Shown here in pieces: positions 1 to 64,000 of a stretch of DNA of 64,000 bases. The translations under genes were made by a program, and so were the position numbers. Every line of letters begins with the position of its first letter. The stretch's first letter is position 1. The DNA comes from Coptis chinensis. Taxonomy: Eukaryota; Streptophyta; Magnoliopsida; Ranunculales; Ranunculaceae. The notes beneath the pieces were generated by a model that searched no databases, was not told where the DNA came from, and saw only the letters and a program-made list of their open reading frames with translations. Location: NCBI GenBank assembly GCA_015680905.1, contig CM027382.1, positions 15,163,501-15,227,500 on the forward strand. The letters are read 5' to 3'.

Positions 1-23
1 ACACTAAAAACCTTCAACAACCT

Positions 24-3000
24 TCACATGCTTGGCCTCATGTTGAGGCGCGAAGCAAGCTTCTGTCCCAGAGACTTGTCAGCCTGTTCAAAAAGACAAA
101 AACATAAGCTAGGCAACAAATAATTTCATAAAACTACTTTAGGCAGTCTTTGTACTAATTCTCTCTATGCATGTGACGTCAATATAAATGTTTTTAGCAC
201 CAATTCTCTTGACAAAATCATTTACACTACTTCGTTACCAACCAATACCACCTAGTGGGAAACTTTGGTTGTAGAATGGAGCCTTACCTGAGACCAGTAT
301 GAAATCCAGATACTGCGGATCTCGTGGGTGACCCTTGGGTCCGACAAAGCATCAACCCACCGGCAGATGAACCGCTCTTGCCTGCAAACATAATAACATT
401 TGGAAGTCATGTTAGAATTTAATTTAAGGTCTATACAATTGCATAAACAATGCAACAAAATTTACCTGTCTGGTGCAAAGGACCGGTATCTTTCTCCAGG
501 CTGCTTGAAGTTGTTCTCCTTTTCAATGATACACTGTTTAACCACAAAACACATTTTGTACTTAAGATTTCCACAGTTTCTAACAAATTTTTATTGGAAG
601 ATCACGGAAACAAAATCACAGTAACAATCCAAAAATGCTTAAACAACTGAAACTGCTTAAATACCTAGTTCACTTTACTCTTTTTATTTTTATTTTTTTG
701 GACACAAGCACAAAAAAATCCTTCAACTCATCAGCAGCGGCATATGATTCAGTCTTAATTTATGAATAGGACAACAGGTATTTGATATTGAATAGGAGTA
801 GTGTGTTCAACTAAATAAAAAGGTTTAGTTAAAAAGAAAAAGGCCATGTTATGTCCTACATCCCATTAGTTAAGAAAAGGTTTACTTATTACTGGTGACT
901 AATTAGTTTGTGCCCACTCTTGAGGGTGCACTGTTTTTTGTAATGCTGTGGTGTTATTGGTGAGACTCTCTCTCACTCCCCTTGTACTGTTCTCTATGTT
1001 TATTATATTTCAATAAAACTCACTTATCAAAAAAAAAACATCCCGGCCCACTTTCAGGTCACTATATATTCTACCTCGCTGGACTAAATACCTGAACCAA
1101 CTGAAAACCATGCTGATAATAAAACTGACCTTTTCACGCTTCCCAGCGCATGTAGCTGGTGGAATGGGGACCCCCTCAGCGTGAAGAACAGGATCATACC
1201 TCGATGGGAAGTAATTGACCTACAAAAAACTTCTCTTCAGAAAATTATCTAAAGAGCTAAAACAAAAAAGAACATTAAAGTGTGTAAACTACATCTTGCA
1301 CCATATTATCAGGGATTGTACCTCAAGAACTAAAAGTTTTGACTCCTTATGGCAAATAGGCATTGCTTCAGCTATACAACCTAAACTTTTTTTTTTTACT
1401 TTTTTACAACAAAATAGAATCAGTAATTAAACGTAGACTACCTCCTCATCCCTGTGCATGAAATTCATAAAACCGTCATGATGATTGTTATGATGAGCAC
1501 ACTTGGGAGCATTCACTGGAAGTTGCAAGTAATTTGGTCCAAGCCTGTGCCTCTGGGTATCAGCATAAGAGAATATCCGAGTTTGGAGTAACTTATCTTC
1601 TGAGTAGTATATACCAGGAACTATGATGGCTGGGCAGAAGGCAAGCTGCTCATTCTCTGCAAAAAAGTTATCAATGTTCTTGTTCAGGACCAAGCGGCCC
1701 ACTGGCTGCAAAGGCAGAATATCCTCTGGCCAGGTCTTGGTAACGTCAAGAGGATCAAAGTCAAACTTGTCCTCATGATCAGGATCAATTGTCTGGATAT
1801 AAAGCTTCCACTCAGGGTAGTTTCCAGCCATGATCGAGTCATAAAGATCTTTGGTAGCATGACTGTGATTGGCTCCTCCCACCTTGATGCACTCATCGTC
1901 CAACAGACACTTGACCCCACAGGTGGGTTTCCAATGGAATTTAACATAGCGTGCTTTCCCAGACTTGTTGATGAGATTGTAGGTGTTTACACCTGAACCT
2001 TCCATGTGCCTATAATCCTGTGGAACACCGACATCATCGAAGAGAAAGGTAAACATGTGCAAGCTCTCGGGATGGTGGGAGAAAAAGTCAAGGATCCTCC
2101 AATTCTCCTGAATGTGGCATTTTGGATTTGGTTTGAGAGCGTGAACCATATCTGGAAACTTCATTCCATCACGAATGAAGAACACCGGAAAATTGTTCCC
2201 CACTAGATCAAAGTTGCCCTGATGACAAGTAAGGTAACAGCTGATATAAATAAATAAATAGAAGATCGTTGAAAGGTTTGAAAGTAGCAGTCAAAGTAAG
2301 CTTAAATCATATGTCTTCAGTCGGATAGAAGTTAATATATTGTAACAACATCTTGCATTCAAAGTTTAAGGCCAATTTGACAAATCATTCAACAATGTCG
2401 TAAGCATCCTAAACTGCCAATTACAAGATATATATCTGAGCGATGCTACTTCATACCCAGGGCTCAAAGATAGATACACACCTAGAAGTCATAAAGATAG
2501 GCATACACACACCTGGAAGTCATAAATTAACTCCAAATCCACCACCCAATCAGTAGAGTTTCCATATGTAGTCAAGATCACTTTCTCCTGACAACCATCA
2601 TTATGAATTTATGATGAAATAGCCAGTTTAAGTATCCTTTACTGGACCAATCAAATGGTTGGTCCTTACTAATCTCGTGCTCGGACTCATAAAATTCCTG
2701 TAATACAGGAACGTCAGGGCTAACACTTCATGTTCATCATCAATTGTTTTTATATGTTTAACGAAGATAAAATGTACCAAATGTTTCTTATATAGATTAG
2801 AGCAAAATCATGTTCTTCATCAATCGGATGCTAATTCGAAGTCTCCCAGCAAGATCATTTTCGTAGCTGCTGAGAAAAAAATGTATAGTACCTCTCTGGT
2901 ATAGAACTTCACAGCAAAACCCCGAGGGTCTCTCAAGGTTTCAGGGCTTCCACGCTCATGAATAACAGTAGAGAACCGTACAATAACTTGCGTTTGGACT

Positions 3001-4360
3001 CCGGGGGATCGTAGGAAATCAGCACATGTGAGATGGGAAATATCATGGGTGACTTCAAAGAATCCTTTCGCACTTGCTCCCCTAGCGTGAACTACACGCT
3101 CTGGAATACGCTCGCGATCAAAATTAGCAAGTTTCTCCACCAAATGATAATCCTCAAGTAGAATTGGACCTGCAAATTGAAACATAATTCAAATCTGAAA
3201 TTGTCTGAAAATGAAGGCTTAAATGAAGAATGCAAGAAAGAAAAGCATAAGGGAAATATGTCAGTAAAATCTGTCACTACCGAGTACCAAACAACACTTT
3301 CCACTTGAATTCCACCAATAACGTAATACTTTATGAAGTTGATGCTTCTAGGCAATTTAAGATAATACAGAATGGAAGCCTAAAGCCAACAAATCTCAGA
3401 AAGAATCTACAATCAATTCATTTATTGAAATAAGGAATCTCTAAACGATCCGATGCAAGCTAGATCCCCACATCAACATACTCGTCCAATATGGAAGGAT
3501 TATAATGTTAAAGCTAAAAAAAACTACAATAGGAAAAACCCGAGAGAGATCATATTTGGCTCGGTACAACTAACTTTTATAAGAAAAAAAAAACACATAC
3601 AATAACTGGATCTTATCGCCGCAAGGGGGAGGGCGGATTCAGAGTAAAAGCATGCCTGTCAAATATAGAATATCAAGTCCGCTAAATGGCAAGACCCTAA
3701 CAACTATGCATCACGATCAAGTATATACTATATAAGCTAGGAATTCATGTACGACTCTAGTACCATCAACTATTAAAATTAGGTTAACAAAGACGACATA
3801 ACCAGTACAATGAGATTAAACAAAACAGAGTGACTACCTCTAGGTCCAACAGTGAAAGATGAGTTATTGTTCCAAACAGGAGCTCCAGAATTTGTTGTGA
3901 AGTAGCGCGAGTTATGAGCACTTGAAGGGACTGACTACATCAATTCCATAAAACAAATGTAAATATAAGTAGAGTGTACTCAAACTGAATAGTGAAAACA
4001 AATGTATCACAAGGAAACAGATCAAAAGATTAAAAGTTTCTGATTAATTTAATATCAATCAACAAACCCCACTAACTTCACTTTATCAAAGATAGCAAAA
4101 ATTTATAAATCCATGAAAAATGAATAGCATAAGAATGCATATTTCAGCTCAAAATATGATATACATAAGCAATTTTTTTTTACTGGAAAACCAAGCATCA
4201 AACTGAAATCCATTTGTGGGATCATATCAAACTGAATATGCCATTAGCCAGCTTCTACCAGAAAGACAGACAATACAGAAACAAGAAATATAGGTGCAAT
4301 CTATATTGAGGATGAAAGAATGAAGTTAGTAATAAAGAGTGTTACCTTGTAAGGATCCAT
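24..4360 (-). CDS. CAT: Catalase, complete, 8 coding exons
   Basis: Haem catalase that converts hydrogen peroxide to water and oxygen in peroxisomes. Exons (minus order): 4346-4360, 3838-3934, 2892-3169, 1442-2218, 1130-1219, 466-533, 288-381 and 24-83, all joined at GT-AG with consistent phase. They give 492 residues, the usual length of plant catalases. Key residues fall at the expected numbers: distal His65 (in [11 protein letters not shown]), Asn138 (GNFDLVGNN) and the haem-ligand Tyr348 (RIFSYADTQ). The first exon encodes only MDPYK. The C-terminus ends LNMRPSM after a QKLASRL stretch, the region that carries the non-canonical peroxisomal signal in plant catalases. The 3' UTR lies beyond the window edge. 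No break is seen, so the gene looks functional. Which CAT paralogue it is cannot be settled here. Confidence 0.98.
865..1037 (+). mobile_element. Short retroposed insert with poly(A) in catalase intron 5
   Basis: This stretch ends in AATAAA, a short spacer and a run of nine or more A, like the 3' end of a reverse-transcribed RNA. The 7-bp word ACATCCC occurs immediately before it (858-864) and after the A run (1038-1044), as expected for a target-site duplication. It lies antisense to the catalase transcript. A 5'-truncated LINE or a SINE is most likely, but no coding or tRNA-like part is visible. Confidence 0.4.
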
Positions 4361-4827
4361 GGGGATGGTGATACAGAACAACAACTTTCCTCTCTTTATA
4401 TTGAGTCCACTTTTAATATTGCAGTCACCTTCAAGACTTTTAGAACTTCGATGTGGATAACGATGTATGATTGACTGCAAACTTTGTCTTCAAGTGCGTT
4501 GCACACTTGCAATCTTGCGTACATATACATGTTCTAATTTTATTTTAATTTAGAAATGAGTGCTTGGTTTTTAAAGCTTTGGGTAAGTAAAAAATGAGTG
4601 CTGTTCTTGTAGAACTATGGAATATCCAAAATTAATACAAACAATAACCATTAACACATCCACTTATGATGAAATATCCACTTATGATGAAATATCCATA
4701 AAATTAATTTTACTATGAAATAAAAAGGATAGAAAGTTGTTATCATAGACAAAAGAGTCCATGGACACACAATAACACATTATTTTTAATGTTGGTATAG
4801 CTAGACCACCTCTGAGGATGAAGAGCT
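4361..4827. other. Spacer between catalase and ZAT-like gene
   Basis: This 467-bp AT-rich spacer must hold the catalase promoter and 5' UTR and the 3' UTR of the upstream zinc-finger gene. A TATA-like word on the minus strand at 4394-4402 is close to the catalase ATG, possibly too close to be the functional TATA box. A direct repeat of CACTTATGATGAAATATCC occurs twice near 4661-4697. Confidence 0.4.
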
Positions 4828-5565
4828 CTAATCAATCTCTATGGGAGGAGGCAAGTTTAGATCCAAAAGGCCATGTGGTATATGGTCATCCCTTCTCTCC
4901 AAATGGCACCTTTGATGCCCTCCAAGGGCTTCACCACTTGAAACCACGGTCATCTTCTTTTCTTCCTCACCATCCTTTGGTCCAATACTAGTCGAACCAC
5001 CCTCCACATTTTTGTGACCATCTAATGCTTGGTGACTACTCAAAGAATCAGTATCCAAACCTCCAGCACCTGAACGCCCTGCGATTAAGTCCACAGCATC
5101 GTTTTGTCTAGGATCAAAAGTCTGCAATGGCGCGACCTCCATTGCTCTAGACCCACTTGACAGCATCAACAAAGTTGCTGCAACCTCACGAACCCTCTTA
5201 GGAAAAAATGTAGTACTCCTTCCAACCTTTCGGGGTGGATTCATACCACGCCATTGTCTTTCAGGATGGCTCCTCATGTGCCCATACAAGGCCTTCCGTG
5301 ACGAAAATTTTCTATTGCACTCACTACAACGAGGGGTATTAAACTCAGTTTTCTTAACAATTTTTCGCTTTGACAATTTGTTCAAAGGCGAAACATTTCC
5401 AACTTGAATGAATTTGGATCTTTTTTTCGTATGATTTTCATAGGATTCAACCTGGGACCCAATGTTAAGTGGTCCATTGACTCCATTCAAGCTTTCTTGG
5501 CTAGAGGAATTTGGAGAGTTTTTTGTAGTGAACATTTCAGTATGGCAACAGGAAAAAACAAACAA
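4828..5565 (-). CDS. ZAT-like C2H2 zinc-finger protein with EAR motif, single exon
   Basis: Probable nuclear transcriptional repressor. The intronless frame gives 245 residues from the first ATG; a second ATG at residue 11 (5535) is an equally plausible start. One intact C2H2 finger is seen (Cys80, Cys83, His96, His100) with the KALYGHMRSHPERQWRG block typical of the ZAT2/ZAT3 group instead of QALGGH. A basic nuclear-localisation-like KRKIVKK lies at 66-72. A DLNLPP EAR repression motif is at 235-240. Two further finger-like pieces keep the helix signature but have no cysteine pair: SHQALDGHKN (177-186) and SGEALGGHQRCH (210-221). They align in order with fingers 2 and 3 of three-finger ZAT proteins. 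The protein may therefore bind DNA with a single finger, or be drifting toward loss of function. No stop or frameshift is seen. Confidence 0.85.
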   Translation of the reverse strand: MFVFSCCHTEMFTTKNSPNSSSQESLNGVNGPLNIGSQVESYENHTKKRSKFIQVGNVSPLNKLSKRKIVKKTEFNTPRCSECNRKFSSRKALYGHMRSHPERQWRGMNPPRKVGRSTTFFPKRVREVAATLLMLSSGSRAMEVAPLQTFDPRQNDAVDLIAGRSGAGGLDTDSLSSHQALDGHKNVEGGSTSIGPKDGEEEKKMTVVSSGEALGGHQRCHLERRDDHIPHGLLDLNLPPPIEID

Positions 5566-6963
5566 TGTGTGTGAAAATTCTTCTTCTTGTTATCATGTTA
5601 TGTAGAGAGCGGTTACTTCCTTTTTGGGACGAATTGAAGTAGACAGTTATTTCCAGTTATTACTTATCCTAATTTGCTGTGTGCTGACAACTAACCTTTT
5701 TTAAAATCTTCAGCTTGGGTTATCTTTTCGCATATGGAAATGCCAAAGCCCAGATCCATCTGTTTGTATTACAAATTTGTAATATGATTTGTAGACCATG
5801 AACATATTTTAGCTTGAACCTCTAAAGGGTTGATCCAAATGCATCCTTAGTACTTACTAGATCACAACATATTACATTGACGCTACTGTTACTGGGTCCT
5901 TAGTGTTGGTGGGACTGAAAACGAGCTGCTGGCTGATCACTTTCTTGCAGTTGCATTTGTAAGTTGTAACTCAATCACAGAAACATGGCCGTGCATGGAG
6001 CCGTACGTCTCTCACTTTACTACAAACGTGTACAGCGATCACGGGATCAGCCGGGCCCATGACGAACCCATAGGCTTCAGGCCTCAGCCCACTTCGTTGT
6101 AGCCAGCTGCACAGAGTGCAATTAAGGTTTGTTAGTAAAGTTCATTAAGAAATTAAAGTATCCCATCAATACAAAAAACAAATTACCATTTTATATAAAT
6201 TCAAAGAATATCTTCCAACAAATTCAGTAACAATTTCAATTGGAAAAGATCCACCTTTAAATTCCTAAGATTGCTACTTGAAAACGAATTTAATACCCTA
6301 TCCATAGGATTTAGGAAACAAAAATTACCTCAATAATTTAGGAATTTTTTTGTTTTTGGCCCAAGCTTGAATGCAATTTCTTAATAATCCCCAGAGGGTG
6401 TGTCTAATATAGCTGTACCTATGTGCATGTTGCTTATCCATTGAATTCCTTGATCACTTAAAATTTGGCCAAATAAGTAACACCAAAATTGGGGGAGGGG
6501 TGTGAATTCACATAAAGTTTGACGGATTTTTTGGTCTCTTAGCTCATTCAAAGGTACCAGAAAGGAAGAAAAATGTGTCATAAAGTATTGTAAAGTTTGG
6601 ACTTTGGAGCAATGTTTTTCAATTAAATTAAATTTTCAACCATTGTAAAATATTCATGAGCTTCGAAATCTTCCTCATGTAACACCTTTACTTTCTATTT
6701 AATTTATATCTTATGTATCATACCTGTGCTCTATTTCTGTCTTTGTTAGATGGCCAACTTCATAGTTTTTTTCATTTCAAAAGTATTCCATACATTGTTT
6801 GCTTTCCATAAAAGTTTCGGTTAAAAATTTATTGTCTTTGCTTTCTCAGCCAAATGTCCAATACAAAGGAATAAACCACATTAAGAAACTTTGTCATTTC
6901 TCCAATTGTACCACATATACGTTTCTTCTGCATCTATATCCTACCAACTTAGACTTCTCCACA
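5566..6963. other. Divergent intergenic region, ZAT-like / PLC-X genes
   Basis: About 1.4 kb between two divergently transcribed genes, so it should contain both promoters. It is mostly AT-rich with a more GC-rich island near 5930-6120. Only short chance frames are present. I see no coding, RNA or transposon signature that I can support. Confidence 0.5.
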
Positions 6964-9900
6964 ATGGGTCTTTTCAAAAGCGTGCTTTTTATCATAGTGT
7001 TTGCTTCTTTCACTGTTGCTAATGCTTGTTCCAATGGGCAATGCAAGGTGAGCTGTTTTTGTTCTTCATGTTTATCCGACTGGTTCTTATTTTGGTTTCT
7101 GTTGATCATATTTGAGTTCGTTGATTTCATTTTCTTGGGTTTGTTGATTTTTATTTCTATTATAGCTCCTTGATGAATGCTCGTCAAATGAGGATTGTGA
7201 GGCTGGACTATATTGTTCCTCATGTCCACAAGGATTTTCAGGTACAAGATGTGTGAGAACAACCATTACAGACCAATTCAAGTTACTGGTAACTACTTTG
7301 TGGCAATATTTTTAATTAATTTTGTTCAGAGTAGTGACTTCCTCAACTCAGTATGCTTTGGTCTAGTGAGTAGTGACTTCCTCAACCGTTTTCAGTATTA
7401 AATTTTGGGCTATCTTAAAAAGGGGCATATGCTAAACATGTTTTTAAGTGCAGAAATGTATGTCTGCCAACGTGTATTCCCTGCAAGCATTTCTGAACTA
7501 TGGCGTACGATAAGAAATTAAAGAACATGTATGGTATTTAGAAATGAATATACAGTATGTCACTATTGATGTGCAAATCCTACGAGATCGATTTTGTTGG
7601 AGTTATCCCTCAAATGAGGAGAAAAAGGAGTTCAGCTTGTTTGTAGAAGCCTGAGCGCGCACGCGCTCTTATTAATCTTGCTCAAGGTGCGCCCACGCCC
7701 ATGCCTTGGATGACTTCCAGTGTTTTCAGGGTGCGCACTCGATATTGGCCTTGCCAAGAGTGCGCTCGCGCCCATGCCTAAATTTAGAAGAATTCTATTT
7801 TTGCAGAACCACGAGTTTGCAATACAAGTTGGGATTTTTGGCAAAACCTAATTAAGTCAGAAAACAAGAAAATACACAGCACATAGAGAGAAAACCCAAT
7901 CTTGAAAGCAATCAAGATTGAGAGATAATCTTTACAGAGAGACAAGCCTGTAAAGAGAGAAGAGTGATCTAGTAAGGTGAGAGATTGAAAGAAGTGATTG
8001 TAATCTTTCTTCCTACTTTATAAAAGGATTAGCTCTTGTGGAAGTAGGCACTATTGGCCGAACCACAGTATATCTTTGTGTTGTGGTATGTTTTTACTGT
8101 TTTACATTATTATCTGTTATTAATAGTTGTTTAGCGAGTTGGGCATATTAGCTAGATTGTAGGAAATATTTAGATTGTTGATTAGAGTTGTTATTGATCC
8201 TAGTACAAATTATCTATGTAGTGCGGATCGATTGGTATCGGATTAAATCCAAACAGATTTTGCTACATTTGGCTAAATATAGACTGGCGGTCTATGTGAA
8301 CTAAAAGTGTCTCCATCAACAACCGTTCTGCGGGCTTTACTTGTTTTCACTGACTACTTACAAGAGTCATTCTCCAAGCAAAAGAGAATAAGATCCTTTA
8401 AGTTTTGCACCCTGTGTCGAGATACAACTTTTCAAGGCTTATACGAAATCACCATACCTTAGACAAACATGCTGAATATATTGCAATATATGGGTGAAAT
8501 TTTTGTTTGTGTAATTAAACAATCTTTGTTTAAAAACTTATTTGTGCTCTTCTCTTCGTCCACTCCGACAGAATAATTCATTGCCGTTCAATAAATATGC
8601 ATTCCTGACGACACACAATGCTTTTGCAATTGACGGGTACCCTTCACATACGGGAGTTCCTCGAGTTACCTTCTCAAACCAAGAAGACAGTATCACTCAG
8701 CAGTTAAATGTACTGTGATCTACCATTAATTTTAACACAATTTTGGTACTAATTGCAATTTAGTTAAACTAAATATGTTGCTTCTAAACAGAATGGTGCT
8801 CGAGCATTGATGCTTGATACCTATGACTTTGAGGGAGATATATGGCTGTGCCATTCAAATGGTGGAAAATGCAATATTTTTACTGCATTTGTGAGTTCTT
8901 CATATCATTGATTCTATAATATATCAAAGTTCTCTTCATTTATAATCTTTATGGTTCACCTTAGTTTGGCTAATTCTTAATTCACTTTCTAGGGGCCAGC
9001 TTTGGACACCTTAAAAGAAATAGAAGCGTTTTTAGCATCAAATCCATCAGAAATAGTCACTTTGATTTTGGAAGACTATGTAGAAACACCAAATGGCTTG
9101 ACAAATGTTTTCACCAGTGCTGGTTTGATGAAGTATTGGTTTCCTTTGTCAAAGATGCCACAAAATGGGAAGGATTGGCCTTTGGTGAGTGATATGGTTG
9201 CTAATAACCAAAGACTTATTGTTTTTACTTCTAAAAGGGCTAAGCAAGATACTGAAGGAATAGCTTATCAATGGAACTACATGGTTGAAAACCAGTGTAA
9301 GTAACTAATGTCCTTACTTACACATGCTGACATGCATGTGTGTGCGTGTAAATTTGCCATATCCATATCCTTGCATATTGAAGCTCGATCTAAGCTAAGG
9401 GCTCTTCTGTTTTATCAAATTTTAGATGGAAATGATGGAATGAAAGCGGGAAGTTGTCCTAATAGAGGTGAATCTAGCCCACTAGATGACAAGAGTAAAT
9501 CTTTGGTCTTGGTGAACTACTTTTATTCAATTCCAATCAAGCAATTATCATGTGAAAGTAACTCTGGGGATCTCATCAACATGCTTCATACCTGCTACGG
9601 TTCAGCCGCTAACAGATGGGCAAACTTTGTTGCAGTTGATTACTACAAGGTATGTTTACACTTTAAACATCAAATTTAAAAAATGACAGCATGTAAGCAT
9701 GGCTCTTGATTGGGATGTTCTTGTAAAGAAATTTGTAGCAAGTAAACTGCATCAAAGTATTACCAAAGTATCATAATGGTGTCTTCATTAGTAATTTAGT
9801 ATCTTCTAGTTTTTTCCTGTTAGTTGGAATTACTTGAAAACTAAATTTTAGCAATATGCAAGCACGCATACTCACATACTCATAAGCACGCCTCTGTTTT

Positions 9901-10536
9901 GTAAAAAAAAACATTTCAAAATACAGAAAAGCGAAGGAGGAGGATCATTTCAAGCTACAGACATGCTGAATGGAAGGCTGCTATGCGGATGCGACGACGT
10001 CCATGCATGTGTGGTAAGATGTTCACAACATACCTAATGTTGGGGCACATAAGTGGAATATATAGACAGGAATAGGTTCATAAAGGCTGATCTTAAAATG
10101 TACAATTCATGATTAGGCTCAGATGTTCGAACTATGGTATATATCAATGAAGCGTAAGAAGCAACTGACTCATGACTCAGAGTTACATACTCATACTTAA
10201 AAGTTGGACTCACAATCATTCAATCAACTTGCGAGACAAGAAATGTCTTACAGTGAGTTGTATGCATGCAACTCACGAGTGATTTACGTCTCAGATAATT
10301 CAACAAAATCTTAAATATAACTGTAAACCATGTCCTGACATTGAATCCACCGGATGCCCTTTTGAATCCTTGTTCAATGTGTTGTGATTATCCTCAGTTG
10401 TGCTTCTGCGATCAATAACTTTGTTGTGTCAATTGTCATGTAAAACATATAAATAATTATCTTCATTCACATATATATTAAAAATATCATTATGGTGCAG
10501 CCAGGGTCTACATCTGGAGCATGCACCCCTCCATGA
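6964..10536 (+). CDS. Secreted PI-PLC X-domain protein (At5g67130-like), 8 exons
   Basis: Plant protein with only the X half of a phosphoinositide phospholipase C; its substrate is not established. Exons: 6964-7047, 7166-7288, 8572-8709, 8792-8890, 8993-9296, 9426-9649, 9927-10013 and 10501-10536, with consistent phases, giving 364 residues. Residues 1-21 form a hydrophobic signal peptide. A short Cys-rich segment follows (CSSNEDCEAGLYCSSC, about 33-48). The X domain starts near 70 with the two catalytic-type histidines: His84 in FLTTHNAF and His136 in DIWLCHSNGG. The ending GSTSGACTPP then stop comes from a 36-bp last exon. Family members are often longer with a GPI-anchor tail; no such hydrophobic tail is encoded here, so this form would be secreted or vacuolar. 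Intron 2 is enlarged to about 1.3 kb by LTR-like sequence. Confidence 0.9.
7595..8321 (+). mobile_element. LTR-like sequence in intron 2 of the PLC-X gene
   Basis: The piece begins TGTTGGAG and can be closed at ATCAACA, which resembles the TGTTGG/CCAACA ends of copia LTRs. It holds a TATA-like TTTATAAAAGG near 8019 and a GC-rich upstream part, in LTR-like order. No primer-binding site, coding region or matching target duplication was found. It could be a solo LTR or a fragment; the edges are guesses. Confidence 0.3.
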
Positions 10537-12280
10537 GACTCCAATGCTCAGTGAACTTGAAGCGCCCAGTGGCGGTAGGTAATATTCAGATTGTGATATC
10601 TGTTATCCTTACAGGGAAGGTGAATGGATGTGAAAAGATCTCTACTACTAAGTGTCCAAGTAGGAAAAGTTGGCATCTATATCAAATAGAAAGTTTTCCT
10701 TTTATATATCTCTCTCTCAAAAAAAAATTTCCGGTACTGTATCTCACCACTTGATGGGGTTAGTTAAGAGTCCCTTCAAGTGCAAATGTGCACGGAGAGG
10801 TCCTGTGTATCGTTGTCATTTTCTTAATTTCTTGTTTTATGAGGAGAAAACAAATCGCGTTACTGAGAAGGAACGTTTTAGTCCAGAGAAATCGTGTTCA
10901 TATACAGCAAAATTGGGCACATGTGCATAACATTACAGGGCTTTTGGATATATCGAAATCAAGTACCATGTATAACAATTTTCTTGTTCACTTTCATCTT
11001 ATGTCAATGTACTAAGAAACATGGTGGAACAGGGTCCAGTTAGATTGAAACTAGTAATATACTTACTATCCTGCAAAACCAAGTGATAGTAGTAACAAAA
11101 GCTGCGCCTGTCGGATTTCAATGCAACATTTCGTACCAAACTTGTAGATGTACTTGCAGATAACATACTTAACTAGAGGAGTTGGATTTGAACCTCTCCG
11201 CTGCTTTGTGCTAAAGTACTTTTTATAAGCCTGCATTCATGGCTGAGAAGCCCGACAACACCCTTGTTGTGCTCTTGGTAAGAATCAAGTGGTTTCATAC
11301 AAAAATAATATTTCGAATGTTTCCTACATATAAAGGTAGACCAGTGAAACTCTGACATTCTACTAGTGGATCATCTTCAGTACCTGTGACAGAATGAAAC
11401 TTCTTCTAAAAAGGTATCTGGGGTACATTTCTAAATATTTCTGAGCAGGGGTTGGAAGCTACTCTTGTACATTCGCTTTCCTCTAAGATGAAAATAAAAC
11501 AACGAAAGAGGTCGGACGAAGAAGAAAGGAGAAAAGCTCAAGGAGGGTCACTTTACCTCTTCCCTTCCCTGTTACCCTGTCATGGCACTGTCAATGGTTT
11601 TAAAATGACAAGTCCAACAAATAGCAGAGATTAAAACTCAAAAGTTGGCGCCCTTTAACAAAAAGCACCAAACATCCTTATAAACCAGGTAATTGTGCTA
11701 AATATACCGGAGTCAACAGTATCGGAGGCGACTTGTGTTCCCAGCCACTTGATTAGATTCCATCAACCACTCCTTGGCAAAATACTTAATATTATGTCGG
11801 TAGAAACATAGATTATATGTGAATTATATTAGAGTAAAATGAGACGGTACTTCAGTTATTACTAGGAACGGTTAAAGGCTAGATGTTACTACCTAAGGTT
11901 TCACGCAGTGGTGTCCTGACAGGGAGAAGTGGTATAAAAGTTAGTAGTAAGATACTACGATGAACCCTATCATTCTAATTCAAGAAGTGTACAGAAAATA
12001 AAATTGGGATATTCTTCAACGAAGCACATAACAAATAAAAACAAGAAACACCAAACCAAGGATTACACTTTATTGGAACCTAGAAGATCAAAAGAGTTCA
12101 ACCTTCTAAGTACGTTGCCTACTTGAGGAGTCAGAAATGATAACTAGACAATCACCTAACCACAAACTTCAATACATAATGAAACAGGCCACAATACTTG
12201 TTCTTTGGTAGAAAGAAGCAAAAGCCCAAATAAAATATCACCGAAGCAAGATAATGTGCAAATTGCATACTTAATTGCTC
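10537..12280. other. Intergenic region between convergent genes
   Basis: About 1.7 kb between the 3' ends of the PLC-X gene and the conserved unknown gene. It should contain both 3' UTRs. Only short open frames without family resemblance are present. I see no transposon ends or RNA genes that I can defend. Confidence 0.5.
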
Positions 12281-14142
12281 TCACTTCCCTGATGATGCTG
12301 GTGTAGCTGAAGGTGATGCATTATCCTTTGGCGTAGCTTTTCCCAAGACATTCAGAACTTTCATCCGCTCTAACTCTTTTTCTACAATGAAGAAAAAAAA
12401 AAACTAAATCTTTGATGCAGACAATGGCAACAAAAATCAGTAAATGCAGTTTGAACATGGCAAGGCAACATCTTCTTTTAAATGACCAGAAATTGTTACA
12501 TGGATCTTCACAAGGTATCCCTAAAATTATGTATCTCATAGTCAAAACAGGGAAATGTTTAACCTTGGAGGAGAAAAAAAATTAACATTAAGAGTACGAT
12601 AAAAGAGAAAAGGAAAATCATGTACTCATGAACTGTCAAACCATTAAGTGGTGCAAGCAGAACTCAAACTACTCATTCAAAAGGAAAAAGGAAGGAACAC
12701 ATTGTACATAATTCCCAGCAGACTCCAAATTTCTTTGTCGAATTCTGTTGTAAACATGAAGAGTGCATATCATTCAAAACTAGGCCAGGGTTATTATAGA
12801 CTATATATATACTACTCATTTTAGACTCATAGCTAACAGATATTATTAATAACTACATGAATGATGAAGGAGACTTCCATAAATGAGATGGTGTTGAATC
12901 AGGGGACTCTATGTGTGTGAACCATCTGAAAGCCAATAAGATTGACTGCATTGCTTAATGGTATATGAGCATGCATTCTGTCTTGTATGTCATGCTACAA
13001 GCATATATAAAACAAGAGTTTCTCAAAAAGGTGCAAGACCAGGAATACGATAAAAAGAACTCAAATGTTATTAGTGCTAGCATTGGCCAGTCAGGTTTAT
13101 CTAGAGCCCTTCTGTTAGAATGAAAGCTTGCAACTATTCTACATTCTAGTATCACATAATTTATAGGCACTTCCTTTGTTTTCTTTTCTTTTATGTTGTT
13201 TCTTTATTTTTGTGTTTGTTCTGTGTTTCTCCTTAGCAAATAAAAGAAAAATCTAAAGACTAAATGAAAAGGAATCCCAGAAGTGCAAAACTATGTCACT
13301 TACTTTCTTCCAACAAAAGATGGATTGCTCTTTTCTCCAATTCAACAGCATGTTTACTACGGCCAGCAGAGGTTAAAGCTCGAAGCACTTTGAATTGAAA
13401 AGGAAAAAATAGGTAAGTCAGGAACTTGAAATGGGTGAGATCTAGTCCACCAAATCGAAAGAAACTTACTCTGTGTGTATTCTTCATGACTTGAATTGTC
13501 GTAGCTCTTCAAAAATGCCTGCAAACGATGGAACCGCTCCATGAAATGTTGATCATCTTCCTTTTGAGAATCAAGAGGAATAACTGCAGGAGAACCGGCG
13601 GGATGATTTAGCTCTCTTACTGGCAAAGCATCAACAGGCTTTCCAAGAGAAACAGGAAGCGAAGGTCCTCCAGATGGGTAGGGGTTTAGAGAAGCTCCAG
13701 GAATGTGTGCGAATGCTGAGAAACCCTTTGGCCCCTGCACTGGGATTTGTTGCCTGGGTGTTTCTTGTATTCCATGGCTAAATTGTCTCGATTGTGGACA
13801 ACCACCATTATTATCCAAGTTTCCAAAAGTGTTGATCTTCTCTCCTTCTTGTTCAGATTTTCTGCGCATGTAAACAAAATTCCCATTTGTGCCATTACTG
13901 CTTGGAGACTGGCGACATGGAGGGCCCATAGGGAACTCAGGTGTAGATCTTTTTGTGCCAGAGACCTTAAAGGAATCTAGTGTGGGCCCTCTGTTTGCTG
14001 TTTGGAGTGCCACCATTGTGTTAGCATTCTGCAGATCTCTTAGTGCTGTCTTCCTTGCTTCAGCTGGTTGGTGCTTCTCACGACTGACCAAGCGAGTTCC
14101 AGGATTAATCAAGCCATGCGCATTCTGGTTAGAATCAATCAT
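12281..14142 (-). CDS. Conserved plant protein of unknown function, 3 coding exons
   Basis: I do not recognise a named family. Coding exons (minus order) are 13470-14142, 13304-13387 and 12281-12381, giving 285 residues with phases that join cleanly. The N-terminal two thirds are low in order, rich in Pro, Gly, Asn and Ser. They include a short FVYMRRKSEQ block that looks conserved rather than random. The C-terminal third is predicted helical: HFMERFHRLQAFLK, then LRALTSAGRSKHAVELEKRA, then KELERMKVLNVLGK, ending in a short Ser/Pro tail. The ATG chosen at 14142 follows an apparent splice acceptor, so the upstream in-frame ATG is probably intronic. A likely 5' UTR exon ends at a GT near 14937. 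No signal peptide or membrane segment is seen; a nuclear or cytosolic scaffold role would be a guess. Confidence 0.8.
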
Positions 14143-15839
14143 TTTTGCAACTATCAAGTAGTCACTTTCTTGCAGTAAGTGAAAAAGTAGCCTGGAGATA
14201 TAGAACCTAAACAAGAGCTGAAAGAAGTAGGACTGTGTTTCCTGCTAAGACTACTGCAACGAGTAGTATTTTGAATGCAAAGCAATTGGCTAGCATCTCA
14301 GATATATCCTCGATTCATACAATGAAATAGTCCTGCCTATAATCCACCATATAATATGCAATGAAGGTCGTTGTAGCCTCCCTATTGCTCCCTCCTTGCT
14401 CCGTGCGGGGAACCTTCAACAAGAAACTTAACAAACAAGATCACATTACTCAGAGTTTCAATAGGAAGTTATACTTTACGTTGGTGCCTTGAAAATCATA
14501 GGAAGAAGAACCAACTCAGTAACGTTATATGACATTTGGTATACAAAAAAATACTATAGCCAAGAAAGTATGTCATCTACCTCTTTCAACAATCAACAGC
14601 ACATTATCACACCTCAGATGCTCAAGCAGAGGCACATGAACAATGGCACTTGGACTTAGATAAAAGGTGGGATATTTAATACAACTAAGAGAATAGGGAT
14701 TCTCATAATGGATATCTAATGTATTATTTTCACCCTACAGATTTGTTTTAAGTAATAGCATGCCCTAGAACAAAAACATTATTACCCAATGAAAAAAATC
14801 CCATCATAGCTCATATAAAAAATTAACTTTTCAAACAGATAACACCCAAACCATAATTTCCACAATTTAAATTCCAATAAGAACCTCTATTCAAACAAAT
14901 TAGAACTAATCAGATTTGGAAAGGGGAGAAATTACCTCACTACTTTGAGGAGGAGACTTGAGATTGAGAGGGTTAAAAGGGGAAAACTTCAAGATTCTAT
15001 TAAACTCCAAAAGAATCCTTTTTTTTTTTTTTTTTTTTTTTTCTATTTATATTAAAAATAATTTTAAACAAATAATTTTTTCTCTCTCTTCTTATGGTGG
15101 CGGGAACTCGTGCTTTACTTTTTCTCGTCGGTTATTTTTTTTATAAATATAATACTGTTCTCGATATTTACTATTCTTTTCGTGCCCCAATTTCACTTTC
15201 TCGTAACCAGAAAATCGTTATAAGGTTGGCCAGTTGAAACAGAAGGGCACGTTGGATCATAGCTGCTATGTGGTTTTAACGTTTTATAAAGATACGTACT
15301 AGTATATTGTTAGGCAGTGGAGGCGTGAGTGGAAAGAGAAGGAGAGATTGAGAGGGCTTGGAGAGGGAGAGAGAGAGAGGAATGAGGATTGACATAAACC
15401 AACAAAATGACTTCCGACAATAATTATCGGTCAAATAGATATTCGGTTTTTTTTTCTTTGCTATTGCTTCTGTGTTTAGAGATGTGATGTACTCGTTTTT
15501 ATTTATCCAAATTTTTCAACAAGAATTCCCAAGTGTACGATGAGATCCGTTACCTTCTAGAAAGAAGAAACACCTTGTACAAATCTTCAACGCAAGTTAA
15601 CCCTGTACCTTCTAGTGCCTCCAGATTTAAGGACGTCGTGGGTTTGGAACTGAACCCATTCGATATTAATGATATCCATAAACAATGTGCTTGCTGATCG
15701 TGGCCTAGGTGGATTAACTCAGTTAATGAGCAAAAGACGATTCACCTCTAATCACAATTTTCTAACCTAAATAATCCATTCATCAAATTACTAAGTTTTC
15801 TTCACTTTTAAAAATGAAGAAGTGAACTTGAATGTACAC
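14143..15839. other. 5' UTR intron, leader and promoter of the conserved unknown gene; spacer
   Basis: 14143 to about 14937 fits an intron in the 5' UTR of the minus-strand gene. The leader and promoter would lie above it; an unbroken run of more than 20 T sits near 15019-15042. From about 15150 to 15824 the sequence is a plain spacer with a purine-rich GAGAGA stretch at 15330-15382. Confidence 0.45.
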
Positions 15840-15973
15840 TTCTGTTTTTTTTTTAATTCGCAAGCCTGTTTTAAACGAGATAAATAACTCTTTGGTGCAC
15901 TGGCAGGGTTCGAACCCCAAACCTCTGGTATCATCACCCAGAGGTTTTACCAACTTTGCTAGTTGGCACCTGC
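15840..15973 (-). mobile_element. tRNA-derived SINE, with target-site duplication
   Basis: Read on the minus strand, the element opens with an RNA polymerase III A box-like TAGCAAAGTTGG and a perfect B box core GGTTCGAACC about 40 bases later, and ends in a run of about ten A. Imperfect direct repeats flank it exactly: AACTTGAATGTACAC at 15825-15839 and AACTTGAATATGTACAC at 15974-15990 (plus strand). Size (134 bp), promoter boxes, A tail and flanking repeats together make a plant SINE the best reading. It lies between the DSK2 3' end and the conserved unknown gene. Confidence 0.75.
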
Positions 15974-16391
15974 AACTTGAATATGTACACATGTTGTGTG
16001 GGATGCCTTGCGACTATGGATGCCAAACATTCAACTCCTTCGAGAACCAAGAAAATTTGTAACAATGATTCATAATAACCATAAAATGTGCTTAAAACTT
16101 TGGAGAAGTTGAACACAGACATCTTTAACTGTATATATACAAATTCACAGGTCACGAGATCTTTCTCAATAAGCATAAGGAGAAAGAGAGGGCCGATGGT
16201 CCAACTCTGCATCTATATCAACTAAATTCACAGCTTTTGCCTTTTAAGAGTGTATACTTATTCAAGCCGGAAATGGAGTCTGAATGTGCTCACATGTGTT
16301 TTGCGATCTTAACATAACACGGATACGAACTGACTATTCTTACATGCCCACATGAGCAACACAGACTAAACATAGAAATAGAGAACATAAT

Positions 16392-19300
16392 TCACTGACC
16401 AAGGTTTCCTAAAAGTCGCTCCACTGCAGCATGAACATTACCTGCAGTAGCACTCAGAGCACGGATATTCTCTTGGGTATCAAAGAAACCCATTTCCTGA
16501 AGCTGCGACAGTTGAGTGGCGTAAAGTTCTTCTGGTGGCACTACAAAACCAATAACGAAAAAATCAGTCAAAATAATTAAAAGACATCCAAGCACCCCCC
16601 CCCCCCCCAAAAAAATAAAGATGTCTCGATCAACAAGAAAAAAGTGAAAGGGAGGGGGTGGGGGCCTAATCATATAAAGAAAATGTCTGGATCTTAACCA
16701 TTTGATGGGTTAGGAACGGCCATGCCACCAGCACCAAGTCCGCTGAACATGTTCATTAATAAGTCCAACCCCATGTTGTTTGCTGTTCCTGCACATGTTT
16801 GTTTGCTGTTACTGAAAATAGCATACTAATGGAACCCATCAAATGATTCCCGAATGTCACTTACTAAATAAATTATGCATATCAATCAAAAATAGTCCTT
16901 TTTTTGCTTTCTTTCCTTTTCCATTCTTTTTTCTTTTTTATTTGTGTGCCTAGTCAAGGTTTATTATTATATAAAGAAAGAGAAAAATGCACTCCATTAG
17001 GAATGAAGAAGAAAAGTAAAGATCTTCTAACAAACTGTAATGTATGTAGAAACAAATTGAGTAAATATTCTGGCTCTACAATTTCAGAAAGAAAATCAAA
17101 CATAACTTCACATGAAACATATAAGCAGGGAGGAAGCAAAGAAGTCCAGAGTACTCTCTCAAAAAACTTATATTGTTAATGCTTTCTTTCGAACAGGGAC
17201 AACCAGAAAAGTAGGTAAATGAGGAGGGGTGCTAAACAATTTATAGGATGCATGCCAAATGTATATCCAACCTAGACCTGATATATCTAGTCGTACTCTT
17301 CCAATAATCCACCATTAGCATTTTTCAGTGCACAGAAAGATAGCAATTCAAAAAATTAAAGAGCAGTATGCAAGTGGAAAGAAAGTCTTGTAGTAAAATT
17401 TCTCTTATACCTGTGCCGCCACCAGTCTGCCCTTGTTCCCTGCAAGAGAACATTGTACACCATAAGAAAAAGAAGAAGAAGAAAACTAATGATAAGGGAG
17501 ATATCAAAGTCAAAAGACAGAGCTCCGATGCATTTTGGAAAAAAGTATATATATATATTTATTATGAATTAGTGTATGTATATGTGGGCGTACAATTGTA
17601 CACAAGCACATTTGTATGCATATATTGATTATTATAAACACATTGAAATACATGGATCTGAACCATGATCTCTTGATCCAGTATTATAAAACAAATAACA
17701 TTAATTATTTGAAAGGGTTCTGTTGTTGACCTTCCTGATTACATATCAAGCTTCTACTTTTTCTATTCTTAACTACATCTAAGAATCCAACACCAACCTA
17801 TAATGCAGGCAACTTACTAAAATTTTCATGGTTACAGATGTGTATGCATGTGACTGTACATGTATTAGAGATCGCATGCAAAAGTTAGTGTCACCAATAT
17901 CCCCTGCATATGTGTGTACTGTGTTTACTTTCATCTTTGGTCTCATTTAATAGATTCTAGCAACTGCTTCAAAAGTAGCAATTTCATCAATAACCGACTT
18001 ATAGATTACATGCCCATGTATGCATTCGTTTTTTCTATCACCCTCTTTCTTAAATCCGCTTACCACACTTCATACTGAATAGTGCTTGTGCAAGTGTCTG
18101 ATGTTGTGTGTGTGTATGTGTGTCTGTCAATTGGTTCTGGGATAAATATAGCTAGAAAGAGAGGTATAATTAACAGCAAAGTAAGAAATCAAAAGTAGCA
18201 TATTCCCCGACTTACTGGTTTGGTTGCAGAGCTGATCGAAGCGATTGATTTTGCCTTTCAAGAGTTGATGCATAAGATTGCTGCATATTCAGTACTTGCT
18301 GCAGAAATGGCAAAAAGAGAGATTGTAAAGGCAAAAAGAGAGATTACTTTACACACATGATATAGCACTTGCCAACTTGGAAATTACTTTGATAATGAAA
18401 ATGGTTCTTTTAATAGTTCAACCCGATGGAAATTATTTTTGACAAAGAACATATATCATGATTGACCTTTTCTTCTAATAAGTTAAGGACATGTGGACAA
18501 CAGTGTTTCAACCTAAAAATTGTATCATGGATATATGGACACAAAGATAATCTTCCTTTTAATAAAGATTGAAGAAAATGTTAAGCAGATCCTTCTGAGT
18601 TACCTGCAGTGTTTCAGGGGAAGTCATCTGGCGAAGAAATTCTGGATTTTGCATCATTTCTCTTAATTGGGTATTGGAGTCAAGCAAGCTGCGAAGTTGT
18701 GGACTGAGACTTGCAATCTGAGATACAGGAAACATTAAAAACAAAACAGTTCCAATATCAATGACAATAATATAACCACTTACACTTATCAATTAACAGT
18801 ACCTGGTTCATGTACTGAGGATTTGAAAGGAGACTTTGCATCATCTGTGACACAGCTGGATTTTGCATAAACTGATTCAGTTGAGCTGGATCCTGCATGC
18901 CGCCGCCACCAAACATCGATTCCAACCCTGGCAGACCAAGCCCACCTAAACCACCAATACCAGCAGACCTGGCATCTGTACCTGACCGAGCAGTGGTGTT
19001 CGCCTGTGCACCTCCTGTAGCTGGATCCATATATGACAATGCTTCTTGAGTTGTTATGAATAATAAACTAAATAAACTGCAAGATAACTACCAAGCAGGG
19101 GTTTTCCAGAGTTCAAGATTTAAGCAAATCGAGAATACGTGTCTTCAACTGATTACAATTTAAATATTTTTTCATAAACAGGAGAGAGGGAGGGAAAAAG
19201 AGATATTTCAAAATTAAGACCACCTTGATCCCTCAAAAAAATTTGAAGGGTGGAATTACATAGTTAGAAGAGGGTCCCGCCATCAAAAACGTAAAACTAA

Positions 19301-22300
19301 TAGAATAATTAATTCTTTCCAGCCATTAAAACCAGCAGTTATAACATATCCGTTAATCTCCTTAAGAAACTCTAAATCCCAGCAATTTATTCTCTGTTAG
19401 TAATGATAAAATGGTCTATAGTGTTATACAAGCACGTCTTATTTTTTTCAAGAGGCTTTTACTGTTAACTATCATTTTCAATTTTAGGACAGTTAAATAA
19501 CTCCAAAAGCGTCCCAGATTCTTTAAATGAATTAAGAGTATGTTCAGACTATCTCGCTATCTTAGCTGCCTTCTTCCTCCAGCCAAAAATTATTACAAAC
19601 CATTTAGGGCAATACCTTCATAGTGATTCTTTTAGATTCTTATTTTCTATCAAACATAAGATTAGTGAAAATTCAAAAGATACAGTTTCTGATTTAATAA
19701 AATGAAACTTACCACTGCTCCATGGGTTTGGAAGTGGATTTGTATTTGGAACAGGTGAACCAGTAGTAGTTTCTGAACCAGTGTTCGAAGGGTTAGACCC
19801 ATCCCTACCCGCAGAGCCACCTTGGTTCCCCAAAAGAGCAGCAAACGGATTTGCACCCATGTTATTCCCTGTATCTCCAGAGAGCGTTGTTGCATTCAGG
19901 AATGGCTCCTGAACAGTTTCATACATGCGTCTGAGCATGTTAAATCCTTCAGGTGAAGACTCAATGTTGCTCATTGCCCTGTCAGTGTTACGCATCATCT
20001 CCCGCATGAGTTCAGGGTTTCTGGCCGCTTCTAGTGTCTGCCGAAGTGTGCTGGGGTCATTAAGAATATGAGCAAGCTCAGGATTTCGATCAATGATCTC
20101 GCGCATCTGTGGATTGCTCATTATCATGTTACGCATTAGATCTGGGTTATTCATAAGATTCTGGATGGCAGGCATGTTCATTATATCCCTCATCATGTTA
20201 GGATTCTGAGTTAGTTGTTGCTGCACTTGCTCAAACTCAGGAACACCAGCTCCAAACAAGCCAGATCCTCCATTACCACCTAGGCCATTAATACCAATTC
20301 CGGGAAATAAAGATGCCCCAAGACCAGTTCCACCCAGTCCCCCACCTTCAGTGGCACTAACACCTCTTGTAACACCAGAAGTTGTGTTTGGACCTCCAAG
20401 ATTAGTTGCACCAGTGGTTGTTGTAGATGTAGGTGGCAAGCCACGAACCATATGAACAGTATGATCAGCCTGCAAGCCTATCAAACAAAGCAGAACATAA
20501 GAATAAAGAAGTGGAAGACACATGCCATAAAGACGCATTTCCAGTTTTCAGAATTGTCAGTAGATGATATCACAATTTATGCATAACTATGTAACATGGA
20601 CACACTATATTTCAAAAATAATCCGTGTGGGATCTGAATCCATGTGTCCGTGTCGGGACACATATCAGACACATTGTATGTGATATACCTCAATTTATAT
20701 TTTGCGTGTCGACACTTCAGATCCGAGTCCGATACAGACACACCTATCCATGTCAATGTAACTTAGATGCATAATAAGTAAATTCCATATCTACATAGAC
20801 GTAAGCCTGTAACAGGTGATACTACGCCGAAAAGCAAATGCATTACAATTAATCATTCACTTCTTGATTTCTTTAATCAGACACTTCTATACTTATCATA
20901 ATAAAGACAATTATCGATTTAATATACGGGCACAATTGCTTTGCATGTATTTAAACTTATCCAAAACACAAGCATGTGTTCCAATCTAATTACACAATAG
21001 CTTTGACAAGACATTCCAATCAAACACAGTCTTCAAGCTCTTATACCCTAAAAGTTAAATTGACAATATCCGTGAGGCATGACCAAAATAAGCTTTAATT
21101 CTAAGATCACAACATTATCGGGAAAACGGACAGGTTCCCCACCAATACGTCCATTTAAAAGAACACGTCATTATCTTGCATTTGGATTCTTTAAGTGATA
21201 AATAACAAGAAAGTGAAGGTATGACAGGAGTCCGAAAGAGTCCCTTCAAAATCGCCACTGAATAAATATAATATACTTATGAACTGAGAATGCTCATAAA
21301 TGTAAAGCATACATGGAAACCTTGCAATACACTTGGAATTTTGCTAGGCACTAGTTTTCGACAATTTCCACATTTGGACACACTAATATAGAGTGTAACT
21401 AATTGTATTTACTTCTCTATCCTAAATTTTCAAAGATATGACAGTAAAAGCGATAAAAATAAGTTACATAAGTGAGGGGGAAATGGGGCCCCATCTCACC
21501 AAGTGATCGGCCAGCTAAATTTGCATATGACAGATGTAATGTAAGACCATTTGACGTTAGAGAAATTGGTTTCCTTAACATTACCATTACCTATCAAGAC
21601 TGGACACCTTTATCCCCAACGTACACGTTTAACTCCGGCGTGACAAATTAGGTAATTTTCAGTAACGGAAACAAATTAGGTAAATTATGAAGAAAATCAT
21701 AAATACTGCAACTCCACACCACAATCGCGCATACATTTTACTGTTGACATCAAGATTCCGTCTTTTGGCCTCCATGTGCCAACATTTCAACATAGTGCAC
21801 GTGATTCACCAAATGAACTACTCTAAATATCTAAAACCACCTTATATGCAAAATTTCTGACATTCTCTCTCCTAGGCTACCAAATCACCCCTCTAAATGC
21901 CGAACACATTTTTAGATGTAAAGTTCCGACATTCTCACTGCTCGTTCACCAAATCATCAGCTCTAAATATCTAAAAAAAAACATCTTAGATTTATAAGTT
22001 CCGACATTCTATCTACTCGCTTCATAAAAGCTTCAATATTCCACCCAATTACAACTCAAACTCTCCGAATTCATCACCAAAAACAAGGATACTACACAAA
22101 AAATTAACAAATTTCCAGCCATTGTCTCTCCATATATCCATGCAATGATAAAATAACAACAGATCACAAACAGCATTCCAGCTAACATGCATGAATTCAA
22201 CATAACTACTGTTCTTCTACAATCCAATCAAGTTAAAACTAATAAAAATTAAGCAATAAACATATATAAAATCAAAAAAGATAAATGAAAAAAAAAAAAA

Positions 22301-22552
22301 CATACTGTAGCTTTCCAAAGTCTGGTCATCTTTCAAGATCCGACCTTTATAAATCAATCGTTGTTGTTCAGAAGGAACATCACAATTCTGGGCAAGAAGA
22401 GCTTTAAATTCCAAAACAGTTGATTTCAAATCAGTTTTCACAGAAAATTTCGAACCACTAGAACATCTTATATTAATATTCACTTCTTCACCAACACTAG
22501 TAACAACAACATCACTACTAGTATCAACAGAATCACCATCTTTAGCAGCCAT
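16392..22552 (-). CDS. DSK2: Ubiquilin (DSK2-like) polyubiquitin shuttle receptor, 8 exons
   Basis: Carries ubiquitylated cargo to the proteasome or to autophagy. Exons (minus order): 22306-22552, 19713-20477, 18803-19020, 18604-18717, 18216-18298, 17411-17439, 16699-16788 and 16392-16540. Phases agree and give 564 residues. An N-terminal ubiquitin-like domain (about 24-96) includes [14 protein letters not shown] and spans the large first intron. STI1-type Met/Asn-rich repeats follow ([26 protein letters not shown], then a second set [13 protein letters not shown]). A Gly-rich linker leads to the C-terminal UBA domain (about 516-564) with the MGFFDTQ loop and a final LLGNLGQ. Length and order match Arabidopsis DSK2a/b. 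A 29-bp exon (17411-17439) would be missed by simple gene finders. No break is seen. Confidence 0.96.
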
Positions 22553-23428
22553 GTCAAATAATAATATAATAATTTTTTTTTTTTTTTTAAAAAAAACTCA
22601 ACACAGATCTGAAATTTTTCACAATATGAAAGTGATTATATATACTAAACCCTAAACCTAATTATTCCACCGAGAGATGTTAACACGTACTGGAACGATT
22701 TCGACGTTTGGTGAAAAAAAGAGGACGGGTCTTTTTTTTTTTTTTTTTTGATGAAAAAATTGAGATGAGAACAAGAGGAGAGTTTTTAGGAGTAAATATT
22801 GTTTTTTATTGTGATTCTGTGGTCTTGGATGTTGGTTAGTGTTGTGTAGGTGAGAGTTTGTGGTACGTTGAGATGCTTCGAGATTTAAGTTATGGAATTT
22901 TGAGGAGCCGACCAATTTAAAGGGGTGGGGGGAATGATAGGTGAAGTGTTGTGTTGGAGATAAAAGTGGTGGTGAGATTCGTTTAAGTATTTTAGTGCGA
23001 GGGTTGAAAGGTAGAATACGACCACTAATAGAGATTAGGAAAGAGGTAATTTTCTTCTAAAGATAATGGTAAAAAACGAACTTCTTTTGAAATTGCATAT
23101 ATGGACTGCTCCTAAAACATATATGCGTAACTTTGGAGATCAAAAAGAATATACTTATTTTGCCTTTTACTTGTCGCATATGCAACCCAAATATTCCTAA
23201 TGCTTAATATCCCAAACGTTTTTCCTCATTGTGCTCGTCGTGCTCAATCTACATCTAACATTCAAATTCTACTACATGGTTAAGGAAATTGTTTTACAAG
23301 ATGAATTTGTATCCAGCTTAAGCTAACAAGACTGACCTTAGCCAGACATGGTTGCATTGCCCATAAGGCCATAACCAAGTCAAGAATGCCTGAGGCGGCT
23401 GAGGGCATGCAATGCACTTGAGTGAATG
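22553..23428. other. DSK2 promoter and leader; spacer up to the Tat element
   Basis: Holds the 5' UTR and promoter of the minus-strand DSK2 gene, with long T and A runs at 22570-22597 and 22731-22750. The part from about 23040 to 23428 is the left flank of the Tat insertion. No gene is seen. Confidence 0.5.
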
Positions 23429-23433
23429 AGTCT
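23429..23433 (+). repeat. Target-site duplication AGTCT, left copy of the Tat element
   Basis: The five bases directly before the 5' LTR are AGTCT. The partner is AGACT at 41083-41087, which is AGTCT on the minus strand directly after the inverted 3' LTR. The match indicates the two LTRs belong to one insertion event. Confidence 0.8.
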
Positions 23434-23860
23434 TGTAGTAGGCAAATATCGTACTCATAAACATGTTCGTTTTGATTTTTTAAAAACTCGATATATTGGC
23501 ATAAAGGCCAATATCTCGGTAAATTTCGTAGGTGTTCAAATTATGATGCAGGTACAAAGCGGGAAACAAGAAAGAAAGGCAAGTGACACGTGTCAAAGAT
23601 TGATTGGATCCATGCCAAATGAGGCACTATATAAAGACTAGAAGGGCATCAGAAAGGAATGAGTTTTTTCATTCAATCCAAATTCTAAAAAACTGTAAAA
23701 ACAGGAGAGAGAAACATAGAGAAAGAGAGATTGTAAACATTTATTGTTAATCAATAAAACTTTGATTCAATTTCTTCATTCACTCTTCCCATTCATTCTG
23801 ATTCATTAGTAAGGTTGCGTGATCTTAGAATACTTAAGAAAAGTGTTCTTAGACATCACA
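23434..23860 (+). repeat. 5' LTR of the Tat-type Ty3 element
   Basis: A 427-bp LTR from TGTAGTAGG to GACATCACA. A TATA box (TATATAAA) is at 23628-23635 and an AATAAA signal near 23751. By eye it differs from the inverted LTR at 41088-41520 at roughly 15-20 positions plus small indels, so the insertion is not very recent. Confidence 0.9.
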
Positions 23861-23861
23861 T

Positions 23862-23871
23862 TGGCGCCGTC
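23862..23871 (+). promoter_or_regulatory. Primer-binding site of the Tat element
   Basis: TGGCGCCGTC follows the LTR after one base. This fits priming by the 3' end of a tRNA-Asp, as is common in Tat elements. Confidence 0.75.
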
Positions 23872-23985
23872 TATGCATCAAAGACAAGAAGAACTTAGCT
23901 TTTCTTTTTCTTTGATCAAGAATTCGAAGTGTTTCTTTGAATTTGAGTGAAAGAAGTGTGAAAAAGGAGTGAGAAGTGGATTATA

Positions 23986-25851
23986 ATGGTTCCCAGGAAG
24001 AAAGCGGATAGCAAGCAAATAGATAACGATAATCAATCACATACAAGGAATACAAGAACTTCTGTAAGTCGGAGGATACAAGAAGAAAATATTGAGGGTG
24101 AAGTTTCACTTCAAGAAGTATTGAAAAGATTGAAAGAGGTGGAAAGACTGAATGTTGTTTTACTTAAAGAGAACCAAGAGATAAAGAAGGGAGGTCTAAG
24201 TAATGCAGTACGAGATCTTCATAAGGAAGACGAAGAGGAATGCAGTTTGAAATCGGGTAGTCATTATACTGGAAAGGAATCAACAAAAAAGGAAAGAGTT
24301 GCCGAAATATCTCCAATATCGAAAATTCCGATACCACAGCCTATCACAAAGGAGATGATACAAGAAATTATGATAAAGCAACTGGGAAATCAAGGGCTCG
24401 AGAAGACTTCAGCATCAATAAGAAAGTTAGCGGATGATGTGAGTAGAAATCCGATACATCTACATCAAAGTATGGAGTTGATGCCTGTTCCGCCGAAGTT
24501 TAAGTTACCCAAGTTCATACAATATGATGGATCGTCGGATCCGATGGACCATCTTTTCGCATATCGGCATCAGTTTTCAATATATAAGGGAACTGCATTT
24601 TTGGATTCGTTGTTATGCAAATATTTTTCTTCAAGTTTAAAGGGAAAGGCGTTGAAGTGGTTTTGTTCTTTACAAGAGGGTTCAATATCAAGTTATAGGG
24701 AGATTGAAGAAAATTTTCTGACCAACTATGGCCATCAGCGAGTAAAACCGAAGCAGGTATCGGCGTTGTTCCAATTAAAGCAGGGAAAGAAGGAATCTCT
24801 AAAAGGATTCTTGTCACGATTCAAGGCAGAGGCGCAGCTAGTAGAACATTTGGATGAATCTGAAATGACGGCAGTAATGGCCTTTCAGACAGGGCTCATT
24901 CCTGCGTCCGTTATGCACAAGTATATGCTTCGAAAGGAGATTAAAACTCTTAGAGAGTTATATGATAAAGCCGAGAAAGACGTGCAAGTTGAAGAAGGTA
25001 TTTTATCAGCTTTAATTCAACCTGTGTTGCAAGTATCTGAGGCAAGCAATTCAGCGAAAGAAGAGACCCATCATAAATCCGAAAAGCGAAAGGCAAATGA
25101 TTCTTACTCAAAAGCTGACGGTCAATCTTCACAAAAGAAGAAGTTCGAAAGGTCATTAAAAGAAGAGTTGGACCCGTCCAATTATATCGCTATTAATACT
25201 ACATTAGAAGACATTTTGAGAAGGGTAGGGAAAGAGTCATACTTCCAACATCCGACTCATAAACCTCGGGAGATAGAAGATAAACCTTTCTGTAATTTTC
25301 ATAAGGTGAAAAATCATGAGACAAACAAATGTCTTCAATTGCTCAGGGAGGTGGATCGATTAATGAGAGAGGGAAAGCTCAGGGAGTTTAGAGCTGATGC
25401 CAGACCAGAGGTGGCAGCGGTGATGAATGATAAGCCTTTAGGGGTGATTAACATGATATATAAGGGAGTTATTCCACAGAAGAAGATCATAAGGGACAAA
25501 ATTCGAAAGATATCAACGGTTAAAGAGGTGCTGGAAGTCAATGTGGAACCAATCCCAGTAGACCCTGCTCTCATATCGGCAAGTATACCTGGAGCTATTA
25601 TGTTTGTACCCGACGATCTATCAAAGGTAATGTTACCTCATGACAATGCTTTGCTAATCACTTTAAGGATATCAGGGTATGATGTCCAAAAGATATTGGT
25701 CGATTGTGGTAGTTCAGTAAATATTTTATTTTGGAAAGCATATACCGGTATCGGATTCGATGAATCCCATTTAAAAGAACCACAGTTTAATTTGTATGGT
25801 TTTAATGGAACCTCAACAAGACCAGCCGGCTTAAATCAAATTACCCGATAA
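23986..25851 (+). pseudogene. Tat element gag with start of protease
   Basis: Open for 621 codons. The N-terminal part is charged and coiled-coil-like. The centre holds the retrotransposon gag domain (about 165-330, with PMDHLFAYRHQF, KGKALKWFCSL and LFQLKQGKKESLKGFL). The C-terminal part carries a retroviral-type aspartic protease start with DCGSSVNILF, a variant of the D-S/T-G site. The frame stops at 25851; the rest of the protease continues in another frame (25874-26086), so gag-protease is frameshifted. Gag itself has no internal stop. Located directly downstream of the 5' LTR and primer-binding site. Confidence 0.9.
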
Positions 25852-25873
25852 AAGGCAGGGGCCACGAACCATT

Positions 25874-28800
25874 ATGACTAAATTTATAGTCATAAAGCAT
25901 CATTCAGATCACAATGCCATTTTGGGAAAGAAATGGATACATGCTATGAGAGCAGTTCCGAGCACTTTTTATCAAGTTATCAGATTTTCGATAACATATG
26001 GGCCACATGAGATAAGAGGAGACCAGTCGGAATCCAAGAAATGCAATTTTGTTACTGTGAAGGGTATGATGAAAGAAAAAAAGTAAACCGGGGCGTCTCG
26101 GAAGTCGCCAGATAGCAATTAATGGAAAATTCAGTTCCAAAGTCCGATAGTAAAAGTCGTCAGGAGGAGGTTCAGTTTACATCAGAAGCGAAAATAGATT
26201 ATGAGATAATCCTAAGTAAGACAATGGAAGAAGTGCAGAAGATCAATATTGGACAAAATAATGAAAGTTGTTTCACTTTCATTGGAACAGAGTTGAGTTC
26301 ACAAATCAAGAGTGATTTAATTGAGTTTCTAAAGGAGAATAAAGATGTATTTGCTTGGTCGATGGCTGATCTTCCTGGTATTAACCCTCAGATATGTTCC
26401 CATAAATTGAATATGCGAGAAGAAGCAATCCCAGTTCATCAGCGTCATAGAAGGGTTAGGCCAATGTACGCGCAAGCAGTACAAAATGAAATTCAGAAAA
26501 TGCTGGAATGTGGAATCATTAAAGAGATCGATAATTCAGAATGGGTTGCAAACATTGTGGTTGTTCCGAAAAAGAATGGTAAGGTTCGTATATGTGTGGA
26601 TTTTACAGATGTTAATAAGCAATGCCCGAAGGATTACTATCTGATGCCTAGAATTGATGAACTGGTGGATAGGACAGCTGGATTCGAATTGTTGAGTTTT
26701 TGCGATGGTCATTCCGGGTATTTTCAGATTGTTATGTCGATATTAGATCAATTGAAAATAACATTCGTGGCTGAAGGGGGTCTTTATTGTTTCATTAGAA
26801 TGTCATTCGGATTGAAGAATGTTGGGGCGACATATCAGCGGTTGGTCGAAAAGATGTTCAAACATCTGATTAAACATATTGTGGAAGTATATATAGATGA
26901 TATGGTCATCAAATCAAAGAAGGCGTGTAATCATGTTCAAGATTTGAATATGGTGTTCCAGATATTCCGACAGTTTAATATGAAGCTTAACCCTGAGAAA
27001 TGTACTTTCGGGGTAAGTTCAGGAAAATTCCTTGGATATATTGTCACAAAACGAGGAATTGATGTTAACCCAGATCATATTCGAGCTATCCAGCAGATGC
27101 CTTCACCCAGCACAAGGAAGCAGATTCAAAAGCTTATAGGCAGAATTGCAGCGTTGAATAGGTTTATATCTCGAACTTCTGATAGATGTAAACCTCTATT
27201 CAAACTGTTGAAGAAGAATATAAAATTTGTATGGGATGACAAATGCGAACTCGCATTCACTGAGTTAAAAAATTATCTGCAAGAAGTACCAACTTTGATA
27301 AAACCAGAAGAAGGCGATATGATGTTCTTATACCTTGCAATCTCGGATTTTGCTATAAGCTCAGTACTAGTCAAAGTGGAAGACGGAGTTGAGAGGCATG
27401 TGTATTTTCAATCTAAAACAATGCTTGAAGCTGAAACTCGATACTCAATGTTAGAAAAGTATGCATTAGCTCTCTTATATTCTACTCAAAGGTTAAAGCC
27501 TTATTTTCAGTCCCATTCAATAGTAGTAATGACAAATCTTCCTTTGAAGCAAACTTTAGCTAAGACAACAAAGTCGGGGATGATGGCGAAGTGGTCGGTT
27601 CTTATTGATGAGTTTGGGATTGAATATAAAAATAGAATATCGGAGAAAAGCCAAGTTTTGGCTGACTCCTTAGCATATTTTCCTACTGAAGATGAAGAAT
27701 GGAAAGCTGAAGAAGAGAATCTATTATTGATACAAGAGAGTGATAATGCAATGGATGAGGATGATCCTTGGGTAGGAACAAAGGGATGGAGACTTTTTGT
27801 AGATGGGTCATCAGGGCAAAAGGGATGTGGGATCGGCGCTGTGCTGGTAACTCCAGAAAACCAAAGAATCGAAACAGCAGTTGCATTAGGTTTTCACGCT
27901 TCTAATAATGAAGCTGAGTACGAGGCTCTAATAACAGGTTTGGAGATGGCTAAATCGTTGAATGTCAAAGACTTATCGATTTTCAATGATTCGCAGTTGG
28001 TGGTAAGCCAGATTAATGGAGGATATGCAGCAAAATGTGATAACATGATAGATTATCTAAATTTGGTGAGGATGAAGTTCAAGGATTTCAAGAATATTAT
28101 TTTTCAGCATCTCGATAGGGGTGAGAACCGACATGCTGATGCATTGGCATATGTGGTCGCGATGCTCGAAAATGAGGAGGGGCGATTGTTGCATATAGGG
28201 GTTCAGTAAATTCCGAGTATTAATATAAGACACAGAGAGATAATGGAAATAGATACACTGGTGGCGTCATGGATGAGAAATTATGTGCTATTTCTATCAC
28301 AGGGAATGTTGCCAGCAGATAAGAATGAGGCTAGAAGGATAAAAGGAGGAGCTGAAAGATATGTACTAATAGATGATCAGTTATATCGGAAAAATCCAGG
28401 GGGACCACATTTAAAATGTGTATCGCCATAAGATTCTCAAAAAATTATGGCAGAAATGCATGAAAGAGAATGTGGCAATCATTCGGCAGGAAGATCGTTG
28501 GCTTCTAAGATTGCAAGGCAGGGGTATTTTTTGCCACAAATGAGGCGAGATTGTTTGCGATATGTGAAAAAGTGTAGTCAATGTCAGAAACATGGACATG
28601 CCATTCATGTGCCAGCAGAGTAGTTACATTGTGTTTAGAACCCATGGCCATTCGCGTTATGGGGGATGGACATTGTAGGGCCTCTCATACCTGGAAGAGG
28701 AAAGAGGAGATTCATCTTAGCAGTAACTGACTATTTTACTAAGTGGGTAGAAGCGATAGCTTTGCAGCATGTTAAGGAGCAGGATATTATTGGGTTTTTG

Positions 28801-29509
28801 TTTGAAAGGGTGATTTGCCGATATGGGTTGCCGCATGCTATTATATCAGATAATGGACCTCAATTCATTGGGGGGAAAGTGAAATATTTTTTGGAATCAT
28901 ATCAGATCAAGCACTTTACATCAGCACCTTATTATGCTCAAGGGAATGGGCAGGCAAAAGCAACGAATAAGACCATTATGGACAACATCAAAAAGAAGCT
29001 GGAAGACAAGAAAAGTTTGTGGGTTGATGAGTTAAATAGTGTGTTGTGGGCATATAGAACAACCCCTAGAGTAGCAACAGGAGAATCACCATTTACGTTA
29101 GCTTATGGGATGGAAGATGTAACTCCAGCCGAAATGGTGGTGTCGACATCAAGGACAATGCTTGTAGTAAAAGGATTGAATGATCAGGGGATGCAGGCAG
29201 AGATCTTAATTAAATTTAGAAGATAGAAGGGAGCAAGAAAAAATGAGGCTTGATTCTTATCATAGGCAACTCAGAAAAGCATTTAATAAGAAAGTAAAAG
29301 AAAGAAGTTTCCAGGAAGGTGACCTAGTGCTGAAAGAGGTTACATAGGCGACAAAAGGAAAAGGAGCTGGGAAGTTTTCGGCGAATTGGGAAGGTCCATA
29401 CATTATCCACAAAGTGGGAGTAAATGGAGCATTCTATCTAAAGAAAGCTGATGGGGAAGTGTTAGCAAAACCTCAGAATGTTAGTAATCTGAAGGTATTC
29501 TATCAATAA
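25874..29509 (+). pseudogene. Tat element pol: protease end, RT, RNase H, second RNase H, integrase (broken)
   Basis: Protease remainder lies at 25874-26086. From 26122 one frame codes for reverse transcriptase (VRICVDFTDVNKQCPKDYYL; catalytic YIDDMV), a connection/RNase H segment and then a second, archaeal-like RNase H (RLFVDGSSGQKGCGIGA, NNEAEYEALI) up to 28206. The dual RNase H marks the Tat lineage (Ogre/Retand relatives). Stops in the same frame follow at 28207, 28429, 28621 and 28636. They interrupt the integrase zinc-binding segment (HERECGNHSAG, CSQCQ) ahead of the integrase core (28666-29226; MDIVGPLIPGRGKR, IISDNGPQF). A frameshift near 29215 separates the integrase C-terminal part, which ends at 29509. 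The polyprotein cannot be made intact. Confidence 0.9.
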
Positions 29510-29600
29510 TGTAAAGGTATTTCTATTAAATTTCATGAGCAATTAAGATGTGTAGCATGAATTTTCAATTCAATATAAAGGGATTCAAGTTTCAAATTTC

Positions 29601-29603
<3 letters not shown>

Positions 29604-29672
<69 letters not shown>
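29604..29672. repeat. (TA)n tract at the left inversion junction
   Basis: An uninterrupted TA dinucleotide run of about 69 bp. To its left is the untranslated tail of the Tat pol region; to its right begins sequence belonging to the nested solo LTR. It therefore sits at or within a few bases of the inferred left inversion breakpoint. Such tracts are perfectly palindromic and can extrude cruciforms. Confidence 0.85.
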
Positions 29673-29675
<3 letters not shown>

Positions 29676-30972
29676 AGCATGTAGTAAAAATCAGGGTATC
29701 GATAGAAACCGCTTGGTTTTAATAAGAATGATTATGAGACATTTATGTATGACACCTGAATAAATTACGTAACGAAAATTCTAGAACCAAACTACCACAA
29801 CTCATGTGATTTGCCCTGTGTGGGCATATGTGATATGATTGGCCCTTGTGTAGGGTGTATATATAAGATGTTGATTGACCCATGTGTTGGGCAATCGCAG
29901 CCGAATGGTGACTTGATTATTCCGTTTGCAAAACTAGAACGAGACGCACGATATTTTATGCAGTATAGTGGCAGTACTTACATAATGGCTTTCGTGTGAG
30001 GGTTACCTGGTGTGCGGCATCCCGCTCAGGGTAGTTACGCACGGAGTGGTTCATTATATAAGGGGAGGCATGTGGATGTACATGTTCGGCGTTGGGAAGT
30101 GATTGTGGTAGGCAGGGAAACTAGGTAAGACATAGATACGACGTGATTTTAGGGACACGCAAAGAAAGCCTTAATTAATATAATTATGGTAATGTGTTGG
30201 TTAATGATGTATCTTTAGATAGATGATTGTATATGGTTTTGCAGAAGTGTGGGTCAAACTAATTACTTGGGCAGAGACGACCCACTCTGTAATTGAGCAT
30301 GAAATGCAGTAAGTATAGAATATGCTTGGCCGGTTATTAGTTTAGTTAGAACATAAGGCTCCTCGTGGAGGAACTAAATGTCTTTTATTATGCGTATGGT
30401 TTGTTGTGTGGTTAGTGGGAAGTTAAGGCGCCTCAGTGGAGGAACTACCTACCTTACTTATTGTAGTTAATAATGTCGTATTAGTTGTTGGGAGTTAAGG
30501 CGCCTCGGTGGAGGAACTAACTGCCTTATGGATTGTGTATGTATATGTATAAATATATGTTGTATTTTAGAGCTACTCACACCAACCCGATTTGCATGTT
30601 TGCTTATCGGGTGTGTTCATTAAATGAACATAGTTGATAAGTCTTGACAGGTTTCATGTTGAAGAAGGTTGGTTGCTGCTTGTGGTTGCATTAGCGTCGC
30701 ATTCAGGATATGTTTTGTTTTCCCTTAAGGTGTAATAGATTTTTAGTTGAGACAAATATTGTTTTATATTTTTAGTTGTATTTAAATAAAGAGTTATTGA
30801 AAAGAGATTTGTAATCTAATATTATCTTAAAATTTTTATTGGTTTTTAATTATCCGCATATTTTAAACTGTTTATGGGTTTTTGGAAGTGGAGAGTGCGT
30901 CACACCTCGAAGATCGAAGAGTCGGGAACTAATATTGTTTTTCCGAATTCTATCGAAATTCGGGGTGTGACA
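29673..30972 (+). mobile_element. 3' part of a solo LTR, first half of a split insertion
   Basis: Non-coding LTR sequence ending TTCGGGGTGTGACA. It holds three degenerate 70-90-bp repeats built around the inverted words CTCC...GGAG in GGCGCCTC(A/G)GTGGAGGAACTA (30357-30520). A related end (TTCGGGCTGTGACA) terminates the solo LTR at 58449. The five bases after it (30973-30977) are ATACT, the partner of the TSD at 47141-47145. The matching 5' part of this LTR lies at 46190-47140 in the opposite orientation. Confidence 0.7.
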
Positions 30973-30977
30973 ATACT
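30973..30977 (+). repeat. Target-site duplication ATACT of the split solo LTR
   Basis: ATACT directly follows the LTR end. The other copy is AGTAT at 47141-47145 (ATACT on the minus strand), directly before the LTR start in its own orientation. Confidence 0.7.
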
Positions 30978-31352
30978 CCTGTAGAGGATATGAAACGTCA
31001 TGCAATTAATAAAAATTCCTGTGAATTGCTGGGGGATGCAGTTCTATTTCAGATTTATAGTAATCCTTGAGAGTTACTGGAGGTCGTCTCTCTCGTTCTG
31101 ATTGTCGAGAAACTGGAGGAGCTGGAGAAGGCGGAGAGCACTAGAAAGCGGCGCCTCTGTTAGCTCGATACGGGAAGCGCCCGTGCCTCGATTCTTCGAA
31201 CGCCATGAGTACTAGAGCGTGCCCGCACCTCTATTGACTCATTCCGCGGGGCGCCAGCGAGATTCTTGAAAGTCATGAGCACTAGAAGCGCCATGCCTTT
31301 TCTTCAATAAAACCCATAACTTCAGTGGGTTCAATAACTTCTGTGGTATAAA

Positions 31353-32382
31353 CTATATCTTCACCAACTGCTGGGAGAGGTGCCAAATCTGCCAAACACT
31401 CCCCCCGGGACCGATTCCTAGGTATAGCTGGATTTTGAAAGAAGGCTTCAGATTCCACAAATCAGACATCACGAGAGATAACCAATTTTCTTGTTGCCGG
31501 ATTGTAACATAGCCCTTATGAGTAGTAAAATAACCAACAAAAACACATCGAGTAGCCCGAGCATCAAATTTATCTCGATGAAGAACTTGTTGATACACAT
31601 AACAAACACACCTAAAAACACGCAGATGAGAGAGATCCAGTGGCCTAGATTTGAGTACTTCCAATGGGGATTTAAAACCAAGAACCCGACTGGAAAGACG
31701 ATTAATCAAATAAGCAACAGTTAAGACGCAATGAGACCAGTATTACTTAGGAACATTCATGCCCAACCTAAGAGCACGAGTGGTCTCCAAAAGGTGTCTG
31801 TTTTTTCTTTTCAGTCACCCCATTCTGCTGAGGTGTGCCAACACAGCTAGTTTGATGAATTATCTCATGGTTACGAAGGTAATCAGGTAACAGACCTTTG
31901 CAAAACTTAGTGTCATTGTCAGATCTAAACGCATTGATTTTTGCACCAAACTGATTAGTAACCATAGTATGAAAATCTTTGAAAACATTCACAACCTCAG
32001 TTTTCGATTTCAACAAATATAACCATATAGCACGAGATTTATCATCAATAAACAACACAAAATACTTATAGCCATCATAAGAATTAACGGGAGCAGGTCC
32101 CCATAAATCAGAGTGGGTTAACTTAAACAAATTATTAGACATAAAATGCGAGATTGGAAAAGAGAAACGGGTTTGTTTAGAAAATTGACAAACATCACAA
32201 ACATCATCAGAGTTTATAGAAACATGCGGAAACAAATTTGACAGGACATGACTAGATGGATGCCCAAGTCTTTTATGCAAAATGCGACTCTCAAGTAACC
32301 CACTAGCTTGACACGCCCTTTTATTCGACTTCAACAAATAAAGCCCATTGGAATAAATTCCTTCACCAATCGTCCTTTTCAA
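31353..32382 (-). pseudogene. Copia GAG-pre-integrase and integrase, frameshifted
   Basis: 31768-32382 carries ILHKRLGHPSSHVLSNLF and then the integrase zinc and core segments (CDVCQFSKQ, FIDDKSRAIWLYLL, FRSDND, PQQNGVTE), so the DDE residues can be seen. A frame change separates the C-terminal integrase part (31353-31709; LKSRPLDLSHLRVFRCVCYV, FVGYFTTHKGY). It is not translatable as one protein. Confidence 0.85.
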
Positions 32383-32466
32383 CTTTCGATCTTGAAAGGC
32401 GACAAAGTTAGGGGAAAAAATGACATTACAATTTAAAGAATTTGTAAGTTTGCCAACAGATAGAAG

Positions 32467-33045
32467 TTAGACAGGGAAAGAATGGACAACTAAAGCATCA
32501 CTCTTGTGACTTTGATTAAAAACATTAACTTGACCATTACCTAGAATGGGAACGGTGGATCCATTAGCTATGGAAATATTATGTTTGTCGATTTTGGACA
32601 CAAAATTATGGACAGAGGCAGGGCAATTAACCATATGATCAGTAGCCTCCGAATCAATTATCCATGAGTTACTATTTTCTGGCATAGTAAAATAGGCATG
32701 TAAATTACTTGGCACATGAGTTGAGACAGACTGACCTTTGCTAGATAGCATGGACTTAGTGAGTTATTAGAAAATTTGACTTAACTGATGACTAATATCT
32801 GAGTTGGACATTGATGTCTTGGCTACTGCTGCATGCTCTTTCTTTGACAGTTCCTTTTCCTTTTTCAGATGCGGATATAACTCCCAACAACGGTCCTTGG
32901 TGTTCCAATTCTTTCCACAATGATCACAGTGAGACGGTTCCCGTTTTCCCTTACCTTTTTCAAATCCTTGTGACTTCTTTCGAAAATCATTTTCTGCAAG
33001 TAATACAGTAGATTCAGAGATTGAGGACTTCACCTCGGAGTTCAT
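32467..33045 (-). pseudogene. Copia zinc knuckle and protease fragments
   Basis: 32767-33045 encodes a knuckle-like CDHCGKNWNTKDRC in which the histidine of CX2CX4HX4C is replaced by Asn. 32467-32751 encodes the protease start WIIDSEATDHM, in which the glycine of the catalytic Asp-Ser-Gly is Glu. Both changes would inactivate the domains. The two pieces are separated by a stop. Confidence 0.75.
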
Positions 33046-33692
33046 GGTTTTCTTCTTTGTTTCATCTTTCTGAATAGTTGCACAAAAGCATCAAGTGTTG
33101 GAAGAGTGTTTTCCATTAGAATATTGTTTTCCATATTCTCATATTCTGGTTTAAGACTACGAAATATGGTGAAGATTTTATCCTCTTCAGTCCATTTCAA
33201 AAGAGTCTTAGCATCTGTGGTGTGTGGACGATATATGTTTAACTCATCCCATAATTTCTTCAAATTCCCAAAGTGTTTTGTAAAAGTCTTCTCACCTTGT
33301 TGCAAAGCATCGATTGCGAGTTAAAGTTAAAAAACACGGGCAGAATTGTTCTGGTTTCCGTATAAATCTTCAATTAAATCCCACATCTTCTTTGCAGAAT
33401 CAGAGAAAGTAAAAATTCCAGCAATAGTTGACTCCATAGAATTGAGTAACCAAGATTGAACAAGCTGATCATTAGAAACCCAATTATCAAATTCGGCATT
33501 ATCAATGGCATGACACACATTTGCACCATTAATGAACCCTAATTTCCTCTTGCCACCCAGAGATAGAGAAACAGTCCTAGACCAAGGTATATAGTTTGTT
33601 CCATTCAAGAGAATTGATGACAGCTTCCAACCAAGATTAGAATCAGTCTCTGTTGTAACAACAGACTTTGGGTTTGGTTTTGGATTTGACAT
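33042..33692 (-). pseudogene. Copia gag, interrupted by in-frame stops
   Basis: ATG at 33692 opens a gag of the RE1-like type, with NYIPWSRTVSLSLGG and WDLIEDLYGN. Two stop codons close together near 33320-33327 interrupt it, after which the same frame continues as LQQGEKTFTKHFGNLKKLWDEL to 33042. At least the first stop looks like a CAA-to-TAA change. The gag protein is therefore truncated. Confidence 0.85.
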
Positions 33693-33753
33693 AGTGTATT
33701 GTGTTTATCTAGATTGATTTAGAGGAGAGATTAAGCGCTCCGCTCTGATACCA

Positions 33754-33884
33754 TGTAGAATTAAACAACCAATTAAAGAGACAAAACACAAGAATTTATA
33801 ATGGTTTGGAGCCAATGCAGCAACCTACGTCCACGGGAGAAGAAATGTTTATTGCTTGATTGATTTCTTAGGGTTCCATTAGAG

Positions 33885-33927
<43 letters not shown>
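33754..33927 (-). repeat. Copia 5' LTR, inner part, with (AT)n
   Basis: Ends TTCTACA next to the primer-binding site and matches the last part of the LTR at 48778-49054 (shared GTCTCTTTAATTGGTTG and AAGAAATCAATCAAGCAATA). The distal edge is an (AT)n run (33887-33927) next to a foldback element. The outer part of the same LTR is at 40257-40337. Confidence 0.85.
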
Positions 33928-33928
<1 letters not shown>

Positions 33929-33970
33929 CCCGGCTCCTAAAAGGACCTTAAATAAGTACCAAATCTAAAA
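33928..33970 (+). repeat. Foldback element copy 1, left fragment cut off by the MULE
   Basis: Starts GCCCGGCTCCTAAAA and is nearly identical to the start of copy 2 at 39940. It ends in AATCTAAAA (33962-33970), the left MULE target duplication. The remainder of copy 1 continues beyond the MULE at 39616. Confidence 0.8.
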
Positions 33971-34634
33971 GGGTCTTTTTGTAGTACGTCACACTATAAT
34001 AGGGCATATTTGAGTTTAGTCACACGAAGTTCAAATATTTGATTTTAGTCACACTCTGTCAACTTTTCTGTCTCAATCTGTTAGTCAACGTATTTGACTA
34101 AGTCAAACCGTACATTGACCGTATATATATACATAACCCCCCCCCCCTTTTTTTTAATACAATCTATCATCACTCACCACTATACTCGAGGACAATTTCA
34201 GTGGTAGAAAACAAATTCTATCAATCTGGTCTAACAACTTGAATCTCGATGAATATCGAAAGTCAATTAAATTAGGGTACTCAACAAACAAAACTAGGGT
34301 TAATGGTTCCCGAAACTAAACAAAACATTCTTCAAAATTACTCACATCCAATTGGGAATTAATGGCATTTGAAAGAAGTTAAGAGGCAGGGACAAAGAGA
34401 GATCGCAATTTGTTAACTTCTCCTCAAAAGGTATGTGCTTATCCTAATTTAACATTGTTACCCTAATTTAACATTGTTACCCTGATTTAACAATGTTTAC
34501 TATAATTTCATCCATTTTTAATGACAAAAATTTGGGGGTTTGTTGTCTAATTAACAAAGGGTACCCTAATTTAGTCAATTGATGTTTATTGCTTACTAAT
34601 TAGCGTGGTGTTCGTGGTTCAATTGCTATGTAGG

Positions 34635-37600
34635 CATAAGTCAGCCTGGTTACAAGGTCATTAGGGCACATTATGGTGGTAAATGGGTTATTAATCGTAT
34701 TAATGGATTAAGATTATTTCACTACGTTGGAGGTAATGTGATTGATTCAAAAAACATTCAGAAAAATTACATGACCAAGGGGAAACTGTTAGGTTGGATG
34801 CATGAGGTTATTCCCTCTCCTCCTAATGAAAAAGTTGTGATTTATTCCTTGGTGAGTGGATCAAAGTTACTCTTAGAGACTGATGCTAGGGTGATGAACT
34901 TTTGGACTAAGTCAAATCCAGACAAAAATGGACATGTGCATATTTATGTGGATTTTCTACAAGACCTCACTGGGGTCATGCCTCCCCCACCTACAACACA
35001 GACCATTAACCCAGTCACACCTTCTCCACCTACAACACAGACCAATAACCTAGTCATACCTTCCCCACCTACAACACTTGCCAATAACCCAATCATACCT
35101 TCCCCACCTACAACACAGACCAATAACCTAGTCCTACCTTCCCCACCTACAACACAAACCAATAAAAAATGCACACAACAATGTAAGGTGAACCCCACTA
35201 ACCCAGCAGTTAAGAGGAAGAATCTACCATTGAAGAGAAACACAGTTGATGAAGAATGTGTTGATATAGAGACTACTGGGACTATTGGGAATGTCAATGA
35301 TCATGAAGCTGTTGAAGGTATGATTGTGTTTATATTTGATTTTGTTATAAATTTATGGATATGTCTGTTTCATTGATATCTATTTCATTGATATCTATTT
35401 CTTATGTATAGATACTGGGGTCAGAGTAGATATTGATCATGTGGAGCCTGAAGAAGGCTATCACAGTAATCTTTCAGATAGTGAATATGATGAGGAAGAG
35501 TTAAATGAAGAACAAGGCATAGAAACTGAAGAAGAGGATGAGGCTGATGTTGAGGTGGAGGATGAGGATGATGTTGAGGTTGAGGGTGAGTTAGAAGATG
35601 CATATGAGGTTGATGAACAAGAGGAAGAGATTCAGAAGTATGGTGTAGGTTCAAATATTGAGGAGTTTGTTAGGAATAATTCTACATGTCATCCAGAAGA
35701 GAGGGTTGAGGAAACTAATGTGGGTAAGGGGTTAAAACTTGTGCTTGGTCAGGAATGGGCTACAAAAGAGGAAGCCAGACAATATATGAGGACTTATGGT
35801 ATTCAAAATAGGTTTGTGATATCATGGGATTACAATGACAATAGGAGGTTGAGATTAACTTGTGACACAGAGCATTCACAAAGCAAGAAAGAGAATAGAG
35901 GGAGGAAAAGGAAAGGGAAGAAACAAGGGCAAAAGAAACAAAAGAAACAAAAGAAAGGGAAGAAAGACAAATCCAAATGCAAATGGTTTTGCAATTTGAC
36001 TAGGTTAAATGATCAGCACACTTTCAAGCTCAAGACTGCAAACTTTGAGCACACCTGCAACCCAGAAAGCAATCATAGAAACCTTATGGCTAATGTTAAT
36101 TGGATTTCTAGCAAGATTGATGAACAAATGAGGTTGCATCACAAGTCATACAGACCTAGAGATATCATTAAGATCATATGGAAGGATTTCACAGTTAAGA
36201 TCAAGTACTGGCAGGCTTGGCATGCCAGAGCTATAACTTTGGATCAGATTCATGGCAATTATGAATACTCTTACAATAGACTACCTGAGATGTGTAAGCA
36301 GTTGCTAATAGCTAACCCTGGTAGTAGTTTCAAGTGTGCAAGGGATGATGCTACAAAGAAGTTCACTGGGTTATGTGTGGCCTTTAAAAGCTAGTTTGAG
36401 AGGGTTTGTAAGAGGTTGTAGGCCCATTATTGGATTGGATGGGTGTTTCTTAAAGGGTAAATATGGTGGGATTTGTTTGTCAATTGTAAGTTTAGATGGT
36501 AATAATGGCATGTTCCCTTTGGCTATCTACATTTGCAAGGTGGAGAACAAGGAGAATTGGACAAATTTCTTGGAGATTATGAAGAATGACCTCGAGGATC
36601 ACTCATTCAATCTAACTATCATGTCTGATAGACAGAAGGATTTGGACATAGCAGTGAGCACTATATTTCCTAGGGCTGATCAGAGGTTCTGCTTTAGACA
36701 TATATTTCAGAACATGCAAAAGTATCACAGAGGGCCTCTGATGGAAAGATTGGCATGGGGAGCATCTAGTGCATACACAGAACATGAGTTCAAGACCTTT
36801 ATGGAAGACCTTGAAACTGCAGCACTGAATGAAGAAATCAGAAAGAAAGGGATACCAAGTAATGGTGAAGATGGCCAGCCAAAGAGACCAAAGGTGAAGA
36901 CAGCCAAGGAGTACCTTATGAAAGAGGAAACTAAATTGTGGGCAAGACATGCTTTTGATATAAGGTCAAAAGTTGAACATGTTACCAATAACTTCTCAGA
37001 GTCATTCAATTCTTGGATTCTAGAAATTAGGGACAAACCAATACACCAGGTGGCTTTGCAATTCACTCTTATGATGATGAGTAGTTTATTGTATCGTAAA
37101 GGGTCCAAGGAGATAGTATGGGTGCAGGACCTTGAACTTGTGCCTAGGGTTAAGGAGATCATTGCAAAGCATTTGGATCTTTGTCGGGGGGATATAATGT
37201 CTCGTGGTCAACTGAGTTTACATTTGTTGTGTCAACTGAAAGTAAATGGTGGAATGTGAACTTAGATGCTCATAGCTGTGATTGCAAGGAGTGGGATCTT
37301 TTACGGGATACCATGTATTCATCTTTGTATGTGCTATATCTCATATGACTATCGCAAGGGCATAAATTGGACTCGATAAAGTATTTTAAGTTTTACTCTC
37401 ATATTTATACCCTTTATTTATTTCATTTTTATAAGATATTTGTCATTTCAAGTCTATTTGTCTATTTGTAGGTATTGCAGCCCTTTTTTAACTGTTAGAA
37501 TGTATAGAAGAACATATGCAGACTACATCTTACCACCACTTCATGAGACTGCATGGGACAAGGTCGAGAGCTGCATTTGTGATTTTTGTTGTGCCTTTTT

Positions 37601-38447
37601 TATACTTACATGGTTTGTGACATTTGTATACTCACATGGTGTGGTGCATGTAGGAACCATCTGATGTGCTACCACCCATGCTTTCAAGGAGACCAGGTAG
37701 GCCTAGGGTAAACAGGAAGAGAGGTGAAGATGAGGGGCCCTCACAGTCCACAAAAAAGCAAAGAAAATGTAGTAAATGTGGGATGATTGGTCATAATAAA
37801 GTCAGTTGTCAAGGGGGGCCAGTTGCACAGAAAGGTGGAGCAAAGAAGAACAAGGGTGGACCGATTCTGAGAGAAAGGTGGAGGATCCAAAGAAAAAGGT
37901 GGGGACAAAGTGGATGCATCTCAAGAGACTTTAACAGTTCCATCTCAAGATACAATGTGTCCAGAGTTGTTTGTCAGACTTCCAAAAGCTCCCTGTAAAA
38001 CACAAAAAAAGAGACAACTTGAAGACCCATCAACACAAGCTTTGCAACAGACAAAAAAGCATAAGAATGGTGTCAGTGCATCTCAGCCACAACAAAGGGT
38101 CCTACTGGTGCAAAGGGTCCTACTGGTGCAAGTTCTTCTCAGCCAACAACAAAGGGTCATGCTACAAGTGCTTCTCAGCCAAAAGCAAAGGGTCCTACTG
38201 GTGCAAGTTCTTCTCAGCCAAAAGCAAAGGGTCCTACTGGTGCAAGTTCTTCTCAGCCAACAGCAAAGGGTCATGCTACAAGTGCTTCTCAGCCAAAAGA
38301 AAAGGGTCCTACTAGTGAAAATTCTTCTCCGATAACAAAGAAAGTGCTCTTTACAAGTGCTCGACCCAACAAACAAAGGGTCCAACAAGAAAGGGTCGTG
38401 CTGCAAGTGCTTCTCAGCCACCAAGTTTAACTTCAGGAACTCAGTGA
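34635..38447 (+). pseudogene. MuDR-type transposase gene of the MULE, frameshifted
   Basis: Domain order: PB1-like N-terminus (from 34635, after an acceptor at 34634; VIRAHYGGKW, LLETDARVMNF), a PPTTQTN repeat segment (34978-35165), an intron ending near 35411, a very acidic region (35441-35640), the MULE N-terminal domain (QEWATKEEARQYMRTYGI), then the DDE transposase (GLDGCFLKGKYGG, MSDRQKDLDIA, RHIFQNMQKYH), a SWIM-type CDCKEW finger near 37280, the RRTYADYILPP block (about 37502) and a zinc knuckle CSKCGMIGHNKVSC near 37770. Breaks: a one-base shift in the AAAA run at 36386-36389 and another near the G run at 37185-37190. The tail holds 13-residue repeats around KGPTGASSSQP. The transposase is inactive as it stands. 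Confidence 0.88.
38100..38310 (+). repeat. Tandem repeats in the transposase tail
   Basis: Roughly 39-bp units built on AAAGGGTCCTACTGGTGCAA alternate with a related unit containing GGGTCATGCTACAAGTGC. In the transposase frame they read KGPTGASSSQP and KGHATSASQP. The repeats are in multiples of three, so they were formed while the tail was translated. Confidence 0.7.
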
Positions 38448-38746
38448 ACTTGTTTTTACTTTTTTTTTTTTTTGGAACAAATGTATGTATGAGTACCCTA
38501 TATGTATTTTGGGTTGTACTGAATGTTTTTGGTGGTTGTTATCAGGTTTTGGAAACATAGATTTGTTATTAGGTTTTGGAAACATAGATTTGTTATTAGG
38601 AACATATGTAATCATGTTGGTTTAAGTCAAATTCAGAAACGTCATTGTGCATTCAGAATTCAAAAGCCATTATGCATTATCAAACTGAAAAACCCAAACC
38701 CAAAATACATTCATTTCATTTCAAATAGCAGTACATCCATTACAAC

Positions 38747-39236
38747 TTAGGGTGCAAACCCTAAAGACTTAACAAGGGCACATACATCTTCCACACTCCC
38801 TTCTACAATCAATTTAGAGGTACCCTCCACTGTTACTTTCACCTTCCCTCCTTCAGTGCCCACCTTGTCACTTTTCACAAGTGTTTCATGCCTTGCTTCA
38901 TTAAGTTCTTCATCTAGGAGATCAATCCATTTGAACGCAATGCATTTAGGCTGACTTTTGCACCTTAGAAACCTTTTACCAGTGTTTTTGCCTTGCTTAC
39001 AAAAAAATAGAGTCATTGTGTTTGATTTGCACAACACACATAAGTAGTTCAACCAACGATAGTCTCTCTTCATGTGGTCTATATCAGCACAAAGAAAGCA
39101 ACCCCCCTGTACCCAAAATGCAAAACAAAAAGGGTAAATATCAATACCTTTATCATTCTTCAAAAAACCCAAATTTCCTTGAGATGGTCAAATTCTTTAC
39201 CTGTTTAGATGATTCGCCTTCTTCCCCTCCTCCCAT
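38747..39236 (-). CDS. GRF-type zinc-finger gene carried by the MULE
   Basis: Exons 39201-39236 and 38747-39106 (minus), spliced at CAG/GTAAAG and GTACAG, give 131 residues from MGGGEEGESSKQ. The centre reads MTLFFCKQGKNTGKRFLRC followed by KCIAFKWID, the shape of the GRF zinc finger (aromatic-Cys...Gly-Arg-Phe-type core, then Cys and a W-x-D end), although the first metal-ligand pair is irregular. The C-terminus is Val/Lys-rich without known domain. It lies convergent to the transposase and ends about 300 bp from its stop; the start is close to the right inverted repeat, which may supply the promoter. Small GRF-finger genes occur with plant MULEs; its role in transposition is unknown. No break is seen. 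Confidence 0.7.
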
Positions 39237-39615
39237 TTCGTCCCGATATTGAGAGAGATTGTTAGATTTTGAGAGAGCTCGATTGTTAGAGAGCCAGAGA
39301 GATCGAGAGATTGTTAGAGTTGATATATTTGGAGGTTGACCCAATGACTTATACTTCTCCCAACAAGTATTTGTTTTCTACCACTGAGATTGTCCTCGAG
39401 TATAGTGGTGAGTGATGATGGATTGTATTAAAAAAAAAGGTTATGTATATATATATATATATATATATCAATGTACGGTTTGACTTAGTCAAATACGTTG
39501 ACTAACAGATTGAGACAGAAAAGTTGACAGAGTGTGACTAAAATCAAATATTTGAACTTCGTGTGACTAAACTCAAATATGCCCTATTATAGTGTGACGT
39601 ACTACAAAAAGACCC

Positions 39616-39939
39616 AATCTAAAATAACCACAACTTTACCTACAAAATGATTTAAAATCTAATCTTTTGTGCATATGATCTACTAACCATAAAGAACATC
39701 TTTACAAAAATTCAACTCATTTGATACCCTCTAACTTAGATAAAAATTAGACCTTTATTTAACGGTCTAGAAATTAGACCCTCTAACATATCTAACGGTC
39801 TAGAAATGTCTATATATTTCTAGACCGTTAGATATTTTTTCAAAAGTGGACAACAATTTTTATCTAAGTTAGAGGATATCAAACGAGTTTAATTTTTGTA
39901 GAGATGTATTTTATGGTTAGTAGATCATATATATATATA
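39616..39939. repeat. Foldback element copy 1, remainder
   Basis: Continues copy 1 after the MULE. It has inverted arms at about 39677-39748 and 39855-39926 (shared GATCTACTAACCATAAA and ACTTAGATAAAAATT) around a loop of about 106 bp. It ends in a TATATATA run before copy 2. The first nine bases are the right MULE target duplication. Confidence 0.8.
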
Positions 39940-40256
39940 GCCCGGCTCCTAAAATGACCTTAAATAAGTACCAAATCTAAAATAACCATAACTTCACCTA
40001 CAAAATGATTTAAAACCTAATCTTTTGTGCATATGATCTACTAACCATAAAAAACATCTCTACAAAAATTTAACTCATTTGATACCCTCTAACTTAGATA
40101 AAAATTGTTGTCCACTTTTGAAAAAATATCTAACGGTCTAGAAATGTCTAGTTTCGTTAGATATGTTAGAGGGTCTAATTTCTAGACCGTTAAATAACGG
40201 TCTAATTTTTATCTAAGTTAGAGGATATCAAACGAGTTGAATTTTTGTAAAGATGT
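39940..40256. repeat. Foldback element copy 2, loop inverted relative to copy 1
   Basis: Starts GCCCGGCTCCTAAAATGACC like copy 1 and has the same arms, but the loop between them is the reverse complement of the copy 1 loop (GTTGTCCACTTTTGAAAAAA comes first here and last, complemented, in copy 1). It borders directly on the outer part of the copia 5' LTR. Confidence 0.8.
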
Positions 40257-40337
40257 TGTCATGAACCGACTTAGTGCGCACGCGCCTTCATCATGTGCAA
40301 CTGAAGCGCACACGCGCGATCTATTTCTTCTCCCACA
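40257..40337 (-). repeat. Copia 5' LTR, outer part
   Basis: On the minus strand it starts TGTGGGAGAAGAAA, as does the 3' LTR at 48778, and keeps the GC-rich CGCGTGTGCGC segment. The five bases outside it, ATTAT at 40338-40342 (ATAAT on the minus strand), match the duplication after the 3' LTR at 49055-49059. Confidence 0.85.
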
Positions 40338-41082
40338 ATTATTTTAAGTGTTCAACTGAGTGCTGCTGCTTTATTAATTAGCACTAGTTGTCTGGACTTC
40401 ATTTCTTGGATGGCCTTGCTTTGAGTTGCAAGAGTAATATGCCCCCAAGAGGTCTTGCTTCGAATGCCTCTGCGCTGTCTGTAGCATTGTAGCAACATAA
40501 CTAAAATATGCACATTAGAACATCATCAACGCATTTCCATTTTTCATTGTGACACCCCAGCAGTTTTTGTACTTCAAAATTTCTAAAACCAAGGAAAGAA
40601 CCAGCGCGTTTTGGGCAAAATTTGGTTTTTAATTTTGGATGGGAATAGTTGTCCCGTCCAACATCTTGGGCCCAAAAAAATATAGCCAGTTTTAATTTGT
40701 TAATTTTAATTTTTTATTAAAAAAAATTGAAAAAGTTATAGATGGCAAAACTTGTCCCGTCCAACATCTTGGGCCCCACATACAAAATCGAGAAGTTTTA
40801 ATTTTTTATTAAAAAAAAAAGGAAAAAATCTTGGACGGGACAACTTGTCCCGTGCGAGTCATTTCTATATTTCTGACGAATTTGGTTTCGGATTTGACAA
40901 TTGTTAAAATAAAAACGATGATTTGGCGGTCGTTGGTGACGAAAATTGCCAAATAAATTGTCAACTGTCACATTGGAAATGGATTATAACAATGCGTTGA
41001 TGATGTTATTAGGGATAAAGGATAGAGTTGAGCCATCACTCTACTTTAGTATTGGGAATTTGCATTCCCTTTTTCATTAGTC
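40338..41082. other. Spacer between the Tat and copia insertions
   Basis: This 745-bp stretch is what lies between the two insertion sites. It contains the MITE-like unit at 40519-41007 and otherwise no recognisable gene. The copia TSD ATTAT occupies 40338-40342. Confidence 0.5.
40519..41007. mobile_element. MITE-like unit of 489 bp
   Basis: Imperfect terminal inverted repeats of about 38-42 bp (AACATCATCAACGCATT at the left; its complement at the right, both leading to a TGTGACA word) enclose AT-rich non-coding DNA. ATTAG flanks both sides (40514-40518, 41008-41012). Inside, the words TTGTCCCGTCCAACATCTTG recur in two copies about 110 bp apart, followed by an inverted third. The superfamily is unclear; a 5-bp duplication is unusual for MITEs. 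Confidence 0.5.
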
Positions 41083-41087
41083 AGACT

Positions 41088-41520
41088 TGTGATGTCTAAG
41101 AACACTTTTCTTAAGTATTCTAAGATCACACAACCTTACTAATGAATCAGAATGAATGGGAAGAGTGAATGAAGAAATTGAATCAAAGTTTTATTGATTG
41201 GCAATAAATGTTTACAATCTCTCTTTCTCTCTGTTTCTCTCTCCTGTTTTTACAATTTTTTAGAATCTGGATTGAATGAAAAAACTCCTTCCTTTCTGAT
41301 GCCCTTCTAGTCTTTATATAGTGTCTCATTTGGCCTGGATCCAATCAATCTTTGACACGTGTCACTTGCCTTTCTTTTTTGTTTCCCGCTTTGTACCTGC
41401 AACATAATTTGAACACCCACGAGATTTACCGAGATATTGGCCTTTTTTTTTATGCCAATATCTCTAGTTTTTAAAAAATCAAAACGAACATGTTTATAAG
41501 TACGATATTTGCCTACTACA
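41088..41520 (-). repeat. 3' LTR of the Tat element, inverted
   Basis: On the minus strand it runs from TGTAGTAGG (41520) to GACATCACA (41088), 433 bp, homologous along its length to 23434-23860. It is the 3' LTR because a polypurine tract adjoins its start (41521-41534) and no primer-binding site follows its end. Directly outside is AGTCT (minus strand, 41087-41083). Confidence 0.9.
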
Positions 41521-41534
41521 TCGCCCCCTCTCGA
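41521..41534 (-). promoter_or_regulatory. Polypurine tract of the Tat element
   Basis: Minus strand TTTCGAGAGGGGGCGA abuts the LTR start. Such a purine run primes plus-strand DNA synthesis and marks this LTR as the 3' one. Confidence 0.75.
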
Positions 41535-42213
41535 AATTTTGAAATTTCCTTTGAAATTTCAACTTTTCGAGAAGAAATTAAACCAAATAACGGATATGAA
41601 AACTATCGGGCCCAAACAAACACCTGATCCAATATTTCAAAATAAATAAATTTAAACATCTTTAGCTTCTTCAGTACACTTCCTAAATACATAATTTCTT
41701 TAGATTCTTCATTACGCCTCCAAATACCTAAAAAAAAACTCAAGTTTTCTTCTTCTTTAACTTCCCAGAACTCATCTCTCTTGCAATCCATAAAGTATGT
41801 TATTTCATCCTGCACTTTATTAATCTTTCTAACACACGCATTGATATACTTGCTATATTTTGTCTTAGTTTTATTTGCTTACATTTGAATCACTTAATTT
41901 TGCATGTCTGCATGTACTAATGCTTATGTAATGGCATATATTACTACCTTGAACTTCCAAATATATAAAAGTTTGAATCTTTTTATTCCTACCTTAGTTT
42001 TTATCTTTTTGTTTGTTCTGGCTTGACTATCGACATGTATCACAATATTCCCTATATCACTTTATTCCGATACAACTATATTCATTTGTATCTCTAATGA
42101 CTTATATCGGCTTTGCCGATACTACAATACTATGCGGCTAATAATATTATAAATATTGAAATACCGATATTAAAAATACCTTTGTCCCTCCTTTTTTGTG
42201 TATAGTCATCTTA

Positions 42214-44639
42214 ATGGCCAGTGAAGATATCATCTCTGATGCTAGTCTCCCTTCTGAGGATACCATATCGGATAGCATTCTTTCTGACGATATTATTTCT
42301 GACGATAGACCTTTTAGTCACAACTTTGCTTCAACTTCAAGCAATAACTCTCGCCCTTTATTACTTGGGACCTATCTTATGTTGTAGAAGGTATTCCATG
42401 CCATCATTTTGCAACCACTGATTTTGAATCTGAACGTGATACCATAGAAGATACCAGCCGATAGAGATCTGGTCTTTGCAATTTCTTTATTAAACGACCC
42501 AATCTATCGTTAGTTCAAACCACCTATCAAATTCCTTCTTCACTTTATCTACAACACTATGATGGTACTCGGGCTTTTACTCAATGCTAGAGCGGTACGA
42601 AGAATGGAATCATTATTACTGTCGGCCAACTCGCTGCTGGTCTGAGATTTCCTCTATCCACCCTTGATCGTGAAGTAATGAACCATTTAAATATTTCTCC
42701 TGGTCAGGGTAGTGGTAATTTCTGGTGGCTGAGGTTTGTATGTAATTATTATAACAGCCACCTTTCTCCCGATAACTATGTTGCTGATTGTATTAGGTTA
42801 TCCGATATTCTTATGCATTATAGATTCTATGAAAAGATTATCGGATACTTTTATCCCAAAAAACATACCCAACGAAACATTAAGGGTATTCTTAGGAAAA
42901 ACCGCAATAGCGACAAACAGTGGACCCAGTATCCTATTGTTGTTTTAGGTAACTGGGAAAGTTCCGATAGACCAGCAAATCCCCCTTTGAAACATCAAGT
43001 CTTCATTCCCACAAGTATGTCCTTCCCTTTCCTTTGTTTTCCTTCTTCAGCCCTCAGAATCCTTTATCTAATTTCCCTCTCATGTGCGTCTTTTCAGTAC
43101 TTCTACCTCATTTTGCCAAAGCTCGTGGCAATTCTGACAGAGTATTGAGGCTTTTAGAATGAACTAAAGCCGATGTTGATATTAAAATGGGTGCCGATAA
43201 AGAAGGGAATCCTAGGGTTACTGTTCATTTGCTCGATATCTCCCACTATCGGGCACCTCTTTATGTTCTCAAACATCGAGCTCTTCAAAAAATGGGTCAG
43301 TTGCCAACTCCCCTCACTCTCCTTTAAACGACTCCTCAGACGATCTACCCTTTATTATATCTTCCTTTACCTTGCACGAATTGCCTCCCACACTTCCCAA
43401 AAGCTTCTATGATTATCTAGATAACACTTGTACCATGACTCCCAATCTTTTCCCTGATATTAAAAAAGAAGTTTCTAATTTTTATGAATATTCGATATTG
43501 GAAAATATATTTAATTAACATCTTTTATTGTACATAGATATGGCTCCTCGAATGCCGATGAATGCCAACGCTGGTCGTTATTTATCTGAGAAAGGGAAAA
43601 AGAAAACACCAAATCTCTCCTCTAAAACCCCTGCTGCTGATAAACAACTTGCTCCCCCTTCCATCCCTACTAATCCTCCTACTACTCCTAAAAATCATCC
43701 TCCCTCTGCATCCCAACCCAATACCTCCAATCCCCCTCCAACTACTAATGCCTCTTCTAAAAAAAGAAAAACTCCCTCATGGGGTGAAAGTAGTCTTCCG
43801 ATGGTCAACACCTTCACTCCTTTTCATCCGCCGATACTCATGAAATCTTTAAACTTGAATTTTACCTTGCTGATAGCAGCCCTATCCCTTTAACTGCCTC
43901 TCTTTTCGAAGATACTCATAAGACTGAACTAGGTGTTGCTTTAGCCAGCAGCTTTATTCTTCCGAAAGACAAAATTGCTGCTCTCAACATTGACTCCTCC
44001 GAACGGCTTATCGAGTATTTCGACCATATAGAGAAGGTACTTATATCTTGTCTTCTTTTATTTCATACCAATTTTGTCTTTTTACTTTGTACTTATCTAT
44101 TTTGGATATTCTTATAGGCGAAAGCACTTGCCATGGCATAATTTGATCTACTTCATAAGCAAGAATGCGAAATCGGGCGCATTAGAAAAACCCTGACTAC
44201 CCAGCGATTAGAATTCGACCGATTATCCCAAGAAATCACTAGGTTTCGAAAGGAAATTAGTCAACTAACGGTTGCTATGAAACAACAATCTGAGAAAACC
44301 GAAAAACGTTATCGATAAAGAAGTTGATCATGCCGAACTTCGAAGAAAATGATTGATGATTTTGCTGCCGAAAAGATAGAGAAGTGTGGAGGCCTCTCAA
44401 GGCTGCGATCTTTGAATTCAATAATGTCATGACAACTATTAATTCCCTTGGTGATAAGTTTGGATATCTGCAAGCCTTTTGTTCCCTGTAACATCCTTAG
44501 GGAAAACAATATGCTTTCGGATGATGAAGATGAAGATGCAAATCGTGGGTGATACCACCCCGAGCTTCCACCTGATGCTACTCCAACTACTGAGGCCACC
44601 TTATCTGATGTTGATGCACTTCTGAACAATCCTCTTTAA
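42214..44639 (+). pseudogene. Antisense gene of the Tat element (unknown product), decayed
   Basis: Lies opposite to the element's own sense direction, between pol and 3' LTR, where several Tat-lineage elements are known to carry an antisense frame. Visible pieces: an acidic, Ser/Asp-rich start (42214-42387), a globular segment with FWWLRFVCNYYNSHLSPDNY (42678-43015), a segment with IKMGADKEGNPRVTVHLLDI (about 43170-43300), a Pro/Ser/Thr-rich segment (43540-43830) and a helical, coiled-coil-like end (ECEIGRIRKTLTTQRLEFD, 44165-44318) continuing in another frame to 44639. Likely intron borders (TATAG at 42201-42205, GTAC near 44036, ATAG near 44118) suggest it was spliced. Several stops and frame changes make it a pseudogene. 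I do not know its function. Confidence 0.6.
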
Positions 44640-44771
44640 ACTATCCTCCTTTTGCTTCAAAACCATAATTTGCTAACACTATATATTTCTGGACTGTTCT
44701 AAATTCTTAGTTCCATTGATCTTTTGTTTTTGATACTTCACCATTATTTGTAATTTTCCCATATTTGCATT

Positions 44772-45412
44772 ATATCGGCAATACTTAGAATTAAACCAAA
44801 AGAAAATGCAATTTTCGATATCCTCAACTAAAATAATAGTATCGACGACCCTTAGAATTAAACCAGAAAGTCAATACCATTTTCGATATCCTCAACTAAC
44901 ATAATAATATCGGCGATACTTAGAATTAAATCAGAAAGAAAATACAATTTTCAATATCCTCAATTAAAATAATAGTATCGGCGATACTTAGAATTAAACT
45001 AGAAAGAAAATACCATTTTTGATATCCTCAAATAACATAATAGTATCGGCGATACTTAGAATTAAATCAGAAAGAAAATACAATTTTCGATATCCTCAAC
45101 TAACATAATAGTATCGGCGATACTTAGAATTAAACCAGAAAGAAAATACCATTTTTGATATCCTCAATTAAAATAATAGTATCGGCGATACTTAGAATTA
45201 AACCAGAAAGAAAATACCATTTCGATATTCTCAACTAAAATAATAGTATCGGCGACACTTAGAATTAAACCAGAAAGAAAATACCATTTTCGATATCCTC
45301 AATTAAAATAATAGTATCGGCGATACTTAGAATTAAACCAGAAAGAAAATACCATTTTCGATATCCTCAACTAAAATAATAGTATCGGTGATACTTAGAA
45401 TCAAATCAGTCT
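44772..45412. repeat. Tandem array A in the Tat element, about 10 units of 67-69 bp
   Basis: Units contain TATCGGCGATACTTAGAATT, a middle AAACCAGAAAGAAAATACCA and TTCGATATCCTCAACTAAAA. About ten copies stand head to tail with few differences. The array is non-coding and lies between the antisense gene and array B. Confidence 0.9.
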
Positions 45413-45519
45413 GCCAATTTATTTTTATCAAAGCACTACCACATACCTTTATTATCAAATGATCTTCCATGATTCCTTCTCTACGAATATCTTGCTCGAT
45501 AGCTATGATCTTTTTACGC

Positions 45520-46180
45520 CTGATATCTGCATTTGTTTTTGATATCAGGATTTCTTGACAATACGCCTGAAATCAACATTTCTGCCAATCCCAGGACTTT
45601 CTTATGCCTGATATCTGCCACTGTTTTTTATATCAGGTCTTTTTGACAATATTCCCGATGTCAACACGTCTACCGATACTAGGACTTCTTATGCCTAATA
45701 TCAACATTTCTGTCAATATTAGAACTTTTGACAATATGCCTGATATCAACACGTTTGTTGATATCAGGACTTCTTACGCCTAATGTCAACATTTCTATCG
45801 ACATCAGGACTTCTTATGCCTGATATCTGCCTCTGTTTCTGACATCAGGACTTTTTGACAATATGCCTGATATCAATATTGCTACCAATATCAAGACTTT
45901 TTATGCCTGATATCTGCCTCTATTTCTGATATCAGGACTTTTTGACAATATGTCTTATATCAATATTGCTACCAATATCAGGACTTTTTATGCCTGATAT
46001 CTGCCTCTGTTTATGATATCAGGACTTTTTGACAATATGCCTGATATCAATATTGCTACCAATATCAGGACTTTTTATGCCTGATATCTGCATCTGTTTA
46101 TGATATCAGGACTTTTTGACAATATGCCTGATATTAATATTGTTACCAATATCAGGACTTTTTAACAATATGCATGATAT
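45520..46180. repeat. Tandem array B in the Tat element, GATATC-rich and palindromic
   Basis: About seven higher-order units of roughly 87 bp, each made of two halves: CCTGATATCTGC...GATATCAGGACTTTTTGAC and CCTGATATCAATATTG...AATATCAGGACTTTTTAT. Each half is itself an inverted repeat of the CCTGATATC type, so the array can form a row of hairpins. It ends within about 10 bp of the right inversion junction. Confidence 0.85.
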
Positions 46181-46189
46181 CGCCTTATT

Positions 46190-47140
46190 TTAATGGTTCC
46201 TCAAGCTTTAACAGCTGCCCCCTCACTCTACTACACTCCCCCACTTCAACCAATCCTCAATTCACCACATAAACAACCGAAAAACAGTTCAACACCTTTT
46301 ACTGGAGAGTTTGGGCGAGCCGCCATTAACAACATCCAAGGTTCAGCAACCCCCATCCTTCAGTACACGACCCAATCATAGTTAAATCAACACACTTCAC
46401 CCATCCCCACGGTTTCACCATCGATTTCAATCTCGACAGTTTAACCATCGACCGCTCACCCTCCACCAAATCGCGAAGATGCCATTGATGAACCGTGCAA
46501 GCTTCACAGCCACCCCCAAGTTTCAATCCCGACAACACCCCATCCAAGCTCAACAACCAACTTCAAATACTACACCCCCGACATCAATCAACAAATTCCA
46601 AGCCACAGTAAAGAAAAAGAGTGCAAACAGAGAAACAGAGAAACATGACGATTTCTATAGGTTGGGCTTTAACTGCCCTTAACGGGCCATAAAGCTTCGA
46701 CAGCCAATTCCGAGTTTTGGAGGTAACGATTTATCAATACAACAAGAGGAAAAATTATTGACAGAAAGCGTACATAAAAAAAATACGTTTAATGGAAGCA
46801 AAACTCGACAAAGAAAGAAAGCTTAGATCATTCCGTGCTTTGGTGAAATAGGTAAAAAGTAGTTACTCACCTTAATAAAAATCTCCATGAATCCTTTTCG
46901 TCTGATTCGTTGCGCTCCCCACACTCGAGCAAACAAGCCGCCTCCATTTTTATTATTTTATTCTCTAAAAACCCTATTCTCTATAACAATGTGATTATAT
47001 ACTTGGGTTTGAAACCCAAGCCCAACACAAACTCGGGCCCAGAAACCAAGCCCACATATCCCAAATCCAATCCAATCAAATATTAAATAAATAATTAAAT
47101 TAATTAATAAATAAATACGTATTTTAAATACGGGCGTACA
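46190..47140 (-). mobile_element. 5' part of the split solo LTR, second half
   Basis: Read on the minus strand it starts TGTACGCCCGTATTT at 47140 and continues through an AT-rich start, a transcript-leader-like part (GGGCTTGGGTTTCAAACCC) and ends near 46190 against the Tat element. Its partner is 29673-30972. The flank AGTAT (47141-47145) equals ATACT on the minus strand, matching 30973-30977. Total reassembled size would be about 2.2 kb. The start and end words resemble those of the solo LTR at 54754-58449. Confidence 0.65.
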
Positions 47141-48777
47141 AGTATATAACGTATGTCAATATCACTTCATCTCATCATGCTTTCTTGAGTACTTTCGATG
47201 ATGTGCAATAACCTAAGAACTTTAGAGAAGTTAACTCTCATTCGGTATAGAGAAATGCGATGCAAGAAAAACTTCGTGCTCTAGACGAGAATAAAACTTG
47301 GGAGATTGTTATGTTGCCTTACGGAAATAAAACCGTTGATTGTCGTTGGGTGTTCAGAAACAAGTTCAACAGTGATGGTTCCGTAGAGAGGTCTAAAGCA
47401 CGACTCGTTACAAGGGGATTCACCCAAACATATGGTCAGGACTACAAGGAGACTTTTGCACCAGTTGCAAAGATGAACACGTTTAGAGTTCTTGTATCTC
47501 TAGCTATAAATCAAGACTAAAAATTGTTTCAGATGGATGTTAAAAATGCATTCTTACACAACGATCTTAAAGAATAAGTATATATAAGCATTCCACCTGG
47601 ACATCCAAAGGAGACTAAGGTTGGATTAGTATACAAGTTAAAAAATGCTATATATGGACTTAAATAATCTCCACGAGCGTGGTATGCCAAGCTCAGTTCT
47701 GTTCTAGCTATGATCGGTCTTAAGCGGAGTGATGTTGATCCTTTCTTATTTGTTGAGTCTAGCATGTCAGGCTTGGTGGCTGTTCTTATCACAGGTAATG
47801 ACCATATTGAAATCTCTAAGCTCAAGGAGTTACTGCACAAGAAATTTGCCATTAAAGATCTGGGTATTATGAAGTACTTTATTGGGATCAAAATTGCTTA
47901 TTCAAAAAGAGGTATATTTCTAAATCAAAGAAAGTATGTGTTAGATCTTTTGAGTGAAGAAGAAAAGCTGGGGGTAAAACCATCTGATTCTCTAACTGAC
48001 AGTGGAGCCAAGTTGGACAACACCGGTGATCTTCTTACTGACATTGGTCAGTATCAGCGATTAGTTGGTAAACTAATATATTTAACTATTACCCGACCAT
48101 ATATTTCTTATAAAGTAAGTTTGGTTAGTCGTTTTATGCATGCTCCAAGGACTCCACATACGAATACAGTTTCCAGAATACTGTAGCATGCTCCAAGGAC
48201 TCCACATACGAATCAGTTTCCAGAATACTGCAGTATCTGAAAGGGTCGCCATGCAGAGGTATTTGGATGCGGAAAAATGAGCATACATCTATTACTGCTT
48301 ATATAGATGCTGATTGGGCAGGATGTCCAGTTGATCGGCAGTCTACTTCTAGTTATTGTACCTTTGTGGGAGTTAATTTGGTCACTTGGAAGAGCAAGAA
48401 ATAGAATATAGTGGCTCGTTCTAGTGCTGAAGCTGAGTACAGGGCTATAGCTTCCACCACCAGTGAAATCATAATGCTTCGCGCTCTTATGAAGGATTTA
48501 TGTTTTGGTTTGCATTTGTCAACTATACTTTATTGTGATAATCAAGTTGCTATGCATATTGTTGTAAATTCGGTGTTTCATGAGAGAACTAAGCATATTG
48601 AAGTTGACTGTCATTTTGTGCGTGAAAAAGTGTAATCTAACATTGTCACTACCTCCTTTGTTCGAAGTGACCAACAGCTTGCAGACATTTTTACCAAGGG
48701 ACTTCCAACTTTCAAGTTCCATGATATACTTTCCAAGTTGGGTTCGCTGGATATTTTCGCACCAACTTGAGGGGGAG
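47141..48777 (+). pseudogene. Copia reverse transcriptase and RNase H (3' half), broken
   Basis: Begins inside the linker before reverse transcriptase and continues through RT (WRWVFRNK-type CRWVFRNKFNSDG, TRGFTQTYGQDYKETFAPV, the FLH/VYIS region, SPRAWY) to RNase H ([33 protein letters not shown]). The YVDDM-type catalytic motif is replaced by a decayed stretch around 47770-47800. Stops in the coding frame occur at 47518, 47575, 47664 and later; at least one looks like CAA to TAA. A 48-bp tandem duplication at 48138-48231 breaks the frame. A polypurine tract GAGGGGGAG (48769-48777) precedes the LTR. It is inactive. Confidence 0.88.
48138..48231 (+). repeat. 48-bp tandem duplication inside copia RT
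   Basis: GCATGCTCCAAGGACTCCAC and what follows it occurs twice with a 48-bp period (48138 and 48186); the second copy lacks a base. Intact copia elements have only one copy of this motif. Confidence 0.85.
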
Positions 48778-49054
48778 TGTGGGAGAAGAAAGAGACAGCG
48801 CGTGCGCGCTCAGTCAATTCATGACAAGTTCGACCGATATTGGTGTTTCTATAAAAGGGAAGACTCCATTATTAGAATATACACGATTTTGTGCACTTGT
48901 GTTGTGCCTATATATATATATCTATGGAATTGAACCATAAGAAATCAATCAAGCAATAAACATTTATTCTCCCATGGATGTAGGTTGCCACATTGGTTCC
49001 GAACCAATATAAATTTTTGTGTTTTGTCTCTTTAATTGGTTGTTTAATTCTACC
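48778..49054 (+). repeat. 3' LTR of the copia element
   Basis: A 277-bp LTR from TGTGGGAG to TTCTACC (the usual final CA is CC), next to a polypurine tract. It holds TATA-like CTATAAAAGGG near 48850 and AATAAA near 48955. It matches 40257-40337 and 33754-33900 read on the minus strand. Confidence 0.9.
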
Positions 49055-49059
49055 ATAAT
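49055..49059 (+). repeat. Target-site duplication ATAAT of the copia element
   Basis: ATAAT directly follows the 3' LTR. ATTAT at 40338-40342 (ATAAT on the minus strand) is outside the 5' LTR. Confidence 0.75.
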
Positions 49060-49934
49060 ATTACACTCATTTGTGCAATATAGAATGTTTGTTGTCAAAA
49101 CAGAAGCCAAATGTCGGAAATTATGGCTTCCTACAGCAATTTACAACAGTAAAAAGAAAACAAAATATAGGCATTTGCAGGCAGCTCTAAAATGGCCTTT
49201 TACGAGAAAAATCCTTGAATATATATATATGAAGGGAATTTCTAGTAGGCAAACCATATATATATAGTAGGCAAATATATAGTAGGCAAACCATTGATGC
49301 TACAGTTCATGATATCTTATCACGCGGACCATCTAACAACGTCAGGGGAACTCATTCATACAGTCAAAGTCAACAAAGGATATTTTGGGTCGGAGGTGCA
49401 GGCGCACACTAGTATGCTACAAGCCTACAACTGTACAAGTGTGGAGTGAATAGATTTAGACGAAATCTGAGTGGTCATTTACTAAATTCATATGGATGCC
49501 TTGTAAGAGGGGGGGGAAAAGAAAATAAAAATGAGAGACGGGCTTCAAGACGGCACCTTCAAAATGGAGAAAAAAATTGTTTTCTCTGTGAATGGAGAAA
49601 GAAGAGAGTCGGGTTTTTCTTCACAAGGGGATGGATCCTTGATCCATTATTTGCACTAGCTTATGCATTGTTTTTTTTTCCGATTATAACTAGCTTATGC
49701 ATTCAACTAAACGAAATAAAGTAGAGGGGATCCATAAGTAAGAACAGTAAGAGCACAAATATATGAAGTTAAATTAGTGTAGATGACACTGAAGAAGATT
49801 ATCATACAAAGAATACAGAGGTAAACAGCCACTGAACATGAAGTACAAGCAGACCCAACAACGAAGTCATAAGAGAACAAGTATAAAGTTGTTGTGGAAA
49901 CTACAAGAACGTTACAAGACAGTGCTTTGCATAT
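49060..49934. other. Spacer between copia element and PUB gene
   Basis: Contains the right flank of the copia insertion and the probable 3' UTR of the minus-strand PUB gene. A short direct repeat of ATATATAGTAGGCAAA occurs near 49260. No gene is recognised. Confidence 0.5.
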
Positions 49935-52900
49935 TCATAGGATCTGCTCACATTTGCTCATGAGATTCAAAAGGGAATTCGATTTCCTCTGGGCTCTGTT
50001 GGTCCCAATCCTTGCAACCTCCATTAGATGATCAAATACGCCATATTGGAGTGCCGCTAGAACGAAAGATGAATTGTTCGATCCTAATTCAAGAAGAACC
50101 GAAACTGCACACTCCTTGTTCTTAGGAGTTCCATCTTTAATGAGGTGAACAAGAGTTTCAATGAAGGATTGCTGCCCAATCTCATTTCGTCCCTCAGGGT
50201 GGGATGCAAGAAGTAAGAATATAGATAGAGCCTCATCAATCATACCCAAGTTTCTCCCTGTAAGTAACTGAAATAGAGGTGTCACAATGCCGGCCTTAAC
50301 TGCTCTGGCCTTGTTTGCTTGGCTAAGAGACAAGTTAAAGAGAGCAGTGGCAGCATCCTTTTTGCCCCTGATCGTTCCATTTTGCAGCAGATCTACCAAG
50401 GGAGGGATTCCATTTAAAGATCCAATTATCAATTTGTTTTCATCAAGGATGGATAAACTAAATAAGCATGCTGCAGAATTCTCTCTGGCTTCCACTTTTC
50501 CATTCTGCAAGACTTCTATTATAGCTGGAATAGCCCCCGCTTCTTTTGATATGAGTCTCTTGTTTGCCTCATCTATAGATAAATTCAAAAGAGCTGTTAC
50601 AGAGTGCTCCTGGATCTTAGAATCGGGATAAGATAAGAGTTGAACCAATGGATGGATTCCTCCACTCTTGGCAATCAGGACTCTGTTTTCAGGGTTCTCT
50701 TTGGAGAGCAAACGAATTTTCCTAACAGCCTTTCTCTGCACATCCAGATGACTAAATGATAGGTCTCGGACTAAAGCAGTTATTTTCTCCTCGTGCTCAC
50801 GGGAGGAACTATCAGCTTCAGCACTACCAGAATCCTTTTTTGGCAGTTCCAACTTATTCTTCTCACACCATCTTAGAATAAGGTTTTTGAGGGCAAAATT
50901 TGGAGCTAGAGATAGGTGAGCCAAAATTTGTCGGGTCTTTGGGCAGGTTCTGTGGTTCGCCTCAAACCACTTCAGTATGCTTTCCCTTTCGTAAGTCTTT
51001 TAAGGAATAAGAAAGATGCAAAAAGAAATGAAATGCGTTAGGCCCCTTTACATACCTCTCCAGCACATTACAGTAGAAAATAACATCGACGGGAACATAT
51101 AGGAATCCTAGATACTGAAATTGAAATAGGTTATTCATCTAGAAAGGAAAATAGTAACAGGTCCATGCAACCATAGACGGCAGAAATGAATTAAGAAAGG
51201 GGTTAGCGGTTAAAGTTAACATAAGTAGATTCATACAGAAATGTCAACAGGTTTTTCTGTTAGTTAGATTCTGCCTATGAGTGCTGAGCCTCCATTTGGC
51301 CTAAACAAAACTGTATCTTTTCTTAAGGCATGTGCCTGGCCTGTATCTCCCCACCACCACCACCACCACCACCTTTTACATTCTTCTTGCACTGTTCTTA
51401 ATGTTTAAGACTTGCAACCTAGCTCATGTGTGCTCTTTGTTGGATCTGCGCAGCACATCCAGTTGGAACTTAGAACAAACGTAAAATGACATGGATTAAG
51501 GTGGTGTGAGAAATTTTACGATACTTTCAAATCAAAAGATAATAAGATATGGATATCAGGAAAATTCTAAAAATAACATATTTCACTCAGCCACAACGTC
51601 CGGAACAAAAATTACTCAAATATTATTTTTCTTCTTCTTTTTCTTTTCTAAATTCCTTTGTCAAAAAGTAATTTTAACAATGATATACAGCACATAAAGT
51701 ATAGAGTAATCATCCTCTGAAGGAATACGACATGATGGGAGTAAGTCATGCTGGCATTTAGAGCAAGTTTACAGGATTACGGTTCAATCCAACCCTTGCA
51801 CGCGGCTGATTGGATTATATGGAGATAATGGTATGGGCGAGTCCTCAATAATAAAGTATTGCTTGGAAGAGTTTCCCTTCGTGCAACACTACATTTTGGT
51901 GTCAGGCATTGACCTATGAAAAACCTAGTATATGTTTGAGGCTCTCATTCTAATTGGTACGGTGGAATATTACTGAATGAATCAGACTTTGTCTTTTCCT
52001 TGCTATTGTTCCTAATTGAGGTTCTCACTTTTGGCCCTATACTGTGTTTTTAAATCAATTGGCAGTTTAGCTATTCAAGACCAAAATAATTATATGCAGA
52101 AAACCTGATATGTGACAAAGACACTCCCCATTAGCATGTATCCTACAGGTGTTGAACAAGGACAAATGAACTTAAATAGTAACATAGACATTCTTTTAAG
52201 AGATGGGATACCCTTGTTACAAAGGAAAAAACAAAAGGGCCAAACGTTTACCTGTCCGGAAGCCACAATAGCAGGGTCCGTCATTATCTCAAGTGTGATT
52301 GGACAAAGGAATTCGTGAGGGACAGACAGAGACGGGCACTTCACAAGAGTTTTCGGTTCAGCAAGTTCATTGAGCACATCAGACACTTCAACCCCGGCAA
52401 TTTGTTTAAATTTGTTCAGAAGGTCTATCATCTTGTGGGTGCTTTCTGCATTTTGACCATTTCTTTCTTTCACAATTTTCCTTATAGCTATAGTTTCCAT
52501 CTTCAAGTCTACTACTACGGTATGTAGCTCCAGCTTCTTTGCTAGTCTTTCCAATATGGTACTGTCTGCATTGCGATCATCCTTTTCCGAAAATACAACC
52601 ATTGTATCCATTGCAAGCTCTATATCCTGTGTATCTGTCCGCCGCTTTGCTCTTTTAAGTTGAACTGACACCAACTCAACCTAAAACAGATAAGTACATC
52701 AAAGCAATGCAGCAGATTAGGGAGCAGGCTATAAGATGCTTAGTGCATAGGAAACACTGAGTCTAGCATGGTTCAAGAATACTGATTATACCAATGCAAG
52801 GAAATATAAAGGTCAAAACATAAATGAACTGCAATTTGACTATTCCAAATTATAATTGCAATAATTAATTAAATAAATAAATAAAAGTACTTGCATTGAG

Positions 52901-53904
52901 CTTCTCTCCCCTCTAAGCTTTCTTCTACTCACTTGCCCAACTTCAAATATCCTTTTATCTTTCTCGGTATCGTTTAGTACCTTTCTGCAATGGAAGTAAC
53001 CTTGGACAGACTATGCATCATCTGTGAGGACTCATGAGTTTGCGAGGACACATTAAATATGATATGTACTGTCATATATGCTATGTGCAATCAAAGTCAA
53101 TTGGTACCATCATGTTATTTATGCAACAATCAGGAAAGGGATTAGGAAAGCACCAACAATGATATATTTAACTACAAATAGCAACAAGCTTAGGTACGGT
53201 TTAACAATATAATCACTCTCAACAATCAGTTAGAATGATATATAACGATCAACAATGTCGATCACATGTCACTCCTTCATATGGAAAACATTGAACTCTA
53301 ATAAAAATGCGACAAAAAGCCCAAAACCAAACATTAAAAAATTGAAACAAAAAACACACCTGCTCCTTCACTTCATCTGAAATACCAAGTTCTCCATAAG
53401 GAATACCATCCAATGCTTGACTCATTTTATCATAAAGAGCATGAAATCTAGTCATGATTGTCTCACCATCATAAGCCTAACAAAAAAGACACAAAACTAA
53501 AATCAGCACATAATTGAAAAAATAAAAAACAAAAGAACGGCGAAAAAAGAATAAAAACAAATTCTAACCAGGTAAATTTTGGAGGCATCTCTACAAACTT
53601 TCAACAACTTCTTAGCACAAACAAGAGCCATCTTCAAATTACACAAACACTCAACCATCGAATCAGGTAACGGTTTATTATCAAGTTCAATAATCTCTTC
53701 AAAGAAAGGAACTAATAACTTAATCCTTCTAACAAGATTAATACATTCTTTCCTCTGTGTCCTTCTATACTCTCCAAATGATCCAATCCCTTTTATTACA
53801 TCCATTATTTCTTGTGCCACATCACCTTCATCTCTCACATCCTCGATTTTCGATACGTTAACAACACACCCTCCTCCTCCTGCAATTCCAAATGGCTCCT
53901 CCAT
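49935..53904 (-). CDS. U-box/ARM E3 ubiquitin ligase (PUB13/14-like), 4 exons
   Basis: Ubiquitin ligase of the plant PUB family. Exons (minus order): 53569-53904, 53360-53476, 52252-52680 and 49935-50996, phases all zero, giving 647 residues. Residues 1 to about 240 form the helical U-box N-terminal domain. The U-box (about 271-345: [20 protein letters not shown], then [12 protein letters not shown] and CPKTRQIL) is split by the last intron, as in relatives. Armadillo repeats fill about 380-640 (for example [44 protein letters not shown]). Length and architecture match PUB13/PUB14, which act in immunity, cell death and flowering; which orthologue this is cannot be decided. A (CAC)n microsatellite lies in the last intron (51353-51373). 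No lesion is seen. Confidence 0.95.
51353..51373. repeat. (CAC)n microsatellite in a PUB intron
   Basis: Seven CAC units in a row in the last PUB intron. Confidence 0.9.
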
Positions 53905-54748
53905 TATTTTCACTACGTAAAAAAGAAGGAGGGGGGTGTCGAAATGAGGAGAAGAAGGGGGTTGTAGAAATGGGGAGAAGAAGAGGTTGAATGATTTGTT
54001 AGGGAAGATTTTTGGCGGGTTTTTAGGGGGTGGATGAAATTGAATGGTAAGAGAGTGAATTTCGCGGGGGTTTTTGAATGATTTGTCTTTTTTGTTTTGA
54101 AAATTAGTTATTTTGTTTTTATATACACGTGTCACGTGTGTGTAGATATTTTTGGATTTGAGATTTGTTTTAGTACTAGACTACTAGTTGATCAATAAGA
54201 TTTATTTGGTGCCTCCAAAATAAATGGGTAATAAGCCATGCATCCGGCCTCTTCGTATTTTATTGTTTAGATCAAAATTATTATGGTCTAGGCATTTCTT
54301 AGGTTTGTAACAGGGGTTTAAAAGGAACAAAAATTACAGGCTAACCAAGCACAAACAATCAGAAAATGACAACGAAATGTTTATGTATTTTTATTTATTT
54401 TTTAGTGTTTGACATCTACATAATATAAATTCCCAATTAATTAAAAGTAATACTACACTGACACAGAAAAATAACACACTAGTGTAGTATTAGTGATTAA
54501 TTAATGCGAGAGCAATCATGTATTATTTATGTTGGAAAAGTGTCTAGCTCAATAATTGGCGGATGAGAGTTGCGTCATGGCCCATGTATGATTATCCACC
54601 AAATCCTAATGACAATGTCTTTTTAAGCACATTTGGTAACGTTATTAAATTAGTAAGAATAGCAACATTATTAGCAAATGTTCATGGCTGTTTTCTTTTT
54701 GCTAAAGATAACATTTTATTATTAATAACTCATTACTCTCTCAGTACA
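53905..54748. other. PUB promoter and spacer to the solo LTR
   Basis: Holds the 5' UTR and promoter of the minus-strand PUB gene. A G-box-like CACGTGTCACGTGTG lies at about 54126-54140, some 220 bp upstream of the ATG. The rest is AT-rich and without a recognisable gene. Confidence 0.5.
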
Positions 54749-54796
54749 TATACTATAACACCCCGTCTTTTATTTTATTTTTCCTAATAATAATAA

Positions 54797-54839
<43 letters not shown>

Positions 54840-57385
54840 TAATAGATAAAATAGAGATAGGATATCCAGTAGTTACGGATAAAAGCCCGTAAATAACTAT
54901 ATAAGAGTTATCCTTATTTTTTTTGAGAAGTTTTTAAAAACTAGAAAATAGAGTTTCTCACGTAGAGTTTTAGGAAAAACAAAACGAGAGTTTTTTAAAA
55001 AAAAAAATGAGAGTTTTACTGAGAAGAAAAAAAATGGGGGTTTGAACAAAAAAGATCGTCCGGTTTGTGGACGGTCGACTTGATCTTTGGGGTTTTCTCG
55101 CTACGGAAAAGTTGTTCGGGTTTATAACAAAGGAGTGGATATTTTACGTTTTATTTTTGTTTACCATCGATTTTGTGATACGAGGTACCGTTCACATGAT
55201 GCTTTATTTAGCCAATACGATATACTGTGTAGTGTAAACTTAATATATAACTTGGAATAAATCTAAAGTGATTGCTGGCTATGAACAAACTGGACGATTT
55301 ATGGATTCAGGAATTGGTTGGATGGAGAGTTGTGGGTTCGGAGGTTGTCAAAACTTTGAACCCACCCAAAACACCTTTTTCTTGTTTTTCATTAGAATTC
55401 GGTCCTATATATGTTTACTGAACTCTTTTAAGTTGTGTTTGTATATGTGTGGAATTGTTAAACTGTGATAGGGTTGAGGTTTGGGCGATTTGTGTTTGGA
55501 TGGGTGCTATTGCAGGTGATAGAAGGTCGTTAATGGCAGCGCCATCTAGTGTGGAGTAAGGGTTGATCAAATGGGTATGGTAGTTGTTTTTGGTGGTATG
55601 AGAATTGATTGTAGGGAGTATGGTGGAGAGATGAGTGGTGTTCCGGCGAGTGAGGATTTCGCAGACCATTGATGGCGTCGAAGTGGGATTTTTGCAGTAT
55701 CATAGAATCAAGTATTTTTTATATAGGTACCTAGGGTTTTTCTCCCTGAACCAAACCGGTGGGTTTGTTTTAGTTATAGGTGGCCGGTGGTGGCTGCATC
55801 GATGGTGGAGGCGCTGGTGGAGATTTCATGAGGAAGGAGATGAACAGTGACTCACGATTTGGGCTTGGGCCAAATCGTGGTGGACTATATGTTTTTGTTT
55901 GGTTTTTTTTTAAAATTTTAGACTATGGGCTTTTGGGTTTTTGGAGTTTAGGCTAGGTTGACCAATATTGATCAACGTTGACCAGAGTGGACTTTGACTT
56001 TGAGTGGACTTTGACTTGACCGTGAGTTGACTTTGACCATTGACCCAAAAATTTGACTTTTTTTCTAAAATTTGATTCTTTTTAAGTCTAAAATTATGAT
56101 TAGGCTAGGATTTATATAAGTCTTTTACGATTTTACGATACAACAACGCTATGACACTTATACATCCATGAAATTAATAACGCCATAAACCAAAAATACT
56201 TGAATCAAGATATTCCTTCGCTCTCCGAAATAATATATACAATAAAGTTCAATAATCGTAAACAAAATTTACCGCACCCTTTTAACTCTCCACCTCAAGT
56301 TTTGGAATTGAGTTTATGACTGATGAAGTCATATGTTAAGTGGGCATTTATTGAATGTGCCATAAATGGCCCGTTAGCGTTATATAAGGGTATTCATTGA
56401 ATGTGCTATGAATGACCCAGGTATTCATTGAATGTGTCATGAATGACCAGATGGTTTGGACTGCCCTAAAGAGGAACTAAGGTATTCGCCTTGCGGGTTA
56501 GTTGTATTCCTTGAGTGTATGGGAATGTAGGATTGGGTATTTCTTGAATGTGGTAGGAATGGCCCAGGGCATTCATTGAATGTGCCATGAATGGCCCGTT
56601 AGTGATATGATAGGTATTCCTTGAATGTAGCGGGAATGACCTAAGGTGTTCATTGAATGTGCCATGAATGACCTGAGTTTTTGTGCCCAAAAAGGCTGTG
56701 AAATATGTGTATGAAAGCCCAGAGATGGCTATGATATTGTGGTATTTGGTGGGAGAGAGGCACACAGGAATGTATGATTTGGCAAATGTGTGGAGTGCAA
56801 ATCGTGGAGTAGGTACTAAAGGGTGAGTGTATAAGAAAAGTAATTGATTAATTGACAAGAGAAATTGATTTGATTATACGAGTGTGTTTGGGCTTACTTT
56901 TGAATCCATATAGGATATCTACATATGTTATATACAAGTTCTAACTTTTTTTTGCAGGAGGGTATGACTTAATAATATTTTTGCAGGGACGCGGTCCTAC
57001 CCTTATATAGCGGCGGACATCGGTAAGTGTAATTCAATTATTTAGATATTAAAAGGAGTTATTAGAATGAGTTAATAAAATGGAAGTTAATAAAATGGAA
57101 GTTTTGCTTGGGAAGAAACTATGCCGGTTGAGATGACGGAACTACCTGTCTTCCAAGCTGAGAATGATTAGGTTATGATAGATTTAAAGTGTTAGTTGGA
57201 TAAGTAAAGTTTGAAATGTTTATATGTATTTAGTCTACTCATTTTAGTCTACTCATACCAGCAAATTCCATTTGCTGACCCATGTTTGCTTTGTTTTGGC
57301 AACGTGGGTGTGTTCTTGGGAACATAGGTGGAAGGCGAGTGGAACCGCCTAAATTCCGTGATTTGATTCTCACCGATCCCAGTTT

Positions 57386-57692
57386 AATTTATTAGGTCCG
57401 ATTTTTGGAAGGATGTAATAACGTTTTTTTTTATATGACATGAGAATACGATGTTGGAAATTGTTATTCTTAAAGTTTGTTTATGTTTGTATTGGGATGG
57501 AAGAAAGTTTCTAATAAAGTGATAGTTGAGGAATTTGGAGATTTTTGTTGTTAAGTTGATCCCATTTGTGATGTGGGTTTTAGGTTTTGACATGTGTTGT
57601 ATCCCCGTCATAGCCAGGTTTTTAGACAATTGAACCAAGCCATGGTTGAGATATTTATATTTCAATTATTCATTTTTTAATTGTTTAGAAAT
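57386..57692 (+). repeat. Internal duplication of the solo LTR end, copy 1
   Basis: Shares TAGGTCCGAT...GTAATAACGTT, CATGAGAA, CCGTCATAG, GGTTTTTA and ATTGTTTAGAAATT in the same order with 58139-58440. It ends without the TGTGACA terminus. Confidence 0.7.
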
Positions 57693-58138
57693 TTACACTT
57701 ATTATCCTTAGAGCCAGGATAATAGGCAGCCCTTCAATCCCCATTTGAAGACTTTTTAAAGTTTAAAGACCAACTCTTAAAAGTAGAAACAAAACAAAGC
57801 CATTTGCCTTTTGACCAACCAACTCTACATTCATTTTTCACTAGATGAAGAAGAATGCTGAACAACAAGCATCATCATGGTAGATTAACTCACCCTCACC
57901 ATGTCCTTGTTCTTCTTCCTCCTTTGCTTGGTTCCCTTACGAACTGCCTCATTCATCCTTAACACCACCTAACCGTGGAGCTTCAAGCCATCCCCGAAAA
58001 TACCATAGTGGTTCTTGTAGTCTTGACATTGGTTTTTGATTAACGTAAAACTTCTCATATTAAAGGCATAACATGGGAAAACACAAGAACTTGACCATTT
58101 GTTTTTTAAATTAAATATGGATCAATTTATTTTCTTTT

Positions 58139-58440
58139 TAGGTCCGATTCCTATTGGTAATAACGTTACCTTTTCATGGCATGAGAACATGGTAGTGAGG
58201 AATACTATTCTGAGAGTTTGTTTGATATTTTATTTGGAAGGATGTTATCTTAATAAAGAAGTTGCGGATAATTATTGGGATTATTTTATTTTAAGTTGTT
58301 TCTTTTATGACATGGCTGTTAGGGTTTTCTATGTGTAGTATCCTCCGTCATAGTCTGGGTTTTTAAACAAGTGAACCTAGTGATGTTTGAGATTTTTTTT
58401 ATATTTCAAATATTCACTTTGTTATTGTTTAGAAATTCGG
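58139..58440 (+). repeat. Internal duplication of the solo LTR end, copy 2
   Basis: The terminal copy, which leads into the TGTGACA end. About 440 bp of unrelated sequence (57693-58138) separates it from copy 1. Confidence 0.7.
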
Positions 58441-58454
58441 GCTGTGACATATAC

Positions 58455-61400
58455 CTTGCAAATCATAAAATAAATTATTTACAACAAAGGATTGTGGTTT
58501 CATCCACCAAAAGAACACAGGTAGTTCAAGGCAATGTGCTTGTGGGTTTACAATCCATTGCTTGCTAGTTGCTAGCTTGATGGGAAGCATATTTTGCGAA
58601 GCCATCATCAGCTACAAAATTTGCTTCTCTGTAGTTCCATTACAATTTGTACTCTCTCCAATCTGAACCAGTAAAAACTTTATATCTCGAACAATCGTGG
58701 CAATGGTAGTTGGGATCTCACATTCATTTCATGTCTCATTATGCAATAAGCCAATAAGGCGTTCATTTGCATGTGAAATGTTGTTATTGCGTTGATAAAA
58801 TTCTTACTATATAAAGTCTCGTTTCAAAAGTATTGAATCTAAATAAGACACATGTTTTGAATATAGGAGATATCATCGGATAAATGAATCTTGTGATAAT
58901 TTTAGCAGAATTGAGGGTGTGAAGGAAGAACACTATTGGGTATTGTCAAACCCGTGAGACTATGACTTGTTATCAATGATAAACAATCAAATAAGGATAA
59001 ACAACTATAACTAAATAATGGCGGACGCGCTGGACTAAGAAAATGATTGGGTTTCTTTTGGAATAAGAAAAGAAGAAGAAAAATAGATGTTTAAGAGGAA
59101 AGAGAGGGGATGGGAGACACATCGAGGTTGTTAAATAAAGCCGAAGGGAGTGTAATAGTGAGCTCTGACCCTAAAAGTTTCCTTCTATTATTATTTTTTT
59201 CAAATAATTGCAACCAATAATACGTGCAATTGTATGTAATCTAACTATTGATACCGACATCGTAACATATTTATCATCTATTAATTTTCTAAAATTGTGT
59301 TAAATTGTTCACATTGAGAGCTCCTAAAATATTAAAATATTAGAGTAAAGAGATGGAATCGATCTTAAACTCGTTGAAAAGAAAAGAGTTTGATTATACT
59401 CGACCCTAAAATGCCTAAATTATATTGCACCACCATACATGGAAAATGATAATAACTAATTATGTAACAAAATTTATAATTCCACATTAAGTTGATTTGA
59501 TGATAATTCGTTACACCCTCGCTCAACTACCCCTCACTGATGAACTCACAATCTTTATTGATTAAGAAATGAAGTACAAAAATTTGTGTTGTATATAAAG
59601 TGGTTTCCACCATTGGATGATTGGGTGAAGTACGTTGAAGATAGATGGGCCAGATATCAATTGGCAACCCTAGACCTTAATTAAGTTGGATTTTGTTGAA
59701 TTTTGGTATGCAGTTGGTTATGTTGGTTTCAATTTGGTTTTATTTGGTCTAACATCTCTCTATCGACGTCAAGCCATGGGTTCAGCCCTTTATGGCTTTA
59801 TGTATGGATTTCTAGTTTGGCTCCATGATTTGTTTGTTCAAAGCCATGACTCTCTCCCATTTTCTACCCCCTCTCTAGATTCCTAGTTTGGGTTTTTTGG
59901 TTAGGCCACTGCTCACTAGATGGGCCTTAATTTGGTGGGGCATTCCAATTTGGAATTGCTAATTTGACTACTTTGTTGTGGAGTTTTATGTTGTATGACC
60001 TAATGACTCGTGAGTCGTCACCTTGGGAGATCCAACACGGTTGAAGAATGAGCAACTGTGAAGCTGGCCGAGAGAAAAAGATGGGTTTCTAATGTGGTCT
60101 TAGTGCTGCTGATGGTTGGTTGGAGCTGGTGGAGTCTATGTCGAGACTACCATATATTTACAGCTCATATTTATTTCAACTGTACTAATTTCAGCTTTCG
60201 GTTCTTGTTTTCAGCTTGATGCTAATTGTTATGATTGTAAGAATTTACCTATCTCTACACTATATGATAGCCGGGTTTTAAGGAACCCCTCCCCACTATC
60301 GAGTAGGCTAATTTAGATCTCTTTATTTACTTAATTTAGAAACACCTCCCTCATTAAATTTATCTCTCACTAAATTTAGAATAAGCCCCACTTTTATTAA
60401 TATAATTTGATTAAGGTTCTTTTGTATTTTTTAGTATTAATAATTTTTATCAAAAACCTATCTAATGTCACTTAAATTAAATAATTACCCCCATTTTGAT
60501 AATTTAAAATAACCTCCATAATATCACTTAAATAGCATAATTATCTTCCATTTTGTTTTAAAAAAATAAATAGATGAGTCTTTCCTATATAATTACAATT
60601 ACGATTTACAATTATAATCCAAAAAAACCATACTAACTATCGATCTAGAGAGGCGGGTGAGACTTAAGAAAACCGATGTGTAGCACGGTTTGTATACTTG
60701 TTAATTAATACAATCAGGGCAGTTTTATCGAACAAAAAAAAAACCACTCATACGAGACCACGTCTCTCGAAGAAAATGAAAATAAAGTTAAAAGAAGCTC
60801 ATATGAGGCCAAAAAGTCAGGTTGTCTTCATTACACTTTCAATGGGCAGAAACTCAGAAAGTCCTCATTCCTCAACAACGTATACTTCAGGAAACTGCGT
60901 GCTGATATTCTCGGCTAAAACTCTGACGCGTATTAAAATATTTGAAGACCCATACCCTCTTTTATACTTTTTACAATCAAGTATCAACGAGCAGTTTAAG
61001 TTCATAATAATTTAGAAAGATACGCTCCCACATACAAACCGTTGTGACTGGAAGAGCTAGCAATATTTTTTGTAGCTCGTTTAAGGCTTCTGCATATGAT
61101 GCTCTCTGATGATTGTGCAGAATCAGAATCACTTTTAATTTTAATACTTTTGTGTTCTTAAGATATTATCTAGCCTCACTAGAGAGTCACACTGTTATCG
61201 CCCAAAACAAAATATGCCCGTGAGAATAATGTGACTGTTATATGCTTTGCAATTGTCAAAAAAACTTGCATTCTAGGACGCTATTGATATTATTTGAAAC
61301 GACATTTACACCGTGACAAGACACAAAATCTCTTGTACTTGGATACAACTGAATGTATCGCCAGTTTGCTTAATACGCGATTGATAAATTTTCTTTAAGG

Positions 61401-61830
61401 CAGTGAAGTATATTTGTGAAATGTACAATAATAATTTACGATATTAAGTTAATATATTGTTATTGATAGAATGATAGTCGTGTTTAGGACAGATTTGCAT
61501 GATTTCAAAATTTAAAATTTGTTTTGCCCACACAAATTTCATGCTAATTATCCTTTTTTGTTAAGTTGATCACGTCCATAATTGCCCAATTACCAGAACA
61601 AACTACTATAAACAACAAAAATTCCCTTTCTCTAATCTCCAATCATAATTACATCCATTTCTGCACAAATTTGTCAAACCAAATAAAGTAAAACAATAAA
61701 TAGGCATTCCACATGTCACAAAACAATCTCAGTGCTGAAGAGCGCACCTAATGGGCCTAACTTTAATGCCCAACTAAGGCAAAATCCTCAAATTGAATAG
61801 TGATTTTCGAAAAAACATTCACATGCCCAA
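58455..61830. other. Gene-poor spacer upstream of the cyclin gene
   Basis: About 3.4 kb of AT-rich DNA. Short frames (for example 59686-59886 and 60698-61015) show no family resemblance, splice context or codon pattern that would support a gene. One candidate transposon is listed separately (60252-60700). Confidence 0.5.
60252..60700 (+). mobile_element. Possible small non-autonomous Helitron
   Basis: The left side TCTCTACACTATATG resembles the plant Helitron 5' end and follows an A. The right side has a hairpin AAACCG...CGGTTT (60669-60690) ten bases before CTTG and a T. CTTG departs from the CTRR rule, and no helicase gene is present, so this is tentative. Confidence 0.25.
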
Positions 61831-61906
61831 AATAGCCGTTAATACAAAAACCAACACGACTTTCCTCATTTTACCATCCAACGGTCACTATTCACTAGCC
61901 GTTAGT
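61831..61906. promoter_or_regulatory. Cluster of MSA (MYB3R-binding) boxes upstream of cyclin B2
   Basis: TCCAACGGTCA at 61877-61887 fits the mitosis-specific activator consensus YCYAACGGYYA perfectly. Two minus-strand AACGG cores lie beside it: ACTAACGGCTA (61896-61906) and TTAACGGCTA (about 61833-61842). Such boxes bind three-repeat MYB proteins and give G2/M expression. They stand about 310-380 bp before the cyclin ATG. Confidence 0.8.
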
Positions 61907-62212
61907 TTTAAAAACCCAACCCTGCGCGCACATTATAACCAGAGAAAAAAAAAATATTCTGTCAGAGAGAAAGAAGTGAGAGAGAGAGAGAGAAGGGGAA
62001 GCTTGTTCTTCAAAGAAGGAAAATTTGGTTACGTTGAAAGATAATTTTTGTTAACTAGGTGGGGCTTCTTTTTTGTTAAAAATATTTGTTCTTGATTATC
62101 TTTCGTGAAATCCAAGGTTTGTTGTTGAGGTATTTGAACAAACATCTCCAAGAAACTCATCGGTTTTTTTGCCCCTTTCTTTGTTGTTGTTGTATTAGGA
62201 TAGTTTAAAAGG

Positions 62213-63286
62213 ATGAATACTTCGAAAGAAAACAATTCAGGACTAATGGGACCCAAGAATCTGCAAGGTAATATTTTTTATCTTCTTCTTGATGATGTGG
62301 GTGTGTTTTGGATTGAGCTGTAAAACTAAAACTAAAACCACAGTTCTGATTTGATTTTTTTTTTGTTTGGTTTGTGGTTGATTAATAAAGGTGGTGCAAG
62401 AGTGGGATTTGGGAAGGTGGTAACAGCTGAAGTTGGGCGTAACCGACGAGCTTTGAGTACGATTAATCCGAATGTAGTTGGAAATCAGCCTTGTGCTGTT
62501 GTGAACAAAAGAGGATTACAAGAGTAAGTTCTAAAAACACTTGATAAGTTCTCTCTTTTAACCTAATTGTAATACTTGATCTTTTGCCTTATATGTATAC
62601 TGTTTGATTTTGAAGGAAAAGCAATGGAGTTAATGATAGAAATCTAACTAATGTTCCGGTTAATCGACCAATTACAAGGTTAGGAGTGAACAATGCATTA
62701 AGTTTTGTATTTCTTTCTAAACTTGAATGAATTAAATGTGCTTTGATCGATAGTTAATGATCAGCTTTTGCTGTTTTATAAGGCGGTTTGCGGCGCAATT
62801 GGCAAACAAGAAGGAAGTCAAGCAACCTTCTCCTCTCAAGATATTTACTTCAGAGGTACATGTTTGTTGTATCCTTCTTTTTCGTTTTATGTTACAGCAC
62901 TGGCTAGATTCTTTTAATGGGATTGTTTTGTATTACAGGAATCTAAAAAACCAAAACTGTCAATACTACCGGAAGACTGTACTATCATAGATGTGGATGA
63001 GTACAAGGCAGCTAATGACTTGCCTTTGCCAATGTTCACAAAACTCACAGAAGTTGAGATTGTATGTACTATCTATGTTGTTGATTAACTAAGACAGCTC
63101 TGTGAAACGGGTTTTAAATTTTTTAACTGATGATCTTACACCTTCTTGGGATTATTGTAGGAGGAGGTTGAAATGGAGGACGTATCGCCAGATCCCATTA
63201 TTGATATAGACAGCTGTGATTCGAATAATCCACTTGCCGTTGTTGAATACATTAAAGACATTTACTCCTATTATAGGAAAACTGAG
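62213..63286 (+). CDS. B2-type mitotic cyclin, N-terminal part (gene runs off the window)
   Basis: Activator of CDK at G2/M. Six exons are visible: 62213-62267, 62391-62523, 62616-62678, 62783-62855, 62939-63061 and 63161-63286, all GT-AG with agreeing phases, encoding the first 191 residues. A destruction box is seen at residues 37-46 ([10 protein letters not shown]), followed by the CYCB2-type CAVVNKRGL and [15 protein letters not shown]. Acidic segments come next ([34 protein letters not shown]), the last leading into the cyclin box, [13 protein letters not shown]. The cyclin box proper lies beyond an intron that is not closed within the window. A short purine-rich leader and MSA boxes lie upstream. 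No lesion is seen in the visible part. Confidence 0.92.
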
Positions 63287-64000
63287 GTACACTAACTTTA
63301 GTCCTGTTTTGTTTCAATAAGCTATTTAGCCGTTTTAACGTTCATCAGAAAAAAATCCCATATTCAAATTAAATTTCTATAAGAACCTAGCTTTATGTGA
63401 CCTTAGATAGAAACTATATAGAACTAATATATAAATTTTGCATTATGTTTTTAGTCCTTGTTCGTGCAAAACAATTGTCATTGGCAATGATTTGAAAGAG
63501 AGAGAGCTCGAGTGGGGGGCAAAGGTGCCGCCTCTTTGTTTCACAGTGAAGGCTTAGGTATCTTTAGATCCCTTCCTTTAATGTTGAAGGGAAGGGTTCC
63601 CCACAATGACAGATTGCCCAAAAAAACTACACTTGATATGAGCCATCATCCGCATCCATGCTTCATTTAGAAGCACTCTAGCCTCATCATACTCGCATAG
63701 TCAATTCTAGTTCTATTTTAGTTAGTACTCAGCACATTTGGTTCTAGCAATATTCTTGTATTATCAGACTCAACAATTAATGTAAGATGTTTTACAATCT
63801 TCAAAATCATTTTTTTCACTTTATATAGGTCTATCTTGTGCAAATTGGTTTGAAAGTTACTAGAGTAATCACAGTGCACAATCCCTACTTATTATAAATG
63901 ACACGTGGCAAGGGGGGTCCAAATAACAAGCTATATTCTTTATTGAGGCAGTAACAGTTTGAAAAGCTCCTACTGCCATAGGAAGCAAATATCGAGTTTG
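63287..64000. other. Cyclin intron 6, open at the window edge
   Basis: After the donor at 63287 no further cyclin exon (MRAILIDWL-type block) is found to 64000. The intron is therefore at least 714 bp, much longer than the other five, and may hold an insertion. No element ends are recognised. Confidence 0.6.

Follow-up and report, generated by a model that had tools for sequence, protein, structure and literature searches.

Split transposons at an intergenic locus of Coptis chinensis point to a past 16.5-kb inversion

We consider a locus of Coptis chinensis in a window, i.e., the whole stretch of DNA that was analysed, of 64,000 nt (assembly GCA_015680905.1, contig CM027382.1, positions 15,163,501-15,227,500), the sequence of which contains no N. 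The locus, with ordinary genes on either side, contains a Tat element (Ty3/gypsy), a copia element and a solo LTR, each present as two parts in opposite orientations, and also a Mutator-like element, characterized by its MULE transposase, long terminal inverted repeats and 9-bp duplication (Table 1). In the segment that we take as inverted, the scan of open reading frames of at least 150 residues gave Pfam matches to transposon families only, and thus no effect on a host gene is known. An Rfam scan and a tRNA scan gave no matches.

Table 1. Positions of the elements, target-site copies and junctions in the window (rc, reverse complement)
Feature	Position	Strand	Remarks
Tat target-site copy	23429-23433	+	AGTCT
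Tat 5' LTR	23434-23860	+	by LTR comparison
Tat left arm	23861-29708	+	primer site, gag, RT-RNaseH, integrase; (TA)34 at 29604-29672
Junction A	29695-29726		Tat end ...GGTATCGATAGAAA at 29708, then 12 nt, LTR homology again from ~29721
Inverted segment	29709-46182		16,474 bp; breaks read from other Tat and other LTR copies
Solo LTR, left part	29721-30972	-	reversed here; 5' end TGTCACACCCC (rc 30972)
Solo-LTR target-site copy	30973-30977	-	ATACT (rc AGTAT)
Copia left arm	30978-33753	-	primer site TGGTATCAGAGC, pre-integrase, integrase core, SH3-like domain
Copia 5' LTR	33754-40337	-	reversed here; interrupted by later insertions
9-bp duplication of Mutator-like element	33962-33970 and 39616-39624		AATCTAAAA
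Mutator-like element	33971-39615	+	inside copia LTR; PF10551, 250-bp terminal inverted repeats
Copia target-site copy	40338-40342	-	ATTAT (rc ATAAT)
Second Tat target-site copy	41083-41087	-	AGACT (rc AGTCT)
Tat 3' LTR	41088-41520	-	reversed here; 411/433 identical to 5' LTR, gaps counted
Tat right arm, pol to 3' LTR	41521-46182	-	reversed here
ORF antisense to Tat	42591-43148		within Tat right arm
Tandem arrays in Tat right arm	44773-45409 and 45497-46181
Junction B	46170-46196		Tat array side end ...GATATCG (46182); CCTTATT 46183-46189; LTR homology from 46190
Solo LTR, right part	46190-47140	+	3' end GGGCGTACA (47140)
Second solo-LTR target-site copy	47141-47145	+	AGTAT
Copia right arm	47146-48777	+	reverse transcriptase/RNase H; PF07727
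Copia 3' LTR	48778-49054	+
Second copia target-site copy	49055-49059	+	ATAAT

The two Tat LTRs both begin with TGTAGTAGGCAAATA and both finish with CTTAGACATCACA, being flanked by AGTCT and its reverse complement AGACT, and the left arm gives Pfam matches to PF03732, PF00078, PF17919 and PF00665. With a long region between pol and the 3' LTR that carries tandem arrays, and with an ORF running antisense to pol, the element has the layout described for Retand (PMC11963269). The region from pol to the 3' LTR would be about 4.9 kb after reversal, compared with 2,933-6,566 bp given there for Retand, the LTR is 427 bp (315-1,194 in Retand) and the internal region is about 10.5 kb (average 10,364 in Retand). 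By contrast, TRP28, which that source gives for all but two of 63 Retand clusters, was not detected (PF04195) in the antisense ORF of Coptis or in the other short ORFs of the region. It is noted that the antisense ORF (42591-43145) has no Pfam match up to an E value of 10 and that 0 of 32 candidates were related to it. In viral contigs, the Tat pol matched three stretches, none of them a relative, and an LTR motif had 0 matches.

The copia 3' LTR matches the reverse complement of 33755-33899 at 129 of 145 positions and also the reverse of the bases up to 40337, with its last base being C, compared with A in the 5' LTR. The 5' LTR is long because the Mutator-like element and a foldback element inserted inside it.

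A first-pass annotation had listed six 5-bp flanks, all of which we found where it placed them, and had argued that three independent pairs become direct duplications when the segment is reversed. For Tat (AGTCT) and for copia (ATAAT on both sides) this is the case, and these matches count because the ends of the two elements are fixed by LTR homology; random 5-mers of the window match at 0.0015 per pair. For the solo LTR, AGTAT does stand on both sides after reversal, but this match taken alone is within chance: between the two halves, TG..CA pairs with equal 5-bp flanks number 65 versus about 80 expected, and TGT..ACA pairs number 3 versus 7 expected. The solo-LTR duplication was thus rejected as stand-alone proof, and the statistics of three independent pairs were overstated. 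The proof of the proposed inversion rests on the same-genome copies and not on the solo-LTR match.

Such copies were sought in the window's own assembly (936 Mb, 116 contigs), where the annotation had predicted that they would continue across the joins made by reversal. The two halves of copia, lying 16 kb apart and in opposite orientations in the window, abut at one target site in 23 of the 24 loci examined (out of 39 non-self matches), the annotation having noted that reversal sets the integrase next to the reverse transcriptase; a single AGTAT is common to both pieces in 20 of the 24 and the target site is changed in 3, while the remaining copy has 14 bp unaligned between the halves. For Tat, 19 loci were examined out of 39 non-self matches (L034-L052). 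In 18 of them the sequence continues directly into the arrays that are reversed here, and in the 19th it continues into a different reversed part, which is also consistent with the predicted join; the exact break is read through in 17 of the 19.

For the solo LTR, the left half is also present at 7 of the 19 right-half loci, with the predicted order and orientation in all 7, and all four of these 7 loci that were examined over a longer stretch carry both halves inside one LTR of about 3.5 kb. The two parts in the window thus map onto a single LTR, which has target-site copies and no internal region, in agreement with the predicted union in one direction, and the copia copies provide its empty site. 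At the other 12 right-half loci, the 1.5 kb retrieved contains no left half, also when the threshold is loose, and at all 6 non-self left-half loci the beginning of the right half is likewise absent over this distance and at this threshold, with right-half traces in 2 of the 6 being bits of 39-79 bp only; these 12 and 6 loci do not settle the LTR join. As a control, the Tat array adjoins the LTR in 0 of 25 LTR loci. Note also that when the copia empty site was tested on the protein side, support was weak, and the same-genome copies replaced this test: the match of protein relatives starts at 47143, within the target-site copy, in 53 of 120; of the 58 with usable upstream sequence, 41 have P where it was predicted (62 of the 120 being unusable); and in a scan by residue profile (56 rows, of which 52 distinct) the predicted site came only 20th of 4053 windows.

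Comparison with the other copies places the breaks between 29708 and 29709 and between 46182 and 46183, so that the reversal of about 29.67-46.19 kb in the annotation stands while its limits are refined; the start that the annotation states, 29604, is 105 bp too far left. Reversing the segment restores normal family sequence at both junctions, except for missing bases: compared with the other copies, Tat lacks about 3 bp and the LTR lacks 1.15-1.3 kb of its centre. Extra short pieces are present at both junctions, and at junction A 10 of the 12 intervening nucleotides (CCGCTTGGTT) match a site within the missing centre of the LTR. Lacking any long stretch of common sequence and showing small losses and extra bases, the junctions have the pattern of end-joining scars; the three bases AAA common to the breaks are weak evidence for microhomology. 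Among the 40 of 595 candidates scored, junction A is spanned by 0 of 42 other matches to 29604-29803 and no other LTR match extends below 29721. The (TA)34 repeat was rejected as the breakpoint: it belongs to Tat itself and is present in other Tat copies too.

The pre-flip order, the break positions and the bases missing or extra relative to other copies are shown by the sequence comparison, and the inversion is almost certainly a real event because same-genome copies of the split elements have the pre-flip order. If instead the elements were separate truncated insertions with chance flanks, the solo-LTR duplication, being within chance, would raise no difficulty, but the pieces would hardly be found joined in 23 of 24 copia copies, 18 of 19 Tat copies and 7 LTR loci (4 at length), and we regard this possibility as negligible. 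It is considerably less improbable, while still very improbable, that a piece of the contig was flipped at repeats during assembly, as might be suggested by the (TA)34 repeat close to junction A and the tandem array ending at junction B. However, junction A lies beyond the palindromic TA repeat, which is disfavoured as a site of misassembly or recombination because it is 36 bp away; the TA runs at the same place in the 19 other Tat copies are of varied length and mostly short; a flip alone would not account for the 7 extra nt or for the bases absent from Tat (3 bp) and from the LTR (1.15-1.3 kb); and the 936-Mb assembly consists of 116 contigs, with the window free of N.

TA repeats and LTRs are frequent recombination substrates, and it can also be considered that an inverted repeat at one break recombined with its partner at the other. 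In PMC10030860, 100 rice inversions were checked, and 30 of them had inverted repeats at single breakpoints. The Coptis breaks, however, fall in two unrelated families, and in the self-comparison of the window no inverted repeat of at least 60 bp (E up to 1e-5) links them. We regard this route as very improbable, slightly more so than the misassembly.

The best explanation, to which we give a probability of about 0.95, is nested insertions followed by two breaks and the backwards end-joining of the 16.5-kb piece. A copia element would have inserted, and then an element of a family with LTRs of about 3.5 kb would have entered the copia pol gene, where it persists as a solo LTR; Tat would have inserted 740 bp from copia. 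Later, the chromosome would have broken at two places, one in Tat directly downstream of pol and the other in the solo LTR, and the piece between them would have been rejoined backwards by end-joining repair, for which long homology is not needed, with about 3 bp lost from Tat, a part lost from the LTR, and short scars left. We infer that the route was two double-strand breaks with end joining and that the LTR loss belonged to the same event; the LTR centre may also have been lost before the inversion. It is also noted that 2 of the 19 other Tat copies (L041 and L045) likewise lack DNA just past the TA repeat after pol. It is a speculative and rather unlikely extension that one multi-break repair produced the inversion, the LTR-centre loss and the 10-nt LTR fragment, with a recurrent break site past the TA repeat.

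The inversion is of an ordinary kind. In the rice pan-genome inversion index, as described in PMC10030860, 888 of 1769 inversions have transposon sequence within 100 bp of both breakpoints, with Ty3-gypsy, copia and MULEs enriched, and about 700 inversions per million years are estimated. The Coptis inversion resembles these in having transposons at both breakpoints; the rice inversions were found by genome comparison, whereas the Coptis one was read from a single genome via split elements. At maize centromere 10, PMC4806543 describes partial and chimeric retrotransposons, mismatched target-site copies, inversions and break repair of the microhomology type, and the likeness lies in repair-driven rearrangement of retrotransposons. 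The maize case is, however, centromeric, with inversions traced by sorghum synteny, while the Coptis locus lies between ordinary genes.

If the recurrent break site were true, Tat elements would mark fragile spots across the genome. Finally, we note that split transposons, together with target-site copies and other family members, make it possible to support a past inversion and to locate its two breaks to the base from a single genome, with no other genome for comparison. Applied genome-wide, the same approach could list old inversions, order them relative to insertions and collect repair scars.

The assembly (936 Mb, 116 contigs; the window lies at G000:C6:15163501-15227500) was searched with three stretches adjoining the joins that are predicted when 29709-46182 is reversed, and the counts refer to the loci examined among the matches listed. 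For the copia join, two window pieces were aligned as separate queries (39 non-self matches, 24 loci examined). In 23/24 loci the left piece stops at or adjoining window 30973 and the right piece begins at or adjoining 47141, with a single AGTAT common to both in 20/24; the target site is changed in L058, L060 and L066, and in L059 14 bp between the pieces are unaligned. The copia copies thereby continue across the join, and they also show the solo LTR's site unoccupied.

The Tat join gives the same outcome (39 non-self matches, 19 loci examined), with 18/19 loci continuing into the arrays held reversed in the window at 44.3-46.2 kb, while L041 (region G000:C2:89109982) has a deletion and continues from near window 42689 downward, likewise on the reversed arm. 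Read-through sequence of the type GTATCGATAGAAATAT(C/T)GATATC is present in 17/19 loci and absent from L041 and L045 (region G000:C8:7528935), both of which seem to be without bases at this point, just past the TA run. In the window, GTATCGATAGAAA ends at 29708 and CGATATC (reverse) runs from 46182; compared with the read-through type of the other copies, about three Tat bases are missing. It is noted that a TA run precedes the break point in other Tat copies too, with very different lengths, most being short and that of L036 about as long as the window's.

For the LTR join, 19 non-self right-half loci (L010-L028) were compared over 1.5 kb of flank. The left half is also present in seven (L010, L011, L012, L014, L015, L026, L027), with the predicted order and orientation in 7/7; in the other 12/19 it was not found within the flank, with the same outcome in a looser comparison. 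In four of the seven, examined at length (L029-L032), the left and right halves belong to a single LTR about 3.5 kb long (4/4) and lie 1.15-1.32 kb apart, in one direction as the first-pass annotation had proposed. A loose comparison over the same length of flank found the beginning of the right half at 0/6 of the non-self loci with the left half (L002-L004, L006-L008); L006 and L008 show no more of it than pieces of 39 and 79 bp. As a control, Tat array sequence was not found beside the LTR in any of 25 LTR loci.

Within the window, the Tat LTRs stand in opposite orientation with agreeing ends (411/433 identical), a primer-site-like stretch lies 3' of the 5' LTR and, once reversed, a purine tract lies 5' of the 3' LTR; the copia halves are likewise opposed.

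Features in and around the inverted segment
Feature	Position	Strand or placement	Basis or detail
Catalase	1430-2290	neighbouring ordinary plant gene	Pfam
Ubiquilin-like	19621-20547	neighbouring ordinary plant gene	Pfam
(TA)34	29604-29672	part of Tat	perfect repeat
Copia integrase	31771-32466	minus	PF13976 + PF00665
Mutator-like element (MULE)	33971-39615	inside copia 5' LTR	inverted ends of 250 bp (233/250); 9-bp duplication AATCTAAAA, both copies identical
Foldback-like inverted repeat	39695-40257	inside copia 5' LTR	218/236
Short element	40519-41007	Tat/copia spacer	inverted ends AACATCATCAACGCATT (by eye)
185-residue ORF	42591-43148	antisense to Tat
Copia RT	47668-48183	plus	PF07727
Tandem duplication	48138-48230	copia right arm	48 bp
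U-box/ARM (PUB) protein	49938-54180	neighbouring ordinary plant gene	Pfam

For the antisense ORF, neither a Pfam match, TRP28 included, nor a database relative was found; by eye it may resemble a TRP28-type motif. After reversal, Tat has about 4.9 kb from pol to 3' LTR and an internal region of about 10.5 kb (from coordinates, the pol end judged by eye), alike to the 2,933-6,566 bp and average 10,364 bp given for Retand elements (PMC11963269).

The six 5-bp flanks are all found where the first-pass annotation placed them. A random window 5-mer matches a reverse-complemented one with a chance of 0.0015 per pair, and the Tat and copia matches are meaningful because both elements' ends are fixed by LTR homology. 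By contrast, the solo-LTR ends are freely chosen, and the TG..CA pairs between its halves whose 5-bp flanks agree number 65, versus about 80 expected; the argument from three independent pairs is thus too strong statistically, the third being within chance.

At junction A (29708|29709), Tat stops at 29708, followed by CCGCTTGGTTTT, and LTR homology resumes from near 29721. The part CCGCTTGGTT has its counterpart in the LTR of the long copies, 114-115 bp ahead of the point where the right half begins; the match is exact in 3/4 and has one change in the fourth. At junction B (46182|46183), Tat stops at 46182, followed by CCTTATT and then the LTR from 46190. Since AAAA stands before CCGCTTGG (reverse) in other LTR copies (by eye), an AAA may be common to the LTR and the Tat GAAA at junction A. 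Judged from sequence, these marks fit what end joining with loss and filler would leave; the LTR centre may have been lost at that time too.

As the inversion cuts both Tat and the solo LTR, it is younger than both. The Tat LTRs differ at 16/427 aligned sites (K2P 0.0385), about 1.5 million years with an assumed rate of 1.3e-8. Copia looks older than Tat, because its LTRs differ, over the comparable part, at 12/143 (gapped) or 16/145 (ungapped) sites. The MULE is probably young, its 9-bp duplication being exact and its two ends free of differences over their first 120 bases, and is uninformative for the order because it lies wholly within the flipped piece.

In the rice inversion index, both breakpoints carry transposon sequence in 888 of 1769 inversions, with enrichment of Ty3-gypsy, copia and MULEs, and the estimated rate is about 700 inversions per million years (PMC10030860); for maize centromere 10, partial and chimeric retrotransposons and inversions are ascribed to break repair (PMC4806543). 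We make no claim of newness for reading split elements and target-site copies as a sign of inversion; the present inversion is a clear but ordinary case.
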